Part shown: one piece after another, positions 1-52,748 of the stretch
Layout: every line of letters starts with the position of its first letter
Position numbering within the stretch: position 1 is the stretch's first letter
Assembly (NCBI GenBank): GCA_025928155.1
Contig: JAICKC010000011.1
Span: forward strand, 1 to 52,748
Source: Candidatus Saccharimonadota bacterium
GTDB lineage: Bacteria; Patescibacteriota; Saccharimonadia; Saccharimonadales; UBA4665
Direction of reading: 5' to 3'
Length of the DNA stretch: 52,748 bases
The notes under the pieces: model-generated
Told to the model about the DNA's origin: nothing
Seen by the model: the letters and a program-made list of their open reading frames with translations, nothing else
Database searches by the model: none
Made by a program: the position numbers and the translations under genes

Positions 1-644
1 ACCATGTGCAAGCCATGAGTCTGGCTACCGCTTGAGTGAAGATGCCAATCAGCGGCCGGCGACAGGACAAGCTGTACTGCTACGAGTTCGTCATCCTCTA
101 GCTGGTTGATGGCATTCGTAAGGTAGGCGATTGGGTCGTTCACATCCTGGTTGTGGCCGTGTCGTAGTGCATAGTTGCGCGGTCCTGTCTGTTTTAACTC
201 AAGAACTTGGCGAGCGCGCTCATCACTAAGGAGTTCTAGGTAGTCGCCTACTTCTTCGGCGGTCACGGTTGGTGCCATGGCGGCGAGATTGTGTAGGAAA
301 ATTGGCTTGTCATGGCGCGGCATGCGGACGAGGTACCGGACTCCTTCTGTGCGGGTTGAGACCACCTCGAGCGCCACGGTCGGCTTATGGCCGTTCACGA
401 GCTCTCGCCAAGAACGCATGCCAATAACCCGATGGAGTACGGTAAAGAACTCTTCTGTTGCGCGCAACGTGTTGTGGGGTGAGGGCGGCGGCGTTAACTC
501 TAAGATGATATGTTCTCGGCGTATCTGCCGTCTGATCGAGCACCACTTAGCAGCAAGGAGGGAGCCCAAGATCACAAGCGCACCGGCAACTACCCACAAA
601 AACAACTCCACACAAAACCTCAGCAACAGACTATCGTCAGTCAT
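1..644 (-). CDS. VirD4/TraG-like type IV secretion ATPase, N-terminal part (runs off the left edge)
   Basis: An open frame runs leftward from an ATG at 642-644 to the window edge with no stop, giving about 214 residues. GAGGCGA lies just upstream and can act as a ribosome binding site. A hydrophobic helix covers about residues 6-30 (LLLRFCVELFLWVVAGALVI), followed by a basic stretch. The next part has the layout LELTPP, TEEFFTVLH, VALEVVSTRTEGVRYLVR, which I associate with the N-terminal domain preceding the FtsK/VirD4-like motor in T4SS coupling proteins of Saccharibacteria. The Walker motifs would lie beyond the window, so the ATPase call is from family memory and not seen. If right, it is an inner-membrane DNA or protein translocation ATPase. 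The complementary frame at 277-672 is a shadow. Confidence 0.6.
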   Translation of the reverse strand, partial: MTDDSLLLRFCVELFLWVVAGALVILGSLLAAKWCSIRRQIRREHIILELTPPPSPHNTLRATEEFFTVLHRVIGMRSWRELVNGHKPTVALEVVSTRTEGVRYLVRMPRHDKPIFLHNLAAMAPTVTAEEVGDYLELLSDERARQVLELKQTGPRNYALRHGHNQDVNDPIAYLTNAINQLEDDELVAVQLVLSPAADWHLHSSGSQTHGLHM

Positions 645-680
645 TGTCGCCTCGCATCTGGAGCTGTTCTGACACCCGGG

Positions 681-717
681 GATACCCTCCGCCCTAGTTG
701 TATAGCTTGAGGGTATC
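681..717. repeat. Inverted repeat in the 645-864 intergenic region
   Basis: The arms GATACCCTC (681-689) and GAGGGTATC (709-717) are perfect 9-bp inverted repeats around a 19-nt loop. It lies between the divergent T4SS-like gene and the secreted-protein gene. No T-run follows, so an operator or RNA hairpin is as likely as a terminator. Confidence 0.5.
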
Positions 718-721
718 TGGA

Positions 722-739
722 CTTGCAATACTATGCAAG
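722..739. repeat. Short inverted repeat beside the previous one
   Basis: CTTGCA (722-727) and TGCAAG (734-739) are perfect 6-bp arms around ATACTA. Together with the neighbouring hairpin this suggests a control region for one or both divergent genes, but the arms are short enough to occur by chance. Confidence 0.3.
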
Positions 740-826
740 CGTGAGCATATTATTTCGCCTTTGCAACCAACACGATAGCCGGTGAGTGGAAGGCGCAGGG
801 TGATCATTCGGGTAGACGGGGTGCGC

Positions 827-858
827 TAAAATAGGAGTAACAGTATGAGGAAAGGAGG
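827..858 (+). promoter_or_regulatory. -10 box and strong RBS for the secreted-protein gene
   Basis: TAAAAT at 827-832 resembles a -10 box. AAAGGAGG at 851-858 is a near-ideal Shine-Dalgarno 6 nt before the ATG at 865, and it decides the start. This is one of the strongest ribosome binding sites in the window. Confidence 0.55.
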
Positions 859-864
859 CCATCA

Positions 865-1542
865 ATGTCTGAGTTCCGCCTACGAGCCCGCCCCTGGGGT
901 CATGCCAGTATTTCCTATTCTGAAGAGAGCCCAGCCGCTCTTGAAAGATTAGGCAGCGACCCTAGCAAAGCTGAGCTAGGGCGGGCAGCGATTAGAGGAT
1001 TATTTGAGACGCCAAGTCGACGGGTTGTTTCTGGTGTGCTTGCCGCTACCGCCATTGCCGCCTCAGTGGTAGCACTTACTATGCCAAGCGCCAGAGTAGC
1101 GGCTGCACCAGAGGATAAGTTTCCTGTCACGCTCCGGGCAGTAACGGCCCATGGCGACCCCTACTATAACTGCCTGACTGTGCAAGTGACCGGTCCGGGA
1201 GGCGCGAGTGAGACGGTAGAAGCTTTCTTATCTAAAGCACTCCCATCTGTCCCGATATCCCTCTTTCCGGGCACCAATGTGCTGGATACTAATCGGGGAG
1301 ACTATCCTGCCGGAGACATAGGTGGCGTGGGACCTTCTAATCCGTCGACCTTTACGGTGCCGGAATCGGGGAAGACGGTGACGGTAATAGTCCCCGATAC
1401 AGGCGGTACCTGTCCTACGCCGGCAGTTTTACCATCTTCCGATAGCCCTGGCCCGCAATATGCCTTCTCTGGAAATGTGGTAGTCAATAATAACGCCGTG
1501 GGGTACGCTCATAGCGGCAACGTGTCCGCCCAGAGCCCATAA
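865..1542 (+). CDS. Membrane-anchored or secreted protein of unknown function
   Basis: This is a 225-residue protein I do not recognise. The first 50 or so residues are polar and look cytoplasmic. One hydrophobic segment at about 55-80 (VVSGVLAATAIAASVVALTM) ends in an Ala-rich stretch (ARVAAAPED) that could be an anchor or a late signal-peptidase site. The rest is rich in Gly, Pro, Ser, Thr and Val, with two cysteines (YYNCLTV and GGTCPTP) that could form an external disulfide. The long N-terminus before the hydrophobic segment is unusual for a plain signal peptide. The gene stands alone: upstream is a divergent T4SS-like gene, and a convergent GtrA gene starts 3 nt after its stop. A surface or secreted role is inferred from topology only. 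Confidence 0.7.
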   Translation: MSEFRLRARPWGHASISYSEESPAALERLGSDPSKAELGRAAIRGLFETPSRRVVSGVLAATAIAASVVALTMPSARVAAAPEDKFPVTLRAVTAHGDPYYNCLTVQVTGPGGASETVEAFLSKALPSVPISLFPGTNVLDTNRGDYPAGDIGGVGPSNPSTFTVPESGKTVTVIVPDTGGTCPTPAVLPSSDSPGPQYAFSGNVVVNNNAVGYAHSGNVSAQSP

Positions 1543-1545
1543 GCC

Positions 1546-2019
1546 CTACGGCTCCACAACTGGCATGTCTTTGGCTAATTTTTTGCCACCAGTCTCCGGA
1601 AAAACCCAGTACTTGTACCAAAGGAAGCTCCAGAAGGTGAAGAAAGCACCTGAAATAAAAAACCCAATGTACGGCGTAATACCGAGGTGTACCAGGCCGC
1701 CGATGAGCGCGTAGTCCATTACAAAACCGATGCTTTCTATAAACACGTACCGGCCAGCGTGCTGCATTTCGCTCAGATGTACTTGATCTTTAAATGCCCA
1801 GAAGCGTTGTACCAGGTAGTTGAGCGACCAGCCAATAGCGTCGCTCAGGATCTTGGCCGGCAGCCACGACCAGTGAAAACCGGAATAGCAGAGCGCAAAC
1901 ACCCCGTAGCCGACCCAAAAATACAGCGTACCGCCCGCTAGGTACTTGGCGAACTGCTTACCCAGACTGTGCCAGTCGGGTTTTACACCAAGGACGCGTT
2001 TTTCAAATAAGCTAGCCAT
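1546..2019 (-). CDS. GtrA-like membrane protein
   Basis: This is a 157-residue protein with four predicted membrane helices, the usual size and topology of the GtrA/DPMS family (PF04138). Typical features are YLAGGTLYFWVGYGVFAL near the N-terminus, the central AIGWSLNYLVQRFWAF (family pattern NY..qr.w.F) and a final helix ending FLWYKYWVF. GtrA proteins are thought to move polyprenyl-phosphate-linked sugars across the cytoplasmic membrane or to assist the enzymes that make them. The ATG at 2019 is chosen because it overlaps the end of the upstream ligase gene by 8 nt; a longer frame would run far into that gene. The pairing suggests the two act on the same lipid-linked glycan. It is the first of three GtrA proteins here; its sugar is unknown. 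Confidence 0.85.
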   Translation of the reverse strand: MASLFEKRVLGVKPDWHSLGKQFAKYLAGGTLYFWVGYGVFALCYSGFHWSWLPAKILSDAIGWSLNYLVQRFWAFKDQVHLSEMQHAGRYVFIESIGFVMDYALIGGLVHLGITPYIGFFISGAFFTFWSFLWYKYWVFPETGGKKLAKDMPVVEP

Positions 2020-3337
2020 GTTTCTTAGCCGTTTTCTGCGGGCGGGCAAGGGCAATACCGGCAAACCCCCACCACACATACGCCAGCGTGTCATCCGTCC
2101 AAGCGTGGCTGAGCAGATTCACAAACCCTAGACCAATAAAGCTCGTGAACATAACGAGCGCCAGTGGTGATGCGCCTGCTTGTTCATATAGTTCCATCGC
2201 TACCAGCGTGAATATCGCCAGCAACAGCGCAATACCCACCCAGCCGACTTCCTGCGCAATTTGTATGTAATAGTCCTCGGCAATGCGGGCCGAGTGGGAG
2301 CCGTTGTACACGCTCGATGGGCCCGCCGTACCCGGCCCATCGCCAAGGGGTTGATGCAGTACGTCGTGGACACCTTCACGTAATGCGCTGGCGTGCGCGC
2401 CATTGGACGTTACTTTGACCGCGGAGTTGGTTTGAGTGTGCAGTAGCTCGTTTTGCACGTTGACGTTGTTCTTAAGCAGCAAGTAGCCCAGTGCCGCGAC
2501 TATTGTGACCGCGAGAGCAGCGCCCCCGAATACAAGCTGCGAACGCCGTGATTTGAGCCGCAGCCAGGCAAACACTCCTACTACCAACACGCCGCCAATC
2601 CAGGCACTGCGCGAACCGCTGGCGTAGAGCGCGACCAACGTCAGAACCAGCGCACCGTACGCTACGCCCTCGATCCGGCGCCTACCCCGCGCGTAAAACG
2701 CGAGGACTCCCGCCAGAACAACCATAAGGTAGGCGCCGAGCGGATTTGCCCCGCGCAAAAATGACTGCACGCGTATGTAGTTGGTATCGTGGTTTATTGT
2801 TTCGATAGGTGCGATAGTGGTATTTGCGTTATACCCAAAATGGCCCAAGTAGTCGTGCGGTAAGACTGTAAACTGCAGCACGGCGAACACTACCACCAAC
2901 GCCGCCGGGTACAGCAGCAGATTTTTCCAGCTCTTTTTGAGAAACACTGAGCGTTGTGCCGTCAAAAGCACGGCCAGAAACCATGCCAAATACCGCAGAT
3001 TCACGAGTAAACCGTAGGCGAGCGCTTTGCCTGTCACCTCGCCTTTTGCCAGCGCAACGCAGCCGAGCAAAATAGTGAGCACGGTATACGCCAATATGAG
3101 CCGTACGAGCAGGCTACGTGTGAACCACCGCAATAGTTCCCGGTCGCGCGCCAGCCAGCCGCAGGCTACCAAAAAGACGACCAGCAACAGTACATCGTCC
3201 CAGAGCCTGAGCGCGGTGTAGTGGCCGACAATCGAGCTCGCCCACACCGTTAGGAATGCATGGAACGGCACCACACAGAGCACGGCTGTTACCAGGACTG
3301 TGACGAGCTTATTGGCATACGTGGTGAATTGTTTCAT
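2012..3337 (-). CDS. O-antigen ligase-like membrane protein (Wzy_C/WaaL superfamily)
   Basis: This is a 441-residue polytopic membrane protein with about 10-12 hydrophobic segments and a large polar loop in the second half. The loop holds SFLRGANPLGAYL before it, then REGVHDVLHQPLGDGPGTAG and the region SARIAEDYYIQIAQEVGWVG. The G.GPGT..P motif and the YYIQIAQEVGW helix are typical of PF04932 enzymes, which transfer or polymerise polyprenyl-diphosphate-linked glycans outside the membrane. The start at 3337 (MKQF) is preferred because a TATAAT on this strand lies at 3351-3356; an in-frame ATG at 3352 would overlap that box. Its gene is divergent to the glycosylphosphotransferase and overlaps the GtrA gene. 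A WaaL-like enzyme in a presumed monoderm must have an acceptor other than LPS; wall polymer or protein are possible. Confidence 0.85.
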   Translation of the reverse strand: MKQFTTYANKLVTVLVTAVLCVVPFHAFLTVWASSIVGHYTALRLWDDVLLLVVFLVACGWLARDRELLRWFTRSLLVRLILAYTVLTILLGCVALAKGEVTGKALAYGLLVNLRYLAWFLAVLLTAQRSVFLKKSWKNLLLYPAALVVVFAVLQFTVLPHDYLGHFGYNANTTIAPIETINHDTNYIRVQSFLRGANPLGAYLMVVLAGVLAFYARGRRRIEGVAYGALVLTLVALYASGSRSAWIGGVLVVGVFAWLRLKSRRSQLVFGGAALAVTIVAALGYLLLKNNVNVQNELLHTQTNSAVKVTSNGAHASALREGVHDVLHQPLGDGPGTAGPSSVYNGSHSARIAEDYYIQIAQEVGWVGIALLLAIFTLVAMELYEQAGASPLALVMFTSFIGLGFVNLLSHAWTDDTLAYVWWGFAGIALARPQKTAKKHG

Positions 3338-3343
3338 AGGTGT

Positions 3344-3356
3344 TACAATCATTATA
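3344..3356. promoter_or_regulatory. Back-to-back divergent -10 boxes in a 20-bp intergenic gap
   Basis: TACAAT at 3344-3349 on the plus strand lies 8 nt before the ATG at 3358. TATAAT on the minus strand occupies 3351-3356, 13 nt before the ATG at 3337. Both promoters are packed in the 20 bp between the two start codons, so transcripts would have almost no leader. The two polymerases could not bind at once. Confidence 0.55.
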
Positions 3357-3357
3357 A

Positions 3358-4794
3358 ATGAAGAGTAATGCCACGCTGGTATACAACGTCTTCCTAGTTG
3401 TTGGGGATTTCTTAGCGCTCGCCGCCGCATTTGCCAGTGCCTTTATCATTCGGGCCAACAGTGCCACCCCTGTTGCCCACCCTATTCACGGGACAACGTA
3501 CCTGGGCATTTTTCTAGCACTGTTTCCCTTTTGGATTCTGATCTTTGCCCTGTTCGGGCTGTACAACGACAATATTTACGAACGCCGCTTTAGTGAGCTT
3601 GGCCGCTTGCTCATCGGTTCGTTCTTTGGCCTGCTATTCGTCGTTTTCTGGAATTTCTTGAGCGTAAACCCCATCTTTCCAGCCAAGCTGGTGCCTATCT
3701 ACGGATTTGGCCTGGGGTTTGTGTTCTTGGTAGTTTTCCGCAATATTGCCCGCCTGATTCGCACCGAGCTTTTTGGTTTCGGAGTTGGACTTACCCGAGT
3801 GCTAGTAGTCGGCGACACGGCGATAACGACCGAACTGGTAGATTCGCTGGCAAACAGCCGACTCTCTGGCTATGAAGTCGTCGGCATCGTAGGCGGCCGC
3901 GAACACAAGCTCGCGGTAGCGTACCCGAGCTTTAAGACATTTTTAGAAAGCACGCGGGCTCGCAATTTGCATGGCATAATCCAGACTGAGCTGTATAAGG
4001 ACGAGGCGCGCAACCGCGAACTGCTGGATTACGCGCAGATGAATCACGTTGGCTATCGATTTATTCCGGGCAACACCGAACTGTTCGTCGGCAACATTGA
4101 TGTGGAGTTGTTTCGCAACTCCATACCCGTCATCGCCGTGCGGCAAACACCACTATTCGGGTGGGGAAGGGTGGTTAAGCGCCTATTTGACCTCATCGCT
4201 GGACTATTGTTACTGGCCGTGACTTCGCCACTTTGGCTGCTGGTCGCAGTAGCCGTGAAGATTAACGACCCGAGCGGACCGGTCTTTTACAGCACTGAGC
4301 GCCTCACCCGCTTTGGCACCAGCATCAAGATTCTGAAATTCCGCAGCATGTATTGGAAATACTGCGTACCGACGGACGAGAGTTTTGGCCGCCTGGGGCG
4401 TCCGGACTTGCTGAAAAAATATCGTGAAAACGGCGATTACCTGGAGCACGACCCACGTGTGACACCAGTAGGCCACTTTATCCGTGCTGCTACGCTCGAC
4501 GAGCTGCCGCAGATATTGAGCATCGTCAAGGGCGATTTAAGCCTGGTCGGGCCGCGCGCGTTAGACAAAGCGGAGCTGGAGCGTTACGACAAAAAGAACC
4601 TGATCTTGAGTGTCAAGTCCGGACTAACTAGTTTAGCGCTGGTATCGGGCCGCGAGGCCATCGACTTTGAGGAACGCCGCAAGCTCGATATTTACTACGT
4701 GCAGAACTGGAACTTCTGGCTCGACATGATGATCCTGCTCAAAACCTTGCGCGTGCTACTGGAACGAATCACGCACCACGGCGAGCGATATTAA
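3358..4794 (+). CDS. Polyprenyl glycosylphosphotransferase (WcaJ/WbaP type)
   Basis: This is a 478-residue enzyme of the initiating sugar-1-phosphate transferase family. Four hydrophobic helices lie at about 9-31, 48-68, 83-102 and 109-128. A nucleotide-binding-like domain follows (TRVLVVGDTAITTELVDSL, about 146-165). The catalytic Bac_transf domain starts near residue 276 with KRLFDLIAGLLLL, then GPVFYSTERLTRFG, ILKFRSMY, LDELPQILSIVKGDLSLVGP and the closing RLDIYYVQNWNFWLDMMILL-like segment. Members move a hexose-1-phosphate from a nucleotide sugar to undecaprenyl phosphate, the first step of a glycan. The length matches the family. A GT4 gene follows after 13 nt, probably co-transcribed. 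Which sugar is transferred cannot be read from sequence. Confidence 0.93.
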   Translation: MKSNATLVYNVFLVVGDFLALAAAFASAFIIRANSATPVAHPIHGTTYLGIFLALFPFWILIFALFGLYNDNIYERRFSELGRLLIGSFFGLLFVVFWNFLSVNPIFPAKLVPIYGFGLGFVFLVVFRNIARLIRTELFGFGVGLTRVLVVGDTAITTELVDSLANSRLSGYEVVGIVGGREHKLAVAYPSFKTFLESTRARNLHGIIQTELYKDEARNRELLDYAQMNHVGYRFIPGNTELFVGNIDVELFRNSIPVIAVRQTPLFGWGRVVKRLFDLIAGLLLLAVTSPLWLLVAVAVKINDPSGPVFYSTERLTRFGTSIKILKFRSMYWKYCVPTDESFGRLGRPDLLKKYRENGDYLEHDPRVTPVGHFIRAATLDELPQILSIVKGDLSLVGPRALDKAELERYDKKNLILSVKSGLTSLALVSGREAIDFEERRKLDIYYVQNWNFWLDMMILLKTLRVLLERITHHGERY

Positions 4795-4807
4795 GTGGAG
4801 CGGTCGA

Positions 4808-5920
4808 ATGACGAACGCGCGTAAACCCAAAGTTGCTATTGTGCATGACTGGCTGGTCGGCGGCGGTGCCGAGCTAGTGGTTGAACAGTTGCATAAGATG
4901 TTTCCGGATGCGCCGATCTACACCTCATACAGTACGCGCGAGTGGCGTGAGCGATTGGACGGTAAGGTGCGCACGAGCTGGCTGCAGCCGCTTGGGCGCT
5001 TACGCAAGTTCCTCGGCCCCTTGCGCATTCTGTGGTTCACGCACCTGAAGCTCAAAGGCTACGATTTGGTTATCAGCAGCTCTGGCGCGGAAGCCAAAGG
5101 TATAAAAGTACCGCCGGGTACGCTGCACGTCAACTACTGCCATGCCCCGACACATTACTACTGGAGTCGATACAACGAATACATGAAGCATCCCGGTCTT
5201 GGAAAGCTGAATTGGCTGGCACGGATTGGCTTACGCCTGCTGGTTGCCCCCCTACGCAAATGGGACTACAAAGCAGCGCAGCGGCCGGACTACATCGTCG
5301 CTAACTCCACCCATATCCAGAAGGAAATCCAAAAATACTATGGCCGCTACAGCGTGGTCATACATCCACCCGTATACCTGGAGCGATTCCAAAGGCCTGA
5401 AAACCTGAAACGTCCGCGTAAAGGCTTCGTGGTTTCTGGACGACAGACACCATACAAGCGGTTCGACTTGGCCGTGGAGGCCTGTACTAAATACGGTTTA
5501 CCCCTTACGGTCATCGGCGACGGTCCTGACCATAAACGGCTGCGTGCCATGGCAGGCAAAACCATTACATTCCTGGGGCGTGTCAGTGATGAAGTGTTGG
5601 AAGAGGAATTCGCCAGTGCAGAGGCGCTTATTTTCCCGAATCTGGACGATTCCGGGATTACCCTGCTGGAAGGCATGGCCGCTGGCACGCCGGTGGTGGC
5701 CTACAAAGCGGGCGGCGCGCTGGATTATATTCTGCCCGGCAAGAGCGGCAAGTTCTTTACCGAGCCGACTGCTGATTCGCTCGGCACAGCGCTCAAGAAC
5801 TTCGATTCGACACGCTACAGCCATTCAGCTATCGCCGTCTACGCCCGGCGCTTCTCTGCCGAGCAATTCCGCAAGCACATGACGATGTACCTAAAAAGAT
5901 TGCTCACCGAACAATCCTAA
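4808..5920 (+). CDS. Glycosyltransferase family 4
   Basis: This is a 370-residue GT-B fold enzyme. The N-terminal half opens with KVAIVHDWLVGGGAELVVEQ, the usual Gly-rich acceptor-side loop. The C-terminal donor domain has GRQTPYKRFDLAVEA, the GDGPDHKRL turn, ITFLGRVSDEVLEEEFASAE and the E-x7-E region around SGITLLEGMAAGTPVVAY. These are standard GT4 signatures for a cytoplasmic retaining transferase using a nucleotide sugar. GGAG 7-10 nt before the ATG supports this start. It follows the glycosylphosphotransferase closely, so adding a sugar to the first lipid-linked residue is the likely job; donor and acceptor are unknown. Confidence 0.92.
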   Translation: MTNARKPKVAIVHDWLVGGGAELVVEQLHKMFPDAPIYTSYSTREWRERLDGKVRTSWLQPLGRLRKFLGPLRILWFTHLKLKGYDLVISSSGAEAKGIKVPPGTLHVNYCHAPTHYYWSRYNEYMKHPGLGKLNWLARIGLRLLVAPLRKWDYKAAQRPDYIVANSTHIQKEIQKYYGRYSVVIHPPVYLERFQRPENLKRPRKGFVVSGRQTPYKRFDLAVEACTKYGLPLTVIGDGPDHKRLRAMAGKTITFLGRVSDEVLEEEFASAEALIFPNLDDSGITLLEGMAAGTPVVAYKAGGALDYILPGKSGKFFTEPTADSLGTALKNFDSTRYSHSAIAVYARRFSAEQFRKHMTMYLKRLLTEQS

Positions 5921-5923
5921 ACT

Positions 5924-6586
5924 CTACTGCTTGCGAGCACGAACGAGCGTCCAGGGTAGCGGCGTCTTGATTTCTTCGACCGGACCAAAGTTTTTGGCCA
6001 CGTGGCGCTTGAGCGTAAGGGTACTCCAGTGGTTCAGATGGCCAATGGTATTGCCCAAGCGGCTAAGATATTTACCCCGCATCATGTTGAGTGCGCGCCA
6101 CAACGGCTCGCGCGGCACACCCAGAATCAGCACGCCGCCAGGCTTGAGCACCCGGTGGATTTCAGCCAGCGCTTTGTCAGGATAATCGAGGTGCTCCAGC
6201 ACTTCCAGCAAGAATACCAGATCAAATGTGCTGTCTTTGTGCTTAAGCTCATACACACTTTCTTCGGTGACGGTCATCTTCGGATTTTTGGCGCGAAGTT
6301 TAGGAATAAGTTCGTGCACATACTCACTAGCCTCAAACTCAACATTTTTTGGTAGCATCTCGGCCAGGCGCTGTGTGCTAAAACCCTCGCCCGCCCCCAG
6401 CTCGATAGCCCGAAGTTTTTTGCCAGCAGTTAGCCTAGACGATGCCAGCAGCAGTTCTACACTGCGAAAATAATTGTTGATAAGTTTGCCGTACCGCTTA
6501 CTGCTACCTTCTTCGGTGTATTTGTGATTGAAATCTTCCTGTTCGGGTTTGGCCCGCAGTTTGCTGTGCTCTACATTACCTGCCAT
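5924..6586 (-). CDS. Class I SAM-dependent methyltransferase
   Basis: This is a 220-residue Rossmann methyltransferase. Motif I is AIELGAGEGFSTQRLAE, followed by a motif II-like acidic region, FDLVFLLEVLEHLDYPD (motif post-I/IV) and LKPGGVLILGVP. This is the Methyltransf_11 pattern seen in enzymes that act on small molecules, lipids or sugars. It ends 3 nt beyond the convergent GT4 gene. A TATACT box 7 nt before the ATG and no Shine-Dalgarno suggest a leaderless mRNA. Its place among glycan genes hints at methylation of a sugar or a lipid carrier, but the substrate is not known. Confidence 0.88.
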   Translation of the reverse strand: MAGNVEHSKLRAKPEQEDFNHKYTEEGSSKRYGKLINNYFRSVELLLASSRLTAGKKLRAIELGAGEGFSTQRLAEMLPKNVEFEASEYVHELIPKLRAKNPKMTVTEESVYELKHKDSTFDLVFLLEVLEHLDYPDKALAEIHRVLKPGGVLILGVPREPLWRALNMMRGKYLSRLGNTIGHLNHWSTLTLKRHVAKNFGPVEEIKTPLPWTLVRARKQ

Positions 6587-6593
6587 AGCTATT

Positions 6594-6599
6594 AGTATA
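6594..6599 (-). promoter_or_regulatory. -10 box 7 nt before the methyltransferase start
   Basis: TATACT on the minus strand, with 7 nt (AATAGCT) to the ATG at 6586. The transcript would begin at or next to the start codon. The box touches the tandem repeat that starts at 6600. Confidence 0.55.
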
Positions 6600-6680
6600 C
6601 AGGGCCAGCGGCCATATAGCTGTCCTTTTGGCTTCAGGGCCAGCGGCCATATAGCTGTCCTTTTGGCTTCAGGTCCAGCC
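6600..6680. repeat. 35-bp tandem repeat, about 2.3 copies
   Basis: 6600-6634 and 6635-6669 are identical 35-bp units (each starting CAGGGCCAGCGGCC), followed by an imperfect partial third copy at 6670-6680. The unit includes GGCCATATAGC. It fills the space between the divergent methyltransferase and phosphomannomutase promoters. Copy number could vary by slippage and would change promoter spacing. Confidence 0.85.
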
Positions 6681-6700
6681 GGGTATGTTTAAATGGAGTG

Positions 6701-8047
6701 ATGAACATAGACCCTACCATATTCAAGGCGTACGACATCCGTGGCGAAGTCGGTACGCAGCTCAACGAGCAGACGGTTGAACAGATTGCCCGCGCCTACG
6801 CCAACTGGCTGCCTGTAAAAGGTACCGTTGCGGTCGGCCACGATATGCGGCCAGATTCAAGTGACTTGTCCCGGGCGTTTATTAAGGGCCTAACCGAGCA
6901 GGGACTGGACGTGTGGGACATCGGCAAGGTAACGAGCGACATGATCTACTTCGCGGTTGGCAAGTGGGATCTAGCTGGTGGGACGGTCATTACTGCCAGC
7001 CACAATCCGGGCAACGATAATGGTATAAAACTGTATCGCGATAAGGTTACGGCCGTCGGGCTGGATTCAGGTCTAAATGAAATCCGCGACAAAGCGATGA
7101 CCGGCGACCTCGGAGAACCGGCTGCCCAAGCGGGTATGGTTACGCCTAAGTCTATTACCGAGGATTGGATCACGCACTGTCTAACGTTTGTGAGCGAGCT
7201 CAAACCGTTCAAAATCGCGATTGACGCCGGTAACGGTATGGCCGGCGCAATCTTGCCAGCCATTTTACCAAAACTGCCGCTGCAAGTTCACGAAATGTAC
7301 TTTGAGCTCGACGGCACGTTCCCAAACCACGAAGCTAATCCCATGAAACCCGAAAACATGCAGGACTTAGCCGCCAAAGTCACGAGCCTAGGCCTGGATT
7401 TTGGCATCGCCTTCGACGGAGACGGAGACCGCGCCGGCTTCGTGGATGACAAAGGCCGGATTGTGTCAGGTAGTGATATATTGACCATCATGGCCAAAGA
7501 ATATCTGCAAAAATACCCAGGCGCGACCATTGTACGTGACGTCCGCATGAGCCACGCTATCGATAAACTAGTAGGTGAGTGGGGCGGTAAAACTGTCATA
7601 ACTCCAGTCGGGCGTGTTTACATTGGTGCTAAGATGCGCGAAATCAACGCCCCGCTCGGCGGCGAAGGCGCCTGCCACTATTACTTCGCCGAAAATAACG
7701 ACGCTGACAGTGGTCTGATAGCTGCCCTTGTGGCCGTGCAGGCCATCAGCGACAGCGGTAAGAAACTCAGCGAATTAATCGACGCCTACCACTTATACGC
7801 CATGGGGCCGGAAATAAACTTCAAGGTCGCTGATAAGGCGATGGTGTTTGCACTCCTACGCAAGGAATTTCAGAGCGAAAAACAGAGCGAACTCGATGGC
7901 TTGAGCGTAGACTTTGCCGATGGCAGTTGGTTTAATATACGCGCCAGTAATACGGAACCGCTGGTGCGCCTGAATGCCGAAGCCAAGTCTCAGGCTAAAC
8001 TGGACAGTTTAGTTGCTAATTTAACTGCGATCATTTCCGGCGAGTAG
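6701..8047 (+). CDS. manB: Phosphomannomutase/phosphoglucomutase
   Basis: This is a 448-residue alpha-D-phosphohexomutase. The N-terminus IFKAYDIRGE is the family opener. The phosphoserine loop is ITASHNPGNDNGIK with Ser100 as phosphate carrier. The metal site is FDGDGDRAGF near residue 240. The sugar-recognition loop is GGEGACHYYF, and the phosphate-binding loop SNTEPLVRLNAEA lies in domain 4. It interconverts mannose-6-P and mannose-1-P (and probably the glucose pair), feeding GDP-mannose synthesis with the ManC protein encoded nearby. A GTG three bases upstream is possible, but the ATG at 6701 fits better with GGAG just before it. The frame runs convergent to the second mutase gene. Confidence 0.93.
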   Translation: MNIDPTIFKAYDIRGEVGTQLNEQTVEQIARAYANWLPVKGTVAVGHDMRPDSSDLSRAFIKGLTEQGLDVWDIGKVTSDMIYFAVGKWDLAGGTVITASHNPGNDNGIKLYRDKVTAVGLDSGLNEIRDKAMTGDLGEPAAQAGMVTPKSITEDWITHCLTFVSELKPFKIAIDAGNGMAGAILPAILPKLPLQVHEMYFELDGTFPNHEANPMKPENMQDLAAKVTSLGLDFGIAFDGDGDRAGFVDDKGRIVSGSDILTIMAKEYLQKYPGATIVRDVRMSHAIDKLVGEWGGKTVITPVGRVYIGAKMREINAPLGGEGACHYYFAENNDADSGLIAALVAVQAISDSGKKLSELIDAYHLYAMGPEINFKVADKAMVFALLRKEFQSEKQSELDGLSVDFADGSWFNIRASNTEPLVRLNAEAKSQAKLDSLVANLTAIISGE

Positions 8048-8053
8048 CTAAGC

Positions 8054-9592
8054 CTACTGGAGCGCTGCTTCTATCTCGCGAAAAATGCCGTCTGGAGCAA
8101 GCGCGAGTGCCACGATTTCGTCGGCACGCTGCTGCGTATCGGCGACGCTGTAAATCCTAAGCTGTGGGGCATTACCTGACGGCCGCATATGAGCAATGTC
8201 GCCGCCCTGGAACGTGACGCGGATGCCATCAAGCGCGTCGATGGCCGCCACATCGCCAAAACCTCTTGCTGGACTAAAATACTGGGCCAGCTCTTGCCTG
8301 ACCTCCGCTGTGTCCTGCGTAAAGCGCTCCGTCATGCGAGCAGAGATTTCGGCAGGGAAGTCGTCGATCAGTCCGGCACCGGTGAATCGCGCCGGCAATG
8401 TAGCAAACAGTTCCGAAACTTTACCGCCAGCTCCACGCGCTGCCACCATCGCTACGATGAGAGGGAAGATAGCATCGCGCGTTGGCAGCGCTTTGAGCGT
8501 CCGACCGTTCACGGCCATGTCACGGCCAGTCATAAAACCGCCGTTTACCTCCCACCCCACCGGCCGCTCACCCGTGGCCGCTCCCATGGCGCTGATAACA
8601 TACGGCGAACCGATTTTGGTGTGCGCATAGGCCACGCCGTGTTGCGCTAAGTAGGTGTCGACTGCGTCGCTTGAACTGACCGGATACGCTGCCGAATCGG
8701 CTTGCAACCAAGTGGCGGCCACTGCCCCGAGCACATCGCCCCGGTGGAATAGTCCAGTTTCGTCAATCATAAACGGTCGGTCGCTGTCGCCATCGGTTGA
8801 CAGAAGGGCGAATGAACCCGGGTGCTTTGCGGCGAGCTCCATGAAGTACTGCTGGTTTTCGGGGGTGACGTTCTCACTGTCGATGGGAATAAATGTCTCG
8901 GAGCGGCCTTCGGGGATGACACGCGCGCCTAGTTTTTCAAGCAAACCAACCAGCAGGTCGCGCCCGACTGCGGAGTGTTGGTAAAACACCACTTGCAGAT
9001 CGCGCAGCGCCTCAGGCCCGAACACGCTTTCGTAGCGCTGGACGTACACTGCTGCCGCATCATCAGTTGCCGCGGGTAGCTCCGGTGCGTTTTTGAGCAT
9101 GCCTTCGTGATCAAACATGCTGACTGCCGCGTCTTGTGCGTACAGCTCGGCACGTACTGCTGCCACGGCGTCTTTTATATCCTGCTCGTCAGCTTTGAGC
9201 ACCTCACCTTCCCGCTTGTAGAATTTTATGCCGTTGCGGTCGGCTGGGATGTGGCTGCCGGTGACCATAATACAGGGCGCATTGTGCTCAAGTGCATAGT
9301 ACGCTACCGCTGGCGTGGGAATAAGTCCACAGTTAACTACCTGTAGCTTACTATCGACGGTCGCCTGGTATACAGCCCGTGTGATACGCGGTGTGCTATC
9401 CCGCAGATCGCCAGCCAGATATATTGTCTCGCTCGGTTGTAGCTCATCATGCGCTTGTAAAAAGTGTATGAAGCCCAGCGTGTTGATATAGCACTCCAGG
9501 TCAGTCATGTCGGTTACCAAAGCCCGCAAACCGGAGGTGCCGAATTTGAGCTCGTTCGGTTCATGGGTCAGAGATTCGCGGAGGCTTGTCAC
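8054..9592 (-). CDS. Second phosphohexomutase (phosphomannomutase-like)
   Basis: This is a 512-residue alpha-D-phosphohexomutase unlike its neighbour in length and motifs. It opens with ELKFGTSGLRALV, has TGSHIPADRNGIKFY with Ser113 as the likely phosphoserine, the metal loop STDGDSDRPF and the sugar loop GWEVNGGFMTGRD. The C-terminal phosphate loop reads MRPSGNAPQLRIY, where most members have SNTEP. It begins with GTG 3 nt after the manC stop, so the two are one operon and probably translationally coupled. Most likely it makes mannose-1-P for ManC, while the divergent family member at 6701 may handle glucose; the reverse is also possible. Two such mutases 6 bp apart in a small genome is notable. 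Confidence 0.88.
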   Translation of the reverse strand: MTSLRESLTHEPNELKFGTSGLRALVTDMTDLECYINTLGFIHFLQAHDELQPSETIYLAGDLRDSTPRITRAVYQATVDSKLQVVNCGLIPTPAVAYYALEHNAPCIMVTGSHIPADRNGIKFYKREGEVLKADEQDIKDAVAAVRAELYAQDAAVSMFDHEGMLKNAPELPAATDDAAAVYVQRYESVFGPEALRDLQVVFYQHSAVGRDLLVGLLEKLGARVIPEGRSETFIPIDSENVTPENQQYFMELAAKHPGSFALLSTDGDSDRPFMIDETGLFHRGDVLGAVAATWLQADSAAYPVSSSDAVDTYLAQHGVAYAHTKIGSPYVISAMGAATGERPVGWEVNGGFMTGRDMAVNGRTLKALPTRDAIFPLIVAMVAARGAGGKVSELFATLPARFTGAGLIDDFPAEISARMTERFTQDTAEVRQELAQYFSPARGFGDVAAIDALDGIRVTFQGGDIAHMRPSGNAPQLRIYSVADTQQRADEIVALALAPDGIFREIEAALQ

Positions 9593-9595
9593 GTC

Positions 9596-10636
9596 CTACT
9601 CTTCCTCCATACGCTTTACCGCCTCTTTAACCTTTTGGCTTAAGTCCTTGCGGGCGACCAGCACGCCGTTGGGTGTGTTCACTACCACAACATTGTCCAG
9701 ACCGATGACTACCACCGGCTTATCCTCTTCGTTGCGAATGTAAGTATTTGCAACTTCATCCTCGTAAATACCCGTGCCTCGGAAGTGGTTTCCCTGCTCG
9801 TCCGTCTCACTGGCCTCATGCAGATCCTTAAAGCTCCCGATGTCCATCCAGTCAAAGCTGGCCGGAACGACAGCAAGGTTCTCGGCTTTTTCTATCAAGG
9901 CTATATCGATAACTTCGTTGCCAAAGGCTTCGTATGCGGCGGCAAATTTCGGACTGTTCTGGTCGTCAACGGCCAGCAGCGCATCATAGTTAGCCTTGAG
10001 CTCCGGAGCATACTGTTCCATCGTGCTCACGAACGTGTTGACCGAACCAACGAAATAACCACAGTTCCATAGATACTTGCCGCTATTCACATAGCGCCGG
10101 GCGGTAGCAAAATCCGGCTTTTCCTTGAACGACTCAACCTTGTAAGCACCGCCGTCCTCAAGCTCGCCGTCGCGCTGGATATAGCCGAGGCCGATTGCCG
10201 GGAAGGTCGGCTCAACGCCGATGAGCGTAATGGTGTTGAGTCTTTTGCTCACGGCAGCGGCGGCTTTGAACGATTTCGCGAACCCCTGCACGTCCCGAAT
10301 GTGGTGGTCGGAGTGGACGAACGCGATCGGCTCGTCGTGATCGTGCCGCTTCGCTATGTAGGCTAGTGCGGCCACAATGCAGTTAGCTGTGCCGCGACGT
10401 GCCGGCTCATTGATAATGTGAGCGTCGTCTAGTTCAGGTATCTGCTGTTGGGTCTGGGCTGCGATGTCTTTGACCGGCACAATATAAACTTCTCCACCCA
10501 GTCGTTTGGCACGCTCATACGTGTTCTGCACCATACTCTTATCGTTGGTGAGCTGCAGCAGCTGTTTTGGATTCTCCGGTGTGCTTAACGGCCATAGCCG
10601 GCTCCCGGACCCACCCGCGATAATCACTACGATCAT
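9596..10636 (-). CDS. manC: Mannose-1-phosphate guanylyltransferase
   Basis: This is a 346-residue nucleotidyltransferase that joins GTP and mannose-1-P to give GDP-mannose. The signature VIIAGGSGSRLWPLSTPENPKQ is at the N-terminus, and FVHSDHHIRD is the metal-binding region. FKEKPDFATARRYVNSGKYLWNCGYF follows and matches ManC enzymes closely. FDWMDIGSFKDL near the end is also typical. The length fits the single-domain type without the C-terminal isomerase domain. It precedes the second phosphohexomutase gene by 3 nt. Upstream lies TATACT (10665-10670) and a purine-rich leader with AAGAGG. Confidence 0.94.
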   Translation of the reverse strand: MIVVIIAGGSGSRLWPLSTPENPKQLLQLTNDKSMVQNTYERAKRLGGEVYIVPVKDIAAQTQQQIPELDDAHIINEPARRGTANCIVAALAYIAKRHDHDEPIAFVHSDHHIRDVQGFAKSFKAAAAVSKRLNTITLIGVEPTFPAIGLGYIQRDGELEDGGAYKVESFKEKPDFATARRYVNSGKYLWNCGYFVGSVNTFVSTMEQYAPELKANYDALLAVDDQNSPKFAAAYEAFGNEVIDIALIEKAENLAVVPASFDWMDIGSFKDLHEASETDEQGNHFRGTGIYEDEVANTYIRNEEDKPVVVIGLDNVVVVNTPNGVLVARKDLSQKVKEAVKRMEEE

Positions 10637-10664
10637 ATTTGCTTTTAACCTCTTTAACCTTCTC

Positions 10665-10670
10665 AGTATA
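10665..10670 (-). promoter_or_regulatory. manC: -10 box for the manC-mutase operon
   Basis: TATACT on the minus strand lies 28 nt before the manC ATG. The leader repeats AGGTTAAA twice and contains AAGAGG at 10649-10654, which may serve as the ribosome binding site. Confidence 0.45.
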
Positions 10671-10751
10671 CACCGGATGCGGAACTGCCCTAAGCTGCTT
10701 TCATAAGAGTGACGCTCAGAGAGCTAGACGAGGACTTTATCTGCTTGACTG

Positions 10752-10764
10752 TATACTTAAGGGG
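10752..10764 (+). promoter_or_regulatory. -10 box and RBS of the flavoprotein operon
   Basis: TATACT at 10752-10757 is followed by AAGGGG at 10759-10764 and the ATG at 10770. The leader would be only about 6 nt, so the purine stretch may lie partly upstream of the transcription start. Confidence 0.45.
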
Positions 10765-10769
10765 TCGAT

Positions 10770-11156
10770 ATGGAGCAATTGTTGGAAACTGAAGCAGCTG
10801 CGTTGAGTCACTATTTGGTCGGTGATAAACCGACCAAGGCGATCAAAATCTTATACAGAGAAGCCGTGGCGGCCAGACATGACACGCGGCGTGAAAAAGC
10901 GTTCGACGTCGCTGTGCGACACCCCACCCTGCTACCGTATCTCGACGCTTATGACGCCTGGTTTCGCCCAAGTTCACAGCTCCGACAAAGGCTACACCTT
11001 ATGTTTTCCATCCTGGAGGCGACACCAGAATTTGCCGCAGACTTTCTGCCTTCAAAGCGTTCAGCTTGGTATATGCTGATCTTGGGTCTGCTCGGTATAC
11101 GTGGCATACTTCGCCTGGCCGTGGGCGGTCTGATTGTAAAAGTATGGGGTCTATAA
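10770..11156 (+). CDS. Small protein of unknown function coupled to the GMC flavoprotein
   Basis: This is a 128-residue protein I do not recognise. It is mostly helical and charged in the first 90 residues (for example YREAVAARHDTRREKAFDVA) and ends in one hydrophobic helix at about 98-125 (WYMLILGLLGIRGILRLAVGG) with a short tail. Its stop is immediately followed by the ATG of the flavoprotein with no gap, which points to translational coupling and perhaps a complex. Small partner subunits beside GMC oxidoreductases exist (gluconate and sorbitol dehydrogenase types), but I see no motif that places it there. A membrane anchor for the flavoprotein is a reasonable guess. Confidence 0.75.
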   Translation: MEQLLETEAAALSHYLVGDKPTKAIKILYREAVAARHDTRREKAFDVAVRHPTLLPYLDAYDAWFRPSSQLRQRLHLMFSILEATPEFAADFLPSKRSAWYMLILGLLGIRGILRLAVGGLIVKVWGL

Positions 11157-12776
11157 ATGCCGACGTTTGACTACATCGTTGTGGGGTCAGGTTGTTCCGG
11201 CGCCATCGCGGCCCAAACGCTGGTTGAGGCGGGCAAACGCGTCGCTATGTTGGATGTAGGGGAGGCCAACCCTAGCTCCCCGTCCGTCGTACCAGATAAA
11301 GATTATGTGGCACTCCGCGAGACTGACCCCGAACAGTATCGATATTTTATCGGAGAAAAGGCAAGCGGCGTCACGATAAACGACACTGGCAAGGGTGCAC
11401 AGATCACCCCCACTCGCAGCCATATGCTGCGCAATGTGGAGGACTACATCCCGCTCCAATCAAAAACCTTTGCGCCGATAGAAAGCCTGGGGTACGGAGG
11501 TCTTGGCATAGGCTGGGGTCTGCAGTGCTGGGAATTCAGCCGCGAAGAAATTGCTCGTGTCGGTATGAATGTGGAGCGCACCATAGCCGCCTACGAAACC
11601 GTCGCTAAACGCATTGGCATTAGCGGCACTAACGATACTGCTTGTTCATTTACGCTTGGTGAGCTTCAGAGTTACCAGCCCTCTCCGGATATGGATCGTA
11701 ATATGCAGCGTATCTACCGCAGCTACCTTCGGCACAAACAGTCCTTTGACCGTGCCGGTATCTGCTTAGGACGCACACCGTTGGCACTCTTGACGACAAA
11801 AGCGCAGCCAGGGCGTAAAACATACGCCTATCGTGATATGGATTTCTACGACGACAACGACAAAAGTGGCTGGCGGCCCTGGATGACCGTTGATACATTG
11901 CGGGAAAAGCCGAACCTTACCTATATCAGCGGCTTCTTGGCGACCCGTTTTACTGAACGGGGACCAGTGGCCACTATTCATGGTATCGATACCGCTACCA
12001 AACGCCCGACCGCCTATCGCTGTAAGCGACTTATTCTCGCCACTGGTGCATTGGGAAGCGCCCGTATTGCTCTACGGTCGTTCAACACGACACAGGGAGG
12101 TACGCTGCCTTTCTTGTGCAATCCCTACACCTACGTACCCTGCGTGCAGCCTGCCTTGTTCGGCAAAGGCGCTGAACCACGCAAGATCGGCTTCGGACAG
12201 CTCTCTGCCTTCTTAGGCGACGAAGCCCAGCACGAGGACAGGTCCATTCTCACTCTCTACAGCTACCAATCGCTCATGCTGTTTCGCATCATCCAGCAAG
12301 TTCCGCTCGACTTTGCCGACGCGCGGCCAATTATGCAGTACCTTTCCTCGGGAATTGTTATAGCCGGCATTCAGCACTCCGACAAGCCTACGCCGCACAA
12401 AACACTCCGGCTCCATAAAAACATCGGAAACCTTACCGGCGACGAACTGCAAGCAACGTATAGGTTGGGTAACGAGGAGATTACCGGACAGCGCCAACGC
12501 GAATTGCGCTACCTGAAGGGACTACGCCGAACCGGCCTCTATCCCATCAAGCGCATCCAGACCGAGCACGGAGCCAGCGTACACTACGCCGGCACACTAC
12601 CGTTTAGTACAACCGAGAAGCCGTACCACACCGATCCCTCGGGTCGGCTCTACGGTACCCGAAATGTATATGTCGCCGACAGTTCACCGTTCCGATTTCT
12701 GCCAGCACGAGGCCTCACATTTACACTCCTTGCCAACGCACACCTAACCGCAGAGAATGTGCTAAAGCATGACTAA
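11157..12776 (+). CDS. GMC-family FAD oxidoreductase
   Basis: This is a 539-residue flavoprotein of the glucose-methanol-choline family. The FAD dinucleotide loop is YIVVGSGCSGAIAAQTLVEA at about 5-24, with the ribose-binding acidic residue in AMLDVGEA. LILATGALGSARIAL is the second FAD-contacting motif. The C-terminal GMC domain has HYAGTLPF, with the expected His, and NVYVADSSPFRFLPARGLTF. Such enzymes oxidise an alcohol to a carbonyl. The gene starts straight after the small protein gene and overlaps the next SDR gene by 8 nt. An oxidase-plus-reductase-plus-GtrA order resembles dprE1-dprE2 with Rv3789 in mycobacteria, so oxidising C2 of a polyprenyl-phosphoryl-ribose is a testable inference. 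DprE1 itself belongs to a different FAD family. Confidence 0.88.
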   Translation: MPTFDYIVVGSGCSGAIAAQTLVEAGKRVAMLDVGEANPSSPSVVPDKDYVALRETDPEQYRYFIGEKASGVTINDTGKGAQITPTRSHMLRNVEDYIPLQSKTFAPIESLGYGGLGIGWGLQCWEFSREEIARVGMNVERTIAAYETVAKRIGISGTNDTACSFTLGELQSYQPSPDMDRNMQRIYRSYLRHKQSFDRAGICLGRTPLALLTTKAQPGRKTYAYRDMDFYDDNDKSGWRPWMTVDTLREKPNLTYISGFLATRFTERGPVATIHGIDTATKRPTAYRCKRLILATGALGSARIALRSFNTTQGGTLPFLCNPYTYVPCVQPALFGKGAEPRKIGFGQLSAFLGDEAQHEDRSILTLYSYQSLMLFRIIQQVPLDFADARPIMQYLSSGIVIAGIQHSDKPTPHKTLRLHKNIGNLTGDELQATYRLGNEEITGQRQRELRYLKGLRRTGLYPIKRIQTEHGASVHYAGTLPFSTTEKPYHTDPSGRLYGTRNVYVADSSPFRFLPARGLTFTLLANAHLTAENVLKHD

Positions 12777-13653
12777 ACCTACTATCGCCATCACTGGAGC
12801 AAACGGTTTCCTAGGATCAGCCTTGGTGCAGCACTTTGCCAACAAAGGCTGGCGGGTGGTAGGGCTTGTGCGCAGACCCGAAAAGTCATCAGACGGTCTC
12901 GTCACCTACCGGCAATACGACCTCACCAAGCCGCTACGGCCCGAGGTACTTTCCGGCGTCGACTATGTCGTGCACGCTGCCTATGTCAAATATGGCCGCC
13001 GGGGTTCTCCCGCTGCCATGGAAATAAACGTACAGGGCGCAGGGCTTTTGCTAAGCGCCTGTAAACGCTTGAGTGTTAAAAAGGCCGTTTTCATATCAAC
13101 GATGTCGGCTCACGACGCCGCCACCTCCGTTTACGGACACCAGAAGTTAACGATCGAAAAACTATTTCTAGCCAGCGGTGATGTCGTGCTGCGTTCTGGT
13201 CTCATAATCGGCAATGGTGGCATTGTGCGAGATATGGCCGCTTTTATGAAGTCTAAACACATGGCGCCAGTAATCGGCGGCGGCAAACAACCATTGCAGA
13301 TTGTGGCTGTATACGACTTGATCTCGGCTGTAGAGGCGGCCTTAGCACCTGAAGTGCAAGGACAATTCACGGTTGCGACACCCACAGTCTACACCTACAG
13401 AGCCTTTTATCAGACGCTAGCTAAAAGCCTAGGCATCACTGTCATCTTTGTACCTATTCCGTATTATGTGCTCATGACTGTGTTCAAAACGGCAGCCTTT
13501 CTACACCTACCGCTCAACTTTAACGAAGATAACCTACGCGGACTACGACAGCTACGCTCCGCCGACACCGAGCCAGACTTACGGCGATTAGGCATTGATG
13601 TTGACAATCTGGAGACTGCTTTGGCAAAGACAAGAAATAGCAGTGGTGGCTAA
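12769..13653 (+). CDS. NAD(P)-dependent extended SDR (epimerase/reductase)
   Basis: This is a 294-residue Rossmann protein. The dinucleotide loop ITGANGFLGSALVQHF (GxxGxxG) opens it, VVHAAY follows the fourth strand, FISTMSAHD supplies the catalytic Ser region, and VYGHQKLTIEK gives the YxxxK pair. The fold is that of NAD-dependent epimerases, dehydratases and reductases. It overlaps the flavoprotein gene by 8 nt, so the two are very likely partners in a two-step oxidation and reduction. A DprE2-like reduction of a keto-pentose is the favoured inference from context. No membrane segment is certain, although residues 225-245 (VIFVPIPYYVLMTVFKTAAF) are hydrophobic. Confidence 0.87.
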   Translation: MTKPTIAITGANGFLGSALVQHFANKGWRVVGLVRRPEKSSDGLVTYRQYDLTKPLRPEVLSGVDYVVHAAYVKYGRRGSPAAMEINVQGAGLLLSACKRLSVKKAVFISTMSAHDAATSVYGHQKLTIEKLFLASGDVVLRSGLIIGNGGIVRDMAAFMKSKHMAPVIGGGKQPLQIVAVYDLISAVEAALAPEVQGQFTVATPTVYTYRAFYQTLAKSLGITVIFVPIPYYVLMTVFKTAAFLHLPLNFNEDNLRGLRQLRSADTEPDLRRLGIDVDNLETALAKTRNSSGG

Positions 13654-13715
13654 CGCCATAGATATGGTAGATTTCAAACAATGCATAACGTCCGTTTCAA
13701 TTTGAGGTCACCAGC

Positions 13716-14168
13716 GTGAACTCAGCCAGCTTTTTTAAAAAACTGTTCGTTGAGCACGCCTCGCATAGTCTGATACAGCTCGTCCGTTACGGCTTGGTCG
13801 TCGCAATTGCGGCTCCCATCGACCTTGGTGGTTATATAGCGCTGAAGTCGGTCTTTCATGTGTACTATGTGCTGGCAGCCACTATTTCGTTTACCGTTTC
13901 GCTTATCGTCAATTATCTCATCAGCGTAGCCTGGGTATGGACTGGCCACACCGGACGCCAGCGTCACGTAGATGCAGTGGTATTTGGTGTCATCGGTATC
14001 GTGGGGCTCGGGCTAACCGACCTAATCGTGTACGCGTTCACCAATTTCGCGCACCTTAACTATATAATCTCTAAGCTCATTGCATTTACAATTGTTTTCT
14101 TCTGGAGCTTTGGTGCCCGCCGGTGGTTGTTTGCTAGTCGTACGCCCGACCCTATGATTGCCGTGTAA
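13716..14168 (+). CDS. GtrA-like membrane protein (second copy)
   Basis: This is a 150-residue protein with four hydrophobic helices. LVRYGLVVAIAAPIDLGGYI begins the first, SLIVNYLISVAWVW carries the family NY..s..wvW pattern, and the last helix ends FFWSFGARRWLF. It starts at a GTG preceded by GAGGT 8 nt upstream. It closes the four-gene run with the small protein, flavoprotein and SDR. In Mycobacterium the GtrA-like Rv3789 sits next to dprE1 and dprE2 and is linked to decaprenyl-phosphoryl-arabinose; this neighbourhood has the same kinds of parts. A role with a polyprenyl-phosphate sugar is likely, and the identity of the sugar is inferred. Confidence 0.86.
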   Translation: MNSASFFKKLFVEHASHSLIQLVRYGLVVAIAAPIDLGGYIALKSVFHVYYVLAATISFTVSLIVNYLISVAWVWTGHTGRQRHVDAVVFGVIGIVGLGLTDLIVYAFTNFAHLNYIISKLIAFTIVFFWSFGARRWLFASRTPDPMIAV

Positions 14169-14255
14169 TGCCCTAGCAAATTTCGGTTATAGTTCGCGGC
14201 TATGGGATGGGATCGGCCGGCCAAAGTACTTACAGCGTGAGCAGGGTCCGACTTC

Positions 14256-15179
14256 CTAGAATACTTGAGCTGGGACGCTTTTTAGGAAATTGTCTAACGC
14301 TTGCCGCACCATCTCTTTTTCCGAGAAACTAGTAAGGCTTGCAATATGCGGCGTCACAATGATGCGCTCATTCTCAAGCAGAGCCTTGCTCACCCTAGGC
14401 TCGCTTTCTACTACGTCGGCTATATAGGTCAACGCTTTGTCCTCGACGCACCTTAGTAGCGCGGCTTCGTCGACAATACCCCCCCGCGCAGCGTTGATTA
14501 ATATGGTTCCGTCCGAGAGCAGGCTCAGCTTGTTCGCATTAATGATATGAGCCGTTTCGGGCACAAGAGGTAAGTGCAGAGAAACAACGGTGCTTTTTTC
14601 CAGCAATTCATCCAGGGACACTAGACTGATATTTTTCTGTTCGATGCTTTCTGCCGAAACGTACGGATCGTGCACCAGAAACTGCGGTGCCGAAAAAACA
14701 TTAAGCTTTTCGTAGAGCAGCCGACCGATATTACCAAAGCCTACTATGCCGATGGTCTGCTCCCGGATGGAGCTGCCTCTGAAGGCAAAACGATCCCACG
14801 TCTCGATACGTTCTTTGGAAAGTTTATTCAGCTTCCTCAGTGCATACAGCATTACCGCCACAACATACTCGCTCACAGCGTCGGCGTTGGCGCCCGGAGC
14901 GTTATAGACCGTTATGTCTGCCTCTTTGCAGTAGCCCAAGTCAACATTGTCCAAGCCCACGCCGGCGCGGATAATGTGTTTGAGGTGGGGAAAATGTTCT
15001 GTAATCGTGCTGCCGACTTTTGTTGCGGATCGTATCAACAGGGTATCGTAGTCTTGCCCCTCACTATTCGAGAATAGTACGTCTCCTGACACAAACTTCA
15101 TACCCGTTCCATTCAGGCTCTGCTTGACGACCTCAAGATCTATGGCCTCAGGCTCGGTTACATATATGATTGAACTCAT
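14256..15179 (-). CDS. D-isomer-specific 2-hydroxyacid dehydrogenase
   Basis: This is a 307-residue NAD-dependent dehydrogenase of the SerA/D-lactate family. The catalytic domain carries LLIRSATKVGSTITE and HIIRAGVGLDNVDL. The NAD-binding loop is TIGIVGFGNIGRLLYEKL. LINAARGGIVDEAAL holds the substrate-binding Arg, VESEP the paired Glu, and VTPHIASLT the catalytic His. The ATG at 15179 is chosen because GGAGG lies 5 nt upstream; a longer frame lacks a site. It lacks the C-terminal ACT domain of full SerA, so phosphoglycerate dehydrogenase is possible but unproven. It follows rpiB by 77 nt on the same strand. Confidence 0.9.
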   Translation of the reverse strand: MSSIIYVTEPEAIDLEVVKQSLNGTGMKFVSGDVLFSNSEGQDYDTLLIRSATKVGSTITEHFPHLKHIIRAGVGLDNVDLGYCKEADITVYNAPGANADAVSEYVVAVMLYALRKLNKLSKERIETWDRFAFRGSSIREQTIGIVGFGNIGRLLYEKLNVFSAPQFLVHDPYVSAESIEQKNISLVSLDELLEKSTVVSLHLPLVPETAHIINANKLSLLSDGTILINAARGGIVDEAALLRCVEDKALTYIADVVESEPRVSKALLENERIIVTPHIASLTSFSEKEMVRQALDNFLKSVPAQVF

Positions 15180-15256
15180 TTTGCCTCCATTAATAAGCGT
15201 ATTGTGCAGAGCTAATGGGCTCATTGCAAGTCAGTCGCTATCCATTACGGTTTATA

Positions 15257-15757
15257 TTAGAAGGTGTCAAGTTTTTGTACTCGGCGAACATGGCGTTCGG
15301 CTGGATCCGGCGGAGTATCCAGCCACACTTGTACGGCCTGCTTCATTTCTTCGATGCTCAAAAAACGCGCTGCCAGACTAAGTACATTGGCATGGTTGTG
15401 CTGTCGCGACAGCTTCAATATCTCGTACGGATCGGTGCTGCTATTGCCTTCCGCGTCTACTGCCTGTCGAGGAGTAACAGGGCCATAAAAAAGCGTGCAC
15501 CGCACACCGTGTACTCTATTAGCCGCCATTGCTTCGCCCTGCCCGCTGCCGCCCATGATGATAGCCGCCTCGTACTGCCGGCTCGCGACACCCTTCGCAA
15601 CAGGTGCGATAAGATCAGGATAGTCGTCACCCATATCAAGCGTTGTGGGGCCGCAGTCGATCACCTCGTGTCCGAGCGAACGCAAAAAATCTCTAAGCTG
15701 ACCATACACGTTGTCGTAAGCAAGTCCGGTGTGGTCAGTAGTTATGGCAATTTTCAT
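15257..15757 (-). CDS. rpiB: Ribose-5-phosphate isomerase B family
   Basis: This is a 166-residue RpiB/LacAB isomerase interconverting ribulose-5-P and ribose-5-P. It opens with MKIAITTDHTGLAYD, has VIDCGPTTLDMGDDYPD and IIMGGSGQGEAMAANRVHGV. The Cys that serves as base in E. coli RpiB (CGTG) is absent. A Glu follows the GSGQG loop instead, as in the mycobacterial type where Glu75 takes that role. It has a purine-rich GAGGAG at 15770-15775 before the ATG. The gene is divergent to prs, so pentose-phosphate supply and PRPP synthesis sit back to back. A related hexose-phosphate isomerase activity cannot be excluded. Confidence 0.88.
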   Translation of the reverse strand: MKIAITTDHTGLAYDNVYGQLRDFLRSLGHEVIDCGPTTLDMGDDYPDLIAPVAKGVASRQYEAAIIMGGSGQGEAMAANRVHGVRCTLFYGPVTPRQAVDAEGNSSTDPYEILKLSRQHNHANVLSLAARFLSIEEMKQAVQVWLDTPPDPAERHVRRVQKLDTF

Positions 15758-15792
15758 ATGCTGAGTTGTCTCCTCGTTCCTTAGCTTTTACT

Positions 15793-15798
15793 ACTATA
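15793..15798 (-). promoter_or_regulatory. rpiB: -10 box for rpiB
   Basis: TATAGT on the minus strand lies 35 nt before the rpiB ATG, giving a leader with a Shine-Dalgarno, unlike the leaderless layout of many neighbours. Confidence 0.4.
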
Positions 15799-15831
15799 CA
15801 ATAGGTCGCTTGCCCCTCACACGCCCCATGA

Positions 15832-15837
15832 TATGAT
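15832..15837 (+). promoter_or_regulatory. -10 box 9 nt before prs
   Basis: TATGAT is followed by 9 nt and then the ATG at 15847. No Shine-Dalgarno is present in that gap, so a leader of 0-3 nt is expected. Confidence 0.45.
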
Positions 15838-15846
15838 GCTAGAGAC

Positions 15847-16731
15847 ATGCATGCACAGCACCATCCAGCAACCACTATCCTCCTCAAAAGAGACGAGAAG
15901 CAATTCGAGACAACAGTTGCGTTCAATAATTTTGCAGATGGCGACACTCACTGCCTTATAGAGGACACGACGCACATACGAGGCGCAAGCGTGCTGGTAC
16001 GCCACTACCTGTACCCGAATCAAAACGAGCAGATTGTGCGTCTACTTTTTCTGGTCGCTACACTCAGGGATCTCGGTGCGCGCTCTATCGAGGTCTTCGC
16101 GCCCTACCTCCCCTACGCGCGTCAAGACAAGGCCCATCTGCCCGGCGAAATTATCAGCAGTAAGCTGTTATGCCGCATCATACATGAAAGTGGCGTGCGC
16201 GTATTACATACTATAGATTGCCACTTCATGAAAGGCGCCCCAGAAACTACCGTTGAGGGGCTAAAGATTCATAACCTTCTCGTGCAAGGCATGCTCGTTG
16301 AACACCTGGAAACAATCACGAACGAGCCATACCATATCATTGGCCCTGATGCCGGCTCGGCCTACCTAGCGGACGGCGAAACTATGAAAAAGGCACGTTC
16401 GGCCCATTACGATAAACACGCCGACGGGTCAATTCGTCGTTCGGTTGACACGCTCGACGACAAGCACTTAACTATCACCGATAAAACCATCGTGATAGCC
16501 GATGACATGATAAGCACCGGCGGCACCATGATCCGCGCCCTCGAAAATGTGAAGGAGCGTGGCGTACCGAATGTATACGCTATGACCTCTCATGGTCTGT
16601 TCCTGCAGGAGTCATTCGAGAAAATCGCTGTACTAACAACCGGCATGATATATTCCGACACTATTGCCCGCGAGGGTGCGGTGCCGGTAGTTGATGCCGT
16701 GTTTGAGGAAATAGCCAACCATCAACTGTAA
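15847..16731 (+). CDS. prs: Ribose-phosphate pyrophosphokinase (PRPP synthetase)
   Basis: This is a 294-residue PRPP synthetase, a little shorter than the usual 310-320. YLPYARQDKAHLPGEIISSK matches the active-site flexible region, VLHTIDCHF the metal-binding strand with His, and TIVIADDMISTGGTMIRALE is the PRPP-binding loop. It transfers pyrophosphate from ATP to ribose-5-P. The C-terminal GMIYSDTI region is also typical. It lies 20 bp before the UbiA-type gene that would use PRPP, and it is divergent to rpiB that would supply ribose-5-P. The product also feeds nucleotide salvage, so this placement suggests but does not prove a dedicated role in lipid-linked ribose synthesis. Confidence 0.9.
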   Translation: MHAQHHPATTILLKRDEKQFETTVAFNNFADGDTHCLIEDTTHIRGASVLVRHYLYPNQNEQIVRLLFLVATLRDLGARSIEVFAPYLPYARQDKAHLPGEIISSKLLCRIIHESGVRVLHTIDCHFMKGAPETTVEGLKIHNLLVQGMLVEHLETITNEPYHIIGPDAGSAYLADGETMKKARSAHYDKHADGSIRRSVDTLDDKHLTITDKTIVIADDMISTGGTMIRALENVKERGVPNVYAMTSHGLFLQESFEKIAVLTTGMIYSDTIAREGAVPVVDAVFEEIANHQL

Positions 16732-16738
16732 TCCCTTG

Positions 16739-16744
16739 TATAAT
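16739..16744 (+). promoter_or_regulatory. Consensus -10 box 7 nt before the UbiA-type gene
   Basis: A perfect TATAAT sits 7 nt before the ATG at 16752 and 8 nt after the prs stop. It gives the UbiA-type gene its own leaderless promoter. Confidence 0.6.
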
Positions 16745-16751
16745 AGGTTCA

Positions 16752-17609
16752 ATGTTAGGGAATCTCGTCAAGCTCATACGGCCGAAGCACTATATTAAAA
16801 ACGGCCTGATTTTTGTGCCTCTGCTTTTTGCAGGCAAGCTCAGCGAAAACGATAACTTTGTACGCACGCTCTGGGCATTCTTGGCGTTCTGCGCTATCGC
16901 TTCTATCGTCTACATCATTAACGACATTCGAGATGTTGAAAAAGATCGCGAGCACCCCAAAAAAAAGTTTCGTCCAATTGCATCTGGCGACGTATCTGTT
17001 AGCCAAGCGAGTATCCTCGCCACTGTTTTGGCGCTTGTTGCCGTCGGGTTTGGCTACCTTTCCAGGGCCGGCGTGGACACTTGGTCGTTGCTCGCAACAT
17101 ATCTTGCCATAAATATCATATATAGCGCAGGACTCAAGAATGTGCCCGTCTTGGATGTAACGATCTTGGCGGCTGGGTTTGTGCTACGCGTACTGTTTGG
17201 TGCCAGCGTGGTAGACATAGAGGTTTCACGCTGGCTCTACCTAACGGTGCTAGCGGGCGCATTCTACCTCGGGCTTGGCAAACGCCGTGGTGAGTTACTA
17301 ACCGTGGGTGCCAAAACGCGCAAAGTCAACGAGTTTTACACGCATAACTTTCTCGATAAAAATATGTACGTATGTTCTGCCCTCGCCCTAGTTTTCTATT
17401 CACTATGGGCAACTGACCCGTCTCGAGCTACTCACCACTCATTGTTCTGGACTATCCCCATCGTAATGATTTTGGTCATGACCTACAGTCTCGACGTCGA
17501 GAAAGATGGGTCGATGGGCGATCCGGTAGACGTGCTTACCGCTAATAAGACGCTCGCCTTCTTCGGTCTGCTGTACGTAGTATTAACTGCCTACTTGCTA
17601 TACATATGA
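16752..17609 (+). CDS. UbiA-family polyprenyl-phosphate phosphoribosyltransferase (DPPR synthase-like)
   Basis: This is a 285-residue membrane enzyme with about nine helices. The first Asp-rich motif is YIINDIRDVEKDREHPKKKF (ND..D...D..HP), the form found in decaprenyl-phosphate 5-phosphoribosyltransferases such as Rv3806c. The second region reads YSLDVEKDGSMGDPVDVL. The opening LVKLIRPKHYIKNGLIFVP is also typical of that branch. The reaction would be PRPP plus polyprenyl phosphate giving polyprenyl-phosphoryl-5-phosphoribose. prs directly upstream and a HAD phosphatase overlapping by 4 nt downstream support this over quinone, heme or chlorophyll prenylation. Lipid carrier length is unknown. 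Confidence 0.88.
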   Translation: MLGNLVKLIRPKHYIKNGLIFVPLLFAGKLSENDNFVRTLWAFLAFCAIASIVYIINDIRDVEKDREHPKKKFRPIASGDVSVSQASILATVLALVAVGFGYLSRAGVDTWSLLATYLAINIIYSAGLKNVPVLDVTILAAGFVLRVLFGASVVDIEVSRWLYLTVLAGAFYLGLGKRRGELLTVGAKTRKVNEFYTHNFLDKNMYVCSALALVFYSLWATDPSRATHHSLFWTIPIVMILVMTYSLDVEKDGSMGDPVDVLTANKTLAFFGLLYVVLTAYLLYI

Positions 17610-18196
17610 GCCATGCCGATTCCGTGAACGTTTACGATTTCGATCACACTATTTATCATGGCGACGCGTCATTGGATTTTATAATTTACTGCATGAGACG
17701 CAAACCGCGTACATGGAGACGTCTGCCCCTATCAGGTATAGCTGTGGTGAAGTATGTCTTTGCCCGAGCAACAAGGAAACAGGTTAAGCAAGCCGCTTTC
17801 GCATTTTTGCGTGATATGACGGACCTGGATACCGTTGTGCAAAATTTTTGGGACACTCATGAAAGCAAGATTAAGCCATGGTATTTAGAGCGAAAGCATT
17901 CGAGTGATCTTATAGTTTCCGCCTCTCCAGAGTTTTTGCTAAGACCAATCGCTGAGAGACTTGGTATTGCGCCGCCGATTGCCACACTCATGGACACGCG
18001 CACTGGACAAATAATTGGCAAAAATTGCCGTGCGGACGAAAAAGTTAGACGTCTTCGCGCATACGATCCATCCATAGAAATCGCTAATTGCTACAGTGAC
18101 AGCCCCTCCGATCTGCCGCTGCTCAAACTAGCCGATAAAGCATACATGGTAAAAAAGCACACTCTGGTCGAGCTATCGCATGATAGTATGAAGTGA
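17606..18196 (+). CDS. HAD-IB family phosphatase
   Basis: This is a 196-residue HAD hydrolase. Motif I is VYDFDHTIYHGD (DxDxT), motif II LIVSASPEFLL, the Lys region IGKNCRADEK, and motif IV CYSDSPSDLPLL. A helical cap sits between motifs I and II, as in SerB-like HAD-IB enzymes. It overlaps the UbiA-type gene by 4 nt (ATGA), so the two are coupled. In the mycobacterial pathway a phosphatase must remove the 5-phosphate from decaprenyl-phosphoryl-5-phosphoribose; this is the natural candidate for that step. Similar HAD and UbiA pairs occur in other bacteria, sometimes fused. Substrate is inferred. Confidence 0.88.
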   Translation: MSHADSVNVYDFDHTIYHGDASLDFIIYCMRRKPRTWRRLPLSGIAVVKYVFARATRKQVKQAAFAFLRDMTDLDTVVQNFWDTHESKIKPWYLERKHSSDLIVSASPEFLLRPIAERLGIAPPIATLMDTRTGQIIGKNCRADEKVRRLRAYDPSIEIANCYSDSPSDLPLLKLADKAYMVKKHTLVELSHDSMK

Positions 18197-18227
18197 GCTG
18201 TCTTAAGCACCAAAGTAGAGGTAGACA

Positions 18228-18638
18228 ATGGACGAGGAAACTGTAACTCCTAGGACTTCAAAAAAAGCGCTACTCAGAGAGTTATTTCTCTACGGAGTTA
18301 TCGGCGCCTCAACCGCCGCGCTCGATGTTCTATTATTTAAAGTGTTTCGAACGGTCGGCATACCCCTGCTTATAGCAAACTTCATGAGCGTGAGTATTGC
18401 TGTAGGCTCAAGTTTCATCCTGAACGCCAAGTACAACTTTAAGAAAACCGACAATCTTCACAAACGCGCTGCAAAATTCTTTTCAATCGGTTACTTTGGG
18501 TGGCTCATTCAATCCATCATATTGTGGGTTGGCGTTGACCACATGGGGTTCCAAGAGACCTATGTTAAGCTATTTGCAGTGATCGTTGCCGCCGCTATTC
18601 AGTACGTGTTAAATAAATTCCTAACCTTTAGAAACTAG
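18228..18638 (+). CDS. GtrA-like membrane protein (third copy)
   Basis: This is a 136-residue protein with four hydrophobic helices and the GtrA pattern: ELFLYGVIGASTAALDVLLF, SSFILNAKYNFKKTD (N.kytF) and the final YVLNKFLTFRN, the most typical GtrA ending of the three here. GAGGT lies 5-9 nt before the ATG. It is placed after the phosphatase and 7 nt before an SDR gene on the same strand. Translocation of a polyprenyl-phosphate sugar, possibly the lipid-linked pentose, fits the context. Confidence 0.88.
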   Translation: MDEETVTPRTSKKALLRELFLYGVIGASTAALDVLLFKVFRTVGIPLLIANFMSVSIAVGSSFILNAKYNFKKTDNLHKRAAKFFSIGYFGWLIQSIILWVGVDHMGFQETYVKLFAVIVAAAIQYVLNKFLTFRN

Positions 18639-18645
18639 AGGCGCT

Positions 18646-19695
18646 ATGAGCAAAAAGAAAGTACTAGTCACTGGTGGGGCCGGCTTTTTAGGTATCAACT
18701 TGGTTCGATACCTACTCAAAAAAAACTACGAGGTTGTTTCTTTTGATATCGCCTCTTTCGACTACGAGGATGTAAAAGACAAGGTCGTCGCCATCACCGG
18801 CGATATCCGTGACAGAAAAGCGCTCGATAAAGCCACGAAGGGTATTGACTTGGTAGTTCATTGTGCGGCAGCGTTACCTCTTTACGCTGCAGACGAGATC
18901 TACTCAATTGATATTGATGGCACCAAGAATGTTCTCGCTGCTGCACATAAGCACGGGATTGCACGAGTCGTACACATTTCTTCAACCGCTGTCTATGGTA
19001 TTAAGACCAAAAACCCAACCTCAGAAGACGATCCGCTGGTTGGCATTGGGCCATATGGTATTGCCAAGATAGAGTCCGAGAAGGTTGGCGAGGAATATCG
19101 CAAGAAGGGCATGTGCGTACCGATACTTCGGCCCAAAACATTTATTGGCCCCGAGCGTCTTGGCGTTTTTGCGCTGCTCTACGACTGGGCTAAAGATGGA
19201 TGCAGTTTCCCGATGGTCGGCAACGGTAAAAACCAGTACCAACTGTTGGATGTCGAGGACTTGTGTGACGCAATTTATTTATGCCTCACTTTGCCCGCTG
19301 CCAAAGCAAATGATACATTTAACGTCGGCGCCAAGAAGTTCGGCATTATGAAAGAAGACTACCAAGCGGTGCTCGACAAAGCTGGTTTTGGTAAAAAGGT
19401 GATCGGCTTTCCTGCGGCACCAATGGTACTAACTTTGCGGCTTCTGGAGTCTCTGCATTTGTCGCCGATTTATAAGTGGGTGTACGAAACGGCCTTTAGG
19501 GATTCAGTAGTAACCATCGATAAAGCAGAGAAAAAATTAGGCTTCACGCCAAAGTTCTCTAACAAAGATGCTTTGCTAAAAAACTACGCCTGGTATCTGC
19601 AAAACGAAGAGCACTTCAAAAATGCGTCTGGCGTCTCCCACCGAGTGCCGTGGAAGCAGGGTATCTTATCGGTCGCCAAGTTATTCTTTAAATAG
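18646..19695 (+). CDS. NAD-dependent epimerase/dehydratase-like SDR
   Basis: This is a 349-residue extended SDR. The dinucleotide loop VLVTGGAGFLGINLVRYL is followed by GDIRD, the strand LVVHCAAALPLYA, the Ser motif VHISSTAVYG and YGIAKIESEK as YxxxK. The 3-beta-HSD/UDP-sugar epimerase branch is the closest by pattern. It lies 7 nt after the third GtrA gene. It may epimerise or reduce a sugar on a nucleotide or a lipid carrier; the second SDR of the region at 12769 is quite different in sequence. It ends convergent with a GT-C-like gene. Confidence 0.87.
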   Translation: MSKKKVLVTGGAGFLGINLVRYLLKKNYEVVSFDIASFDYEDVKDKVVAITGDIRDRKALDKATKGIDLVVHCAAALPLYAADEIYSIDIDGTKNVLAAAHKHGIARVVHISSTAVYGIKTKNPTSEDDPLVGIGPYGIAKIESEKVGEEYRKKGMCVPILRPKTFIGPERLGVFALLYDWAKDGCSFPMVGNGKNQYQLLDVEDLCDAIYLCLTLPAAKANDTFNVGAKKFGIMKEDYQAVLDKAGFGKKVIGFPAAPMVLTLRLLESLHLSPIYKWVYETAFRDSVVTIDKAEKKLGFTPKFSNKDALLKNYAWYLQNEEHFKNASGVSHRVPWKQGILSVAKLFFK

Positions 19696-19707
19696 AGTCG
19701 CGACTTC

Positions 19708-21333
19708 TTAAGGGTAGTCTTTCCTGAGCCACGACTGATCAGTTTTGTCCAAGAGATCATAGTTGTAGATATAGACCGTATATTCTCCGGACTTAAGTAC
19801 ACGTGCTGGTGCGCCGAATTGTTGTCGTACCTGACTTTGGGTGCACGCCGTGGGGTCTTTAAAAGAATCAAAGATGTAGAAACTCCTTTTACTCGGCACC
19901 AGATACTTATCCTTATTGACAAACCAAACCCGCGGTACGGTAAAGCCGTCACGCACACATGTGACCGGCTCAACGTTCAATACGCTACCAGAGAGATACG
20001 AGTTTATCTGGGCGCTCCAGTACTCTGAGTAGCCCTTGCTAACGCCTGCCTCCTTTAAGCTATCAATGAGGTTAAAGTTAGCTACATTATTGTAGTCGTC
20101 GAGAGGTGATGGCTTGTCCGTAGCAGTACCCCAGGCGTTGACGGCGAGGTTCAATACTACAGCAACAACCAGTAAGACTGTATACCCGGTAGTCCTGAAT
20201 GTCGTTAAACGTTTGCCGGACATAAAATACGCCAAAACCAGAGCCGCCACAAACGGCATCACCGCAAGGTACCTATACGACCACAGGTCAAGGTTCCAGT
20301 CGCTAAAAGCTAGGGCGAGTAGCACAAACCAGAGTAGGCCCGCAAAAACTTGCTCTTCCGGGCTACCATCTTTGTTCTTTAGAAGCTTAATGGAGCCAAC
20401 TATGACTAACAGCATGATGATGACATCCGCTATGGCACTTACCGCAGCGGCACTCGTCACTGGCTGGCCTAAGAAGTCCGCGCCGGTGATAGCAAGAAAA
20501 GAGTGCAGGGCCAGGGCTAAGGAGGAACCGACGTGATTGAAATCAATAAATGCGGGCGCGCCAAAGTACTTAGCCAACACGATGCCCGCCTTTGGCAATA
20601 GTTTTTCAATAACTTCGTAGACCACTGCGCTCGTAATGAGCGTACCCAAAATAGCCAACAATCTAAGGAGTGGGGTGCGCTTGTGCGCAACATATAGTAG
20701 TGCCAGTACTAGCGCTGGCAAAATTCCAAAATACAAAAAATATCTATCATTAATTACGGAAAAGCTAACAAACAGCACTATGCCAACAAGTAGTGCTCCT
20801 CTTCTCCAGCCACGAATGGCATCAAACTCACCCCGACATGTTTTTGATGTAAGCATCAGAATGGTAAAAATAAGCCCGACCGCAAGCGTATGCAAGTTGG
20901 TGCCTAAAAAGAGGCGAGACAGCCCAAAGCCAGAACTCGCCAACCACACCACGGGTAGAAGGACTGTATAGCTAATCCGTTTGTTTGCTATGCGCAGAAA
21001 ATAGAGTACTGACGCATAGAAAAGTGTAAAGTTTATCAGCGCCAGTAAAACGCCATCAATAAGCATAGCGTGACGGCCTGGCGCGACAAACAACGACACC
21101 AACCAATAGATTGGCAGCTGTAGAATAAAGAGTTCATTGTCACTACCAAAAAATAGGTTTTTACTAAACGGATGCCAGTGTTGCGACAGCATATTTTGCC
21201 AATACACATCATCACTGTTATACGCTGTATACCTATAGGCAAATACCATGCTCAGCACTACCAGTAGCAAACCAATGACAAATACTGCTCGCGAGGGGTG
21301 TTGCCTTATATATGTCCGTGCTTGCTTGGTCAC
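19708..21333 (-). CDS. Polytopic GT-C-like membrane protein, paralogue A
   Basis: This is a 541-residue protein with about 11 helices followed by a polar C-terminal domain of some 110 residues with two Cys (VTCVRDGF and DPTACTQSQV). The first external loop has YNSDDVYWQ, and an acidic pair in this loop is the usual catalytic or metal-binding site of GT-C glycosyltransferases that use polyprenyl-phosphate sugars. The start is a GTG with GAGAGG upstream. It shares the loop, the FILQLPIYWLVSLFVAPGRH block and the C-terminal RQQFGAP motif with the next gene upstream, so the two are tandem duplicates. No named family assignment is certain. Confidence 0.78.
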   Translation of the reverse strand: MTKQARTYIRQHPSRAVFVIGLLLVVLSMVFAYRYTAYNSDDVYWQNMLSQHWHPFSKNLFFGSDNELFILQLPIYWLVSLFVAPGRHAMLIDGVLLALINFTLFYASVLYFLRIANKRISYTVLLPVVWLASSGFGLSRLFLGTNLHTLAVGLIFTILMLTSKTCRGEFDAIRGWRRGALLVGIVLFVSFSVINDRYFLYFGILPALVLALLYVAHKRTPLLRLLAILGTLITSAVVYEVIEKLLPKAGIVLAKYFGAPAFIDFNHVGSSLALALHSFLAITGADFLGQPVTSAAAVSAIADVIIMLLVIVGSIKLLKNKDGSPEEQVFAGLLWFVLLALAFSDWNLDLWSYRYLAVMPFVAALVLAYFMSGKRLTTFRTTGYTVLLVVAVVLNLAVNAWGTATDKPSPLDDYNNVANFNLIDSLKEAGVSKGYSEYWSAQINSYLSGSVLNVEPVTCVRDGFTVPRVWFVNKDKYLVPSKRSFYIFDSFKDPTACTQSQVRQQFGAPARVLKSGEYTVYIYNYDLLDKTDQSWLRKDYP

Positions 21334-21366
21334 TTAGCAGCCTCTCAACGCATTTACCAGCGGCTC

Positions 21367-22977
21367 TTACTTGAGCTCAGCCCGGTCCATTTTATTTAAG
21401 ATGTCGTAGTTATAGAACCAAACCGTACCGCCACTCACCTTCTTTTCCCGTACGGGAGCGCCGAACTGTTGGCGTACTTGCGCTTTCGTACAAAGTGGCG
21501 TGCTGTCTACAAACATATAGAAACTGCTATGCGCCAGTTCTAGGTACTGTTTCTTATCCACAAGCCATACGTAAGGCAGGGTAGTACCATTGACGCATTT
21601 TACTGGCAAAGCATTTACCGCTCCACCCGACAGGTACGTGTTAACGTGAGAACTCCAATATTCTGTATAGCCTTTACCCGCTCCAGATTTTTGGAGGGTT
21701 GCTATGAGCTGGTAATTAAGCGTCTGGTTGTCGCCTTCCCCAATCGGAGATGCTAACGCGGGTGCCACATTGAATGCACTAGCGCTTATATTCAAAACTA
21801 CCGCCACGATAAGCGCAAGTTGAAGCATGCGTGTTTTTACCAGCTTTTGTCTGCTAGGCAGCGTTGCCAGCAGTACCGCCATCACGAATGGTGCTGCCAC
21901 AAGGTAGCGGTAAGTCTGGACAACTGCCATGTTGAGGCTGCTAATCGTAAATGCGATGATAATAAACCAAAATAGCCCTGCAAGTGCCGTGGTCTCGGGC
22001 TCAGGCCGATGGCGCAGTAGCTTTGCTGCACAAGCCACCGCTAGACCCGCTATCCACAGGTTGACAAATCCGACGACCGTAGCCATGCCGACCAACGGCT
22101 GGCCGAAGAAGTTAGTTCCTGTAATAACCAAGAAACTGTGTATCGCGTTCATGCTGTATGAGCCTAGATTGTCGAATGTCGCAAATGCCGGCTTTCCTAG
22201 AATGGTTAGCGGTACAATACCAATATGAGGCAACAGGTGCGTGATAATCGCTGATACTACATAGCCAGCAGCAATAATTCCCACGATGACGGCAGCACGC
22301 GTAGTGTTGATAAATTTTTTCTGCAAATATAGTCCGGTAAGCGCAATCGCAGGTAGCACTCCAAAATACACAAAATAACCATCGTTAGCCGCAGATAGCC
22401 CAACAAGCAGAATGATCACTCCATATGCCAAATACCGCTTCCGACCGCCTTCACCTACAAGTCCACTTCGGCACAGTTTTGAGACGACCATAAGGAGTAC
22501 AAAAATAAGTCCTACCGAAATCGTATGCGCGTTTGTTTCTAAGAAAAGCCGGCTTAGGCCATAGCTTGAAGCAGTCAGCCATAGCACTGGCAGTAATGAA
22601 ACGTAGGAAGCCTTTACTTTCAGAACACGCATAAAATGGAGGAGGGCAGCGTACACAAGCACAAAGTTAATAAGCGCCAGCAACAGTCCGTCTACCAACA
22701 TCGCGTGCCTGCCTGGCGCGATGACCAGTGATACGAGCCAGTACAATGGCATTTGGAGGATAAAGGGATCGGCCTTGTCACCAAAAAATACGTCGCCACT
22801 GTGTGGCCGCCAATGGAGGAGGGCGTTCTGCCATATCACATCGTCGCTGCTGTACGCGGTATGGCGATAGTTCAAAACCATGCTTATTGTTGTCAGCAGT
22901 AAGCCGGCGATAAACACAACACCTTCAGGACGTCTCACCCAGTCGCCTATAACACCGAACCAGCCCCTCAGTTTCAT
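21367..22977 (-). CDS. Polytopic GT-C-like membrane protein, paralogue B
   Basis: This is a 536-residue paralogue of the downstream gene. YSSDDVIWQ in the first external loop, FILQMPLYWLVSLVIAPGRH, GLSRLFLETNAHTISVGLIF and the C-terminal CTKAQVRQQFGAP line up with the partner over the whole length. The soluble end again carries two Cys. The ATG at 22977 (MKLRGW) is chosen because TATATT sits 8 nt upstream and because the longer frame would run 48 codons further into the preceding methyltransferase gene. The pair could add the same lipid-linked sugar to two positions of a glycan. Donor and acceptor are unknown. Confidence 0.78.
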   Translation of the reverse strand: MKLRGWFGVIGDWVRRPEGVVFIAGLLLTTISMVLNYRHTAYSSDDVIWQNALLHWRPHSGDVFFGDKADPFILQMPLYWLVSLVIAPGRHAMLVDGLLLALINFVLVYAALLHFMRVLKVKASYVSLLPVLWLTASSYGLSRLFLETNAHTISVGLIFVLLMVVSKLCRSGLVGEGGRKRYLAYGVIILLVGLSAANDGYFVYFGVLPAIALTGLYLQKKFINTTRAAVIVGIIAAGYVVSAIITHLLPHIGIVPLTILGKPAFATFDNLGSYSMNAIHSFLVITGTNFFGQPLVGMATVVGFVNLWIAGLAVACAAKLLRHRPEPETTALAGLFWFIIIAFTISSLNMAVVQTYRYLVAAPFVMAVLLATLPSRQKLVKTRMLQLALIVAVVLNISASAFNVAPALASPIGEGDNQTLNYQLIATLQKSGAGKGYTEYWSSHVNTYLSGGAVNALPVKCVNGTTLPYVWLVDKKQYLELAHSSFYMFVDSTPLCTKAQVRQQFGAPVREKKVSGGTVWFYNYDILNKMDRAELK

Positions 22978-22985
22978 TACTAGGT

Positions 22986-22991
22986 AATATA
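22986..22991 (-). promoter_or_regulatory. -10 box 8 nt before paralogue B
   Basis: TATATT on the minus strand, 8 nt from the ATG at 22977. It lies between that ATG and the end of the upstream methyltransferase gene and supports the shorter start. Confidence 0.45.
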
Positions 22992-23074
22992 GCACTAGCC
23001 GCCTAGCTGTAGTTGTTGTGAAAAGTGTCTGTGGATGGCGTGCAGCACTAGATGCAGCAACTATCCATGCGCCG

Positions 23075-23800
23075 TTAGGGCACCAGCCAGCTATTTTGAA
23101 TCCGAGAGCCCTTACCTGCAACTACGATCAAGCACTCGCCCAGTTTCGTTGGCAAAAAGGCCCGACCCAATGCTAGCTGAATAGCTGCAGGTGGGAAAAA
23201 GAATAGCTTTTGCAGAATCGTCGGAATACCCGAAACATACGGTACGTCCCACATTCCGTCACCTTTATATTTCAAAACTTTAAAGCCGACTTCTTCAGTA
23301 CGATTTAGCCACTCCCTAACAGCAAACAGGGACACATGTGTTTTATCGGCATACCCAAACCAGTTATCTTTCTTGAATGTATGTCCCAACCCATCTGAGT
23401 TTGGCACCACGTAGACAAGCAGACCGCCCGGTTTCAATTTTTTGTGGAACTCCTGAAATACTTCTTCTGGCTTTACGATGTGCTCCATAACGTGCAGCGC
23501 GATCACGCCATCAAGGCTCTCGTCAGCAATCTTGTCGAGGGTTTTTATGGTTTTGGCAGTAGGGGCATTCTTGTTTACTTGTTTAAGCGCATAGTCCGAG
23601 ATATCGAGCGCGTAGCATTCATAATCGCGCACGAGTCTCTTTGTAAGGTGGCCGACACCGCAGCCGTACTCCAGTATCAACGGTTTTTTACTTGACTTAC
23701 TCCCCATATGGTTCCTGAAGAATCGATAATAAAAACTTAGCGCAGGCCTGTCGCCCGCTTGGTCGTTACCATCGTAGTATGTCGAGTCATACTCAGCCAC
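23075..23800 (-). CDS. Class I SAM-dependent methyltransferase
   Basis: This is a 241-residue methyltransferase. Motif I is ILEYGCGVGHLTKRLV, then CYALDISDYAL, LDGVIALHVMEHIVKPEEVF and LKPGGLLVYVVPNSDG. The C-terminal quarter (KLFFFPPAAIQLALGRAFL) is hydrophobic and may sit at the membrane. The start is GTG with GAGGG 8 nt upstream. It is transcribed toward the GT-C-like pair. Methylation of a glycan or lipid intermediate is plausible; ubiquinone-type methylation is less likely here since no other quinone gene is present. Confidence 0.87.
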   Translation of the reverse strand: MAEYDSTYYDGNDQAGDRPALSFYYRFFRNHMGSKSSKKPLILEYGCGVGHLTKRLVRDYECYALDISDYALKQVNKNAPTAKTIKTLDKIADESLDGVIALHVMEHIVKPEEVFQEFHKKLKPGGLLVYVVPNSDGLGHTFKKDNWFGYADKTHVSLFAVREWLNRTEEVGFKVLKYKGDGMWDVPYVSGIPTILQKLFFFPPAAIQLALGRAFLPTKLGECLIVVAGKGSRIQNSWLVP

Positions 23801-23830
23801 GTTTTGCCCTCTCTTTTACACTAGCTTTTT

Positions 23831-23848
23831 GCAATTATAACAAATTGC
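23831..23848. promoter_or_regulatory. Inverted repeat containing a -10 box, divergent control region
   Basis: GCAATT (23831-23836) and AATTGC (23843-23848) are perfect arms. A minus-strand TATAAT at 23834-23839 overlaps them, 33 nt before the GTG at 23800. A dyad over the -10 box would suit an operator. Confidence 0.4.
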
Positions 23849-23906
23849 GCTCCTACCGCGTGTAGTAACACTGACAGCAGGTGCATAATTCACCCTAAAT
23901 GCATGG

Positions 23907-23912
23907 TATGCT
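23907..23912 (+). promoter_or_regulatory. -10 box 6 nt before a methyltransferase
   Basis: TATGCT lies 6 nt before the ATG at 23919 with no Shine-Dalgarno between. A leaderless transcript is expected. Confidence 0.5.
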
Positions 23913-23918
23913 TAGTGC

Positions 23919-24617
23919 ATGACAGACTTAAACACCTTGGGTGAGACATGGGATAAACTTGGTAAATATAATGCTTTCTGGGCTGTGTTGAGTGACAAAA
24001 AGCAGTGGAATGAGAAAGAGTTTTTTGAAACTGGCCGCAAAGAAATCAAGCAGGTCTTAGACAACCTCAAAAAGCATAAGGTTACGCCAAGCCATGGCAA
24101 AGCTATGGACTTTGGTTGTGGCCTCGGCCGGCTCACACAAGCGCTCGGCAAGTACTTCGATGAGGTCGTCGGCGTAGATATTGCGAGCTCAATGATCAAG
24201 CAAGCCACAGATCTCAACAAGCTTAAAAACGTTAGTTTCAAGCATGTAACTTCAGGCGACTTGGCCCCCTTCAAGACTGGCACTTTCGACTTGGTTTTCA
24301 CTGATATTGTGTTTCAGCACATGGAGAACGAATATACCCTTCACTATATTGAGGAAATGCACCGCATTTTAAAGAGGGGTGGCGTGTTAGTATTCCAGCT
24401 GCCAAGCGAGCCGACTAATACTTGGAAGGGCTTGCTCATAAAAGGCCTGCCCGACAACATGTTGACCTACCTGCGCAAGGGTATGGAAATGCACCCGATC
24501 CGCAAAGATAAAGTTATTCAGCACCTACAAGATACTGGGTTTAATGTGATTACCGCGGAGCACGACAGCAATCACAAACACTGGGACGCTTACTTCTACT
24601 ACGCCAGCAAGACTTAG
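23919..24617 (+). CDS. Class I SAM-dependent methyltransferase
   Basis: This is a 232-residue methyltransferase of the Methyltransf_25/11 type. Motif I is AMDFGCGLGRLTQALG, then VVGVDIASSMIKQA, FDLVFTDIVFQHMENEYTLH and LKRGGVLVFQLPSEP. The N-terminal 60 residues, rich in Lys, Trp and Phe, are probably a substrate lid. It ends with a 4-nt overlap with the convergent GT4 gene. Substrate unknown; glycan context suggests a sugar or lipid-linked sugar. Confidence 0.87.
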   Translation: MTDLNTLGETWDKLGKYNAFWAVLSDKKQWNEKEFFETGRKEIKQVLDNLKKHKVTPSHGKAMDFGCGLGRLTQALGKYFDEVVGVDIASSMIKQATDLNKLKNVSFKHVTSGDLAPFKTGTFDLVFTDIVFQHMENEYTLHYIEEMHRILKRGGVLVFQLPSEPTNTWKGLLIKGLPDNMLTYLRKGMEMHPIRKDKVIQHLQDTGFNVITAEHDSNHKHWDAYFYYASKT

Positions 24618-25768
24618 CGCGGCATACAATCGACGTACGCATCGATTGTATCTTCTGGATTGAAATACTTTTGTACCGCAGCCTTTTGAGGCTGGTACCT
24701 TTGTGAGTGCTTCACAATCTCCACAATTTGCTTGGCTATATCTTTAGCATCCTTAGGTTTACTAATCCGACCATAGCCCGTCTGCTTTATAACCTCTCGG
24801 ACTCCAGGCATATCCGACGCAACCACCGGAGCGCCACCGAGCATAGCTTCCACCTGCACCATACCAAAGGATTCCAGCGGATCGATACTCGGTAGTGCGA
24901 ATACGTCTAAGCCGGCATAGAAACGATTCCGGTCGGCATCATCCAGGAAGCCGGTAAATAGTATATTGTCTGGATACTGAGCCATGTACTTATCCAGTTC
25001 ATCCTTCACGCCGCCACCGGCAACTTTTGCATAGTCTCCCATCATAATTATTTTGAAATCGGGCAGCTCCTTGCGGAGGTAGGGGATAGCGCCAAGCAAA
25101 TAGCTCAACCCCTTCTCGTATACAATCCTGCCCACAAATCCGATTTTCACTTCATTCTTTTTGACTCCCAGATCTTTAAAAAAGCCTTGCACATCTGTAA
25201 CATGGCTCGGCGCTGGGACTGGCGGATAAACAGGCAGGAGTTTGGGTATAAAACGCCTCATCTGACTATGCTCGAAATAGTCTCTCGTGTTAGCGATGAT
25301 AACCCGGCTCCGGGTAAGCTGCAGCTTCATCAGCCCCAGTGATATAACAGTAATAATTTTGTCAAGGAATGATTCCCCAAGATAGAGATCGCAGTGGTAG
25401 GTACTAACCAGCTTGCGCTGTGGAATGAGCAGCGACGCTAGCCCACCCTCAGTCATGGGTAGATGTATGTTTACATAATCACTCTTGAAAGCGTGGCGCA
25501 CGACATCGAGCCAAAACATCGGCATAATCACGCCTTTGCCAAAACGAAACCAGACAGGCTTACGGATAACTTTCACGCTGTTAACTACCTCCTGTTTGGG
25601 GAGCGATGCATCATAGTGCGAGGTGATAATTGTTACCTCATACCCCCGCTGGACGAGCGCTTCGGCTATCCACTTTGCGTAAACGGTCAACCCGCTCACA
25701 TAGGGGGCATAGTAATACAGCGCAATCACTACTTTTATTTTTCTACCTGCTAAAACGCTCCTGATCAT
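24614..25768 (-). CDS. Glycosyltransferase family 4
   Basis: This is a 384-residue GT4 enzyme. The acceptor-side loop reads YYYAPYVSGLTVYAKWIAEA. The donor domain has IGFVGRIVYEKGLSYLLGAI, ILFTGFLDDADRNRFYAGLD and the E-x7-E region FALPSIDPLESFGMVQVEAM. These are the standard PimB/WbdB-like features. The ATG at 25768 has GGAG upstream and TATAAT at 25779-25784, so I prefer it over the longer frame. It may extend the same glycan as the nearby GT-C-like proteins; the donor is unknown. Confidence 0.92.
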   Translation of the reverse strand: MIRSVLAGRKIKVVIALYYYAPYVSGLTVYAKWIAEALVQRGYEVTIITSHYDASLPKQEVVNSVKVIRKPVWFRFGKGVIMPMFWLDVVRHAFKSDYVNIHLPMTEGGLASLLIPQRKLVSTYHCDLYLGESFLDKIITVISLGLMKLQLTRSRVIIANTRDYFEHSQMRRFIPKLLPVYPPVPAPSHVTDVQGFFKDLGVKKNEVKIGFVGRIVYEKGLSYLLGAIPYLRKELPDFKIIMMGDYAKVAGGGVKDELDKYMAQYPDNILFTGFLDDADRNRFYAGLDVFALPSIDPLESFGMVQVEAMLGGAPVVASDMPGVREVIKQTGYGRISKPKDAKDIAKQIVEIVKHSQRYQPQKAAVQKYFNPEDTIDAYVDCMPR

Positions 25769-25778
25769 AGATCTCCAT

Positions 25779-25784
25779 ATTATA
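25779..25784 (-). promoter_or_regulatory. -10 box for the GT4 gene
   Basis: TATAAT on the minus strand lies 10 nt before the ATG at 25768. GGAG in that gap gives either a minimal leader with a partial site or a leaderless message. Confidence 0.5.
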
Positions 25785-25818
25785 TAGTATTGGCGCGGTT
25801 TCATACGTTTACGTTATA

Positions 25819-25836
25819 TTGACAATATGTTAAAAT
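25819..25836 (+). promoter_or_regulatory. Possible promoter of the EEP gene in an AT-rich divergent region
   Basis: TTGACA is seen at 25819-25824 and TAAAAT at 25831-25836. The spacing of 6 bp is too short for a joint -35/-10 pair, so TAAAAT alone is the likely -10, giving a leader of about 15 nt with AGAAGAG. Confidence 0.35.
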
Positions 25837-25857
25837 ATTAATTAGAAGAGCTGAACT

Positions 25858-26802
25858 ATGTCACTTAGAGTAGCTTCCTACAACCCTAGAGAGGCCCTCG
25901 GAGACGAGAGCCGTTTTGAGGGTGTCGTCGATTTTACGAAAGCCTTAGACCCAGACGTTGCTGTCTTCCATTCGGCTTTTTGGACACAAGTCGATGGCGA
26001 GACGCCTCGCGATGGGGAAACGGCAGCCGTATTGGAGGAGTCAGTGCGGCGCCTAGGCAAGCTGGGCTACGCCGTAACTGTAGCAGGCGAAAAAGACAGT
26101 ACCAACCGTCCCGACAAAACCGGGTTTGTTGGCATTGTGCGCGAGGGGCTTGGCACTGGCGGAGTGAAGGTGGCGCGTTTCCGTCAAGGATTTATGGCAA
26201 CCGTGACCGACCCTGAAACCAAAGCCGCACTGCGCATTGGAGGCCGACATATGCCTGATACCGATGAGACGCATAGGCTAGGGGAGCTCTGTGATCTTTT
26301 CCCAGACTATGAGAACGTGAGGCGAGGCGGCCACTGCATTCGTACGATCGACTACAACCCCGGCGTCCTTTTGAACGATGATAACGCGATGCACGGCGAG
26401 AGCAAAATTGCCCGTACGCTTAGGCTAATCCGACCGCTCACAGACCGCGTACCGGATTACGCGGATCGAGACTTCAATGGCGCAACCGGCTTAGATAAGC
26501 TGCGAGGAGCGGCTCATCTATTACAGAGCCTGGCTTGGATGGCCGACGGCAAAACCATGGAATGGCTGGGTTTGATGGGCTTCAAAGACGCAGACCCTGA
26601 GCGTCAACCCACTGTCCACTTAGGCAGATGGGGCGTCGCCCAGCTCGACCATATTTTGTACAACTCCCGGAATGTACACGCCAGCGGCCATAGAGTGCAC
26701 CGCGAAGTTGGCGGCTCAGACCACTGGCCTATATCCGCAACGGTGACGCCAGTAGTCAGTGCCGATGGATGGTACGTGGGCGAGAGCGTGTCCAAGCTCT
26801 GA
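25858..26802 (+). CDS. Endonuclease/exonuclease/phosphatase (EEP) fold protein
   Basis: This is a 314-residue soluble protein. It opens with LRVASYNPREALGDESRF, where the EEP family usually has NIR or NYN. LDPDVAVFH follows, then IGGRHMPDTDETHR in place of the usual N.H motif. DYADRDFNGATGLD fits the GDFN metal site, and VAQLDHILY with GGSDHWPISATV give the conserved D.I and SDHxP motifs. These place it in PF03372, whose members cleave phosphodiesters in nucleic acids, lipids or phosphoinositides. No signal peptide is seen, so it is cytoplasmic unless exported otherwise. It stands alone among glycan genes and is a possible DNA repair or nucleotide-scavenging enzyme. Confidence 0.8.
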   Translation: MSLRVASYNPREALGDESRFEGVVDFTKALDPDVAVFHSAFWTQVDGETPRDGETAAVLEESVRRLGKLGYAVTVAGEKDSTNRPDKTGFVGIVREGLGTGGVKVARFRQGFMATVTDPETKAALRIGGRHMPDTDETHRLGELCDLFPDYENVRRGGHCIRTIDYNPGVLLNDDNAMHGESKIARTLRLIRPLTDRVPDYADRDFNGATGLDKLRGAAHLLQSLAWMADGKTMEWLGLMGFKDADPERQPTVHLGRWGVAQLDHILYNSRNVHASGHRVHREVGGSDHWPISATVTPVVSADGWYVGESVSKL

Positions 26803-26846
26803 GCTGCAGCCACCCCTGAGCATTTTCGCAACGTAACCAGTCTTGC

Positions 26847-26852
26847 TATCAT
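26847..26852 (+). promoter_or_regulatory. -10 box 7 nt before the third GT-C-like gene
   Basis: TATCAT is followed by ATAGACG and the ATG at 26860. The layout matches the other leaderless promoters here. Confidence 0.5.
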
Positions 26853-26859
26853 ATAGACG

Positions 26860-28716
26860 ATGACGTTTGTGTTGTTAGCCTTGACGTGCTTGTTGAGTGC
26901 GGGTATGTTTGGCACGCTCGATATTTTATTATTCGCCCTGAGCAGAACGGGCTGGCGTCGTTTTGTGGGCACATCCCTACTGTTTTATGCGCAAATTGTC
27001 GGCACAGAATTCGTGTTGGGCCTCACCCACTCTCTTTATAGCTACAGCCTCGCGCTTGTAAACATTGCTATAGCGGCAGCCATCTTTATGACCCTGCGCA
27101 AAAAATATGGCCCCAAGTTATTTAGAAATTATCTAGAGAGCTTCAGCAGGGTTCCGAACGCAGTAAAAAGCTGCGCCAGAGAAGACCCTTTACTAGCTAC
27201 TTTATACGTAATCGCGGGTGCTTTTTTGGTCTGGGTGCTTTTTATCGGCCTGATTTTTCCACCTGTTGACTGGGATGGCAACGCCTATCATCTAACTTAC
27301 TCTGCAGACCTCGTCCAGAATCACAACCTCTACGACGTACCGACAAACCTGGTTTGGATTCCCGCCTACCCAAAGGGCGGCGAATTCATCCAGGCGTGGA
27401 CTATCTTGCTTGCCCACAACGACACAATTGTAGATCTTGTACAAGTACCCTTTGTGATAGTCGCGGTAACTGCGTTGTACGGAATCGCCTGTGGTGTGGG
27501 TGTTAGCAAAAAGAGCGCTCGGTACGCTGCACTGCTTTTTGCTTTCACGCCTTCTGTGCTAAACCAGCTCACCACAGACTACGTAGATGTCATGGTTGCC
27601 GCAACTTTTTTTGCAGCACTAGCATTAGTGCTGCAAAAAACATACAAAAGGCTAGATTTCCTTCTCGTTGGCATCGCTTTCTCGCTACTCACGGCCCTCA
27701 AGACAAGCGGCATATATTTTGTTGCCGTACTGCTCGTGATACTTCTCTGGAACCTCTACAAACAGGAGAGGTTCGAGTTCAAAAAATATGTCACGCCCAC
27801 TCTGCTCGTACTCCCACCCATGGTTTTCGGCCTATATTGGTACGTTAAGGACTTCATTTTATACGGCAGCCCTATCTATCCGTTCGGGCTTCAATTGGCA
27901 GGCAAGACCATATTCAAGGGTATAGATTTTGCGCAGTGGTCATCCGTTGCATATGCATCGCTACCCCACAATCAATTCTTGCGCCTTTGGTTCATATGGT
28001 CGGAAGGTGGATCAAATTTTCACTATGACTACGACTCAACGCTATTCGGCTTCGGAATTATTTGGTTCATCGTGTTTATACCATCCTTACCCTTGTCTGC
28101 TTACTTCGCAGTAAGAAAGCGAAACTATTATTTCCTGGGGTTACAAGCGCTCCTACTGGGGCTGCTTTTGGTTTATCCTAACGATTACTCTCCTCGATAC
28201 ACCATGTTCATATTGTCGGCGGGCATTGTAGGTCTGGGGATGGTGCTCGATAATCTGCATGCGATCACTATTCGGGCGACCAAGACAATACTGCTTGCGC
28301 TCACGATCGTTACACTAAGTGTCAATTTCATACTTTGGTCATACCGGCCAAATACCGTGCGCCAGCAGCTATCAAATATTTACCATGGCAGAGGCGAACA
28401 CTATAGCAGCTCTATTTTTGCAACGAGCTTTGGCAGCGCCTACACATTCATGCATAGTACCGTACAAAAGAATCAGACGGTCGTATACACTGCCGGTAAC
28501 TGGATGTATCCGCTCTGGAATGCCGATTTTTCTGACCGGGTTGTGTACGTAAACGCTACTACGGAAAACTCCTGGTACAAGCAGGTTATGCAGCAAAAGG
28601 CGACTTTTGTTTTTACAACCACCGACACGAAGATAAAAGAGAATCGATGGGCCAAGAATACGTTTAAGGACGTTGTATACAATGATGGTTGGTATGAGAT
28701 TTTTAAAGTCAATTAG
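26860..28716 (+). CDS. Polytopic GT-C-like glycosyltransferase
   Basis: This is a 618-residue protein with about 12 helices and a soluble C-terminus. The first large external loop reads PPVDWDGNAYHLTYSADLVQ, with an acidic residue at the position typical of GT39/GT83-type GT-C enzymes. VWIPAYPKGGEFIQAW follows. The C-terminal part contains VVYTAGNWMYPLW. It is unrelated in obvious motifs to the tandem pair at 19708-22977. A 58-residue membrane protein gene overlaps its 3' end, and an SMR-like gene follows, as ArnT and the ArnE/ArnF flippase subunits go together. Use of a polyprenyl-phosphate sugar donor is inferred. Confidence 0.8.
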   Translation: MTFVLLALTCLLSAGMFGTLDILLFALSRTGWRRFVGTSLLFYAQIVGTEFVLGLTHSLYSYSLALVNIAIAAAIFMTLRKKYGPKLFRNYLESFSRVPNAVKSCAREDPLLATLYVIAGAFLVWVLFIGLIFPPVDWDGNAYHLTYSADLVQNHNLYDVPTNLVWIPAYPKGGEFIQAWTILLAHNDTIVDLVQVPFVIVAVTALYGIACGVGVSKKSARYAALLFAFTPSVLNQLTTDYVDVMVAATFFAALALVLQKTYKRLDFLLVGIAFSLLTALKTSGIYFVAVLLVILLWNLYKQERFEFKKYVTPTLLVLPPMVFGLYWYVKDFILYGSPIYPFGLQLAGKTIFKGIDFAQWSSVAYASLPHNQFLRLWFIWSEGGSNFHYDYDSTLFGFGIIWFIVFIPSLPLSAYFAVRKRNYYFLGLQALLLGLLLVYPNDYSPRYTMFILSAGIVGLGMVLDNLHAITIRATKTILLALTIVTLSVNFILWSYRPNTVRQQLSNIYHGRGEHYSSSIFATSFGSAYTFMHSTVQKNQTVVYTAGNWMYPLWNADFSDRVVYVNATTENSWYKQVMQQKATFVFTTTDTKIKENRWAKNTFKDVVYNDGWYEIFKVN

Positions 28717-28870
28717 AACTTACTGGCCAGACTATGTATTTCTGTGCTCTATTGTGGCATTCAGCTTACTCTATTTCGCTACGTATATGTCAGCCAGTAA
28801 GGCGCTATGGTATCACGACATGTACAAAGAGGTACGTGTTGCTATCAACGGTATAACTAAACTATTATAA
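28694..28870 (+). CDS. Small membrane protein overlapping the GT-C-like gene
   Basis: This is a 58-residue protein beginning at the ATG at 28694, 23 nt inside the upstream gene in another frame. One hydrophobic helix (YVFLCSIVAFSLLYFATYM) is followed by a charged tail (HDMYKEVRVAINGITKLL). A longer version from 28673 adds seven residues. Its stop is 6 nt before the next ATG, so all three genes look coupled. No family is recognised; it could be an accessory subunit. The overlap and shortness make it less certain than its neighbours. Confidence 0.5.
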   Translation: MRFLKSIRTYWPDYVFLCSIVAFSLLYFATYMSASKALWYHDMYKEVRVAINGITKLL

Positions 28871-28876
28871 GAAAAC

Positions 28877-29248
28877 ATGCTTATAGCAATTTTATTTTTT
28901 GTTGGCATTCTCATGGGTGCGTTCGGCAGCATTTTGATGAAGGTGGGTGCGTCACAGATTGGTCACTATGAGATCGGCTCGATTGCTCAGCTTATCGGCT
29001 ATCTGTACAAGCTGCTCACCAACTTCCCGGCAATGTCCGGAATGGCCCTCTACTTTCTAGCCGGAGTTGTATGGTCCTACTTACTTACAAAACTTGATAT
29101 TAGCATTGTACAGCCAATTTTGGCACTAACCTATGTCATCACCCCGATCATGGCTATTTTCTTCCTTAACGAGCATGTCCCTGCAGCTCGTTGGGTAGGC
29201 ATAGCTACTATCGTTGTTGGCGTATTCATAGTTGCGCGTACCACATAA
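28877..29248 (+). CDS. SMR/EamA-like four-helix transporter
   Basis: This is a 123-residue protein with four hydrophobic helices: residues 1-22, 35-60, 65-85 and 95-120, roughly. IVQPILALTYVITPIMAIFFLNE is the typical third-helix block of EmrE/ArnE-like proteins, and the end GIATIVVGVFIVARTT is also typical. Such proteins act as dimers in drug efflux or as lipid-linked sugar flippases (ArnE/ArnF type). The gene follows a GT-C-like enzyme, which favours flipping of polyprenyl-phosphate sugar over drug export. TATTAT at 28863-28868, 8 nt before the ATG, may add its own promoter. Confidence 0.82.
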   Translation: MLIAILFFVGILMGAFGSILMKVGASQIGHYEIGSIAQLIGYLYKLLTNFPAMSGMALYFLAGVVWSYLLTKLDISIVQPILALTYVITPIMAIFFLNEHVPAARWVGIATIVVGVFIVARTT

Positions 29249-29305
29249 CTTACTTATAGCTAGGTTTGGCTTGTTGCAAACGTTGTAAAACGGTGTACTA
29301 AGAGC

Positions 29306-29333
29306 TATAATCATAAGGGTTAAATGTTAAAAT
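29306..29333 (+). promoter_or_regulatory. Two candidate -10 boxes before the anchored-protein gene
   Basis: TATAAT at 29306-29311 and TAAAAT at 29328-29333. The second is 6 nt before the ATG at 29340 and gives a leaderless mRNA. The first would leave a leader of about 22 nt that lacks a clear Shine-Dalgarno. Confidence 0.45.
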
Positions 29334-29339
29334 AAACAT

Positions 29340-29822
29340 ATGAATAAAGTAAAGGACGTTTACAGACGTATCCCACGCATACCTAAATTACCTTACTTGC
29401 TTATAGTCCTGGTCATAGTAGCGCTATCAGGTATCTTTGGCTACAGACACTTCCACATAGCGCATGTAGTAATCGCTAAAAACAACCTCAATTCCAAGCA
29501 TCAATCGAGCCCAAGTCAACCTCCCCAAACCCACCCGGCGCAAAGTAATGGCCAAACTTTCCCGGTGCCCGATAACGTTCCGGCCGGCTCTATCAAAAAC
29601 TATACGCTCATTACCGAAAACGAAAATTATATGATTCAAGAGTTGGACGGCGCATATAAAATAACCCTCTATCCTATTATTAATAACCCGAGTGAATCAG
29701 CCAGCTACCAACAGGAACTTCACGATTATAAGCAGGCTGCCCTGCAATATATGACGCAGCATGGAATAAATGTAAAGAAAGTAAGTATAACCTATGATCC
29801 GCCCGAAGCTGCTCAAGACTAA
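29340..29822 (+). CDS. Single-pass membrane protein of unknown function, upstream partner of the lectin
   Basis: This is a 160-residue protein I do not recognise. A basic N-terminus (MNKVKDVYRRIPRIPK) leads to one helix at about 19-36 (YLLIVLVIVALSGIFGY). Next is a Ser/Gln/Pro-rich linker (SSPSQPPQTHPAQ), then a folded-looking external domain of about 95 residues (YTLITENENYMIQELDGAYK). The topology is Nin-Cout. It overlaps the secreted transglycosylase-lectin gene by 29 nt, which suggests coupled translation. It might help anchor or regulate the lectin at the surface. Confidence 0.72.
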   Translation: MNKVKDVYRRIPRIPKLPYLLIVLVIVALSGIFGYRHFHIAHVVIAKNNLNSKHQSSPSQPPQTHPAQSNGQTFPVPDNVPAGSIKNYTLITENENYMIQELDGAYKITLYPIINNPSESASYQQELHDYKQAALQYMTQHGINVKKVSITYDPPEAAQD

Positions 29823-31941
29823 ACTCGTAGCCCTAGCCGTACTACTCGGCTTCGTTTTAACCGTCGCTATACCCACCACCCTTTCGACAGTTCTACCAAG
29901 GGCGTTTCAACATGCCGATGCAGCGACTACGGACTGTACGGACGTATTCACGCCATTGAACAGCTTTATTACACAAGATGCAGCCGCCAACCAGAGCGTC
30001 TACATACAAGCTATGAATGCAACCGGCGTACCGTGGGCGCTATTGGCGGCTATACATTATCGTGAGACAAACTTCAGCCTGACTGAGCCAGGTAATGGGC
30101 AGGGTCTGTTCCAGGATGGCTACGCAGTCGCCGGCGCCGGTACCATCCTTAATGGCAACCAGTTTTATCAGGAGGCCCTCCATGCAGCGCAGATTATCCA
30201 GAGCTCGTACGTGTTCCGCAATTCACCCAATGCCGCAGCGTCGGTTACCCCAAGGGCGCTTACGTCAAATGAGCAGGATATTAACTTGATAAAGAACACG
30301 CTCTACAGCTGGAACGGGCGAGCTGGGTCGTATGCCCAGCAGGCGACCAACTACGGTTTTAACGCGTCGCTCCAACCCTACGAAGGCTCACCATATGTTA
30401 TGAATCGTTTTGACTGCCAACGCGACCGTATGGGCATCATTACCCAGGATGGTGGCGCTATTAGTGGTCTCGATACCCGCTACGGCGCATTTACAGTCTA
30501 CGCTCGCCTACAAGGCGATGCATACTGGCTGTCTATGCTGCAGCCATACACCTGGGGGCTCAGTAGCCAAGAAGCATACACTGACAGCGGCTACACTACA
30601 GAATATACCGACCCTGCCAACCCGACCGTCGCCCCGGGGCAAAAGGCCTATCTCAAGCTTGTGGCACGAAACATAGGCCAGAACACCTGGAGTCAGGGCG
30701 TCGTTCACCTAGGCACAACCTATCCCGGCGACAGGGCAAGCGTCTTCGATGACGGCAGCTGGCTCTCTCCGCAACGAATCGGGATGCAGGAAGCTAGTGT
30801 TATTCCGGGTGGTACAGCCACATTCCAGTTTTCAATCACAGCCCCTACTATCCCTGGCACCTACGTTGAGCACTTTAGTCTCGTCGCAGACGGCATTACC
30901 TGGCTTAATGACCCTGACATCTATTACACCATTGACGTAGCTAACCCCGTACTGGCTACCAATACGCAGAATACTAGCTTGTCGGTCAATCAATACCTAC
31001 TTCCCGGAGACCGACTCATGTCACCAGATTCACAAAATGTCCTCACCCTACTTCCAAATGGAAATGTAGCGCTATATTCAGGGCTTAAGCAAATTTGGAA
31101 TAATGGCGTTAATAACCCGGATGCGCAAGATCTGGTCATGCAAAGCGACGGTAACCTGGTGGAATATAGTAGTAGTGGGGCGCTATGGGCAAGTGGAACA
31201 GGCGGAGCAAATAATTACTTGTCCATGCAATCGGACGGCAATGTGACCATACGCACTAGTGGTGGTAGTTCCATATGGTCAACTAATACTCCATCCGTAC
31301 CAGACTACCTTAGCAAGGCTGTCTCTTCAGTGCCTGCAGGTGGCGTCATGTATCCCGGCCAGTTCATACAGACCGCTGATCGTGCCTATACGTTAGTACT
31401 ACAGCCCGGCGATGGCAATCTAGTCGAATATAATAGCGCCGGTCACGCCGTATGGGCGAGTGGGACCAGCGGGGGCAACGACGTGGCAGTAATGCAAGGC
31501 GACGGCAATTTTGTTGTCTACGGTAGCGGCGGTAAAGCGCTATGGGCAAGTGGGACGGGTGGGGGTGGCAATAGTCTGACACTCCAACCTGGCGGTGTCC
31601 TGGCAATTACCAATGGCAATAACGCCATACTATGGAGTGGCCATGCTTTATATCCCGGCCAGTTCATACAGACCGCTGATCACGCATATGCGTTGGTCAT
31701 GCAGAGTGATGGTAATTTAGTGGAATACGCCAGCAATGGTCACGCCGTATGGGCGAGTGGGACCAGCGGACGCAATGACGTGGTCGTAATGCAGAGTGAT
31801 GGTAATTTAGTCATCTACGGTACAAACGGCAGGCCTTTATGGGCGACCAGCACGAGCGGACGAGGTAGTGTTTTCGCGCTCCAGACAGATGGTAATATGG
31901 TTATCTATGGCAGCAACGGACATCCGTTGTGGTCCAGATAA
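29794..31941 (+). CDS. Secreted transglycosylase-like protein with bulb-type (mannose) lectin repeats
   Basis: This is a 715-residue exported protein. A signal peptide or anchor covers about 1-45 (KLVALAVLLGFVLTVAIPTT) and ends near HADAATT. Residues about 50-250 carry a lysozyme/transglycosylase-like domain with VPWALLAAIHYRETNFS, where the Glu of YRETN is the likely acid, and GLFQ. An Ig-like domain (about 270-385, NIGQNTWSQ, PGTYVEHFSL) follows. The C-terminal 320 residues are B-lectin repeats. The mannose-binding pattern QxDxNxVxY is seen at least four times exactly or nearly (MQSDGNLVEY twice, MQSDGNLVIY, LQTDGNMVIY), with more degenerate copies. The combination suggests binding to mannose-rich surface glycan and cutting of peptidoglycan, on the cell's own or a host envelope. 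Confidence 0.88.
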   Translation: MIRPKLLKTKLVALAVLLGFVLTVAIPTTLSTVLPRAFQHADAATTDCTDVFTPLNSFITQDAAANQSVYIQAMNATGVPWALLAAIHYRETNFSLTEPGNGQGLFQDGYAVAGAGTILNGNQFYQEALHAAQIIQSSYVFRNSPNAAASVTPRALTSNEQDINLIKNTLYSWNGRAGSYAQQATNYGFNASLQPYEGSPYVMNRFDCQRDRMGIITQDGGAISGLDTRYGAFTVYARLQGDAYWLSMLQPYTWGLSSQEAYTDSGYTTEYTDPANPTVAPGQKAYLKLVARNIGQNTWSQGVVHLGTTYPGDRASVFDDGSWLSPQRIGMQEASVIPGGTATFQFSITAPTIPGTYVEHFSLVADGITWLNDPDIYYTIDVANPVLATNTQNTSLSVNQYLLPGDRLMSPDSQNVLTLLPNGNVALYSGLKQIWNNGVNNPDAQDLVMQSDGNLVEYSSSGALWASGTGGANNYLSMQSDGNVTIRTSGGSSIWSTNTPSVPDYLSKAVSSVPAGGVMYPGQFIQTADRAYTLVLQPGDGNLVEYNSAGHAVWASGTSGGNDVAVMQGDGNFVVYGSGGKALWASGTGGGGNSLTLQPGGVLAITNGNNAILWSGHALYPGQFIQTADHAYALVMQSDGNLVEYASNGHAVWASGTSGRNDVVVMQSDGNLVIYGTNGRPLWATSTSGRGSVFALQTDGNMVIYGSNGHPLWSR
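31351..31680 (+). repeat. Direct repeats inside the lectin gene, 300-bp period
   Basis: 31351-31380 and 31651-31680 are identical over 30 bp, exactly 300 bp apart. Further matched blocks (such as GGTCACGCCGTATGGGCGAG at about 31440 and 31738) flank them. This reflects recent duplication of a lectin module pair and could allow recombination that changes lectin length. Confidence 0.85.
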
Positions 31942-31953
31942 AATAGCCGACTA

Positions 31954-33240
31954 TTAGAGATCGCTTGCCAAAATATCGACAAACACCTTGTACGTATCTT
32001 GCCACGTTACTGGTTTGTATTCCGCTTTGATGCGCGCTTCCAGTTTCTTGCGCTCCGCTATATTACATAAATCACGAATGGCTTCAACCATGCCATTTGA
32101 ATCGTATGGCGACACATAGCTTACTAAATCTCCGCCCGCTTCGGGCATTGAGGAAGTGTCGCTACTCACGCAACACTTGCCATGTTGGAGCGACTCGGCA
32201 ATTGTCAGACCCCAACCCTCACAGAATGCCGGAACCACCGCAAATAGACAGTTATCGTACAGCCACTCCAGTTCTTGGTCGGGTATTCCGCCGGTAAGCG
32301 TTATGCTCTCTTGTGCCTCCGGGTCTTTTGTAAGCAGCGTATATGTTTCCTCTGCCATCCACCCCTTGCGGCCAACGATCACAAGATGAGGCAGCATGAC
32401 GCCGCGGCGTTTAGCTTGTTTATACGCATAATAAAGCAGCTGGTAGTTCTTGCGTACCTCTATAGTGCTAACAGCTAGGATGAACTCATCGGGTAGGTTT
32501 ATCTGCGGACGCTTAGCAACCGACTTGGTACCTAAGTTTATATCACTGCCTAAGGGTACTACAGACACGCTAGGAAACTTTATTTTTCTTTCCTGAGCAA
32601 ACCACTCTATGTCTTTTTTTGTAGCCTCTGATACGGCTACTAGGCCGTCTGTATGGGGAAATATTTCCTCAAAGTATGACCCTATAATCTTATTAGCGTT
32701 AGGGCTGGCAAATGCTGGGTTCTTTATCGCCACCAAATCATGTACAAAATGTACGAACCTGAAGCCGGCCTCTGCCCTGGCATGTATAATCGCCGCTGCA
32801 AAATCCCGAAACTGCCAGTTCCCATCTACCACTACTACTACGTCGTCAGAATGGAATAAGCTGGTAGTGGCTGAGGCCATCTTGCGTCGTCTTGCCCGTT
32901 TGTATGTGCTTCGCGCGTTGCCATATAGGCCGCGCAAAGCCTTCTCATATCTGCTATTAACCGCGACTTCTTTTGCCGCAACCATACCATAGTGCTGTAG
33001 TATGGTCCGCGTACTTTTCCTTGCTACAGGACTTGTCTGCTGAGGTCCTGCAGGTACATTTACTTTTTTTTGGATATCAGCAAAATCGACCTCCTGGAAA
33101 CTGCCGCTCCTGAAAACAAAAAAATGCGCATCGGAGTTATCTTCGGCGAGCTTCTCCCCAAGGTTGTACACCACACGTTGAATACCGGTGAAGTTTCCCT
33201 TCCAGTCATACAAACCCGATACGTCATACCACACGCTCAT
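31954..33240 (-). CDS. Glycosyltransferase family 4
   Basis: This is a 428-residue GT4 enzyme. It opens with VWYDVSGLYDWKGNFTGIQR, a form typical of mannosyl/GT4 enzymes of Wzm/Wzt-exported O-antigens. FVHFVHDLVAIKNPAF and LVAVSEATKKDIEWFAQE are in the first domain. ILAVSTIEVRKNYQLLYYAY, ITLTGGIPDQELEWLYDNC and EGWGLTIAESLQHGKCCV are in the second. A 4-nt overlap with the upstream 755-residue gene places it last in a three-gene run with the FkbM gene. Donor and acceptor unknown; mannose is possible given manB and manC. Confidence 0.92.
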   Translation of the reverse strand: MSVWYDVSGLYDWKGNFTGIQRVVYNLGEKLAEDNSDAHFFVFRSGSFQEVDFADIQKKVNVPAGPQQTSPVARKSTRTILQHYGMVAAKEVAVNSRYEKALRGLYGNARSTYKRARRRKMASATTSLFHSDDVVVVVDGNWQFRDFAAAIIHARAEAGFRFVHFVHDLVAIKNPAFASPNANKIIGSYFEEIFPHTDGLVAVSEATKKDIEWFAQERKIKFPSVSVVPLGSDINLGTKSVAKRPQINLPDEFILAVSTIEVRKNYQLLYYAYKQAKRRGVMLPHLVIVGRKGWMAEETYTLLTKDPEAQESITLTGGIPDQELEWLYDNCLFAVVPAFCEGWGLTIAESLQHGKCCVSSDTSSMPEAGGDLVSYVSPYDSNGMVEAIRDLCNIAERKKLEARIKAEYKPVTWQDTYKVFVDILASDL

Positions 33241-35504
33241 TTGCTTTTCTCCATAACTTGCTGAAGGGTACGAGCATAGTTGCTGTAGTTATAGTTCTTT
33301 GATAAAAACTCCCTTGCGGCGTCACCTATTCTTCGTAACCTATCCGGATCCGAAACCAACTGTTCAATTGTTGCCACCATGTCGCTTTCTTTGCTAACTT
33401 TTACCACCGTGTCATCAGGCAACTCGCTAAACCAGCCCACATCACGGACTATAACTGCCGCACCGTAACGCATAGCCTCCAGCGTGCTCCTTGACGTTTC
33501 GCCGTGATAGTTTGGCCGGTAGTTCACCAGAATATCGGTCTGCCGCAACAAGTCCTGGAATTCCTTATCTGACAAATCTTTCATAAGCTGCACGTTGCTG
33601 CTCACGTTTTGCAGAAGGGGACTGTCGCCGAGTACCCCATACCCGAATATCTTGACCTGCAGATGCTGATTTTTGGCAATACTGGCAACCATGCTAATGC
33701 CTTTGTCTTCGGATATTATGCCCGCAAAACTTATGGTTGGCTTTTGTGACCTTTTCAGCTGCACCGCAGGGACACCGATTGGATGTACCGACCGGTTCAC
33801 GGCCGAACCTGGCAGTAGCTGTTTTATGGATTGCTCTGCATAGCCGGAGTGGCAGATAACGGCTCGTTGGTTTGACACCAGACTCACCAAGCAGTTGCTT
33901 TGCCGTGCGTCAAATAACTGGTCAAGCTTCGCTTCAAGCTGCCTGCGAGCGGGCGTGATAAACCCCTGGCGCTCCAGCCAATCAAAGATACCGTTCAGGT
34001 ATGTATCATGGACAATTGCATTTGCGGGAATGCGCAGCGCATTCAGTATGGTGTCTATATGGAACTCGCTGTTGCCGAGGTTATACAGGATGTAGTCGTA
34101 GCGCTTGGCGGCCTCGGCGTCAAATGTGCTCGCCGAATAGTAGTCAGCGGCATACTCCAGAATATTGGGCCGGGTTGGCTCAAAAACGGTGACTCCGTTC
34201 TCGGCGTAGTAGTCGATTTCAAAATACTGGCTCAGTTCGGCATGAACTTCTAGAGCGTATTTGCCGACCGCAGAGTATGAATCGGGCGCGGGACAAAATA
34301 TCGCCAGGCTTGGCCGCGTTCCAGCAGCCTTCTGGCGGTCAACTGCGCTGACAAACGCTTTTGCTGTTTTGTCCCAAGCGAAAGCTTCTATGGCCCGTGT
34401 GTAATCTGCGGCGTGCTGCTTTATGTACTGGCCCTTATCGAGTTTAAGCGCGTGCGCCAAAGTGTTCGCGATATCCGACACCGACAGCGGATCGAAAAAC
34501 AGCGGAGCCGTTTCACTGATCTCCGCAAAAACCGATATGTTTGAACAGGCGACAATAGCATCCCGCTCCAACGCTTCGAGCAGCGGCATGCCGAGCCCCT
34601 CGTAGAGCGGTGAAAAAAGTACCACTTTTGCCTCATCCAGTAGCCACAGAAACTCTTCGTCGTCAACGACTCCCGCAAAAACAATGTCAGGACAGAGCGC
34701 TAGCAATGTCTGTTTAGTACCTTCGCTAAAGCGGGAGGTTAGCACTAGTTTCAGACCACTTTTTAGGTCAGCGAAAGCCTGCACCGCGTTAGCGTTATTT
34801 TTTCTAAAGTCATCTCCGCTTGGCATAAAAACAAAACCTTTGCCTATATCCAACCCTTGAGGTTTACGCGGATTCAAATGTCTTCGTGAGGCGGCCGCGC
34901 CAAAAATAGTAACAATTCTGGACGGGTCTACCCCAAGGTAGATTATCAGGTCGTCGGCCGTAGTCTGCGAGTTAGCCACGATGGTGTCAGCTCTATAAAA
35001 CTCGTGAAAACGCTGGGCGTAATCTTTCCGCGGGGCAGATTCGTGATCGGCAAAATATTCCCGGTGGTACAGAAAGGGTATTAGGTCATGGAACAATAGT
35101 ATGTTACTGGTGCCGCTGCTTGGAAATACGGGATGGATCTCGCTACTAAATAGGGCGGGAATAAAGTAGGCGATACCGTCAACGTCTTTCACGTTATCGG
35201 CCAGCAGCTTATCGATATGCCTGCGATTCTCTACCGCGGAGTCCACGAACTGTTCATTATCTCCTCGGTGAAGCAACTCCGTCCGCAGAATGCTACCCCC
35301 GATCCCATCTATAATCGCCTTGTCTTCGGCAGCTAAGTCTGGCAGGCGGCTATTGATAACAAATGTCACCGCATCAATAGATGTGTCTTTGGTGTCAAGG
35401 TGCCTCATAAGCCCCGTCAGGAAAAGCCCCATGCCACGTTTCCGGTCACTCGTTTGCCACAGTTGAGCGTCTACTACTAGGCGTATTCTTTTCTTATCCG
35501 CCAC
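33237..35504 (-). CDS. Two-domain glycosyltransferase (two GT4 units fused)
   Basis: This is a 755-residue protein with two GT-B units. The first (about 1-390) has IRLVVDAQLWQTSDRKRGMG, LLFHDLIPFLYH, IVANSQTTADDLI, then FAGVVDDEEFLWLLDEAKV and EGLGMPLLEALERDAIVACS. The second (about 395-755) has PSLAIFCPAPDSYSAVGKYA, KPTISFAGIISEDKGISMVA and ETSRSTLEAMRYGAAVIVRD. The linker is short. Such fusions, as in mannan polymerases of ABC-exported O-antigens, add two different linkages in turn. It overlaps the next GT4 gene by 4 nt and follows the FkbM gene with an 11-nt overlap. A polymerase role is inferred. Confidence 0.88.
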   Translation of the reverse strand: MADKKRIRLVVDAQLWQTSDRKRGMGLFLTGLMRHLDTKDTSIDAVTFVINSRLPDLAAEDKAIIDGIGGSILRTELLHRGDNEQFVDSAVENRRHIDKLLADNVKDVDGIAYFIPALFSSEIHPVFPSSGTSNILLFHDLIPFLYHREYFADHESAPRKDYAQRFHEFYRADTIVANSQTTADDLIIYLGVDPSRIVTIFGAAASRRHLNPRKPQGLDIGKGFVFMPSGDDFRKNNANAVQAFADLKSGLKLVLTSRFSEGTKQTLLALCPDIVFAGVVDDEEFLWLLDEAKVVLFSPLYEGLGMPLLEALERDAIVACSNISVFAEISETAPLFFDPLSVSDIANTLAHALKLDKGQYIKQHAADYTRAIEAFAWDKTAKAFVSAVDRQKAAGTRPSLAIFCPAPDSYSAVGKYALEVHAELSQYFEIDYYAENGVTVFEPTRPNILEYAADYYSASTFDAEAAKRYDYILYNLGNSEFHIDTILNALRIPANAIVHDTYLNGIFDWLERQGFITPARRQLEAKLDQLFDARQSNCLVSLVSNQRAVICHSGYAEQSIKQLLPGSAVNRSVHPIGVPAVQLKRSQKPTISFAGIISEDKGISMVASIAKNQHLQVKIFGYGVLGDSPLLQNVSSNVQLMKDLSDKEFQDLLRQTDILVNYRPNYHGETSRSTLEAMRYGAAVIVRDVGWFSELPDDTVVKVSKESDMVATIEQLVSDPDRLRRIGDAAREFLSKNYNYSNYARTLQQVMEKSK

Positions 35505-36564
35505 GTTTGACCCTCTTTGCGGTTCTTAAGCCCGTATTAAAAGTGCCCGCAGCTACCTTCCATACGATTGGCTTTAGCCTGTCTTTGGCAGTCGTTTGCT
35601 GCTTGCGTATATTGCGTACATCAACTTTGTGGATTTCAGCCAGGAAGCCTTCTTTGCTCTGTGGTTGCCCTTCCAGCATGGTATCAACAGTAGCATCTTT
35701 TTGGTAGGTGAGGTGACTGGTCACATATACGCCTTTGGCGCGTTTATTAAGCCTTGTCTGGGTTTCTATGGCCAGACGCTTAGCCAGGAATCGAACGTCG
35801 CGTTGCTGCCGATGCAACTGGGCAATCTCCGCTTCTTTGTCGGCGATTATTTTTTCTAATGGAGCTACTGTCTCTACATATGCGGGGTAATAAACTGGAT
35901 TGCCCGCAAAGACAGTATCCGGGTAGTTGAAGTAGTCCTTTCGGTGCAGCGATTCCTGAGCTAGGTAATAGTTGTTGACACCGTCAAAGAATACCTCTTC
36001 GTACTTATTGTCCTTTAGGACATTTCGCCAGTCCTTCTGGATATGGTTTGCCTCTATGCATATCAGCTCCGGCCGAGGAGACTTCCAGTCGTAGCCGCTT
36101 ATAACCTCATACTCATACCCTTCGACGTCAATTTTTATAAAGTGAATGTGAGCTGGCTTTATCTCGTCAACCACCTGACGTAATGTCTTGACCTGAACGT
36201 CGTATGACTGCGCTTTCTCTGTAGGGAATGGATGCTCTTCTTTTTGATAGTACTTCTGCATGGACGCGTCGAATGTCGATAAGCCATCTCCCTCAGGGTA
36301 CTCTGTGAACTTCAGCGTGCCCGCCTTGCTGCTAATACCGATCTGTAGGTTAGTATCTCTCGGCCGTAACCTACTTAGGTTGTCGACGTGCCGTTTAATG
36401 GGGTCGATGTTTACGCCGTGCCACCCGTCGTCGTACAGAAGCTTCGTGACCGAATCTACGATTGGGTCGTTCGCCCCGACGTCTATGTAAAATCCGTTTT
36501 TAACATTAGGGAAGAAGGCCTTGATAAACAGGTCTTCTTTGTTTTGCGCATAGTAGAACCTCAT
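35494..36564 (-). CDS. FkbM-family methyltransferase with helical C-terminal extension
   Basis: This is a 356-residue protein. The first 240 residues match FkbM methyltransferases: FYAQNKEDLFI, GFYIDVGANDPIVDSVTKLL as the SAM site, VNIDPIKRH and HFIKIDVEGYEYEVI, the hallmark IDVEG motif. The remaining 115 residues are charged and likely helical (VAPLEKIIADKEAEIAQLHR, a short coiled coil) ending in a basic tail (LRTAKRVKRGG). Such enzymes O-methylate sugars. In ABC-exported O-antigens terminal methylation stops growth and is sensed by Wzt and a coiled-coil partner; this layout beside wzt recalls that logic. TATAAT lies 8 nt before the ATG. Confidence 0.88.
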   Translation of the reverse strand: MRFYYAQNKEDLFIKAFFPNVKNGFYIDVGANDPIVDSVTKLLYDDGWHGVNIDPIKRHVDNLSRLRPRDTNLQIGISSKAGTLKFTEYPEGDGLSTFDASMQKYYQKEEHPFPTEKAQSYDVQVKTLRQVVDEIKPAHIHFIKIDVEGYEYEVISGYDWKSPRPELICIEANHIQKDWRNVLKDNKYEEVFFDGVNNYYLAQESLHRKDYFNYPDTVFAGNPVYYPAYVETVAPLEKIIADKEAEIAQLHRQQRDVRFLAKRLAIETQTRLNKRAKGVYVTSHLTYQKDATVDTMLEGQPQSKEGFLAEIHKVDVRNIRKQQTTAKDRLKPIVWKVAAGTFNTGLRTAKRVKRGG

Positions 36565-36572
36565 TTAAGACC

Positions 36573-36578
36573 ATTATA
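36573..36578 (-). promoter_or_regulatory. -10 box 8 nt before the FkbM gene
   Basis: TATAAT on the minus strand lies 8 nt before the ATG at 36564, within the 37-bp gap after the wzt stop. It lets the FkbM-GT4 genes be transcribed apart from wzm-wzt. Confidence 0.5.
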
Positions 36579-36601
36579 TAGTTTGATGCTCAGCTATAAA
36601 A

Positions 36602-37810
36602 CTATGCCTTGATGTCAAATTTAAAATCCGGAGCTACGATGTACGGCGTTTTCGTTGTCTTTATCACCTTGAACTTTATGGCTGCGTTCCATTCATCCAG
36701 GGACTCGTCGTTGTACGTAACCGCGGCCATACCGATTTCATAGTTACCGTTACTAAAGATATTTGGCACCCTCCAGGTAAAAACGTACTCAGATCCGGAC
36801 TCAAGGCTGAGCGGCTTTTCATGCAGCAATTGCGTATTGGTGCCTATGATCGCTCTCCCTGTGTCATCCGATATGCGAAACCCTAGGATGAGCCCCTCTA
36901 TTGCAGCGTCCGCTTTGACCTTCGCCCCAAATTCAATAAACTTTGTCCTCTCATCCATAACCTGAGCACTCAGAAAGGGCCCTGCAAGTAACCCAACCCT
37001 CGTGCCCCAACGGTCCGCATCACCGAGTTCTTGACGAGCCTCTTTTGCCGCCTCGCCAATAGATTCTTCGAGAAATAGCTTGGCATATTTTTCCGCGATA
37101 TCATCCGCGTTGCCGGCGTTGACGAGCCTGCTGTTATCGATAAGCACCGCTCGGTCACAAAACTGACGGACCGCATCCATATCGTGACTCACGAATATGA
37201 CCGTCGTACCGTTCTTCTTTAGTTTTCTAAAATATTCTAGGCATTTACGCTGAAAAGAGGCGTCTCCCACCGCGAGCACTTCGTCGATGATAAGAATCTC
37301 GGCCTCCGCGCGAATTGCCATAGAAAACGCCAGGCGCACTTGCATACCTGACGAATAATTCTTGAGTTTCTGGTCCATAAACCTTTCGAGCTCGGCGAAC
37401 TCAACGATAGCATCATACATAGCGCTGACCTCCTTTTCAGAGAAGCCAAGCATAGCCCCATTCAGATAGACGTTTTCGCGGCCGGTAAGTTCGGGGTTAA
37501 AGCCAACTCCAAGCTCAATAAAGGGCACAAGCCTACCGCTGGTGTACACCGTGCCCTTGGTGGGCTGGTAGATGCCGGCCAATATCTTCAGGAGCGTACT
37601 TTTACCACTACCATTACGTCCAACGATGCCGAAAAACTCACCCTTTTTGATCTCGAAGCTAATGTCGCGTAGGGCGTGCTGCATCTCCTTGGTCCGGTTG
37701 AGGTTAAATACGCCAAGGAACGCGCTTTTGACGCTCGTTACCTTCTCGTGAGGCAACACAAAGTCTTTACTGACGTGTTCTACCCTGACAACAGCTTGGC
37801 CGGTTTCCAT
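36602..37810 (-). CDS. wzt: ABC transporter ATP-binding protein with C-terminal glycan-binding-like domain (Wzt)
   Basis: This is a 402-residue ATPase. Walker A is GRNGSGKST, the signature YSSGMQVRLAFSMA, Walker B ILIIDEVLAVGD, and the H-loop VIFVSHDMD. The final 150 residues (from about 250) form an extra beta-rich domain with LILGFRISDDTGRAIIGTNT and FTWRVPNIFSNGNYEIGMA, matching the Wzt C-terminal domain that recognises the glycan end in O9a-type systems. It exports lipid-linked polysaccharide with Wzm. The ATG at 37810 has GGAG 10 nt upstream; a GTG at 37816 overlapping the wzm stop is also possible. Confidence 0.92.
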   Translation of the reverse strand: METGQAVVRVEHVSKDFVLPHEKVTSVKSAFLGVFNLNRTKEMQHALRDISFEIKKGEFFGIVGRNGSGKSTLLKILAGIYQPTKGTVYTSGRLVPFIELGVGFNPELTGRENVYLNGAMLGFSEKEVSAMYDAIVEFAELERFMDQKLKNYSSGMQVRLAFSMAIRAEAEILIIDEVLAVGDASFQRKCLEYFRKLKKNGTTVIFVSHDMDAVRQFCDRAVLIDNSRLVNAGNADDIAEKYAKLFLEESIGEAAKEARQELGDADRWGTRVGLLAGPFLSAQVMDERTKFIEFGAKVKADAAIEGLILGFRISDDTGRAIIGTNTQLLHEKPLSLESGSEYVFTWRVPNIFSNGNYEIGMAAVTYNDESLDEWNAAIKFKVIKTTKTPYIVAPDFKFDIKA

Positions 37811-37812
37811 CG

Positions 37813-38619
37813 TCACACGTTCTCCGCAAAGTTCTTGGACTGCGCCCTAAAGTAGTAGCCGCCCGCAACAGCAAGAACCAAGGTAAGACCGATTGGCATA
37901 AACCATATCCATTTATCACCGCCGTACACTTGCGCAATGGTCGTCGCCTGCGGCGTTACGAGGGCATGGCGTGCATCTTGGATAATTTGGGCAAGTGGAC
38001 TCAATATGAGTAGCTTAGCGAACCTATGCGGCAGCTGTGAGACTAAGTAGAAAATTGGCGTCAAGTAGAAGCCCGCTTGCACGAGAATGTCCCAAATATA
38101 TGCGACATCGCGTAGGCGTACAAACAGTGTGCTGAGCATAAAGGCTGCCGCGAGCGACACGACAAACAGTTCGACAATGAGCGGGATGATGAGCAGGGCG
38201 CTGGCCGTAACAGGCACGTGATTTATAATCATAAATATTGCGATAACTACAAAATTAAATAGCAGGTTAATGAGCGCACCGATGGAACCAGAGACTACGA
38301 TGACGTATTTCGGAAAACTTATTTTACGAAGCAGCTCGCCCTTGTCCACTATAGACCTCACGCTACCCGTAGTTACTTCGGTGAAGTAATTCCAGAGGAC
38401 AATCCCCAGCAGCAGATATACTGCAGGATGCGGCACGCCATTGCTTACTTTAAGAAAGCGTACAAAGACAAAAAACAAAATAGTAAACATGAATAACGGC
38501 CGCAAGAGCGACCATAGATAGCCAAGTGCCGAGCCCTGGTAACGAAGTTTAAAATCTGTCTTGACTAGCTGACGAAGCAATATGACCGAATATCGGTACC
38601 GTTGAGCAATGCGTTTCAC
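37813..38619 (-). CDS. wzm: ABC-2 type polysaccharide export permease (Wzm)
   Basis: This is a 268-residue permease with six helices, starting with the family block LVKTDFKLRYQGSALGYLWSLLRPLFMF. The centre has LLGIVLWNYFTEVTTGSVRSIVD and KISFPKYVIVVSGSIGALIN. The last part has LSPLAQIIQDARHAL. It pairs with Wzt to export a complete glycan. The start is GTG with TATAAT 9 nt upstream. Together with the WaaL-like ligase this suggests export then attachment outside the membrane. Confidence 0.92.
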   Translation of the reverse strand: MKRIAQRYRYSVILLRQLVKTDFKLRYQGSALGYLWSLLRPLFMFTILFFVFVRFLKVSNGVPHPAVYLLLGIVLWNYFTEVTTGSVRSIVDKGELLRKISFPKYVIVVSGSIGALINLLFNFVVIAIFMIINHVPVTASALLIIPLIVELFVVSLAAAFMLSTLFVRLRDVAYIWDILVQAGFYLTPIFYLVSQLPHRFAKLLILSPLAQIIQDARHALVTPQATTIAQVYGGDKWIWFMPIGLTLVLAVAGGYYFRAQSKNFAENV

Positions 38620-38628
38620 GTTACGGTT

Positions 38629-38634
38629 ATTATA
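38629..38634 (-). promoter_or_regulatory. -10 box of the wzm-wzt operon
   Basis: TATAAT on the minus strand, 9 nt before the GTG start of wzm. A leader of no more than about 3 nt is expected. Confidence 0.5.
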
Positions 38635-38725
38635 CCATCTGAGGTTCAGCGAGTATTTCTTACACCGACAGGGGTTTTCAGAGCTTGCAGCGAAACCCAG
38701 GCGTCACAAACGCTGACGCATACGG

Positions 38726-38731
38726 TATCAT
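38726..38731 (+). promoter_or_regulatory. -10 box 6 nt before a GT4 gene
   Basis: TATCAT lies 6 nt before the ATG at 38738; no Shine-Dalgarno in between. Same pattern as at 26847. Confidence 0.5.
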
Positions 38732-38737
38732 GTACCT

Positions 38738-39838
38738 ATGAAAATCGTTATAGACGCCCGGGAATCCGGTACCAGTACCGGCCGCTACACCGATAAAATG
38801 ATCGAGCATATGCACCAACTTGGCACCAAGCACGAAGTTGTCCTGCTTGCCAAGGCGCACCGCAGAAAATACCTGCGCGAGATTGCGCCGTCGTTCCAGC
38901 TGGTTATCACGCCGTTTAGAGAGTTCAGCTTTGGCGAGCAGGTTGGCTTCAAAAAGCAAATTGAAGGATTACGCGCCGACCTCGTGCATTTTCCCATGGT
39001 ACAGCAGCCGGTCCGGTATCGCGGCCGCGTAGTCACGACTATGCAGGATCTGACCACTATCCGCTTCCGCAACCCCGCCAAGAATCCGATGGTATATTGG
39101 ATAAAGCAACAGATCTACAAATGGGTTAACCAGCGCGCGGCACACAAGTCAGTAGCCATTATTACCCCCACGCAATTCGTGAAAGACGATATTGTCGCCT
39201 ACACACACATCAAGCCCGAAAAAGTCACGGTGACACTTGAATCGGCTGACCCTATTATCGACAAGCCCGAGCCTGTACTAGATCTCGCGGGCCAACAGTA
39301 CATTATGTACACTGGCCGGCCTACGCCGCATAAGAACCTTGGCCGGCTTATCGAGGCGTTCGCCCTCATGCAGAGCACACGGCCGGAGCTCCACCTCGTA
39401 CTGGTCGGCAAAAAGGATGCCAACTATCAGCGGCACGAAGCAAAAGTAAAATCCAGCCACATACCGAACGTTATTTTTACCGACTTTGTGCCGGATGCCC
39501 AGCTCCGCTGGTTGTACGAACACTGCACCGCTTACGTTTTCCCCTCCTTAAGTGAAGGCTTCGGCCTGCCCGGCTTGGAAGCCCAAATCCACGGCGCTCC
39601 GGTGGTCAGCAGCAACGCCACGTGTCTGCCTGAGGTGTACGGTGATTCGGTGGCATACTTTGACCCACTAAGCATAGAGGATATGGCTGCCAAAATCGGC
39701 GAAGTCGTCGACGACCCCATTATTCGCGACGACCTGAAAGAAAAGGGTAAGCAGAACGTAGCAAAATACTCCTGGACGCACATGGCCGAGCAGACCCTAG
39801 CCGTATATGAAAAAGCACTGGCTAATCGGCGGGCTTGA
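38738..39838 (+). CDS. Glycosyltransferase family 4
   Basis: This is a 366-residue GT4 enzyme. It opens with MKIVIDARESGTSTGRYTDK. The first domain also has TTMQDLTTIRF. The donor domain has IMYTGRPTPHKNLGRLIEAF, IFTDFVPDAQLRWLYEHC and SLSEGFGLPGLEAQIHGAPV. The last is the E-x7-E region of the GT4 mannosyltransferase type (EGFGLP.LEA). It is divergent to wzm and its 3' end overlaps the convergent khpB gene by 17 nt, so the two transcripts are antisense there. Probably acts on the same exported glycan. Confidence 0.92.
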   Translation: MKIVIDARESGTSTGRYTDKMIEHMHQLGTKHEVVLLAKAHRRKYLREIAPSFQLVITPFREFSFGEQVGFKKQIEGLRADLVHFPMVQQPVRYRGRVVTTMQDLTTIRFRNPAKNPMVYWIKQQIYKWVNQRAAHKSVAIITPTQFVKDDIVAYTHIKPEKVTVTLESADPIIDKPEPVLDLAGQQYIMYTGRPTPHKNLGRLIEAFALMQSTRPELHLVLVGKKDANYQRHEAKVKSSHIPNVIFTDFVPDAQLRWLYEHCTAYVFPSLSEGFGLPGLEAQIHGAPVVSSNATCLPEVYGDSVAYFDPLSIEDMAAKIGEVVDDPIIRDDLKEKGKQNVAKYSWTHMAEQTLAVYEKALANRRA

Positions 39839-40277
39839 GTACAATATGCCGATCATGGCCTTCGCCCACCGACTCGCTGTTTAAGCCCGCGTCGGCTGCT
39901 ACTCGGTGTACCACGCGCCTGTCTGCCGCGTTCATCGGTCGCACATCGTACGGTTCGCCGCTCTCTTGTACCTGTTTGACCCATTCCTCAGCAGTCTTAG
40001 CGAGACGGTCGGCCCGTTGGCGCTTATATTCGGCTACGTCTACGTTCACGCGCGTTACGGTATAGCCCTGATTCTTGAGAGCATTACTCACCATAAACTG
40101 CAGGGCACGCATGGTTTCACCGCGCTGGCCGATCAGAAAGCCATTTAAGTGCGTACTCGGGATATTCAGCTCGATGACCTCACCGTCTTCACTTGTCGCA
40201 TAGATGTCGGTGTTGAGTCCGAAAAATGACAGTAAGTCTTCTAGATACTTCTTGGCATACAAGATTGAATCTTCCAT
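39822..40277 (-). CDS. khpB: KhpB/Jag RNA-binding protein (KH and R3H domains)
   Basis: This is a 151-residue protein with a KH domain (about 30-85, FLIGQRGETMRALQFMVSNA) and an R3H domain (about 85-150, RADRLAKTAEEWVKQ, then PMNAADRRVVHRVAAD). The N-terminal Jag domain of longer homologues is reduced to about 25 residues. It binds RNA and, in Firmicutes, affects cell size and envelope synthesis. The start overlaps the yidC stop by one base (TAATG), the classical yidC-jag order. The 3' end overlaps the convergent GT4 gene by 17 nt. Confidence 0.93.
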   Translation of the reverse strand: MEDSILYAKKYLEDLLSFFGLNTDIYATSEDGEVIELNIPSTHLNGFLIGQRGETMRALQFMVSNALKNQGYTVTRVNVDVAEYKRQRADRLAKTAEEWVKQVQESGEPYDVRPMNAADRRVVHRVAADAGLNSESVGEGHDRHIVLKPAD

Positions 40278-41218
40278 TATTTCCTCTTCCGCTTAGCGGA
40301 TTTTTTCTTGGAGGATTTTTTGGCGATAGGTTTGGGTGTGCGTGCAGGTTCGGAAACCACTTCAGCTTCAACGATTTTTGATACGTCTTTACGGGGCTTA
40401 GAATCGGCCAGCTTTTCCATGTCGGCTTCGTCCTCGCGCAGGGCAATGGCTTGCTGGATATAAGCCACCACACCGCCGGTGAACCAATAGAGGCTAAGGG
40501 CTGCCGGCAAATTCACCGTAAATACAAATACCATGAAGGGGATGAGGTACTGTGTGCTACGGCTAACCGCTGCATTGACCTCAGACTGGTCGGCCTTTTG
40601 GCCGTCACCGGCCGATTTGAGGATATCCCTTAAGCGACGAGCATTTTTATCGGTCGGCATGAGCTGACGGCTGGTCAGGAACTGTACCACGGCGCTACCG
40701 ATAACCAGCAGGAGAGCCGGGATATAAACCGGGCCGAATGCCGCCCGCTTGAGATTTATGACCCCAAACAGAGTTTCGTCGAAGTCGCCGATGTTATGCG
40801 CCAGATGCTGCATCCAGCTTAGGTGCTGCAAGCCTGGGTAGGCAAAGTTAACAATATTGCTTGGGTTGTCGATAACCCGGCGCAGGCCGCTATAGAGGCC
40901 GATAAGCACCACGAGCTGAATAATAAGCGTCGGCAGCGTGCCGAGCGGATTGATACCGCGCTCTTTGTAGAGCTCCATCATGAGCTGCTGTTCTTTTTGG
41001 CGGTCACCCTTGGACTCTTTCTTGATACGCCGGAGTTCAGGCTGGAGTCCGCGCATAACCCTCGTCTGAGCCAGCTGGCGCTTCACGAGCGGCCACATGA
41101 GCAAGCGAACGATGACCGTAAAGATAATAAGCGCTAGACCGAAGTTGTGGCCCGGCAGAACCGCGTAAACAAGCACCAACAGGTTAAATATGGGTTGGAC
41201 AATCAGGTCTGTGAACAT
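40277..41218 (-). CDS. yidC: Membrane protein insertase YidC
   Basis: This is a 313-residue YidC/Oxa1 insertase of Gram-positive length without the large periplasmic domain. FGLALIIFTVIVRLLMWPLV carries the conserved Arg of the hydrophilic groove. Next is the cytoplasmic hairpin LQPELRRIKKESKGDRQKEQ and YKERGINPLGTLPTLIIQL. The C-terminus is strongly basic (KKSSKKKSAKRKRK), as in versions that bind ribosomes. The start at 41218 (MFTDLIV) is chosen because TATACA lies 6 nt upstream and the longer N-terminus is unlike the family. No yidD gene lies between rnpA and yidC. Confidence 0.94.
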   Translation of the reverse strand: MFTDLIVQPIFNLLVLVYAVLPGHNFGLALIIFTVIVRLLMWPLVKRQLAQTRVMRGLQPELRRIKKESKGDRQKEQQLMMELYKERGINPLGTLPTLIIQLVVLIGLYSGLRRVIDNPSNIVNFAYPGLQHLSWMQHLAHNIGDFDETLFGVINLKRAAFGPVYIPALLLVIGSAVVQFLTSRQLMPTDKNARRLRDILKSAGDGQKADQSEVNAAVSRSTQYLIPFMVFVFTVNLPAALSLYWFTGGVVAYIQQAIALREDEADMEKLADSKPRKDVSKIVEAEVVSEPARTPKPIAKKSSKKKSAKRKRK

Positions 41219-41224
41219 AAAGCG

Positions 41225-41230
41225 TGTATA
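41225..41230 (-). promoter_or_regulatory. yidC: -10 box 6 nt before yidC
   Basis: TATACA on the minus strand lies 6 nt before the ATG at 41218, with no Shine-Dalgarno. The other 168 bases up to rnpA (41231-41398) show no gene. Confidence 0.5.
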
Positions 41231-41398
41231 TTCCGAGCTATCGCATGCTTGGTGCCCCAACAGGGGGAACGGCGCGCAACATCTTAATTTCTATGTTCTA
41301 CTATAGCAGCAGCACGGAGGAAAATGAAGTTTACTTCGATTTTCCGAGTACTACTGAGTATACTGCGAAGCGATATAGCAGAGGCAGGCGGCAAGAGG

Positions 41399-41743
41399 CT
41401 ACGATATATTGGCTTTCTTGATCAGTTTATTGAGTTCATGTGCTAAATCCGTGGGTGGCAGGGCAGCCACACGTTCATCAAAGACTGCCACCAGGAGATC
41501 ATAGGGAATAGCGTTGCTACCGAACAATATACGAACATGCTCATAGACCCGACGTCGGATTCGGTTCCGTACCACAGCAGACTTACTGACTTTCTTGCTA
41601 ACGACTACTGCCAGCCGGTAATCCTCGCGCTTCGGGTTTGGCGCGTAGCGCAAGCTGAAGCTAGCGGAACGAACCAATTTACCACTTTTATACAAGCGCT
41701 GTATACTGGCGCGTCCGTGGAACCGGTGCGTACGGTTAATCAT
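41399..41743 (-). CDS. rnpA: Ribonuclease P protein component
   Basis: This is a 114-residue basic protein, the usual size. SASFSLRYAPNP is the central strand, and KKVSKSAVVRNRIRRRVYE holds the RNR signature that contacts RNase P RNA. It helps mature tRNA 5' ends. It follows rpmH by 119 nt on the same strand, the near-universal order at the origin. TACCAT lies 6 nt before the ATG, so rnpA may have its own leaderless start in addition to reading through from rpmH. Confidence 0.95.
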   Translation of the reverse strand: MINRTHRFHGRASIQRLYKSGKLVRSASFSLRYAPNPKREDYRLAVVVSKKVSKSAVVRNRIRRRVYEHVRILFGSNAIPYDLLVAVFDERVAALPPTDLAHELNKLIKKANIS

Positions 41744-41749
41744 AGTGGT

Positions 41750-41755
41750 ATGGTA
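41750..41755 (-). promoter_or_regulatory. rnpA: -10 box 6 nt before rnpA
   Basis: TACCAT on the minus strand with 6 nt to the ATG at 41743 and no Shine-Dalgarno. The hexamer is weaker than others in the set. Confidence 0.4.
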
Positions 41756-41800
41756 GCAGACTGAACCAGCTGGCGGGAAAGGGGAAGCGGCTCACTGTAA

Positions 41801-41855
41801 TTATGTATAAGAAATACAACAGTATTACTATACATAACAGGGGTCACCCCTGTTA
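41801..41855 (-). terminator. Overlapping hairpins between rpmH and rnpA
   Basis: Arm TAACAGGGG and arm CCCCTGTTA (41835-41855) form a perfect 9-bp stem with a 3-nt loop just after rpmH. A second dyad pairs TTATGTATA (41801-41809) with TATACATAA (41829-41837), with inner AATAC and GTATT. The two share bases 41835-41837, so they are partly exclusive. No long T-run follows, so attenuation or an mRNA-processing site is as likely as a simple terminator. Confidence 0.6.
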
Positions 41856-41862
41856 ATTTAGT

Positions 41863-42000
41863 TTAGTGGCTAAGGCGTACGCGGCCTTTAAGGCGGCGGC
41901 GCTTGAGTACAGCGCGGCCGGCACGACTAGCCATCCGCTTCATGAAGCCGTGCTCGTGTGCACGGTGGCGTTTTTTGGGCTGGTAGGTTCGCTTTGGCAT
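41863..42000 (-). CDS. rpmH: 50S ribosomal protein L34
   Basis: This is a 45-residue basic protein, the normal size of L34. It starts [19 protein letters not shown] and continues with [20 protein letters not shown], the conserved L34 pattern. It is the first gene left of the origin region and is read away from dnaA, followed by rnpA. It is short and easy to miss in automatic lists, but the sequence is unmistakable. Confidence 0.97.
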
Positions 42001-42035
42001 GTGCGTTAGATACTTTCTTCTGGGTTATTACAAGC

Positions 42036-42041
42036 AGTATA
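42036..42041 (-). promoter_or_regulatory. rpmH: Extended -10 promoter of rpmH
   Basis: TGCTATACT on the minus strand is an extended -10 (TGn plus TATACT), about 35 nt before the ATG. Unlike many genes here, rpmH would have a leader of about 28 nt. Confidence 0.5.
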
Positions 42042-42117
42042 GCACGCGTCGCCTACCGGTCACCCGGCCTTCTCGACCACTACTCCCCTGCTCTTTGCTG
42101 CCTATAATAGTACCATG

Positions 42118-42268
42118 TTATCCCCTGTTCTCCAAGCCTTTTCCACAGATTAACAGATACGGCCAAGCACTGTGGATAAAGCGACCCCGACCACCGCCCT
42201 GCTCTTTAAACATAGTTGTAGAAGTTACTGTGGAAAACCAGCCGCCAGCTGCGGTATAGTTATACACA
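42118..42268. other. Origin region, left part: DnaA boxes upstream of dnaA
   Basis: A perfect DnaA box (TTATCCACA on the minus strand) lies at 42171-42179. Near matches are TTTTCCACA (42139-42147), TGTGGAAAA (42229-42237) and TTATACACA (42260-42268), plus a weaker TTATCCCCT (42118-42126). They fill the 295-bp gap between rpmH and dnaA, and the last overlaps the end of the dnaA -10 box, which fits autorepression. Confidence 0.8.
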
Positions 42269-42288
42269 GCTTACGAGCGAGTAGAGGG
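42255..42288 (+). promoter_or_regulatory. dnaA: dnaA promoter and ribosome binding site
   Basis: TATAGT at 42255-42260 is the -10 candidate. A DnaA-box-like TTATACACA starts at its last base. GAGGG at 42284-42288 is 7 nt before the GTG start at 42296. Confidence 0.55.
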
Positions 42289-42295
42289 TAACAAA

Positions 42296-43672
42296 GTGGA
42301 ACAAGATCGACTCTGGCAGGCAGTTTTAGGCGACATCGAGATCGGGCTCTCTAGGGGCAACTACCTAACCTGGTTCAAAAACACGCAACTTATCAAGCAC
42401 GACGCTGACAAAGTCGTAGTGGGCGTACCTAATGTATTTATAAAGCAGCAACTCGAAAAGAAATATAACGAGCTGGTTACGACGACGTTGCGTAAAAACG
42501 GCGTCGACGCCCCGGTGGTTGAGTATAAAATTCAGAGCGTGGTGCGACGCAGCGAACCCGAAGAAACTATCACCTTGCCTTCCACCGCCTCACGATCCGC
42601 TTCCCCTGGTACACAAGCTGCGCCCCGGACGTCCAGTAGCCTAACCCACGCATATCGTCAGGGTATCAATGAACGCTACACATTCGAAACCTTTGTTGTC
42701 GGCAGCGGCAACGAGCTCGCATATGCTGCCTGCCAAGCGATCGCCGCCAACCCCGGTACCAAGTACAACCCATTGTTCCTGTACGGTGGCGTGGGTATTG
42801 GTAAGACGCACTTGATGCAGGCTGTTGGCAACGCCGTATCGGCCGCAAACCCAAACGCCCGAGTAGTGTACGTCACCAGCGAGCAGTTCCTGCAGGAATT
42901 CGTCGACGCCTTGCGCTATAAAAAAACCAGCGACTTTACCGACCACTACCGCGGTGCCGATGTGCTCGTTGTAGACGACATTCAGTTTATTGCCGGCAAA
43001 GAGAAGGTTCAGGAAGAATTCTTCCACACTTTCAATGCCCTGCACCAGGCCCAGAAGCAGATCATTATCAGCAGTGACAAACAGCCGCGCGATATACCAG
43101 GATTCGAAGAGCGTATGCGCAGCCGCTTCGCCTGGGGTATGAGCATCGACATGCAGATGCCCGACTTTGAAACACGCTGCGCCATCCTGCAGATAAAAGC
43201 CGAGGGCCAACACGTCCGATTGCCGAGTGACGTTGTTGACTACCTAGCTACCAACGTCTCGACCAACATCCGCGAGCTCGAAGGCGCCCTCAACCAACTC
43301 CTCGCCTTTTGCGAGATGCGCGGCCTAGAGCCCAACCTGGCGATCGCCACCGGGCTACTGGGCGCTTCGCAAGCTCGACCGAAGCACCTGAGCGCCCGGC
43401 AAATCATTGAACGCTGCGCCAAACACTATCAGGTGAGTATTGAAGACATGATCGGCCCCAAGCGCGATAAAGATATCGTTGTACCCCGCCAAATAGCCAT
43501 GTACATGCTGCGGAGCGAGCTACACCTCAGCTTTCCAAAGATTGCCCGTGAGCTAGGCCGTAAAGACCACACCACCGCCATTCACTCGGTCGAAAAAATC
43601 GACAAAGAGCAACGACTGGACGCCGACATCCGCAATGCCCTTGCCGAAATAAAAGAAAGGTTGTACGCGTGA
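42296..43672 (+). CDS. dnaA: Chromosomal replication initiator DnaA
   Basis: This is a 458-residue AAA+ initiator. Domain I (about 1-85) opens with LWQAVLGDIEIGLSRGNYLT. A short variable domain II follows. Domain III has NPLFLYGGVGIGKTHLMQAV (Walker A), VLVVDDIQFIAGKEK (Walker B) and SRFAWGMSIDMQMPD with the Arg finger region. Domain IV carries the DnaA signature GRKDHTTAIHSVEKI for DnaA-box binding. It melts the origin and loads the helicase. The start is GTG with GAGGG before it. It is followed after 282 bp by dnaN. Confidence 0.97.
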   Translation: MEQDRLWQAVLGDIEIGLSRGNYLTWFKNTQLIKHDADKVVVGVPNVFIKQQLEKKYNELVTTTLRKNGVDAPVVEYKIQSVVRRSEPEETITLPSTASRSASPGTQAAPRTSSSLTHAYRQGINERYTFETFVVGSGNELAYAACQAIAANPGTKYNPLFLYGGVGIGKTHLMQAVGNAVSAANPNARVVYVTSEQFLQEFVDALRYKKTSDFTDHYRGADVLVVDDIQFIAGKEKVQEEFFHTFNALHQAQKQIIISSDKQPRDIPGFEERMRSRFAWGMSIDMQMPDFETRCAILQIKAEGQHVRLPSDVVDYLATNVSTNIRELEGALNQLLAFCEMRGLEPNLAIATGLLGASQARPKHLSARQIIERCAKHYQVSIEDMIGPKRDKDIVVPRQIAMYMLRSELHLSFPKIARELGRKDHTTAIHSVEKIDKEQRLDADIRNALAEIKERLYA

Positions 43673-43683
43673 TGTCGAAAACC

Positions 43684-43935
43684 TGTGCACAGCCTGCGGT
43701 TAAGCGTCGGAAAAGCCCGCTCGTAACTACTCAGTTATCGACACTCCGATTAAACTTCCCATACGCCACGTGGATAAACCTAGTCAGTTTACCCCGCCAA
43801 GTGCACAATTTTTGTATGCAGCTTTACACAGCCAAAAGTGCCCAAATTACAGATACGGAGCGCTACTCTTCCACACTCTCCACAGGCCTAATAATAAACA
43901 TTGCTAGTAAAATAAAAGAAATTCTATTAGTAGGG
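43684..43935. other. Origin region, right part: DnaA boxes and AT-rich unwinding candidate between dnaA and dnaN
   Basis: One-mismatch DnaA boxes are seen at 43735-43743 (TTATCGACA) and 43769-43777 (TTATCCACG on the minus strand). Weaker ones (such as CTTCCACAC and TCTCCACAG) lie near 43868-43880. Next to them is an AT-rich stretch at about 43887-43930, a good candidate for the duplex unwinding element. With the 42118-42268 cluster this gives a two-part origin around dnaA, as in Bacillus. No other gene is seen in this gap. Confidence 0.7.
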
Positions 43936-43954
43936 TATGGAGGATAAAATTGCC

Positions 43955-45046
43955 ATGAAACTCAAAGTCACCCAGGAAAATCTGAACAAAGCACTCGGTC
44001 TTGTTGCACGAGTCGCCAGTACGCGCGCTACCCTGCCTATATTAAGCAACGTGCTACTGAAAATCGAAGACAACAGACTGAATGTATCGGCCACCAATCT
44101 CGATATAGCTATTTCGTGCGAACTGGGCGCTCAGGTTGCGGCGGAGGGTTCGCTGACGGTTCCGGCCCGTCTGCTGCAGGATTTTGTAAGCAGCCTGCCG
44201 GCAGGTGTAATTGAGCTTGAGCAGGACGAGCAGCGGCTCAAAGTGACAACTGACAGTTACAAGTCAGTGGTAAATGGTGTATCGGCCGAAGACTTTCCGG
44301 TAATGCCAGCGATCGAGGGTGGTACATCGTGGAAGATAGCTGGCCCACTGCTTAAAAAAGCGCTCCAGCAGGTACTGATTGCCGCCAGCGGCGACGAAAG
44401 CCGTCCGGTACTCACTGGTGTGTACTTCCATACAGTGGATGGCGTATTGTACATGGCGGCAACCGACAGCTACCGTCTGGCCGAAAAACGGCTGGTTAAG
44501 ATGAAGGAAAAGGTGCAGTTGCTTATTCCAGCTACTGCCTTGCATGATGTACTGCGCATCATCAACGATTATGACGATGAAATAACGGTGGTGCACGATG
44601 AACAGCAGGTGCAGTTCCGGGCTGGCGACGTAGAATTGGTGGCGCGGCTCATCGAGGGTAACTACCCAGACTACCGCAAACTTATCCCCGCGAGCTTTGC
44701 TACCACGGCGCTCGTGCCACGGTCTGAGTTGGTTAATATCACTAAGGTGTCGAGCCTGTTCGCTCGCGAGAGTGCCGGCAGTATTGTAGTGAGTGTGGAC
44801 GAGCCGAGCGAGAGTATATGGATACATGCTGTGGCATCACAACTGGGTGAGAATAACGCCACCCTAAAAGTGGACGCTAAAGGCTCCGGCTCGATTACGC
44901 TCAATTCACGCTACCTGCTCGATGGTCTACAGGCTATGGATGTTAAAGCGGTACAGCTTGGCTTTAACGGCAAACTCGAGGCGGTCATGATTACTGATGT
45001 CGATAGTGACGACTACCTGCACATTATCATGCCACTCAAGAGCTAG
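43955..45046 (+). CDS. dnaN: DNA polymerase III beta sliding clamp
   Basis: This is a 363-residue clamp with the standard three repeated domains. It starts MKLKVTQENLNKALGLVARV; LPILSNVLLKIEDNRL and ATNLDIAISCEL are in domain 1. SGDESRPVLTGVYFH and AATDSYRLAEKRL start domain 2. The end LHIIMPLKS is the conserved C-terminus near the peptide-binding pocket. The ATG at 43955 is chosen over an in-frame ATG six codons earlier because the family starts here and GGAGG lies 11 nt upstream. Confidence 0.96.
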   Translation: MKLKVTQENLNKALGLVARVASTRATLPILSNVLLKIEDNRLNVSATNLDIAISCELGAQVAAEGSLTVPARLLQDFVSSLPAGVIELEQDEQRLKVTTDSYKSVVNGVSAEDFPVMPAIEGGTSWKIAGPLLKKALQQVLIAASGDESRPVLTGVYFHTVDGVLYMAATDSYRLAEKRLVKMKEKVQLLIPATALHDVLRIINDYDDEITVVHDEQQVQFRAGDVELVARLIEGNYPDYRKLIPASFATTALVPRSELVNITKVSSLFARESAGSIVVSVDEPSESIWIHAVASQLGENNATLKVDAKGSGSITLNSRYLLDGLQAMDVKAVQLGFNGKLEAVMITDVDSDDYLHIIMPLKS

Positions 45047-45050
45047 TAGT

Positions 45051-45056
45051 TATAAT
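45051..45056 (+). promoter_or_regulatory. recF: Consensus -10 box 7 nt before recF
   Basis: A perfect TATAAT lies 4 nt after the dnaN stop and 7 nt before the recF ATG, without a Shine-Dalgarno. It is one of the clearest leaderless layouts. Confidence 0.6.
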
Positions 45057-45063
45057 AGCCATC

Positions 45064-46125
45064 ATGATTAGTGATTTGCGGCTGCAACAGTTCCGCTCGT
45101 ATACCGACGCGAAATTTACGTTTGGCGAAGGTGTGAATGTCATCGTCGGCCCCAACGGCGGCGGCAAAACGAACCTATTAGAAGCAATACTGGTAGTGGC
45201 GCGCGGTGGCTCCTACCGCGTGAGCGATGCGGAATTGCTACAGTTCGGAGCGCCGTGGTTCCGTCTGGACGTGCATGTGGCGGGAGATGGCCTCCGAACA
45301 GTTAAGCTGGTAACTGAGCCGCGCCAGGCTAAAACATACGAGCTCGATGGCAGAACCTACCGGCGTCTTACCCTCAACCATATTCTACCGGCGGTGCTGT
45401 TCGAGCCAAACCACCTGCAATTATTGCATGGTGCGCCGTCAGAGCGCCGCGATTATCTGGACGACCTCCTGGAGCAAACCAGCCCGGGGTACGTAAGTTT
45501 TCGGCGCCATTACCGCAGGGCTCTGACGCAACGCAATGCGCTACTTAAACGTCCTAAATTGCCGAGTACACAGGAGTTATTTCCATGGAACCTGCGACTA
45601 AGCGAATTAGGTGCCACTATGGCACGGGCCCGCGTTAATTTATGCGAACAGCTCAACCAAAATCTCGGCGACGTGTACGCCCAGATCTCGCAAACCAAAT
45701 CGAGCGTCGCAATCGCCTACCTTCCAAAGTTCCCTATTGAGACGTACGAAACGCACTTGCTGCAGAAGCTTGAGAGCCATGCGCACGAAGACGCCATGCG
45801 GGGCTTTACAGCGTACGGACCGCACCGCGAGGATTTTGTGGTAAGGTTCGACGGCCGAGCAGCGGACGAAACAGCCAGCCGTGGCGAAACGCGCACCGCC
45901 ATACTGGCGCTCAAAATCATCGAGCTGCGGCTGCTCAAAGCAGAACGAGGTCAGACGCCTCTCTTGCTCTTAGACGACGTGTTCAGTGAACTCGATACGG
46001 CACGGCGAGTGGCGCTCATCGGCTTTTTACGCGGCTATCAGACGTTCCTGACGACAACCGATGCGGATGTAGTAAGAGGAGAATTGGCCGACAGTATGCT
46101 TATTTCGCCGACAAAAGCTACGTAG
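45064..46125 (+). CDS. recF: DNA replication and repair protein RecF
   Basis: This is a 353-residue SMC-like ATPase of normal size. Walker A is VGPNGGGKTNLLEAIL near residue 30. The signature region reads FTAYGPHREDF, and Walker B LLLLDDVFSELDTARR. LLQQ-type opening ISDLRLQQFRSYTDAKFTF is also classic. It helps load RecA at gaps in replicating DNA. It ends 15 nt from the convergent beta-propeller gene, with no obvious terminator between them. Confidence 0.95.
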   Translation: MISDLRLQQFRSYTDAKFTFGEGVNVIVGPNGGGKTNLLEAILVVARGGSYRVSDAELLQFGAPWFRLDVHVAGDGLRTVKLVTEPRQAKTYELDGRTYRRLTLNHILPAVLFEPNHLQLLHGAPSERRDYLDDLLEQTSPGYVSFRRHYRRALTQRNALLKRPKLPSTQELFPWNLRLSELGATMARARVNLCEQLNQNLGDVYAQISQTKSSVAIAYLPKFPIETYETHLLQKLESHAHEDAMRGFTAYGPHREDFVVRFDGRAADETASRGETRTAILALKIIELRLLKAERGQTPLLLLDDVFSELDTARRVALIGFLRGYQTFLTTTDADVVRGELADSMLISPTKAT

Positions 46126-46140
46126 CCGGCGACTCTCGGT

Positions 46141-47559
46141 TCAACCTTCAGGGATGAGCGCAGTTGTAAACTGCAGACCGCTTATATCAACGAGGCCTTG
46201 CAGAGTAGTCTGTGCTGATTGCAACGAACTTGCCCGCTCGCTATCAACTGGTACGGACACGACAATAGTCGGCGTGCCGGCAAAGTTAACCATACTAATC
46301 GAATAGTCATTTTCGGTGATGGGTAATAGAAGTTGGAGTCGATATACAACGTCTGGTACTGGCTGGCCCTTCAGGTTGATTCGCCGAATCGCGTCTACTT
46401 GATTAGTGTAGCTGTCCAAGGTGGTCAGGTAGATTGCTGTTTTATCGGTGCTTACCGACAAGCTCTTAATCTGCTCATTGAGGGGTGCATTACCGATGAT
46501 CTGCGACCGTTGCTGTGCCACGCTATACGACCACAGTTCACTACCGACGCTATAAAGGAGCGTGTTGTCGTCAAGCCACGTGGCATACGAGATACTGCTC
46601 TCGGGTATGGAGGCTACTGGATGCAGCGAGGTGTCAAAAATCCTGCCTGTCCTGCCGGCGAGGATGGCTATGTATTTATCGCCGGGTGACCACGGTGACC
46701 AGCCGGTAATCGACGCATCAAAGTTCTTATGCGCGGTCTTGCCGTCTTTTCGGACGACTACTACTTGCGGTTTCGTGCCATTCAGCCCAGTTGTGATAGA
46801 GGCTACCTCGTTGTTGCCAGCCGCCAGCGCATCGTTAGATGATTTATTAGTATAAATCTGCTTGAGGCCACTACTGGCGGTGCCGCTATACAGGGCTGAC
46901 CCGGAGGCGACATATATAGTACGGTTTGGTGTCACCGCATATAAGGTGCCGGCACTATCACTGGCAGATACTGGCGACGTAAGTGGTGTGACGGATGTGT
47001 TATTGATGACGAACAGTCCTTGCGACGAGTCGAGCCCTACGCCATAAGTCGGACTTGCCCAGGCGGCTGACAAAAAACCATTGGTATTTGGTACTACGCT
47101 GTCGTTATTGCTGGTGTCTATATAATGGATACCAGTTGTTTGGTCGAGATACGCCAGATGGGAGCTATCAGCAGCAACATTTTGCAAGTTGCCGTATACA
47201 ACAGGGGCTATGCCGCTCGGCTTGGCTGTCTGGAGACTGATACGGGTGGTCGCATTTCGTCCCTTAACTTTAACGTACTGGCTGGTGCCGTTACTGCCGT
47301 TCTCGACGGACACGTAATACTCGCCGGTGTGCAGGCTGACGGCAAGCGAACCACTGCCCTGCCGCGAGACGTTACTTTTATTCGAAACCGGCAGGACGCT
47401 GATATCGGTATACTTACTGTTTGTGGTCACCACCAAGTTGCCGGTAGTGAAGTAATGGTAGAGCCACTCGCCTCCGCTCACCAGTAAGATTAGGGCAGCC
47501 ACGACAGCGAGCACGATGGGTACTAGTCGCCGGACTGTCAGGTTGTAGTTGTTTTGCAT
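46141..47559 (-). CDS. Membrane-anchored beta-propeller protein with PEGA-like domain
   Basis: This is a 472-residue protein. A helix at about 12-30 (LVPIVLAVVAALILLVSGGE) anchors it with the bulk outside. Residues about 38-110 resemble a PEGA domain (LVVTTNSKYTDISVLPV, LHTGEYYVSVEN). The remaining 350 residues are repeats of 40-50 with patterns such as SHLAYLDQTTGIHYIDTSNN and GWSPWSPGDKYIAILAGRTG, as in six- to seven-blade propellers. It is last in a leftward operon with two wall-active proteins, 19 nt after the hydrolase gene. GAGAGG lies before its ATG. A scaffold or binding role at the surface is inferred. Confidence 0.75.
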   Translation of the reverse strand: MQNNYNLTVRRLVPIVLAVVAALILLVSGGEWLYHYFTTGNLVVTTNSKYTDISVLPVSNKSNVSRQGSGSLAVSLHTGEYYVSVENGSNGTSQYVKVKGRNATTRISLQTAKPSGIAPVVYGNLQNVAADSSHLAYLDQTTGIHYIDTSNNDSVVPNTNGFLSAAWASPTYGVGLDSSQGLFVINNTSVTPLTSPVSASDSAGTLYAVTPNRTIYVASGSALYSGTASSGLKQIYTNKSSNDALAAGNNEVASITTGLNGTKPQVVVVRKDGKTAHKNFDASITGWSPWSPGDKYIAILAGRTGRIFDTSLHPVASIPESSISYATWLDDNTLLYSVGSELWSYSVAQQRSQIIGNAPLNEQIKSLSVSTDKTAIYLTTLDSYTNQVDAIRRINLKGQPVPDVVYRLQLLLPITENDYSISMVNFAGTPTIVVSVPVDSERASSLQSAQTTLQGLVDISGLQFTTALIPEG

Positions 47560-47578
47560 ATGTTACCTCTCATACCAC

Positions 47579-49681
47579 TTAACTTCCTGGTCCCGTCCAC
47601 CGCCAAGCGCCACCGCTCCAGTCTCCTATCCCGCTCTTAACTTCACCGATTTTTTCTCCAGTTTGGTGAGCGCCGAAAGTCGTTAATGTATTGCCTGAAA
47701 CACTGACAACAATCTCCACATGCTCGTTTACTTGAGTTACGATGTCGCCAGGCTTTGCTTGAGCAACCGGGACGGACTTCCAGTAAGAGTCCGCCAGCCC
47801 GCTCCCTGACATGCCGGTTACGCTTGTAGAGAATGGGGTACCCACGCCTACGATCCATTGGTATTTTTTGTTGTAAGCGTCGTCTACGGCTATGCTTACT
47901 AAGCCGCTACAGTCAAGCCCGCAAGGACTTGGGTTGCCGCTCAAGCCCGACGGGTCGCCATTTATAGGCCCTCCATGTGGCTGGTTATTCGGTGGGCTGA
48001 GCGGGTTTGGGCAGCCTTTCTTGAAGTTGTCGTACCCCTGGTGGCCACCAGCCCACTCGTAGTAAATACCCGTATAGCACCGCGCGGCGGCAAGAATTTT
48101 AGCTGTACCGGTAACTTGGCCGACGCCGGCGCAGCTTGCGTTGGCGCCGTTACCACTACCGCTGGTGCAGTCCTGGGCAGCGTTGTTGGTAATAGTGCCG
48201 GATACACTTATGCTACTCCCAGTAACTAGATAGTGGTAGGTATTGCGCACGGACAGTGCATATTGTGAACCGTTGTAACGCACCCCTGCTTTATATGCGT
48301 TTGCATCGCCGACGTTCATACCCTTCACACCCGCCGCGTGGATGATGTAACTTGCCGCTGTAAACATGGCATCTGCAAGGTCGTTAAGTACTATTTTTCC
48401 GTCTCCGTCTCCGTCCTCTCCATACGCGTTTTTATCGAGGTCGTTTAGACCATAGGGTGCCCAATAGCCGAGGCTATTTTGTCCGACAACGAAAAAATTG
48501 GTGTTATTTCCGGCAGGTGCTGGCGGCTCAGCCCAGTTTCCATCCCCATTGTATGGTGGTGGCTTTGCTGAGTCTCCATGGTTGCCCGACGAGTCGCCGG
48601 TATTGCCCGTCTCTGTATAATAGAACGTTGCGATGAGGTTTGGGTCTAGGCCGTTTTTTTGTCCGGCGGCGACGGCGAACTGCTGGAATTTTTGTTGCGC
48701 GGCCGGTGTCATGCCCTTCCCGACGCGTGATGATATGCTCCCAGTGACGCTCGTTGATCCTGTGGCCGTGGTTGCGGCACCGGTCATTAAGGCACTCACC
48801 AGATCTTTGATGGTGCCTTCGCCGTCAGTCTGGCTCTTGGCGCCGCCTACGGTTACCGCGACACCGTAGGTAACGTTGTTGACAACAAAATGTGCCGCCT
48901 GGTTGACAATCCATGGGCTGCCCGCCGTTCCGGTTGGTTCCGATTTCCACCCCTCCTTTGAATACACAGGGGCTGGTAGGCCGGCTTGTAGTAAACCGTT
49001 CTTTGGGGATACGTTTGACAGTAGGCCAGTAGCGAATGTCCGTTGCGGGGCGGGAATCAGGGTGTCAATCTTCGAAAAGAATCTGGCGAAATCGTCGGCG
49101 GTTATCTGAGATTGACCTAATTTGTACAAGGGGTCGCTGGTATCGAGTTTGAAGTCCACCATACCGGCGGTACTGGCCATGGCATTGATAGCGGTGTTGG
49201 CGTTGGTGATACGCGCGTAGATACGGTTTGCAGCTGCATTGTCGGAGTTTTCTATCATTTTTTGGAGGTCGGCTTTTGCATCGGCTGGCAACGCACCGGA
49301 ACCCACTTGATCGAGGTATGTCACCAGTAGCATCGATTTGGTTATCGAAGCACCGTAGTTCGGAGACGTATTGTTATTGAAGGCTATTAGGTTGCCACTC
49401 TGTTCATATAACGCATAACCCACGTTCTGACCGTTTGCCTTGGCTTGGGCAAGTACCTTTTGGACTGCCGCGAGCACCGTAGTGTTTATAGTGAGGCCAG
49501 GTGATCCGCTGGTGGATGTACTACAGCCGTTGTCTTGTGCAATATTAAATAAGTGTATATTCCAGTGGTAGAGCTGATTTTGTGTTAGGGTGTTTGCGGC
49601 AGAGGCCGTACCTCCGCAGAGTACATACAGAACGGTCATTCCCCACACTGACCACCGAATTCCTCTGAGGTGGCGTATCAT
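47579..49681 (-). CDS. Secreted serine hydrolase (beta-lactamase-like) - transglycosylase-like - NlpC/P60 fusion
   Basis: This is a 700-residue exported protein with a signal peptide (WGMTVLYVLCGGTASAA, about 13-29). Domain 1 (about 60-300) is class A beta-lactamase/PBP-like: Ser112-Ile-Thr-Lys115 (SxxK) and Ser146-Asp-Asn (SDN); the third motif reads KEG where KTG or KSG is usual. Domain 2 (about 325-490) resembles transglycosylases (NGLDPNLIATFYYTETGN) with an EF-hand-like DGDGDGKIVLNDL. Domain 3 (about 525-700) is NlpC/P60: CGLDCSGLVSIA with catalytic Cys, NEHVEIVVS with His and FGAHQ. One chain thus joins three wall-directed activities. It starts 3 nt after the upstream stop with GAGGT before it. 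Confidence 0.88.
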   Translation of the reverse strand: MIRHLRGIRWSVWGMTVLYVLCGGTASAANTLTQNQLYHWNIHLFNIAQDNGCSTSTSGSPGLTINTTVLAAVQKVLAQAKANGQNVGYALYEQSGNLIAFNNNTSPNYGASITKSMLLVTYLDQVGSGALPADAKADLQKMIENSDNAAANRIYARITNANTAINAMASTAGMVDFKLDTSDPLYKLGQSQITADDFARFFSKIDTLIPAPQRTFATGLLSNVSPKNGLLQAGLPAPVYSKEGWKSEPTGTAGSPWIVNQAAHFVVNNVTYGVAVTVGGAKSQTDGEGTIKDLVSALMTGAATTATGSTSVTGSISSRVGKGMTPAAQQKFQQFAVAAGQKNGLDPNLIATFYYTETGNTGDSSGNHGDSAKPPPYNGDGNWAEPPAPAGNNTNFFVVGQNSLGYWAPYGLNDLDKNAYGEDGDGDGKIVLNDLADAMFTAASYIIHAAGVKGMNVGDANAYKAGVRYNGSQYALSVRNTYHYLVTGSSISVSGTITNNAAQDCTSGSGNGANASCAGVGQVTGTAKILAAARCYTGIYYEWAGGHQGYDNFKKGCPNPLSPPNNQPHGGPINGDPSGLSGNPSPCGLDCSGLVSIAVDDAYNKKYQWIVGVGTPFSTSVTGMSGSGLADSYWKSVPVAQAKPGDIVTQVNEHVEIVVSVSGNTLTTFGAHQTGEKIGEVKSGIGDWSGGAWRWTGPGS

Positions 49682-49684
49682 CTG

Positions 49685-52648
49685 TTACCTCACGTCCACG
49701 TGTACATGGTCACAGCTGTCCGGAAAGAATAAAACGTTGTTTGGTTTGGGAGGTATGGTCTCAGTGGTGAAGCATAGCTGCTGGCCGATTGCTCCCCCGC
49801 CATTCGCCGATAACAGCCCTGCCATGTACGCATAGAACTGCTTGAGGAGCGGCTGTTCACCAGAGTTCCAGTTTATGAAGTTACCAGTACTTGGGAAAGA
49901 GTTGTCGAGCGGTGTGATACCGTTGATGTCCACGGCGATGCCTATGTCGTGCAATCCATCGCCACAATGGTGGCCGTCGTCGAAAACACCGAGGACGAGC
50001 TTATATTTCTGAGAGGCTGTCAGTATGATGCCGAGCAGCTTGGGCGATATGGCCGGATTGCCGCAGTTCGTTTGGTGCCCGGTATTCACTATTTCCTGGA
50101 AATCTTGTCCCTCTTGCGGAGTTTGGAAGGTGATGTTCGGACTGGCCAAAATGAGCTTGGCAAGCTGCTGGGAACTGCCGCTGGGCAGGCTTGTACCGCT
50201 CGTTGATGGTGTGGCCGGAGTCGTGGCGGCAGTCGTGCCGGCACCATTGTTCTGGCATGAGGTGGGATCGTCGTACTGTGCGCAGGTGTAGCCTTCCATG
50301 ACGCCAGTATCGAGAATAAACATTCGTACGCGCAGCCACTCAGCGTTGCCCGCATCGCGGCAGCCGCTGGCGTCGTAGGCTTTGGAGTACATGTTAACGT
50401 CCTGATCGGGTATGACATCCCACACGTGGTCGGAGTTGTCTTTGCTAATCTGGTCACCAAAGCAAGTTTCGGCTTTCTGGATATAACTGCAGGATGTGTT
50501 AGTGGTGCCATCGCTGTTCAGGCAATTGGTATCGAGCATCTTAGCGACGGTCTCCGCGTTGACATAGGGGTCTCCCACGGTCTTGTTATCCAGATCTGCC
50601 TGGCTGAAGTCGTACTCCGAGAACGGGTAGTCATAGGGCTGAACGACATCGGCATGCGCAATATTTGGTATGAGATTGAACGGCATTTGCATGGCTGACG
50701 AACCGGCGCCCATAACCGTACCGAGTAAGCCCTGAGCGTTGGCGGTGGGGCTTACGCTGAGGGCGTCCGCAAGGTGTCCAGCCAACGATCGGTAGTCAGT
50801 CATATCGAATGTCCGGGCAAAAAAGCTCTCCGAATCGAAGGCCTGCCGCTGCTCTTGCTGGGTTTGCATGCTAAGCTTCGTAGCCTCAGCCGAGGTCAAA
50901 GCTACGCCTCCCGTGTGCACCGAGCTATCATTTGCTCCAAACGCGGCGCCGTAAGCTGTCTCTGCCCCGTATAAGGCGCCGTGCGCCGCGGTGTCAGCCG
51001 CCTCGCCGGCCAGCAGATGAGACAGCTTATCTATAACGAGTGGTCCTCCTATACTGCTGGCTACGAAGCCAGCCGCGGTACTTACAGCCCCGCCACTAAA
51101 GATACCAATAGCAACACTCACTACGCCGTTCACTACCTGTCCCGCGGTGCTGCAGAGTGCGCCAACCAGAGCGTTCTGGGTCCAATCTAGCCAAGGAACG
51201 CCATGCTGTCCGATCAGGTCTTTTGTACCGTTGGTCTCCATGGGGTCAACGCCTCCGCTCTGGCCAGTTGAGGCTCGTATCTCCACGGCGCTGTTCCAGT
51301 TGCTTATCACGTTGCCCTTGCTGTCCACTTCGTTAAAGCTCTGAGCCAAGTAGTTAACCTCATCTGGATCAACATCCTGCCCCGACATGATCTGGTTGCC
51401 GACGGTTATGGCGTCCATACCCATACGCGTAAGAGGTGCGATAATTTGTGCATAGCGTATCTCGTCGACGTGGTCGTCAACAGCCTTGGCGGCGCAGACC
51501 AAGCCCACTGCGGCACCTAAGCCGCCAGTAATTCTTAGCGTTTTGCTCGCTGCGATTGATTTCAAGGTGTCTGATATCTTGCTGCTTTTGGAGGTGTCTA
51601 CGGTAGCGCTTTGATTGGTAGTAATGGGGTTCCCCTTGCTGTCCACGCCGGTTTGCTCTCTGGCGGCTGATGCATCTATCTGCACAGGGTCGACGCCAGT
51701 CTTGAGCCGAGTTTGCCACTTCTCTTTCAGTAAGTTAAAGATCTTTAGGGCAGTATTGTTGGCTTTCTTATCGATAATATTCATAGGGTGCCACGAAACC
51801 AGTCCGAACTTACGCAGAACTCTTGCTCTGGCGTCGGTCGACACGCCATTGAGGTTGAGCTCGCCGAGTGAAGCTTTGATGGCTTTACGCTGACTCCAGT
51901 AGGTGTTGGCATCTACTTGTAGCCTATTACCGTTTATGGTGGGTTTTATGCCGGTATTCTGTTCAAAGGCGGTCGCCGCCTCCCGGGGTGTCATATCCGT
52001 GTATGGAGTGTCTGGATGGCTGAGGTCGACCGTGAAGCCCTTGTACGTACTGAAGTTTCCGTAATCCGGAACGATGCCTATGGAAGCGAGGTCGGCAAGT
52101 ATTCGGCCGTGGTATTTGCTGCCAAGCCAGCCGAGCCGGGTTTCGCCGGCACTCCCTCCGGAACGTAGCCAGCGGTACATCTTGCCCATGCGGCCATCCC
52201 CGGCGTCTTCCTGCTGGGAAAAATGTGCGTTGTGCAGGACTTGGGCTAGATGTACGAACTGCAGCGGTCCGGCGAGAAAAGACGTCCCGATCACGCCGCC
52301 TGTCAGGCCGGCCCCCACTAAGGCACCAGCAGCCTGCACCTTTCGTCTGGTTATAAAGCGCCGCACCCGGCCGGGTTCTTCGGGGTGGTAGCCACCGCCC
52401 AGCCGGTCGTTAGCAGCCTCTTCTTCGCTGGCCTTTAGGCTTTTGCGATCAACCGCACTTGAGCCGCCTCCTCCGCGTGGCGTCGTTCCGTCGCCTGATT
52501 CCTCAGCCTTACGCTGGTCATACTCGGCGAGCATTCGTTCTTTGCGGCGGCTGCTCAAGGCGGTACTATCGGCAATCATCGCCCGATTGTAGTCAAAATT
52601 ATGAAGTGGATTCTTGTCGCCGTTTGCGTTGGAGTCGTTGTAAGCCAA
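49685..52648 (-). CDS. Large multi-helix membrane protein with C-terminal M15-like peptidase domain
   Basis: This is a 987-residue protein from a TTG start; an in-frame stop lies seven codons upstream, so few other starts exist, and the Shine-Dalgarno is weak. The first 100 residues are polar. Helices follow at about 105-130 (VQAAGALVGAGLTGGVIGTS), in the middle (RITGGLGAAVGLVCAAKAV) and at about 500-555 (a Gly/Ala-rich block). A Gln/Asn-rich external part precedes the last 160 residues. These carry HCGDGLHDIGIAVDI and CDHVHVDVR, which fit the HxxGxAxD and HxH zinc motifs of VanY-like M15 peptidases. Similar proteins occur in Saccharibacteria T4SS loci by memory. It is first in the operon with the hydrolase fusion gene. 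Confidence 0.75.
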   Translation of the reverse strand: MAYNDSNANGDKNPLHNFDYNRAMIADSTALSSRRKERMLAEYDQRKAEESGDGTTPRGGGGSSAVDRKSLKASEEEAANDRLGGGYHPEEPGRVRRFITRRKVQAAGALVGAGLTGGVIGTSFLAGPLQFVHLAQVLHNAHFSQQEDAGDGRMGKMYRWLRSGGSAGETRLGWLGSKYHGRILADLASIGIVPDYGNFSTYKGFTVDLSHPDTPYTDMTPREAATAFEQNTGIKPTINGNRLQVDANTYWSQRKAIKASLGELNLNGVSTDARARVLRKFGLVSWHPMNIIDKKANNTALKIFNLLKEKWQTRLKTGVDPVQIDASAAREQTGVDSKGNPITTNQSATVDTSKSSKISDTLKSIAASKTLRITGGLGAAVGLVCAAKAVDDHVDEIRYAQIIAPLTRMGMDAITVGNQIMSGQDVDPDEVNYLAQSFNEVDSKGNVISNWNSAVEIRASTGQSGGVDPMETNGTKDLIGQHGVPWLDWTQNALVGALCSTAGQVVNGVVSVAIGIFSGGAVSTAAGFVASSIGGPLVIDKLSHLLAGEAADTAAHGALYGAETAYGAAFGANDSSVHTGGVALTSAEATKLSMQTQQEQRQAFDSESFFARTFDMTDYRSLAGHLADALSVSPTANAQGLLGTVMGAGSSAMQMPFNLIPNIAHADVVQPYDYPFSEYDFSQADLDNKTVGDPYVNAETVAKMLDTNCLNSDGTTNTSCSYIQKAETCFGDQISKDNSDHVWDVIPDQDVNMYSKAYDASGCRDAGNAEWLRVRMFILDTGVMEGYTCAQYDDPTSCQNNGAGTTAATTPATPSTSGTSLPSGSSQQLAKLILASPNITFQTPQEGQDFQEIVNTGHQTNCGNPAISPKLLGIILTASQKYKLVLGVFDDGHHCGDGLHDIGIAVDINGITPLDNSFPSTGNFINWNSGEQPLLKQFYAYMAGLLSANGGGAIGQQLCFTTETIPPKPNNVLFFPDSCDHVHVDVR

Positions 52649-52665
52649 GGCGATTTCGAAATGTT

Positions 52666-52695
52666 GTTATTAATAACTGGGGACAGCTGGTTATT
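52666..52695. promoter_or_regulatory. Dyad symmetry upstream of the wall-hydrolase operon
   Basis: GTTATTAATAAC (52666-52677) is a perfect 12-bp palindrome about 18 nt before the start codon. AATAAC (52672-52677) also pairs with GTTATT at 52690-52695. This may be an operator over the operon promoter; no clear -10 box is distinct from it. The rest of the edge (52696-52748) shows no gene. Confidence 0.4.
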
Positions 52696-52748
52696 CAGGT
52701 AAAAACTTCCATTCGGCTGGCTAAGAACACCACAATGTTTGAGAAAGG

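What the first reader, a model, noticed from the sequence alone, without database searches (positions are those of the whole stretch)
29340..31941. Secreted transglycosylase joined to a mannose-type B-lectin, with a coupled membrane partner
A lytic-type domain, an Ig-like domain and repeated QxDxNxVxY lectin motifs are joined in one exported protein, overlapping a single-pass membrane protein gene by 29 nt. Binding a mannose-rich surface while cutting peptidoglycan is what an epibiont needs at its attachment site.
Basis: partly seen in the sequence, partly recalled or inferred. Interest (0 to 1): 0.72.

Follow-up and report, generated by a model that had tools for sequence, protein, structure and literature searches.

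The report
Lectin-tailed wall-cutting enzyme with membrane partner
A tiny bacterium of a group known to live on other bacteria carries a secreted protein that joins a wall-cutting domain, related to the one in its kin's secretion machines, to three sugar-binding domains, and it is inherited together with a small membrane protein from the same machine, so it probably cuts cell walls where it holds a sugar-coated surface.

Summary
ORF 29794-31941 (715 aa) has a signal peptide, a lysozyme/SLT-like head with the catalytic Glu invariant (E91, 33/33 homologues), an NBR1-type Ig domain and three B-lectin domains (5 of 9 pockets intact). It overlaps a 160-aa single-pass membrane protein gene by 29 nt. 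The genome is a Saccharibacterium (Patescibacteria).

In other Saccharibacteria they are neighbours in the type IV secretion (T4SS) locus beside recF-dnaN-dnaA, with the head in the VirB1 (wall-cutting) position. There the partner can instead follow a canonical SLT, GH73 or phage-lysozyme protein. In six genomes head and partner left the T4SS together, swapped order, overlap, and acquired varied surface tails. The Ig+B-lectin tail is closest to a commoner family with another head and its own upstream membrane protein. So a (partner+head) module was exchanged on a recurrent sugar-binding tail.

Most likely role: an exported muralytic enzyme held at a glycan-coated surface, probably the host's at the attachment site. 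Mannose specificity, host targeting, transglycosylase chemistry and partner contact are not shown; GDP-mannose genes in the window make self-binding a real rival.

The parts
29340..29822 (+). partner gene, 160 aa: basic N-terminus, one TM helix (model helix aa 16-47), low-confidence linker, then an extracytoplasmic beta-beta-beta-alpha-beta domain
   Evidence: homologues adjacent to the head in 21 of 22 genomes with both
29589..29813 (+). conserved partner domain (aa about 84-158; ENxxYxI...TLYxIxNxP...KQxAxxY...P.EA)
   Evidence: well-predicted part of the model (pLDDT about 68-95)
29794..29822 (+). 29-nt overlap of partner and head genes (likely translational coupling)
   Evidence: overlaps of 20-56 nt in the other surface-type loci L087, L088, L089
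29794..31941 (+). secreted lytic head - Ig - B-lectin protein, 715 aa
29794..29922 (+). Sec signal peptide (cleavage near ADA-ATT, aa 43/44)
   Evidence: sequence shows directly; aligned homologues have a similar N-terminus
29989..30516 (+). lysozyme/SLT-like head, aa 66-241; catalytic Glu E91 at 30064-30066; Q107; W173-N174-G175
   Evidence: E91, Q107, N174, G175 in 33/33 homologues; hhalign to SLT profile 94%, E 1.4e-7
30544..30948 (+). NBR1-type Ig-like domain (Pfam stretch aa 278-367 = 30625-30894)
30979..31293 (+). B-lectin domain 1 (one intact pocket, two degenerate)
31327..31629 (+). B-lectin domain 2 (one intact pocket, two degenerate)
31630..31938 (+). B-lectin domain 3 (all three pockets intact; aligned nearly end to end with the M. 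smegmatis B-lectin 4oit)
46141..52648 (-). this genome's own T4SS arm beside recF: VirB6-like (49685-52648), Beta-lactamase2 + lysozyme-like + NlpC/P60-like protein in the VirB1 slot (47579-49681), 472-aa protein in the partner slot (46141-47559)
   Evidence: the lysozyme-like and NlpC parts of the 700-aa protein are read from its sequence, not from a database hit
6698..10636 (.). two phosphomannomutase/phosphoglucomutase-type genes and a mannose-1-phosphate guanylyltransferase-type gene (supports the self-binding rival)

Best explanation
A (membrane partner + lysozyme-like head) module, whose relatives serve as the VirB1-type wall-cutting step of the Saccharibacterial type IV secretion system, has been re-used as a free-standing surface system. 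Both genes are translated together. The 715-aa protein is exported by Sec; its B-lectin/Ig tail holds it on a mannose/D-rhamnose-type glycan surface and its head cuts peptidoglycan glycan strands there. The most likely target is the wall of the bacterium on which this epibiont sits, opening it locally at the contact site. The single-pass partner, with its conserved domain on the outside, most likely binds the head and anchors or restrains it before release. Shown: anatomy, motifs, conserved pairing, common origin with the T4SS pair, tail exchange. Inferred: enzymatic activity, sugar specificity, target cell, partner-head contact, direction of transfer from T4SS to surface.
For: Head is in the SLT/lysozyme superfamily with all three motif sites conserved. 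In other Saccharibacteria the same head + CHAP lies between a VirB6-like/VanY protein and the partner, in a locus with PrgI and a VirB4/TraG ATPase beside RecF-like, DnaN and DnaA. In genomes with partner but no such head, the gene directly upstream of the partner is SLT (4 loci), GH73 glucosaminidase (4 loci), phage-lysozyme (2 loci) or another protein, often with CHAP, so the slot is a muralytic one. Head and partner are co-located in 21 of 22 genomes holding both; 5 upstream (surface type), 16 downstream. The six surface-type heads form one group (90/84; 1 change against 5.6 in shuffles), each with the partner upstream but with different tails: Ig+B-lectin (window, L089), Ig repeats (L087), propeller-like repeats (L003), other repeats (L088). 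The tail is nearest to proteins with another head, which have their own 171-209 aa single-TM protein directly upstream in 17 of 18 cases. Literature: the Saccharibacterial T4SS is essential for epibiotic growth, and lysozyme and peptidase genes next to virB4 are essential (PMC10633639, PMC12102498).
Against: No biochemical data. The head is too remote for Pfam, and no usable structure was obtained. The partner fold has no clear match and contact with the head rests on synteny. Four of nine lectin pockets are degenerate. The window has GDP-mannose genes, so the lectin could bind the cell's own glycans. Host identity is unknown.
Confidence: 0.55

Rival explanations
1. Self-anchored autolysin: the B-lectin/Ig tail holds the protein on the epibiont's own mannose-containing surface polysaccharide and the head remodels its own wall (growth, budding, assembly of envelope machines).
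For: The gene sits in a glycosyltransferase/Wzt-type ABC export cluster; the window also has PMM/PGM-type and mannose-1-phosphate guanylyltransferase-type genes and a decaprenyl-phosphate phosphoribosyltransferase. No cell-wall anchor is seen at the C-terminus, so a lectin tail could be the anchor.
Against: The tail type is exchanged among relatives (Ig, propeller-like, B-lectin), more like a variable outward recognition part than a conserved self-anchor; B-lectins of relatives are also joined to subtilases and CHAP domains.
Confidence: 0.25
2. It works with the T4SS: a detached VirB1-type subunit that opens the wall (own or host) for the secretion channel, with the lectin tail fixing the machine at the contact site.
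For: Head and partner are of T4SS kinship; the gene lies about 12 kb from dnaA, with this genome's T4SS arm just beyond recF; this genome holds only one copy of head and of partner.
Against: The T4SS arm of this genome has its own lysozyme-like + NlpC-like protein in the VirB1 slot; surface-type loci lie among glycosyltransferases.
Confidence: 0.12
3. Antagonism: a lectin-targeted wall-cutting toxin (like a lectin-like bacteriocin with an enzyme head) against rival bacteria, with the membrane partner as an immunity protein.
For: Tail resembles putidacin/pyocin L (NCBIfam LLB_putidacin 189.7 bits); a small membrane protein is coupled to a muralytic enzyme.
Against: Below the LLB cut-off (275); the partner is also found in T4SS loci next to unrelated muralytic enzymes, which fits a machine part better than an immunity protein.
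Confidence: 0.05

Closest known systems
VirB1-type T4SS wall-cutting proteins of monoderms (SLT + CHAP; e.g. TraG of pIP501, TgaA of Bifidobacterium, as cited in PMC12102498)
   Same: Lysozyme/SLT-like head; homologous head + CHAP sits beside VirB6/VirB4 in relatives
   Different: Here no CHAP, not in the T4SS operon, Ig + three B-lectins instead, partner upstream and overlapping instead of downstream
Saccharibacterial Ig + B-lectin proteins with another N-terminal head (e.g. L105:9149-11098, L166, L156)
   Same: Same NBR1-Ig + B-lectin tail (44% identity over 477 aa to L166), membrane protein gene directly upstream in 17 of 18
   Different: Head and partner are not detectably related to those of the window; their head is at best weakly lysozyme-like (38% at the Glu motif)
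Lectin-like bacteriocins LlpA (putidacin L1, pyocin L1)
   Same: Tandem B-lectin domains, best matches among solved structures
   Different: No enzyme head in LlpA; here three lectin domains, an Ig domain, a partner gene, and a score below the family cut-off
M. smegmatis LysM-B-lectin (PDB 4oit)
   Same: B-lectin domain 3 aligns over nearly its full length with three intact pockets; a B-lectin joined to a wall-related domain in a bacterium
   Different: LysM binds peptidoglycan, here a cutting head; no partner gene known to me

Membership tests
SLT/lysozyme-like muralytic superfamily (head) | catalytic Glu in the ES/ET motif | tested here: met
   E91 in 33/33 homologues, aligned with the SLT Glu
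SLT/lysozyme-like muralytic superfamily (head) | GLMQ and AYN motifs in the right order | tested here: met
   G104-L-F-Q107 and W173-N-G175 align with GLMQ and AYNxG
SLT/lysozyme-like muralytic superfamily (head) | score above a curated family cut-off | tested here: not met
   no Pfam hit for the window head; one of 19 relatives hits PF01832 at 0.0013 and one PF13406 at 0.13
Lytic transglycosylase in the strict sense | 1,6-anhydro product | not testable with these tools
   needs enzyme assay; hydrolase not excluded
VirB1-like T4SS component | located with VirB4/VirB6 genes | tested here: not met
   the window copy lies in a glycan locus; its relatives in L090-L102 are located so
VirB1-like T4SS component | homology to the wall-cutting protein of the T4SS locus | tested here: met
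   head 36-48% identical to T4SS-linked heads, one alignment
B-lectin (PF01453) | score above cut-off and QxDxNxVxY motifs | tested here: met
   60.7 bits against 32.4; five strict motifs
B-lectin (PF01453) | mannose binding | not testable with these tools
   pocket motifs only; the family also binds D-rhamnose (PMC3916391, abstract)
Lectin-like bacteriocin LlpA (NF033557) | score above the curated cut-off | tested here: not met
   189.7 against 275 bits
VirB8-like protein (partner, considered) | VirB8/NTF2-like fold of the outer domain | tested here: inconclusive
   predicted b-b-b-a-b domain, no clear structural match; profile finds only weak hits

The most novel reading that the evidence does not exclude
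Saccharibacteria carry interchangeable two-gene cassettes, each a membrane partner plus its own wall-cutting head, that move between the T4SS VirB1 slot and free surface proteins and are joined to exchangeable glycan-binding tails, forming a modular, lectin-aimed host-wall opening system whose tail sets host range; the partner is an unrecognised conserved T4SS component of Saccharibacteria.
Probability: 0.3. Interest if true: 0.82.

Novelty: new variant of a known kind. Interest (0 to 1): 0.55.

Why it matters
How Patescibacteria pick a host and open its envelope is an open question; their T4SS is essential but its role is unknown (PMC11665869). This gene pair links three things that can be tested together: a T4SS-related wall cutter, a conserved membrane partner that I did not find named in the T4SS survey I searched, and a sugar-binding tail that varies between species. 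If the tail decides which host wall is cut, it gives a concrete, assayable basis for host specificity.

Tried and rejected
AlphaFold2 of the 715-aa protein with 5 rows gave pLDDT 46 and was not used. Fold searches with the partner model gave no clear match: best Z 5.2 among mixed folds, no viral hit at E 0.001. PDB profile search with the head found nothing up to E 10; with the partner, 3g6i at 0.0046 over 47 residues, taken as chance. hhalign of the head profile to single E. coli transglycosylases was weak, though EmtA, MltC and MltB aligned in the Glu-motif register; a family profile was needed. The idea that the 472-aa protein (46141-47559) holds a diverged partner domain was not significant. 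The other head (L105 type) is not clearly homologous to this head (4.8%), nor its partner to this partner (0.15%). Literature searches for B-lectin in Patescibacteria or a lectin-transglycosylase fusion found nothing on point. The NBR1-Ig hit is under Pfam's cut-off; accepted because of E 2e-5 and homologous domains in relatives.

Full report
Observation. The window is contig C33 (52,748 bases) of a 1.30-Mb genome, 98% complete, whose relatives are Saccharibacteria. The 715-aa product has a signal peptide, a 176-aa head (aa 66-241), an NBR1-type Ig domain and a B-lectin tail (60.7 bits). The nine repeat sites fall into three B-lectin domains; five match QxDxNxVxY strictly, including all three of domain 3, which aligns nearly end to end with the M. 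smegmatis B-lectin 4oit.

Head. No Pfam family is reached. Thirty-three homologues were gathered from Saccharibacterial genomes. E91, Q107, N174, G175 and the GSPYV stretch are invariant or nearly so. A profile of the head against a profile of 34 SLT domains (30 from the phylum; four from E. coli K-12) gives 94% and E 1.4e-7, with E91 on the SLT Glu, GLFQ on GLMQ and WNG on AYN; 14 control families reach at most 1.8%. So the lytic reading is supported at superfamily level; whether it is a transglycosylase or a hydrolase is not known.

Partner. The 160-aa protein has one TM helix after a basic N-terminus, so its conserved domain should lie outside (model: helix 16-47, then b-b-b-a-b, with pLDDT about 90 over most of the domain and a dip to 68 in one 10-residue block). 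No fold match is clear. In a sample of 290 genomes of the order, 44 have the head and 41 the partner; 22 have both, and in 21 of these the two are neighbours on one strand. In 16 the partner is downstream, in 5 upstream; a sixth upstream case is L027.

Where the pair comes from. In the downstream type the neighbourhood is largely constant: PrgI, VirB4/TraG ATPase, a large VirB6-like protein ending in VanY, the head joined to CHAP, the partner, then RecF-like, DnaN, DnaA (Pfam on L097). This matches the chromosomal T4SS that is essential for epibiotic growth in S. epibionticum (PMC10633639), where lysozyme and peptidase genes next to virB4 are essential and no VirB8 was found (PMC12102498). In genomes that have the partner but not this head, the gene directly upstream of the partner is SLT (L188, L189, L193, L198), GH73 glucosaminidase (L194, L195, L196, L200; CHAP also in two of these), phage-lysozyme (L192, L199) or a less clear protein. 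The slot is thus filled by different muralytic enzymes, and the partner is the constant part.

The surface type. In the window, L087, L088, L089, L003/L026 and L027 the partner is upstream; it overlaps the head gene by 20-56 nt in the four loci where the ORF caller measured it. Their heads form one group in the tree (90/84, 90% of bootstrap trees); the T4SS types lie outside it. The tails differ: Ig + B-lectin (window, L089), Ig repeats (L087), propeller-like repeats (L003), other repeats (L088). Several sit among glycosyltransferases. That the T4SS form is the older one is inferred from its wider spread; the tree is not rooted.

The tail. Ig + B-lectin of the window is closest to L166, L156, L105 and others (44% over 477 aa), which carry a different head. 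Of 18 such proteins, 17 have a 171-209 aa single-TM protein directly upstream, gap -26 to +8; one of these proteins, L177, has no detected Ig domain. This head and partner are not detectably related to those of the window. Thus both the head and its partner seem to have been exchanged together while the tail stayed, which suggests that the partner belongs to the head. This is inference from gene order.

This genome. It has one copy of head and partner. dnaN lies in the window at 43955, with dnaA- and recF-type neighbours, followed by a VirB6-like protein (49685-52648; 28% over 823 aa to L093's), a 700-aa protein in the VirB1 slot with a Beta-lactamase2 domain and, read by eye, lysozyme-like and NlpC/P60-like parts, and a 472-aa protein in the partner slot. 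VirB4 is on C3 and a second on C17. So the T4SS probably has another cutter, and the lectin-tailed protein is probably not the VirB1 of this cell.

Mechanism. Most likely: co-translated pair; the partner sits in the membrane with its domain outside and holds or restrains the head; the enzyme is exported, binds a mannose- or D-rhamnose-type glycan by the tail and cuts peptidoglycan there, most likely of the host. The main rival is self-binding: the window has two PMM/PGM-type genes and a mannose-1-phosphate guanylyltransferase-type gene, and a Wzt-type export system.

Known or new. Each domain is known; fusions of B-lectin tails to enzyme-type heads are a recurrent Saccharibacterial theme, though I found no paper that describes them. 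New here are the T4SS kinship of the pair, its exchange as a unit onto surface tails, and the partner as a constant neighbour of the T4SS wall cutter. I rate it a new variant of a known kind.

Noticed in passing
15847-18196: PRPP-synthetase-type gene, decaprenyl-phosphate phosphoribosyltransferase (NF008978, 226 bits over a cut-off of 207) and HAD phosphatase: looks like the arabinofuranose-donor branch known from actinobacterial walls, in an epibiont group that lives on Actinobacteria.
   Followed up: partly
6698-10636: Two PMM/PGM-type genes and a mannose-1-phosphate guanylyltransferase-type gene without the isomerase domain (253 bits, cut-off 373).
   Followed up: partly
46141-49681: T4SS slots filled by a 700-aa Beta-lactamase2 + lysozyme-like + NlpC-like protein and a 472-aa protein whose C-terminus (LLPITENDYSI) faintly recalls the partner domain; not significant.
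   Followed up: partly
L159:2324-4516, L160:4049-5989: Saccharibacterial B-lectin tails joined to subtilisin-like protease domains, read from sequence.
   Followed up: no
L165:3552-4829, L175:3458-4771: B-lectin tails joined to CHAP-like domains, read from sequence.
   Followed up: no
L198:2733-4670, L190:3156-5171: GDSL-type acylhydrolase (possible peptidoglycan O-deacetylase) at the N-terminus of the protein in the T4SS wall-cutting slot.
   Followed up: no
L180:5399-10444: A 1033-aa head protein with a partner-type gene overlapping upstream and a second partner-type gene downstream, in G157.
   Followed up: no
L109:857-2401, L110:3335-4879, L111:3305-4993: Viral contigs with B-lectin repeats inside what look like phage tail proteins.
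   Followed up: no
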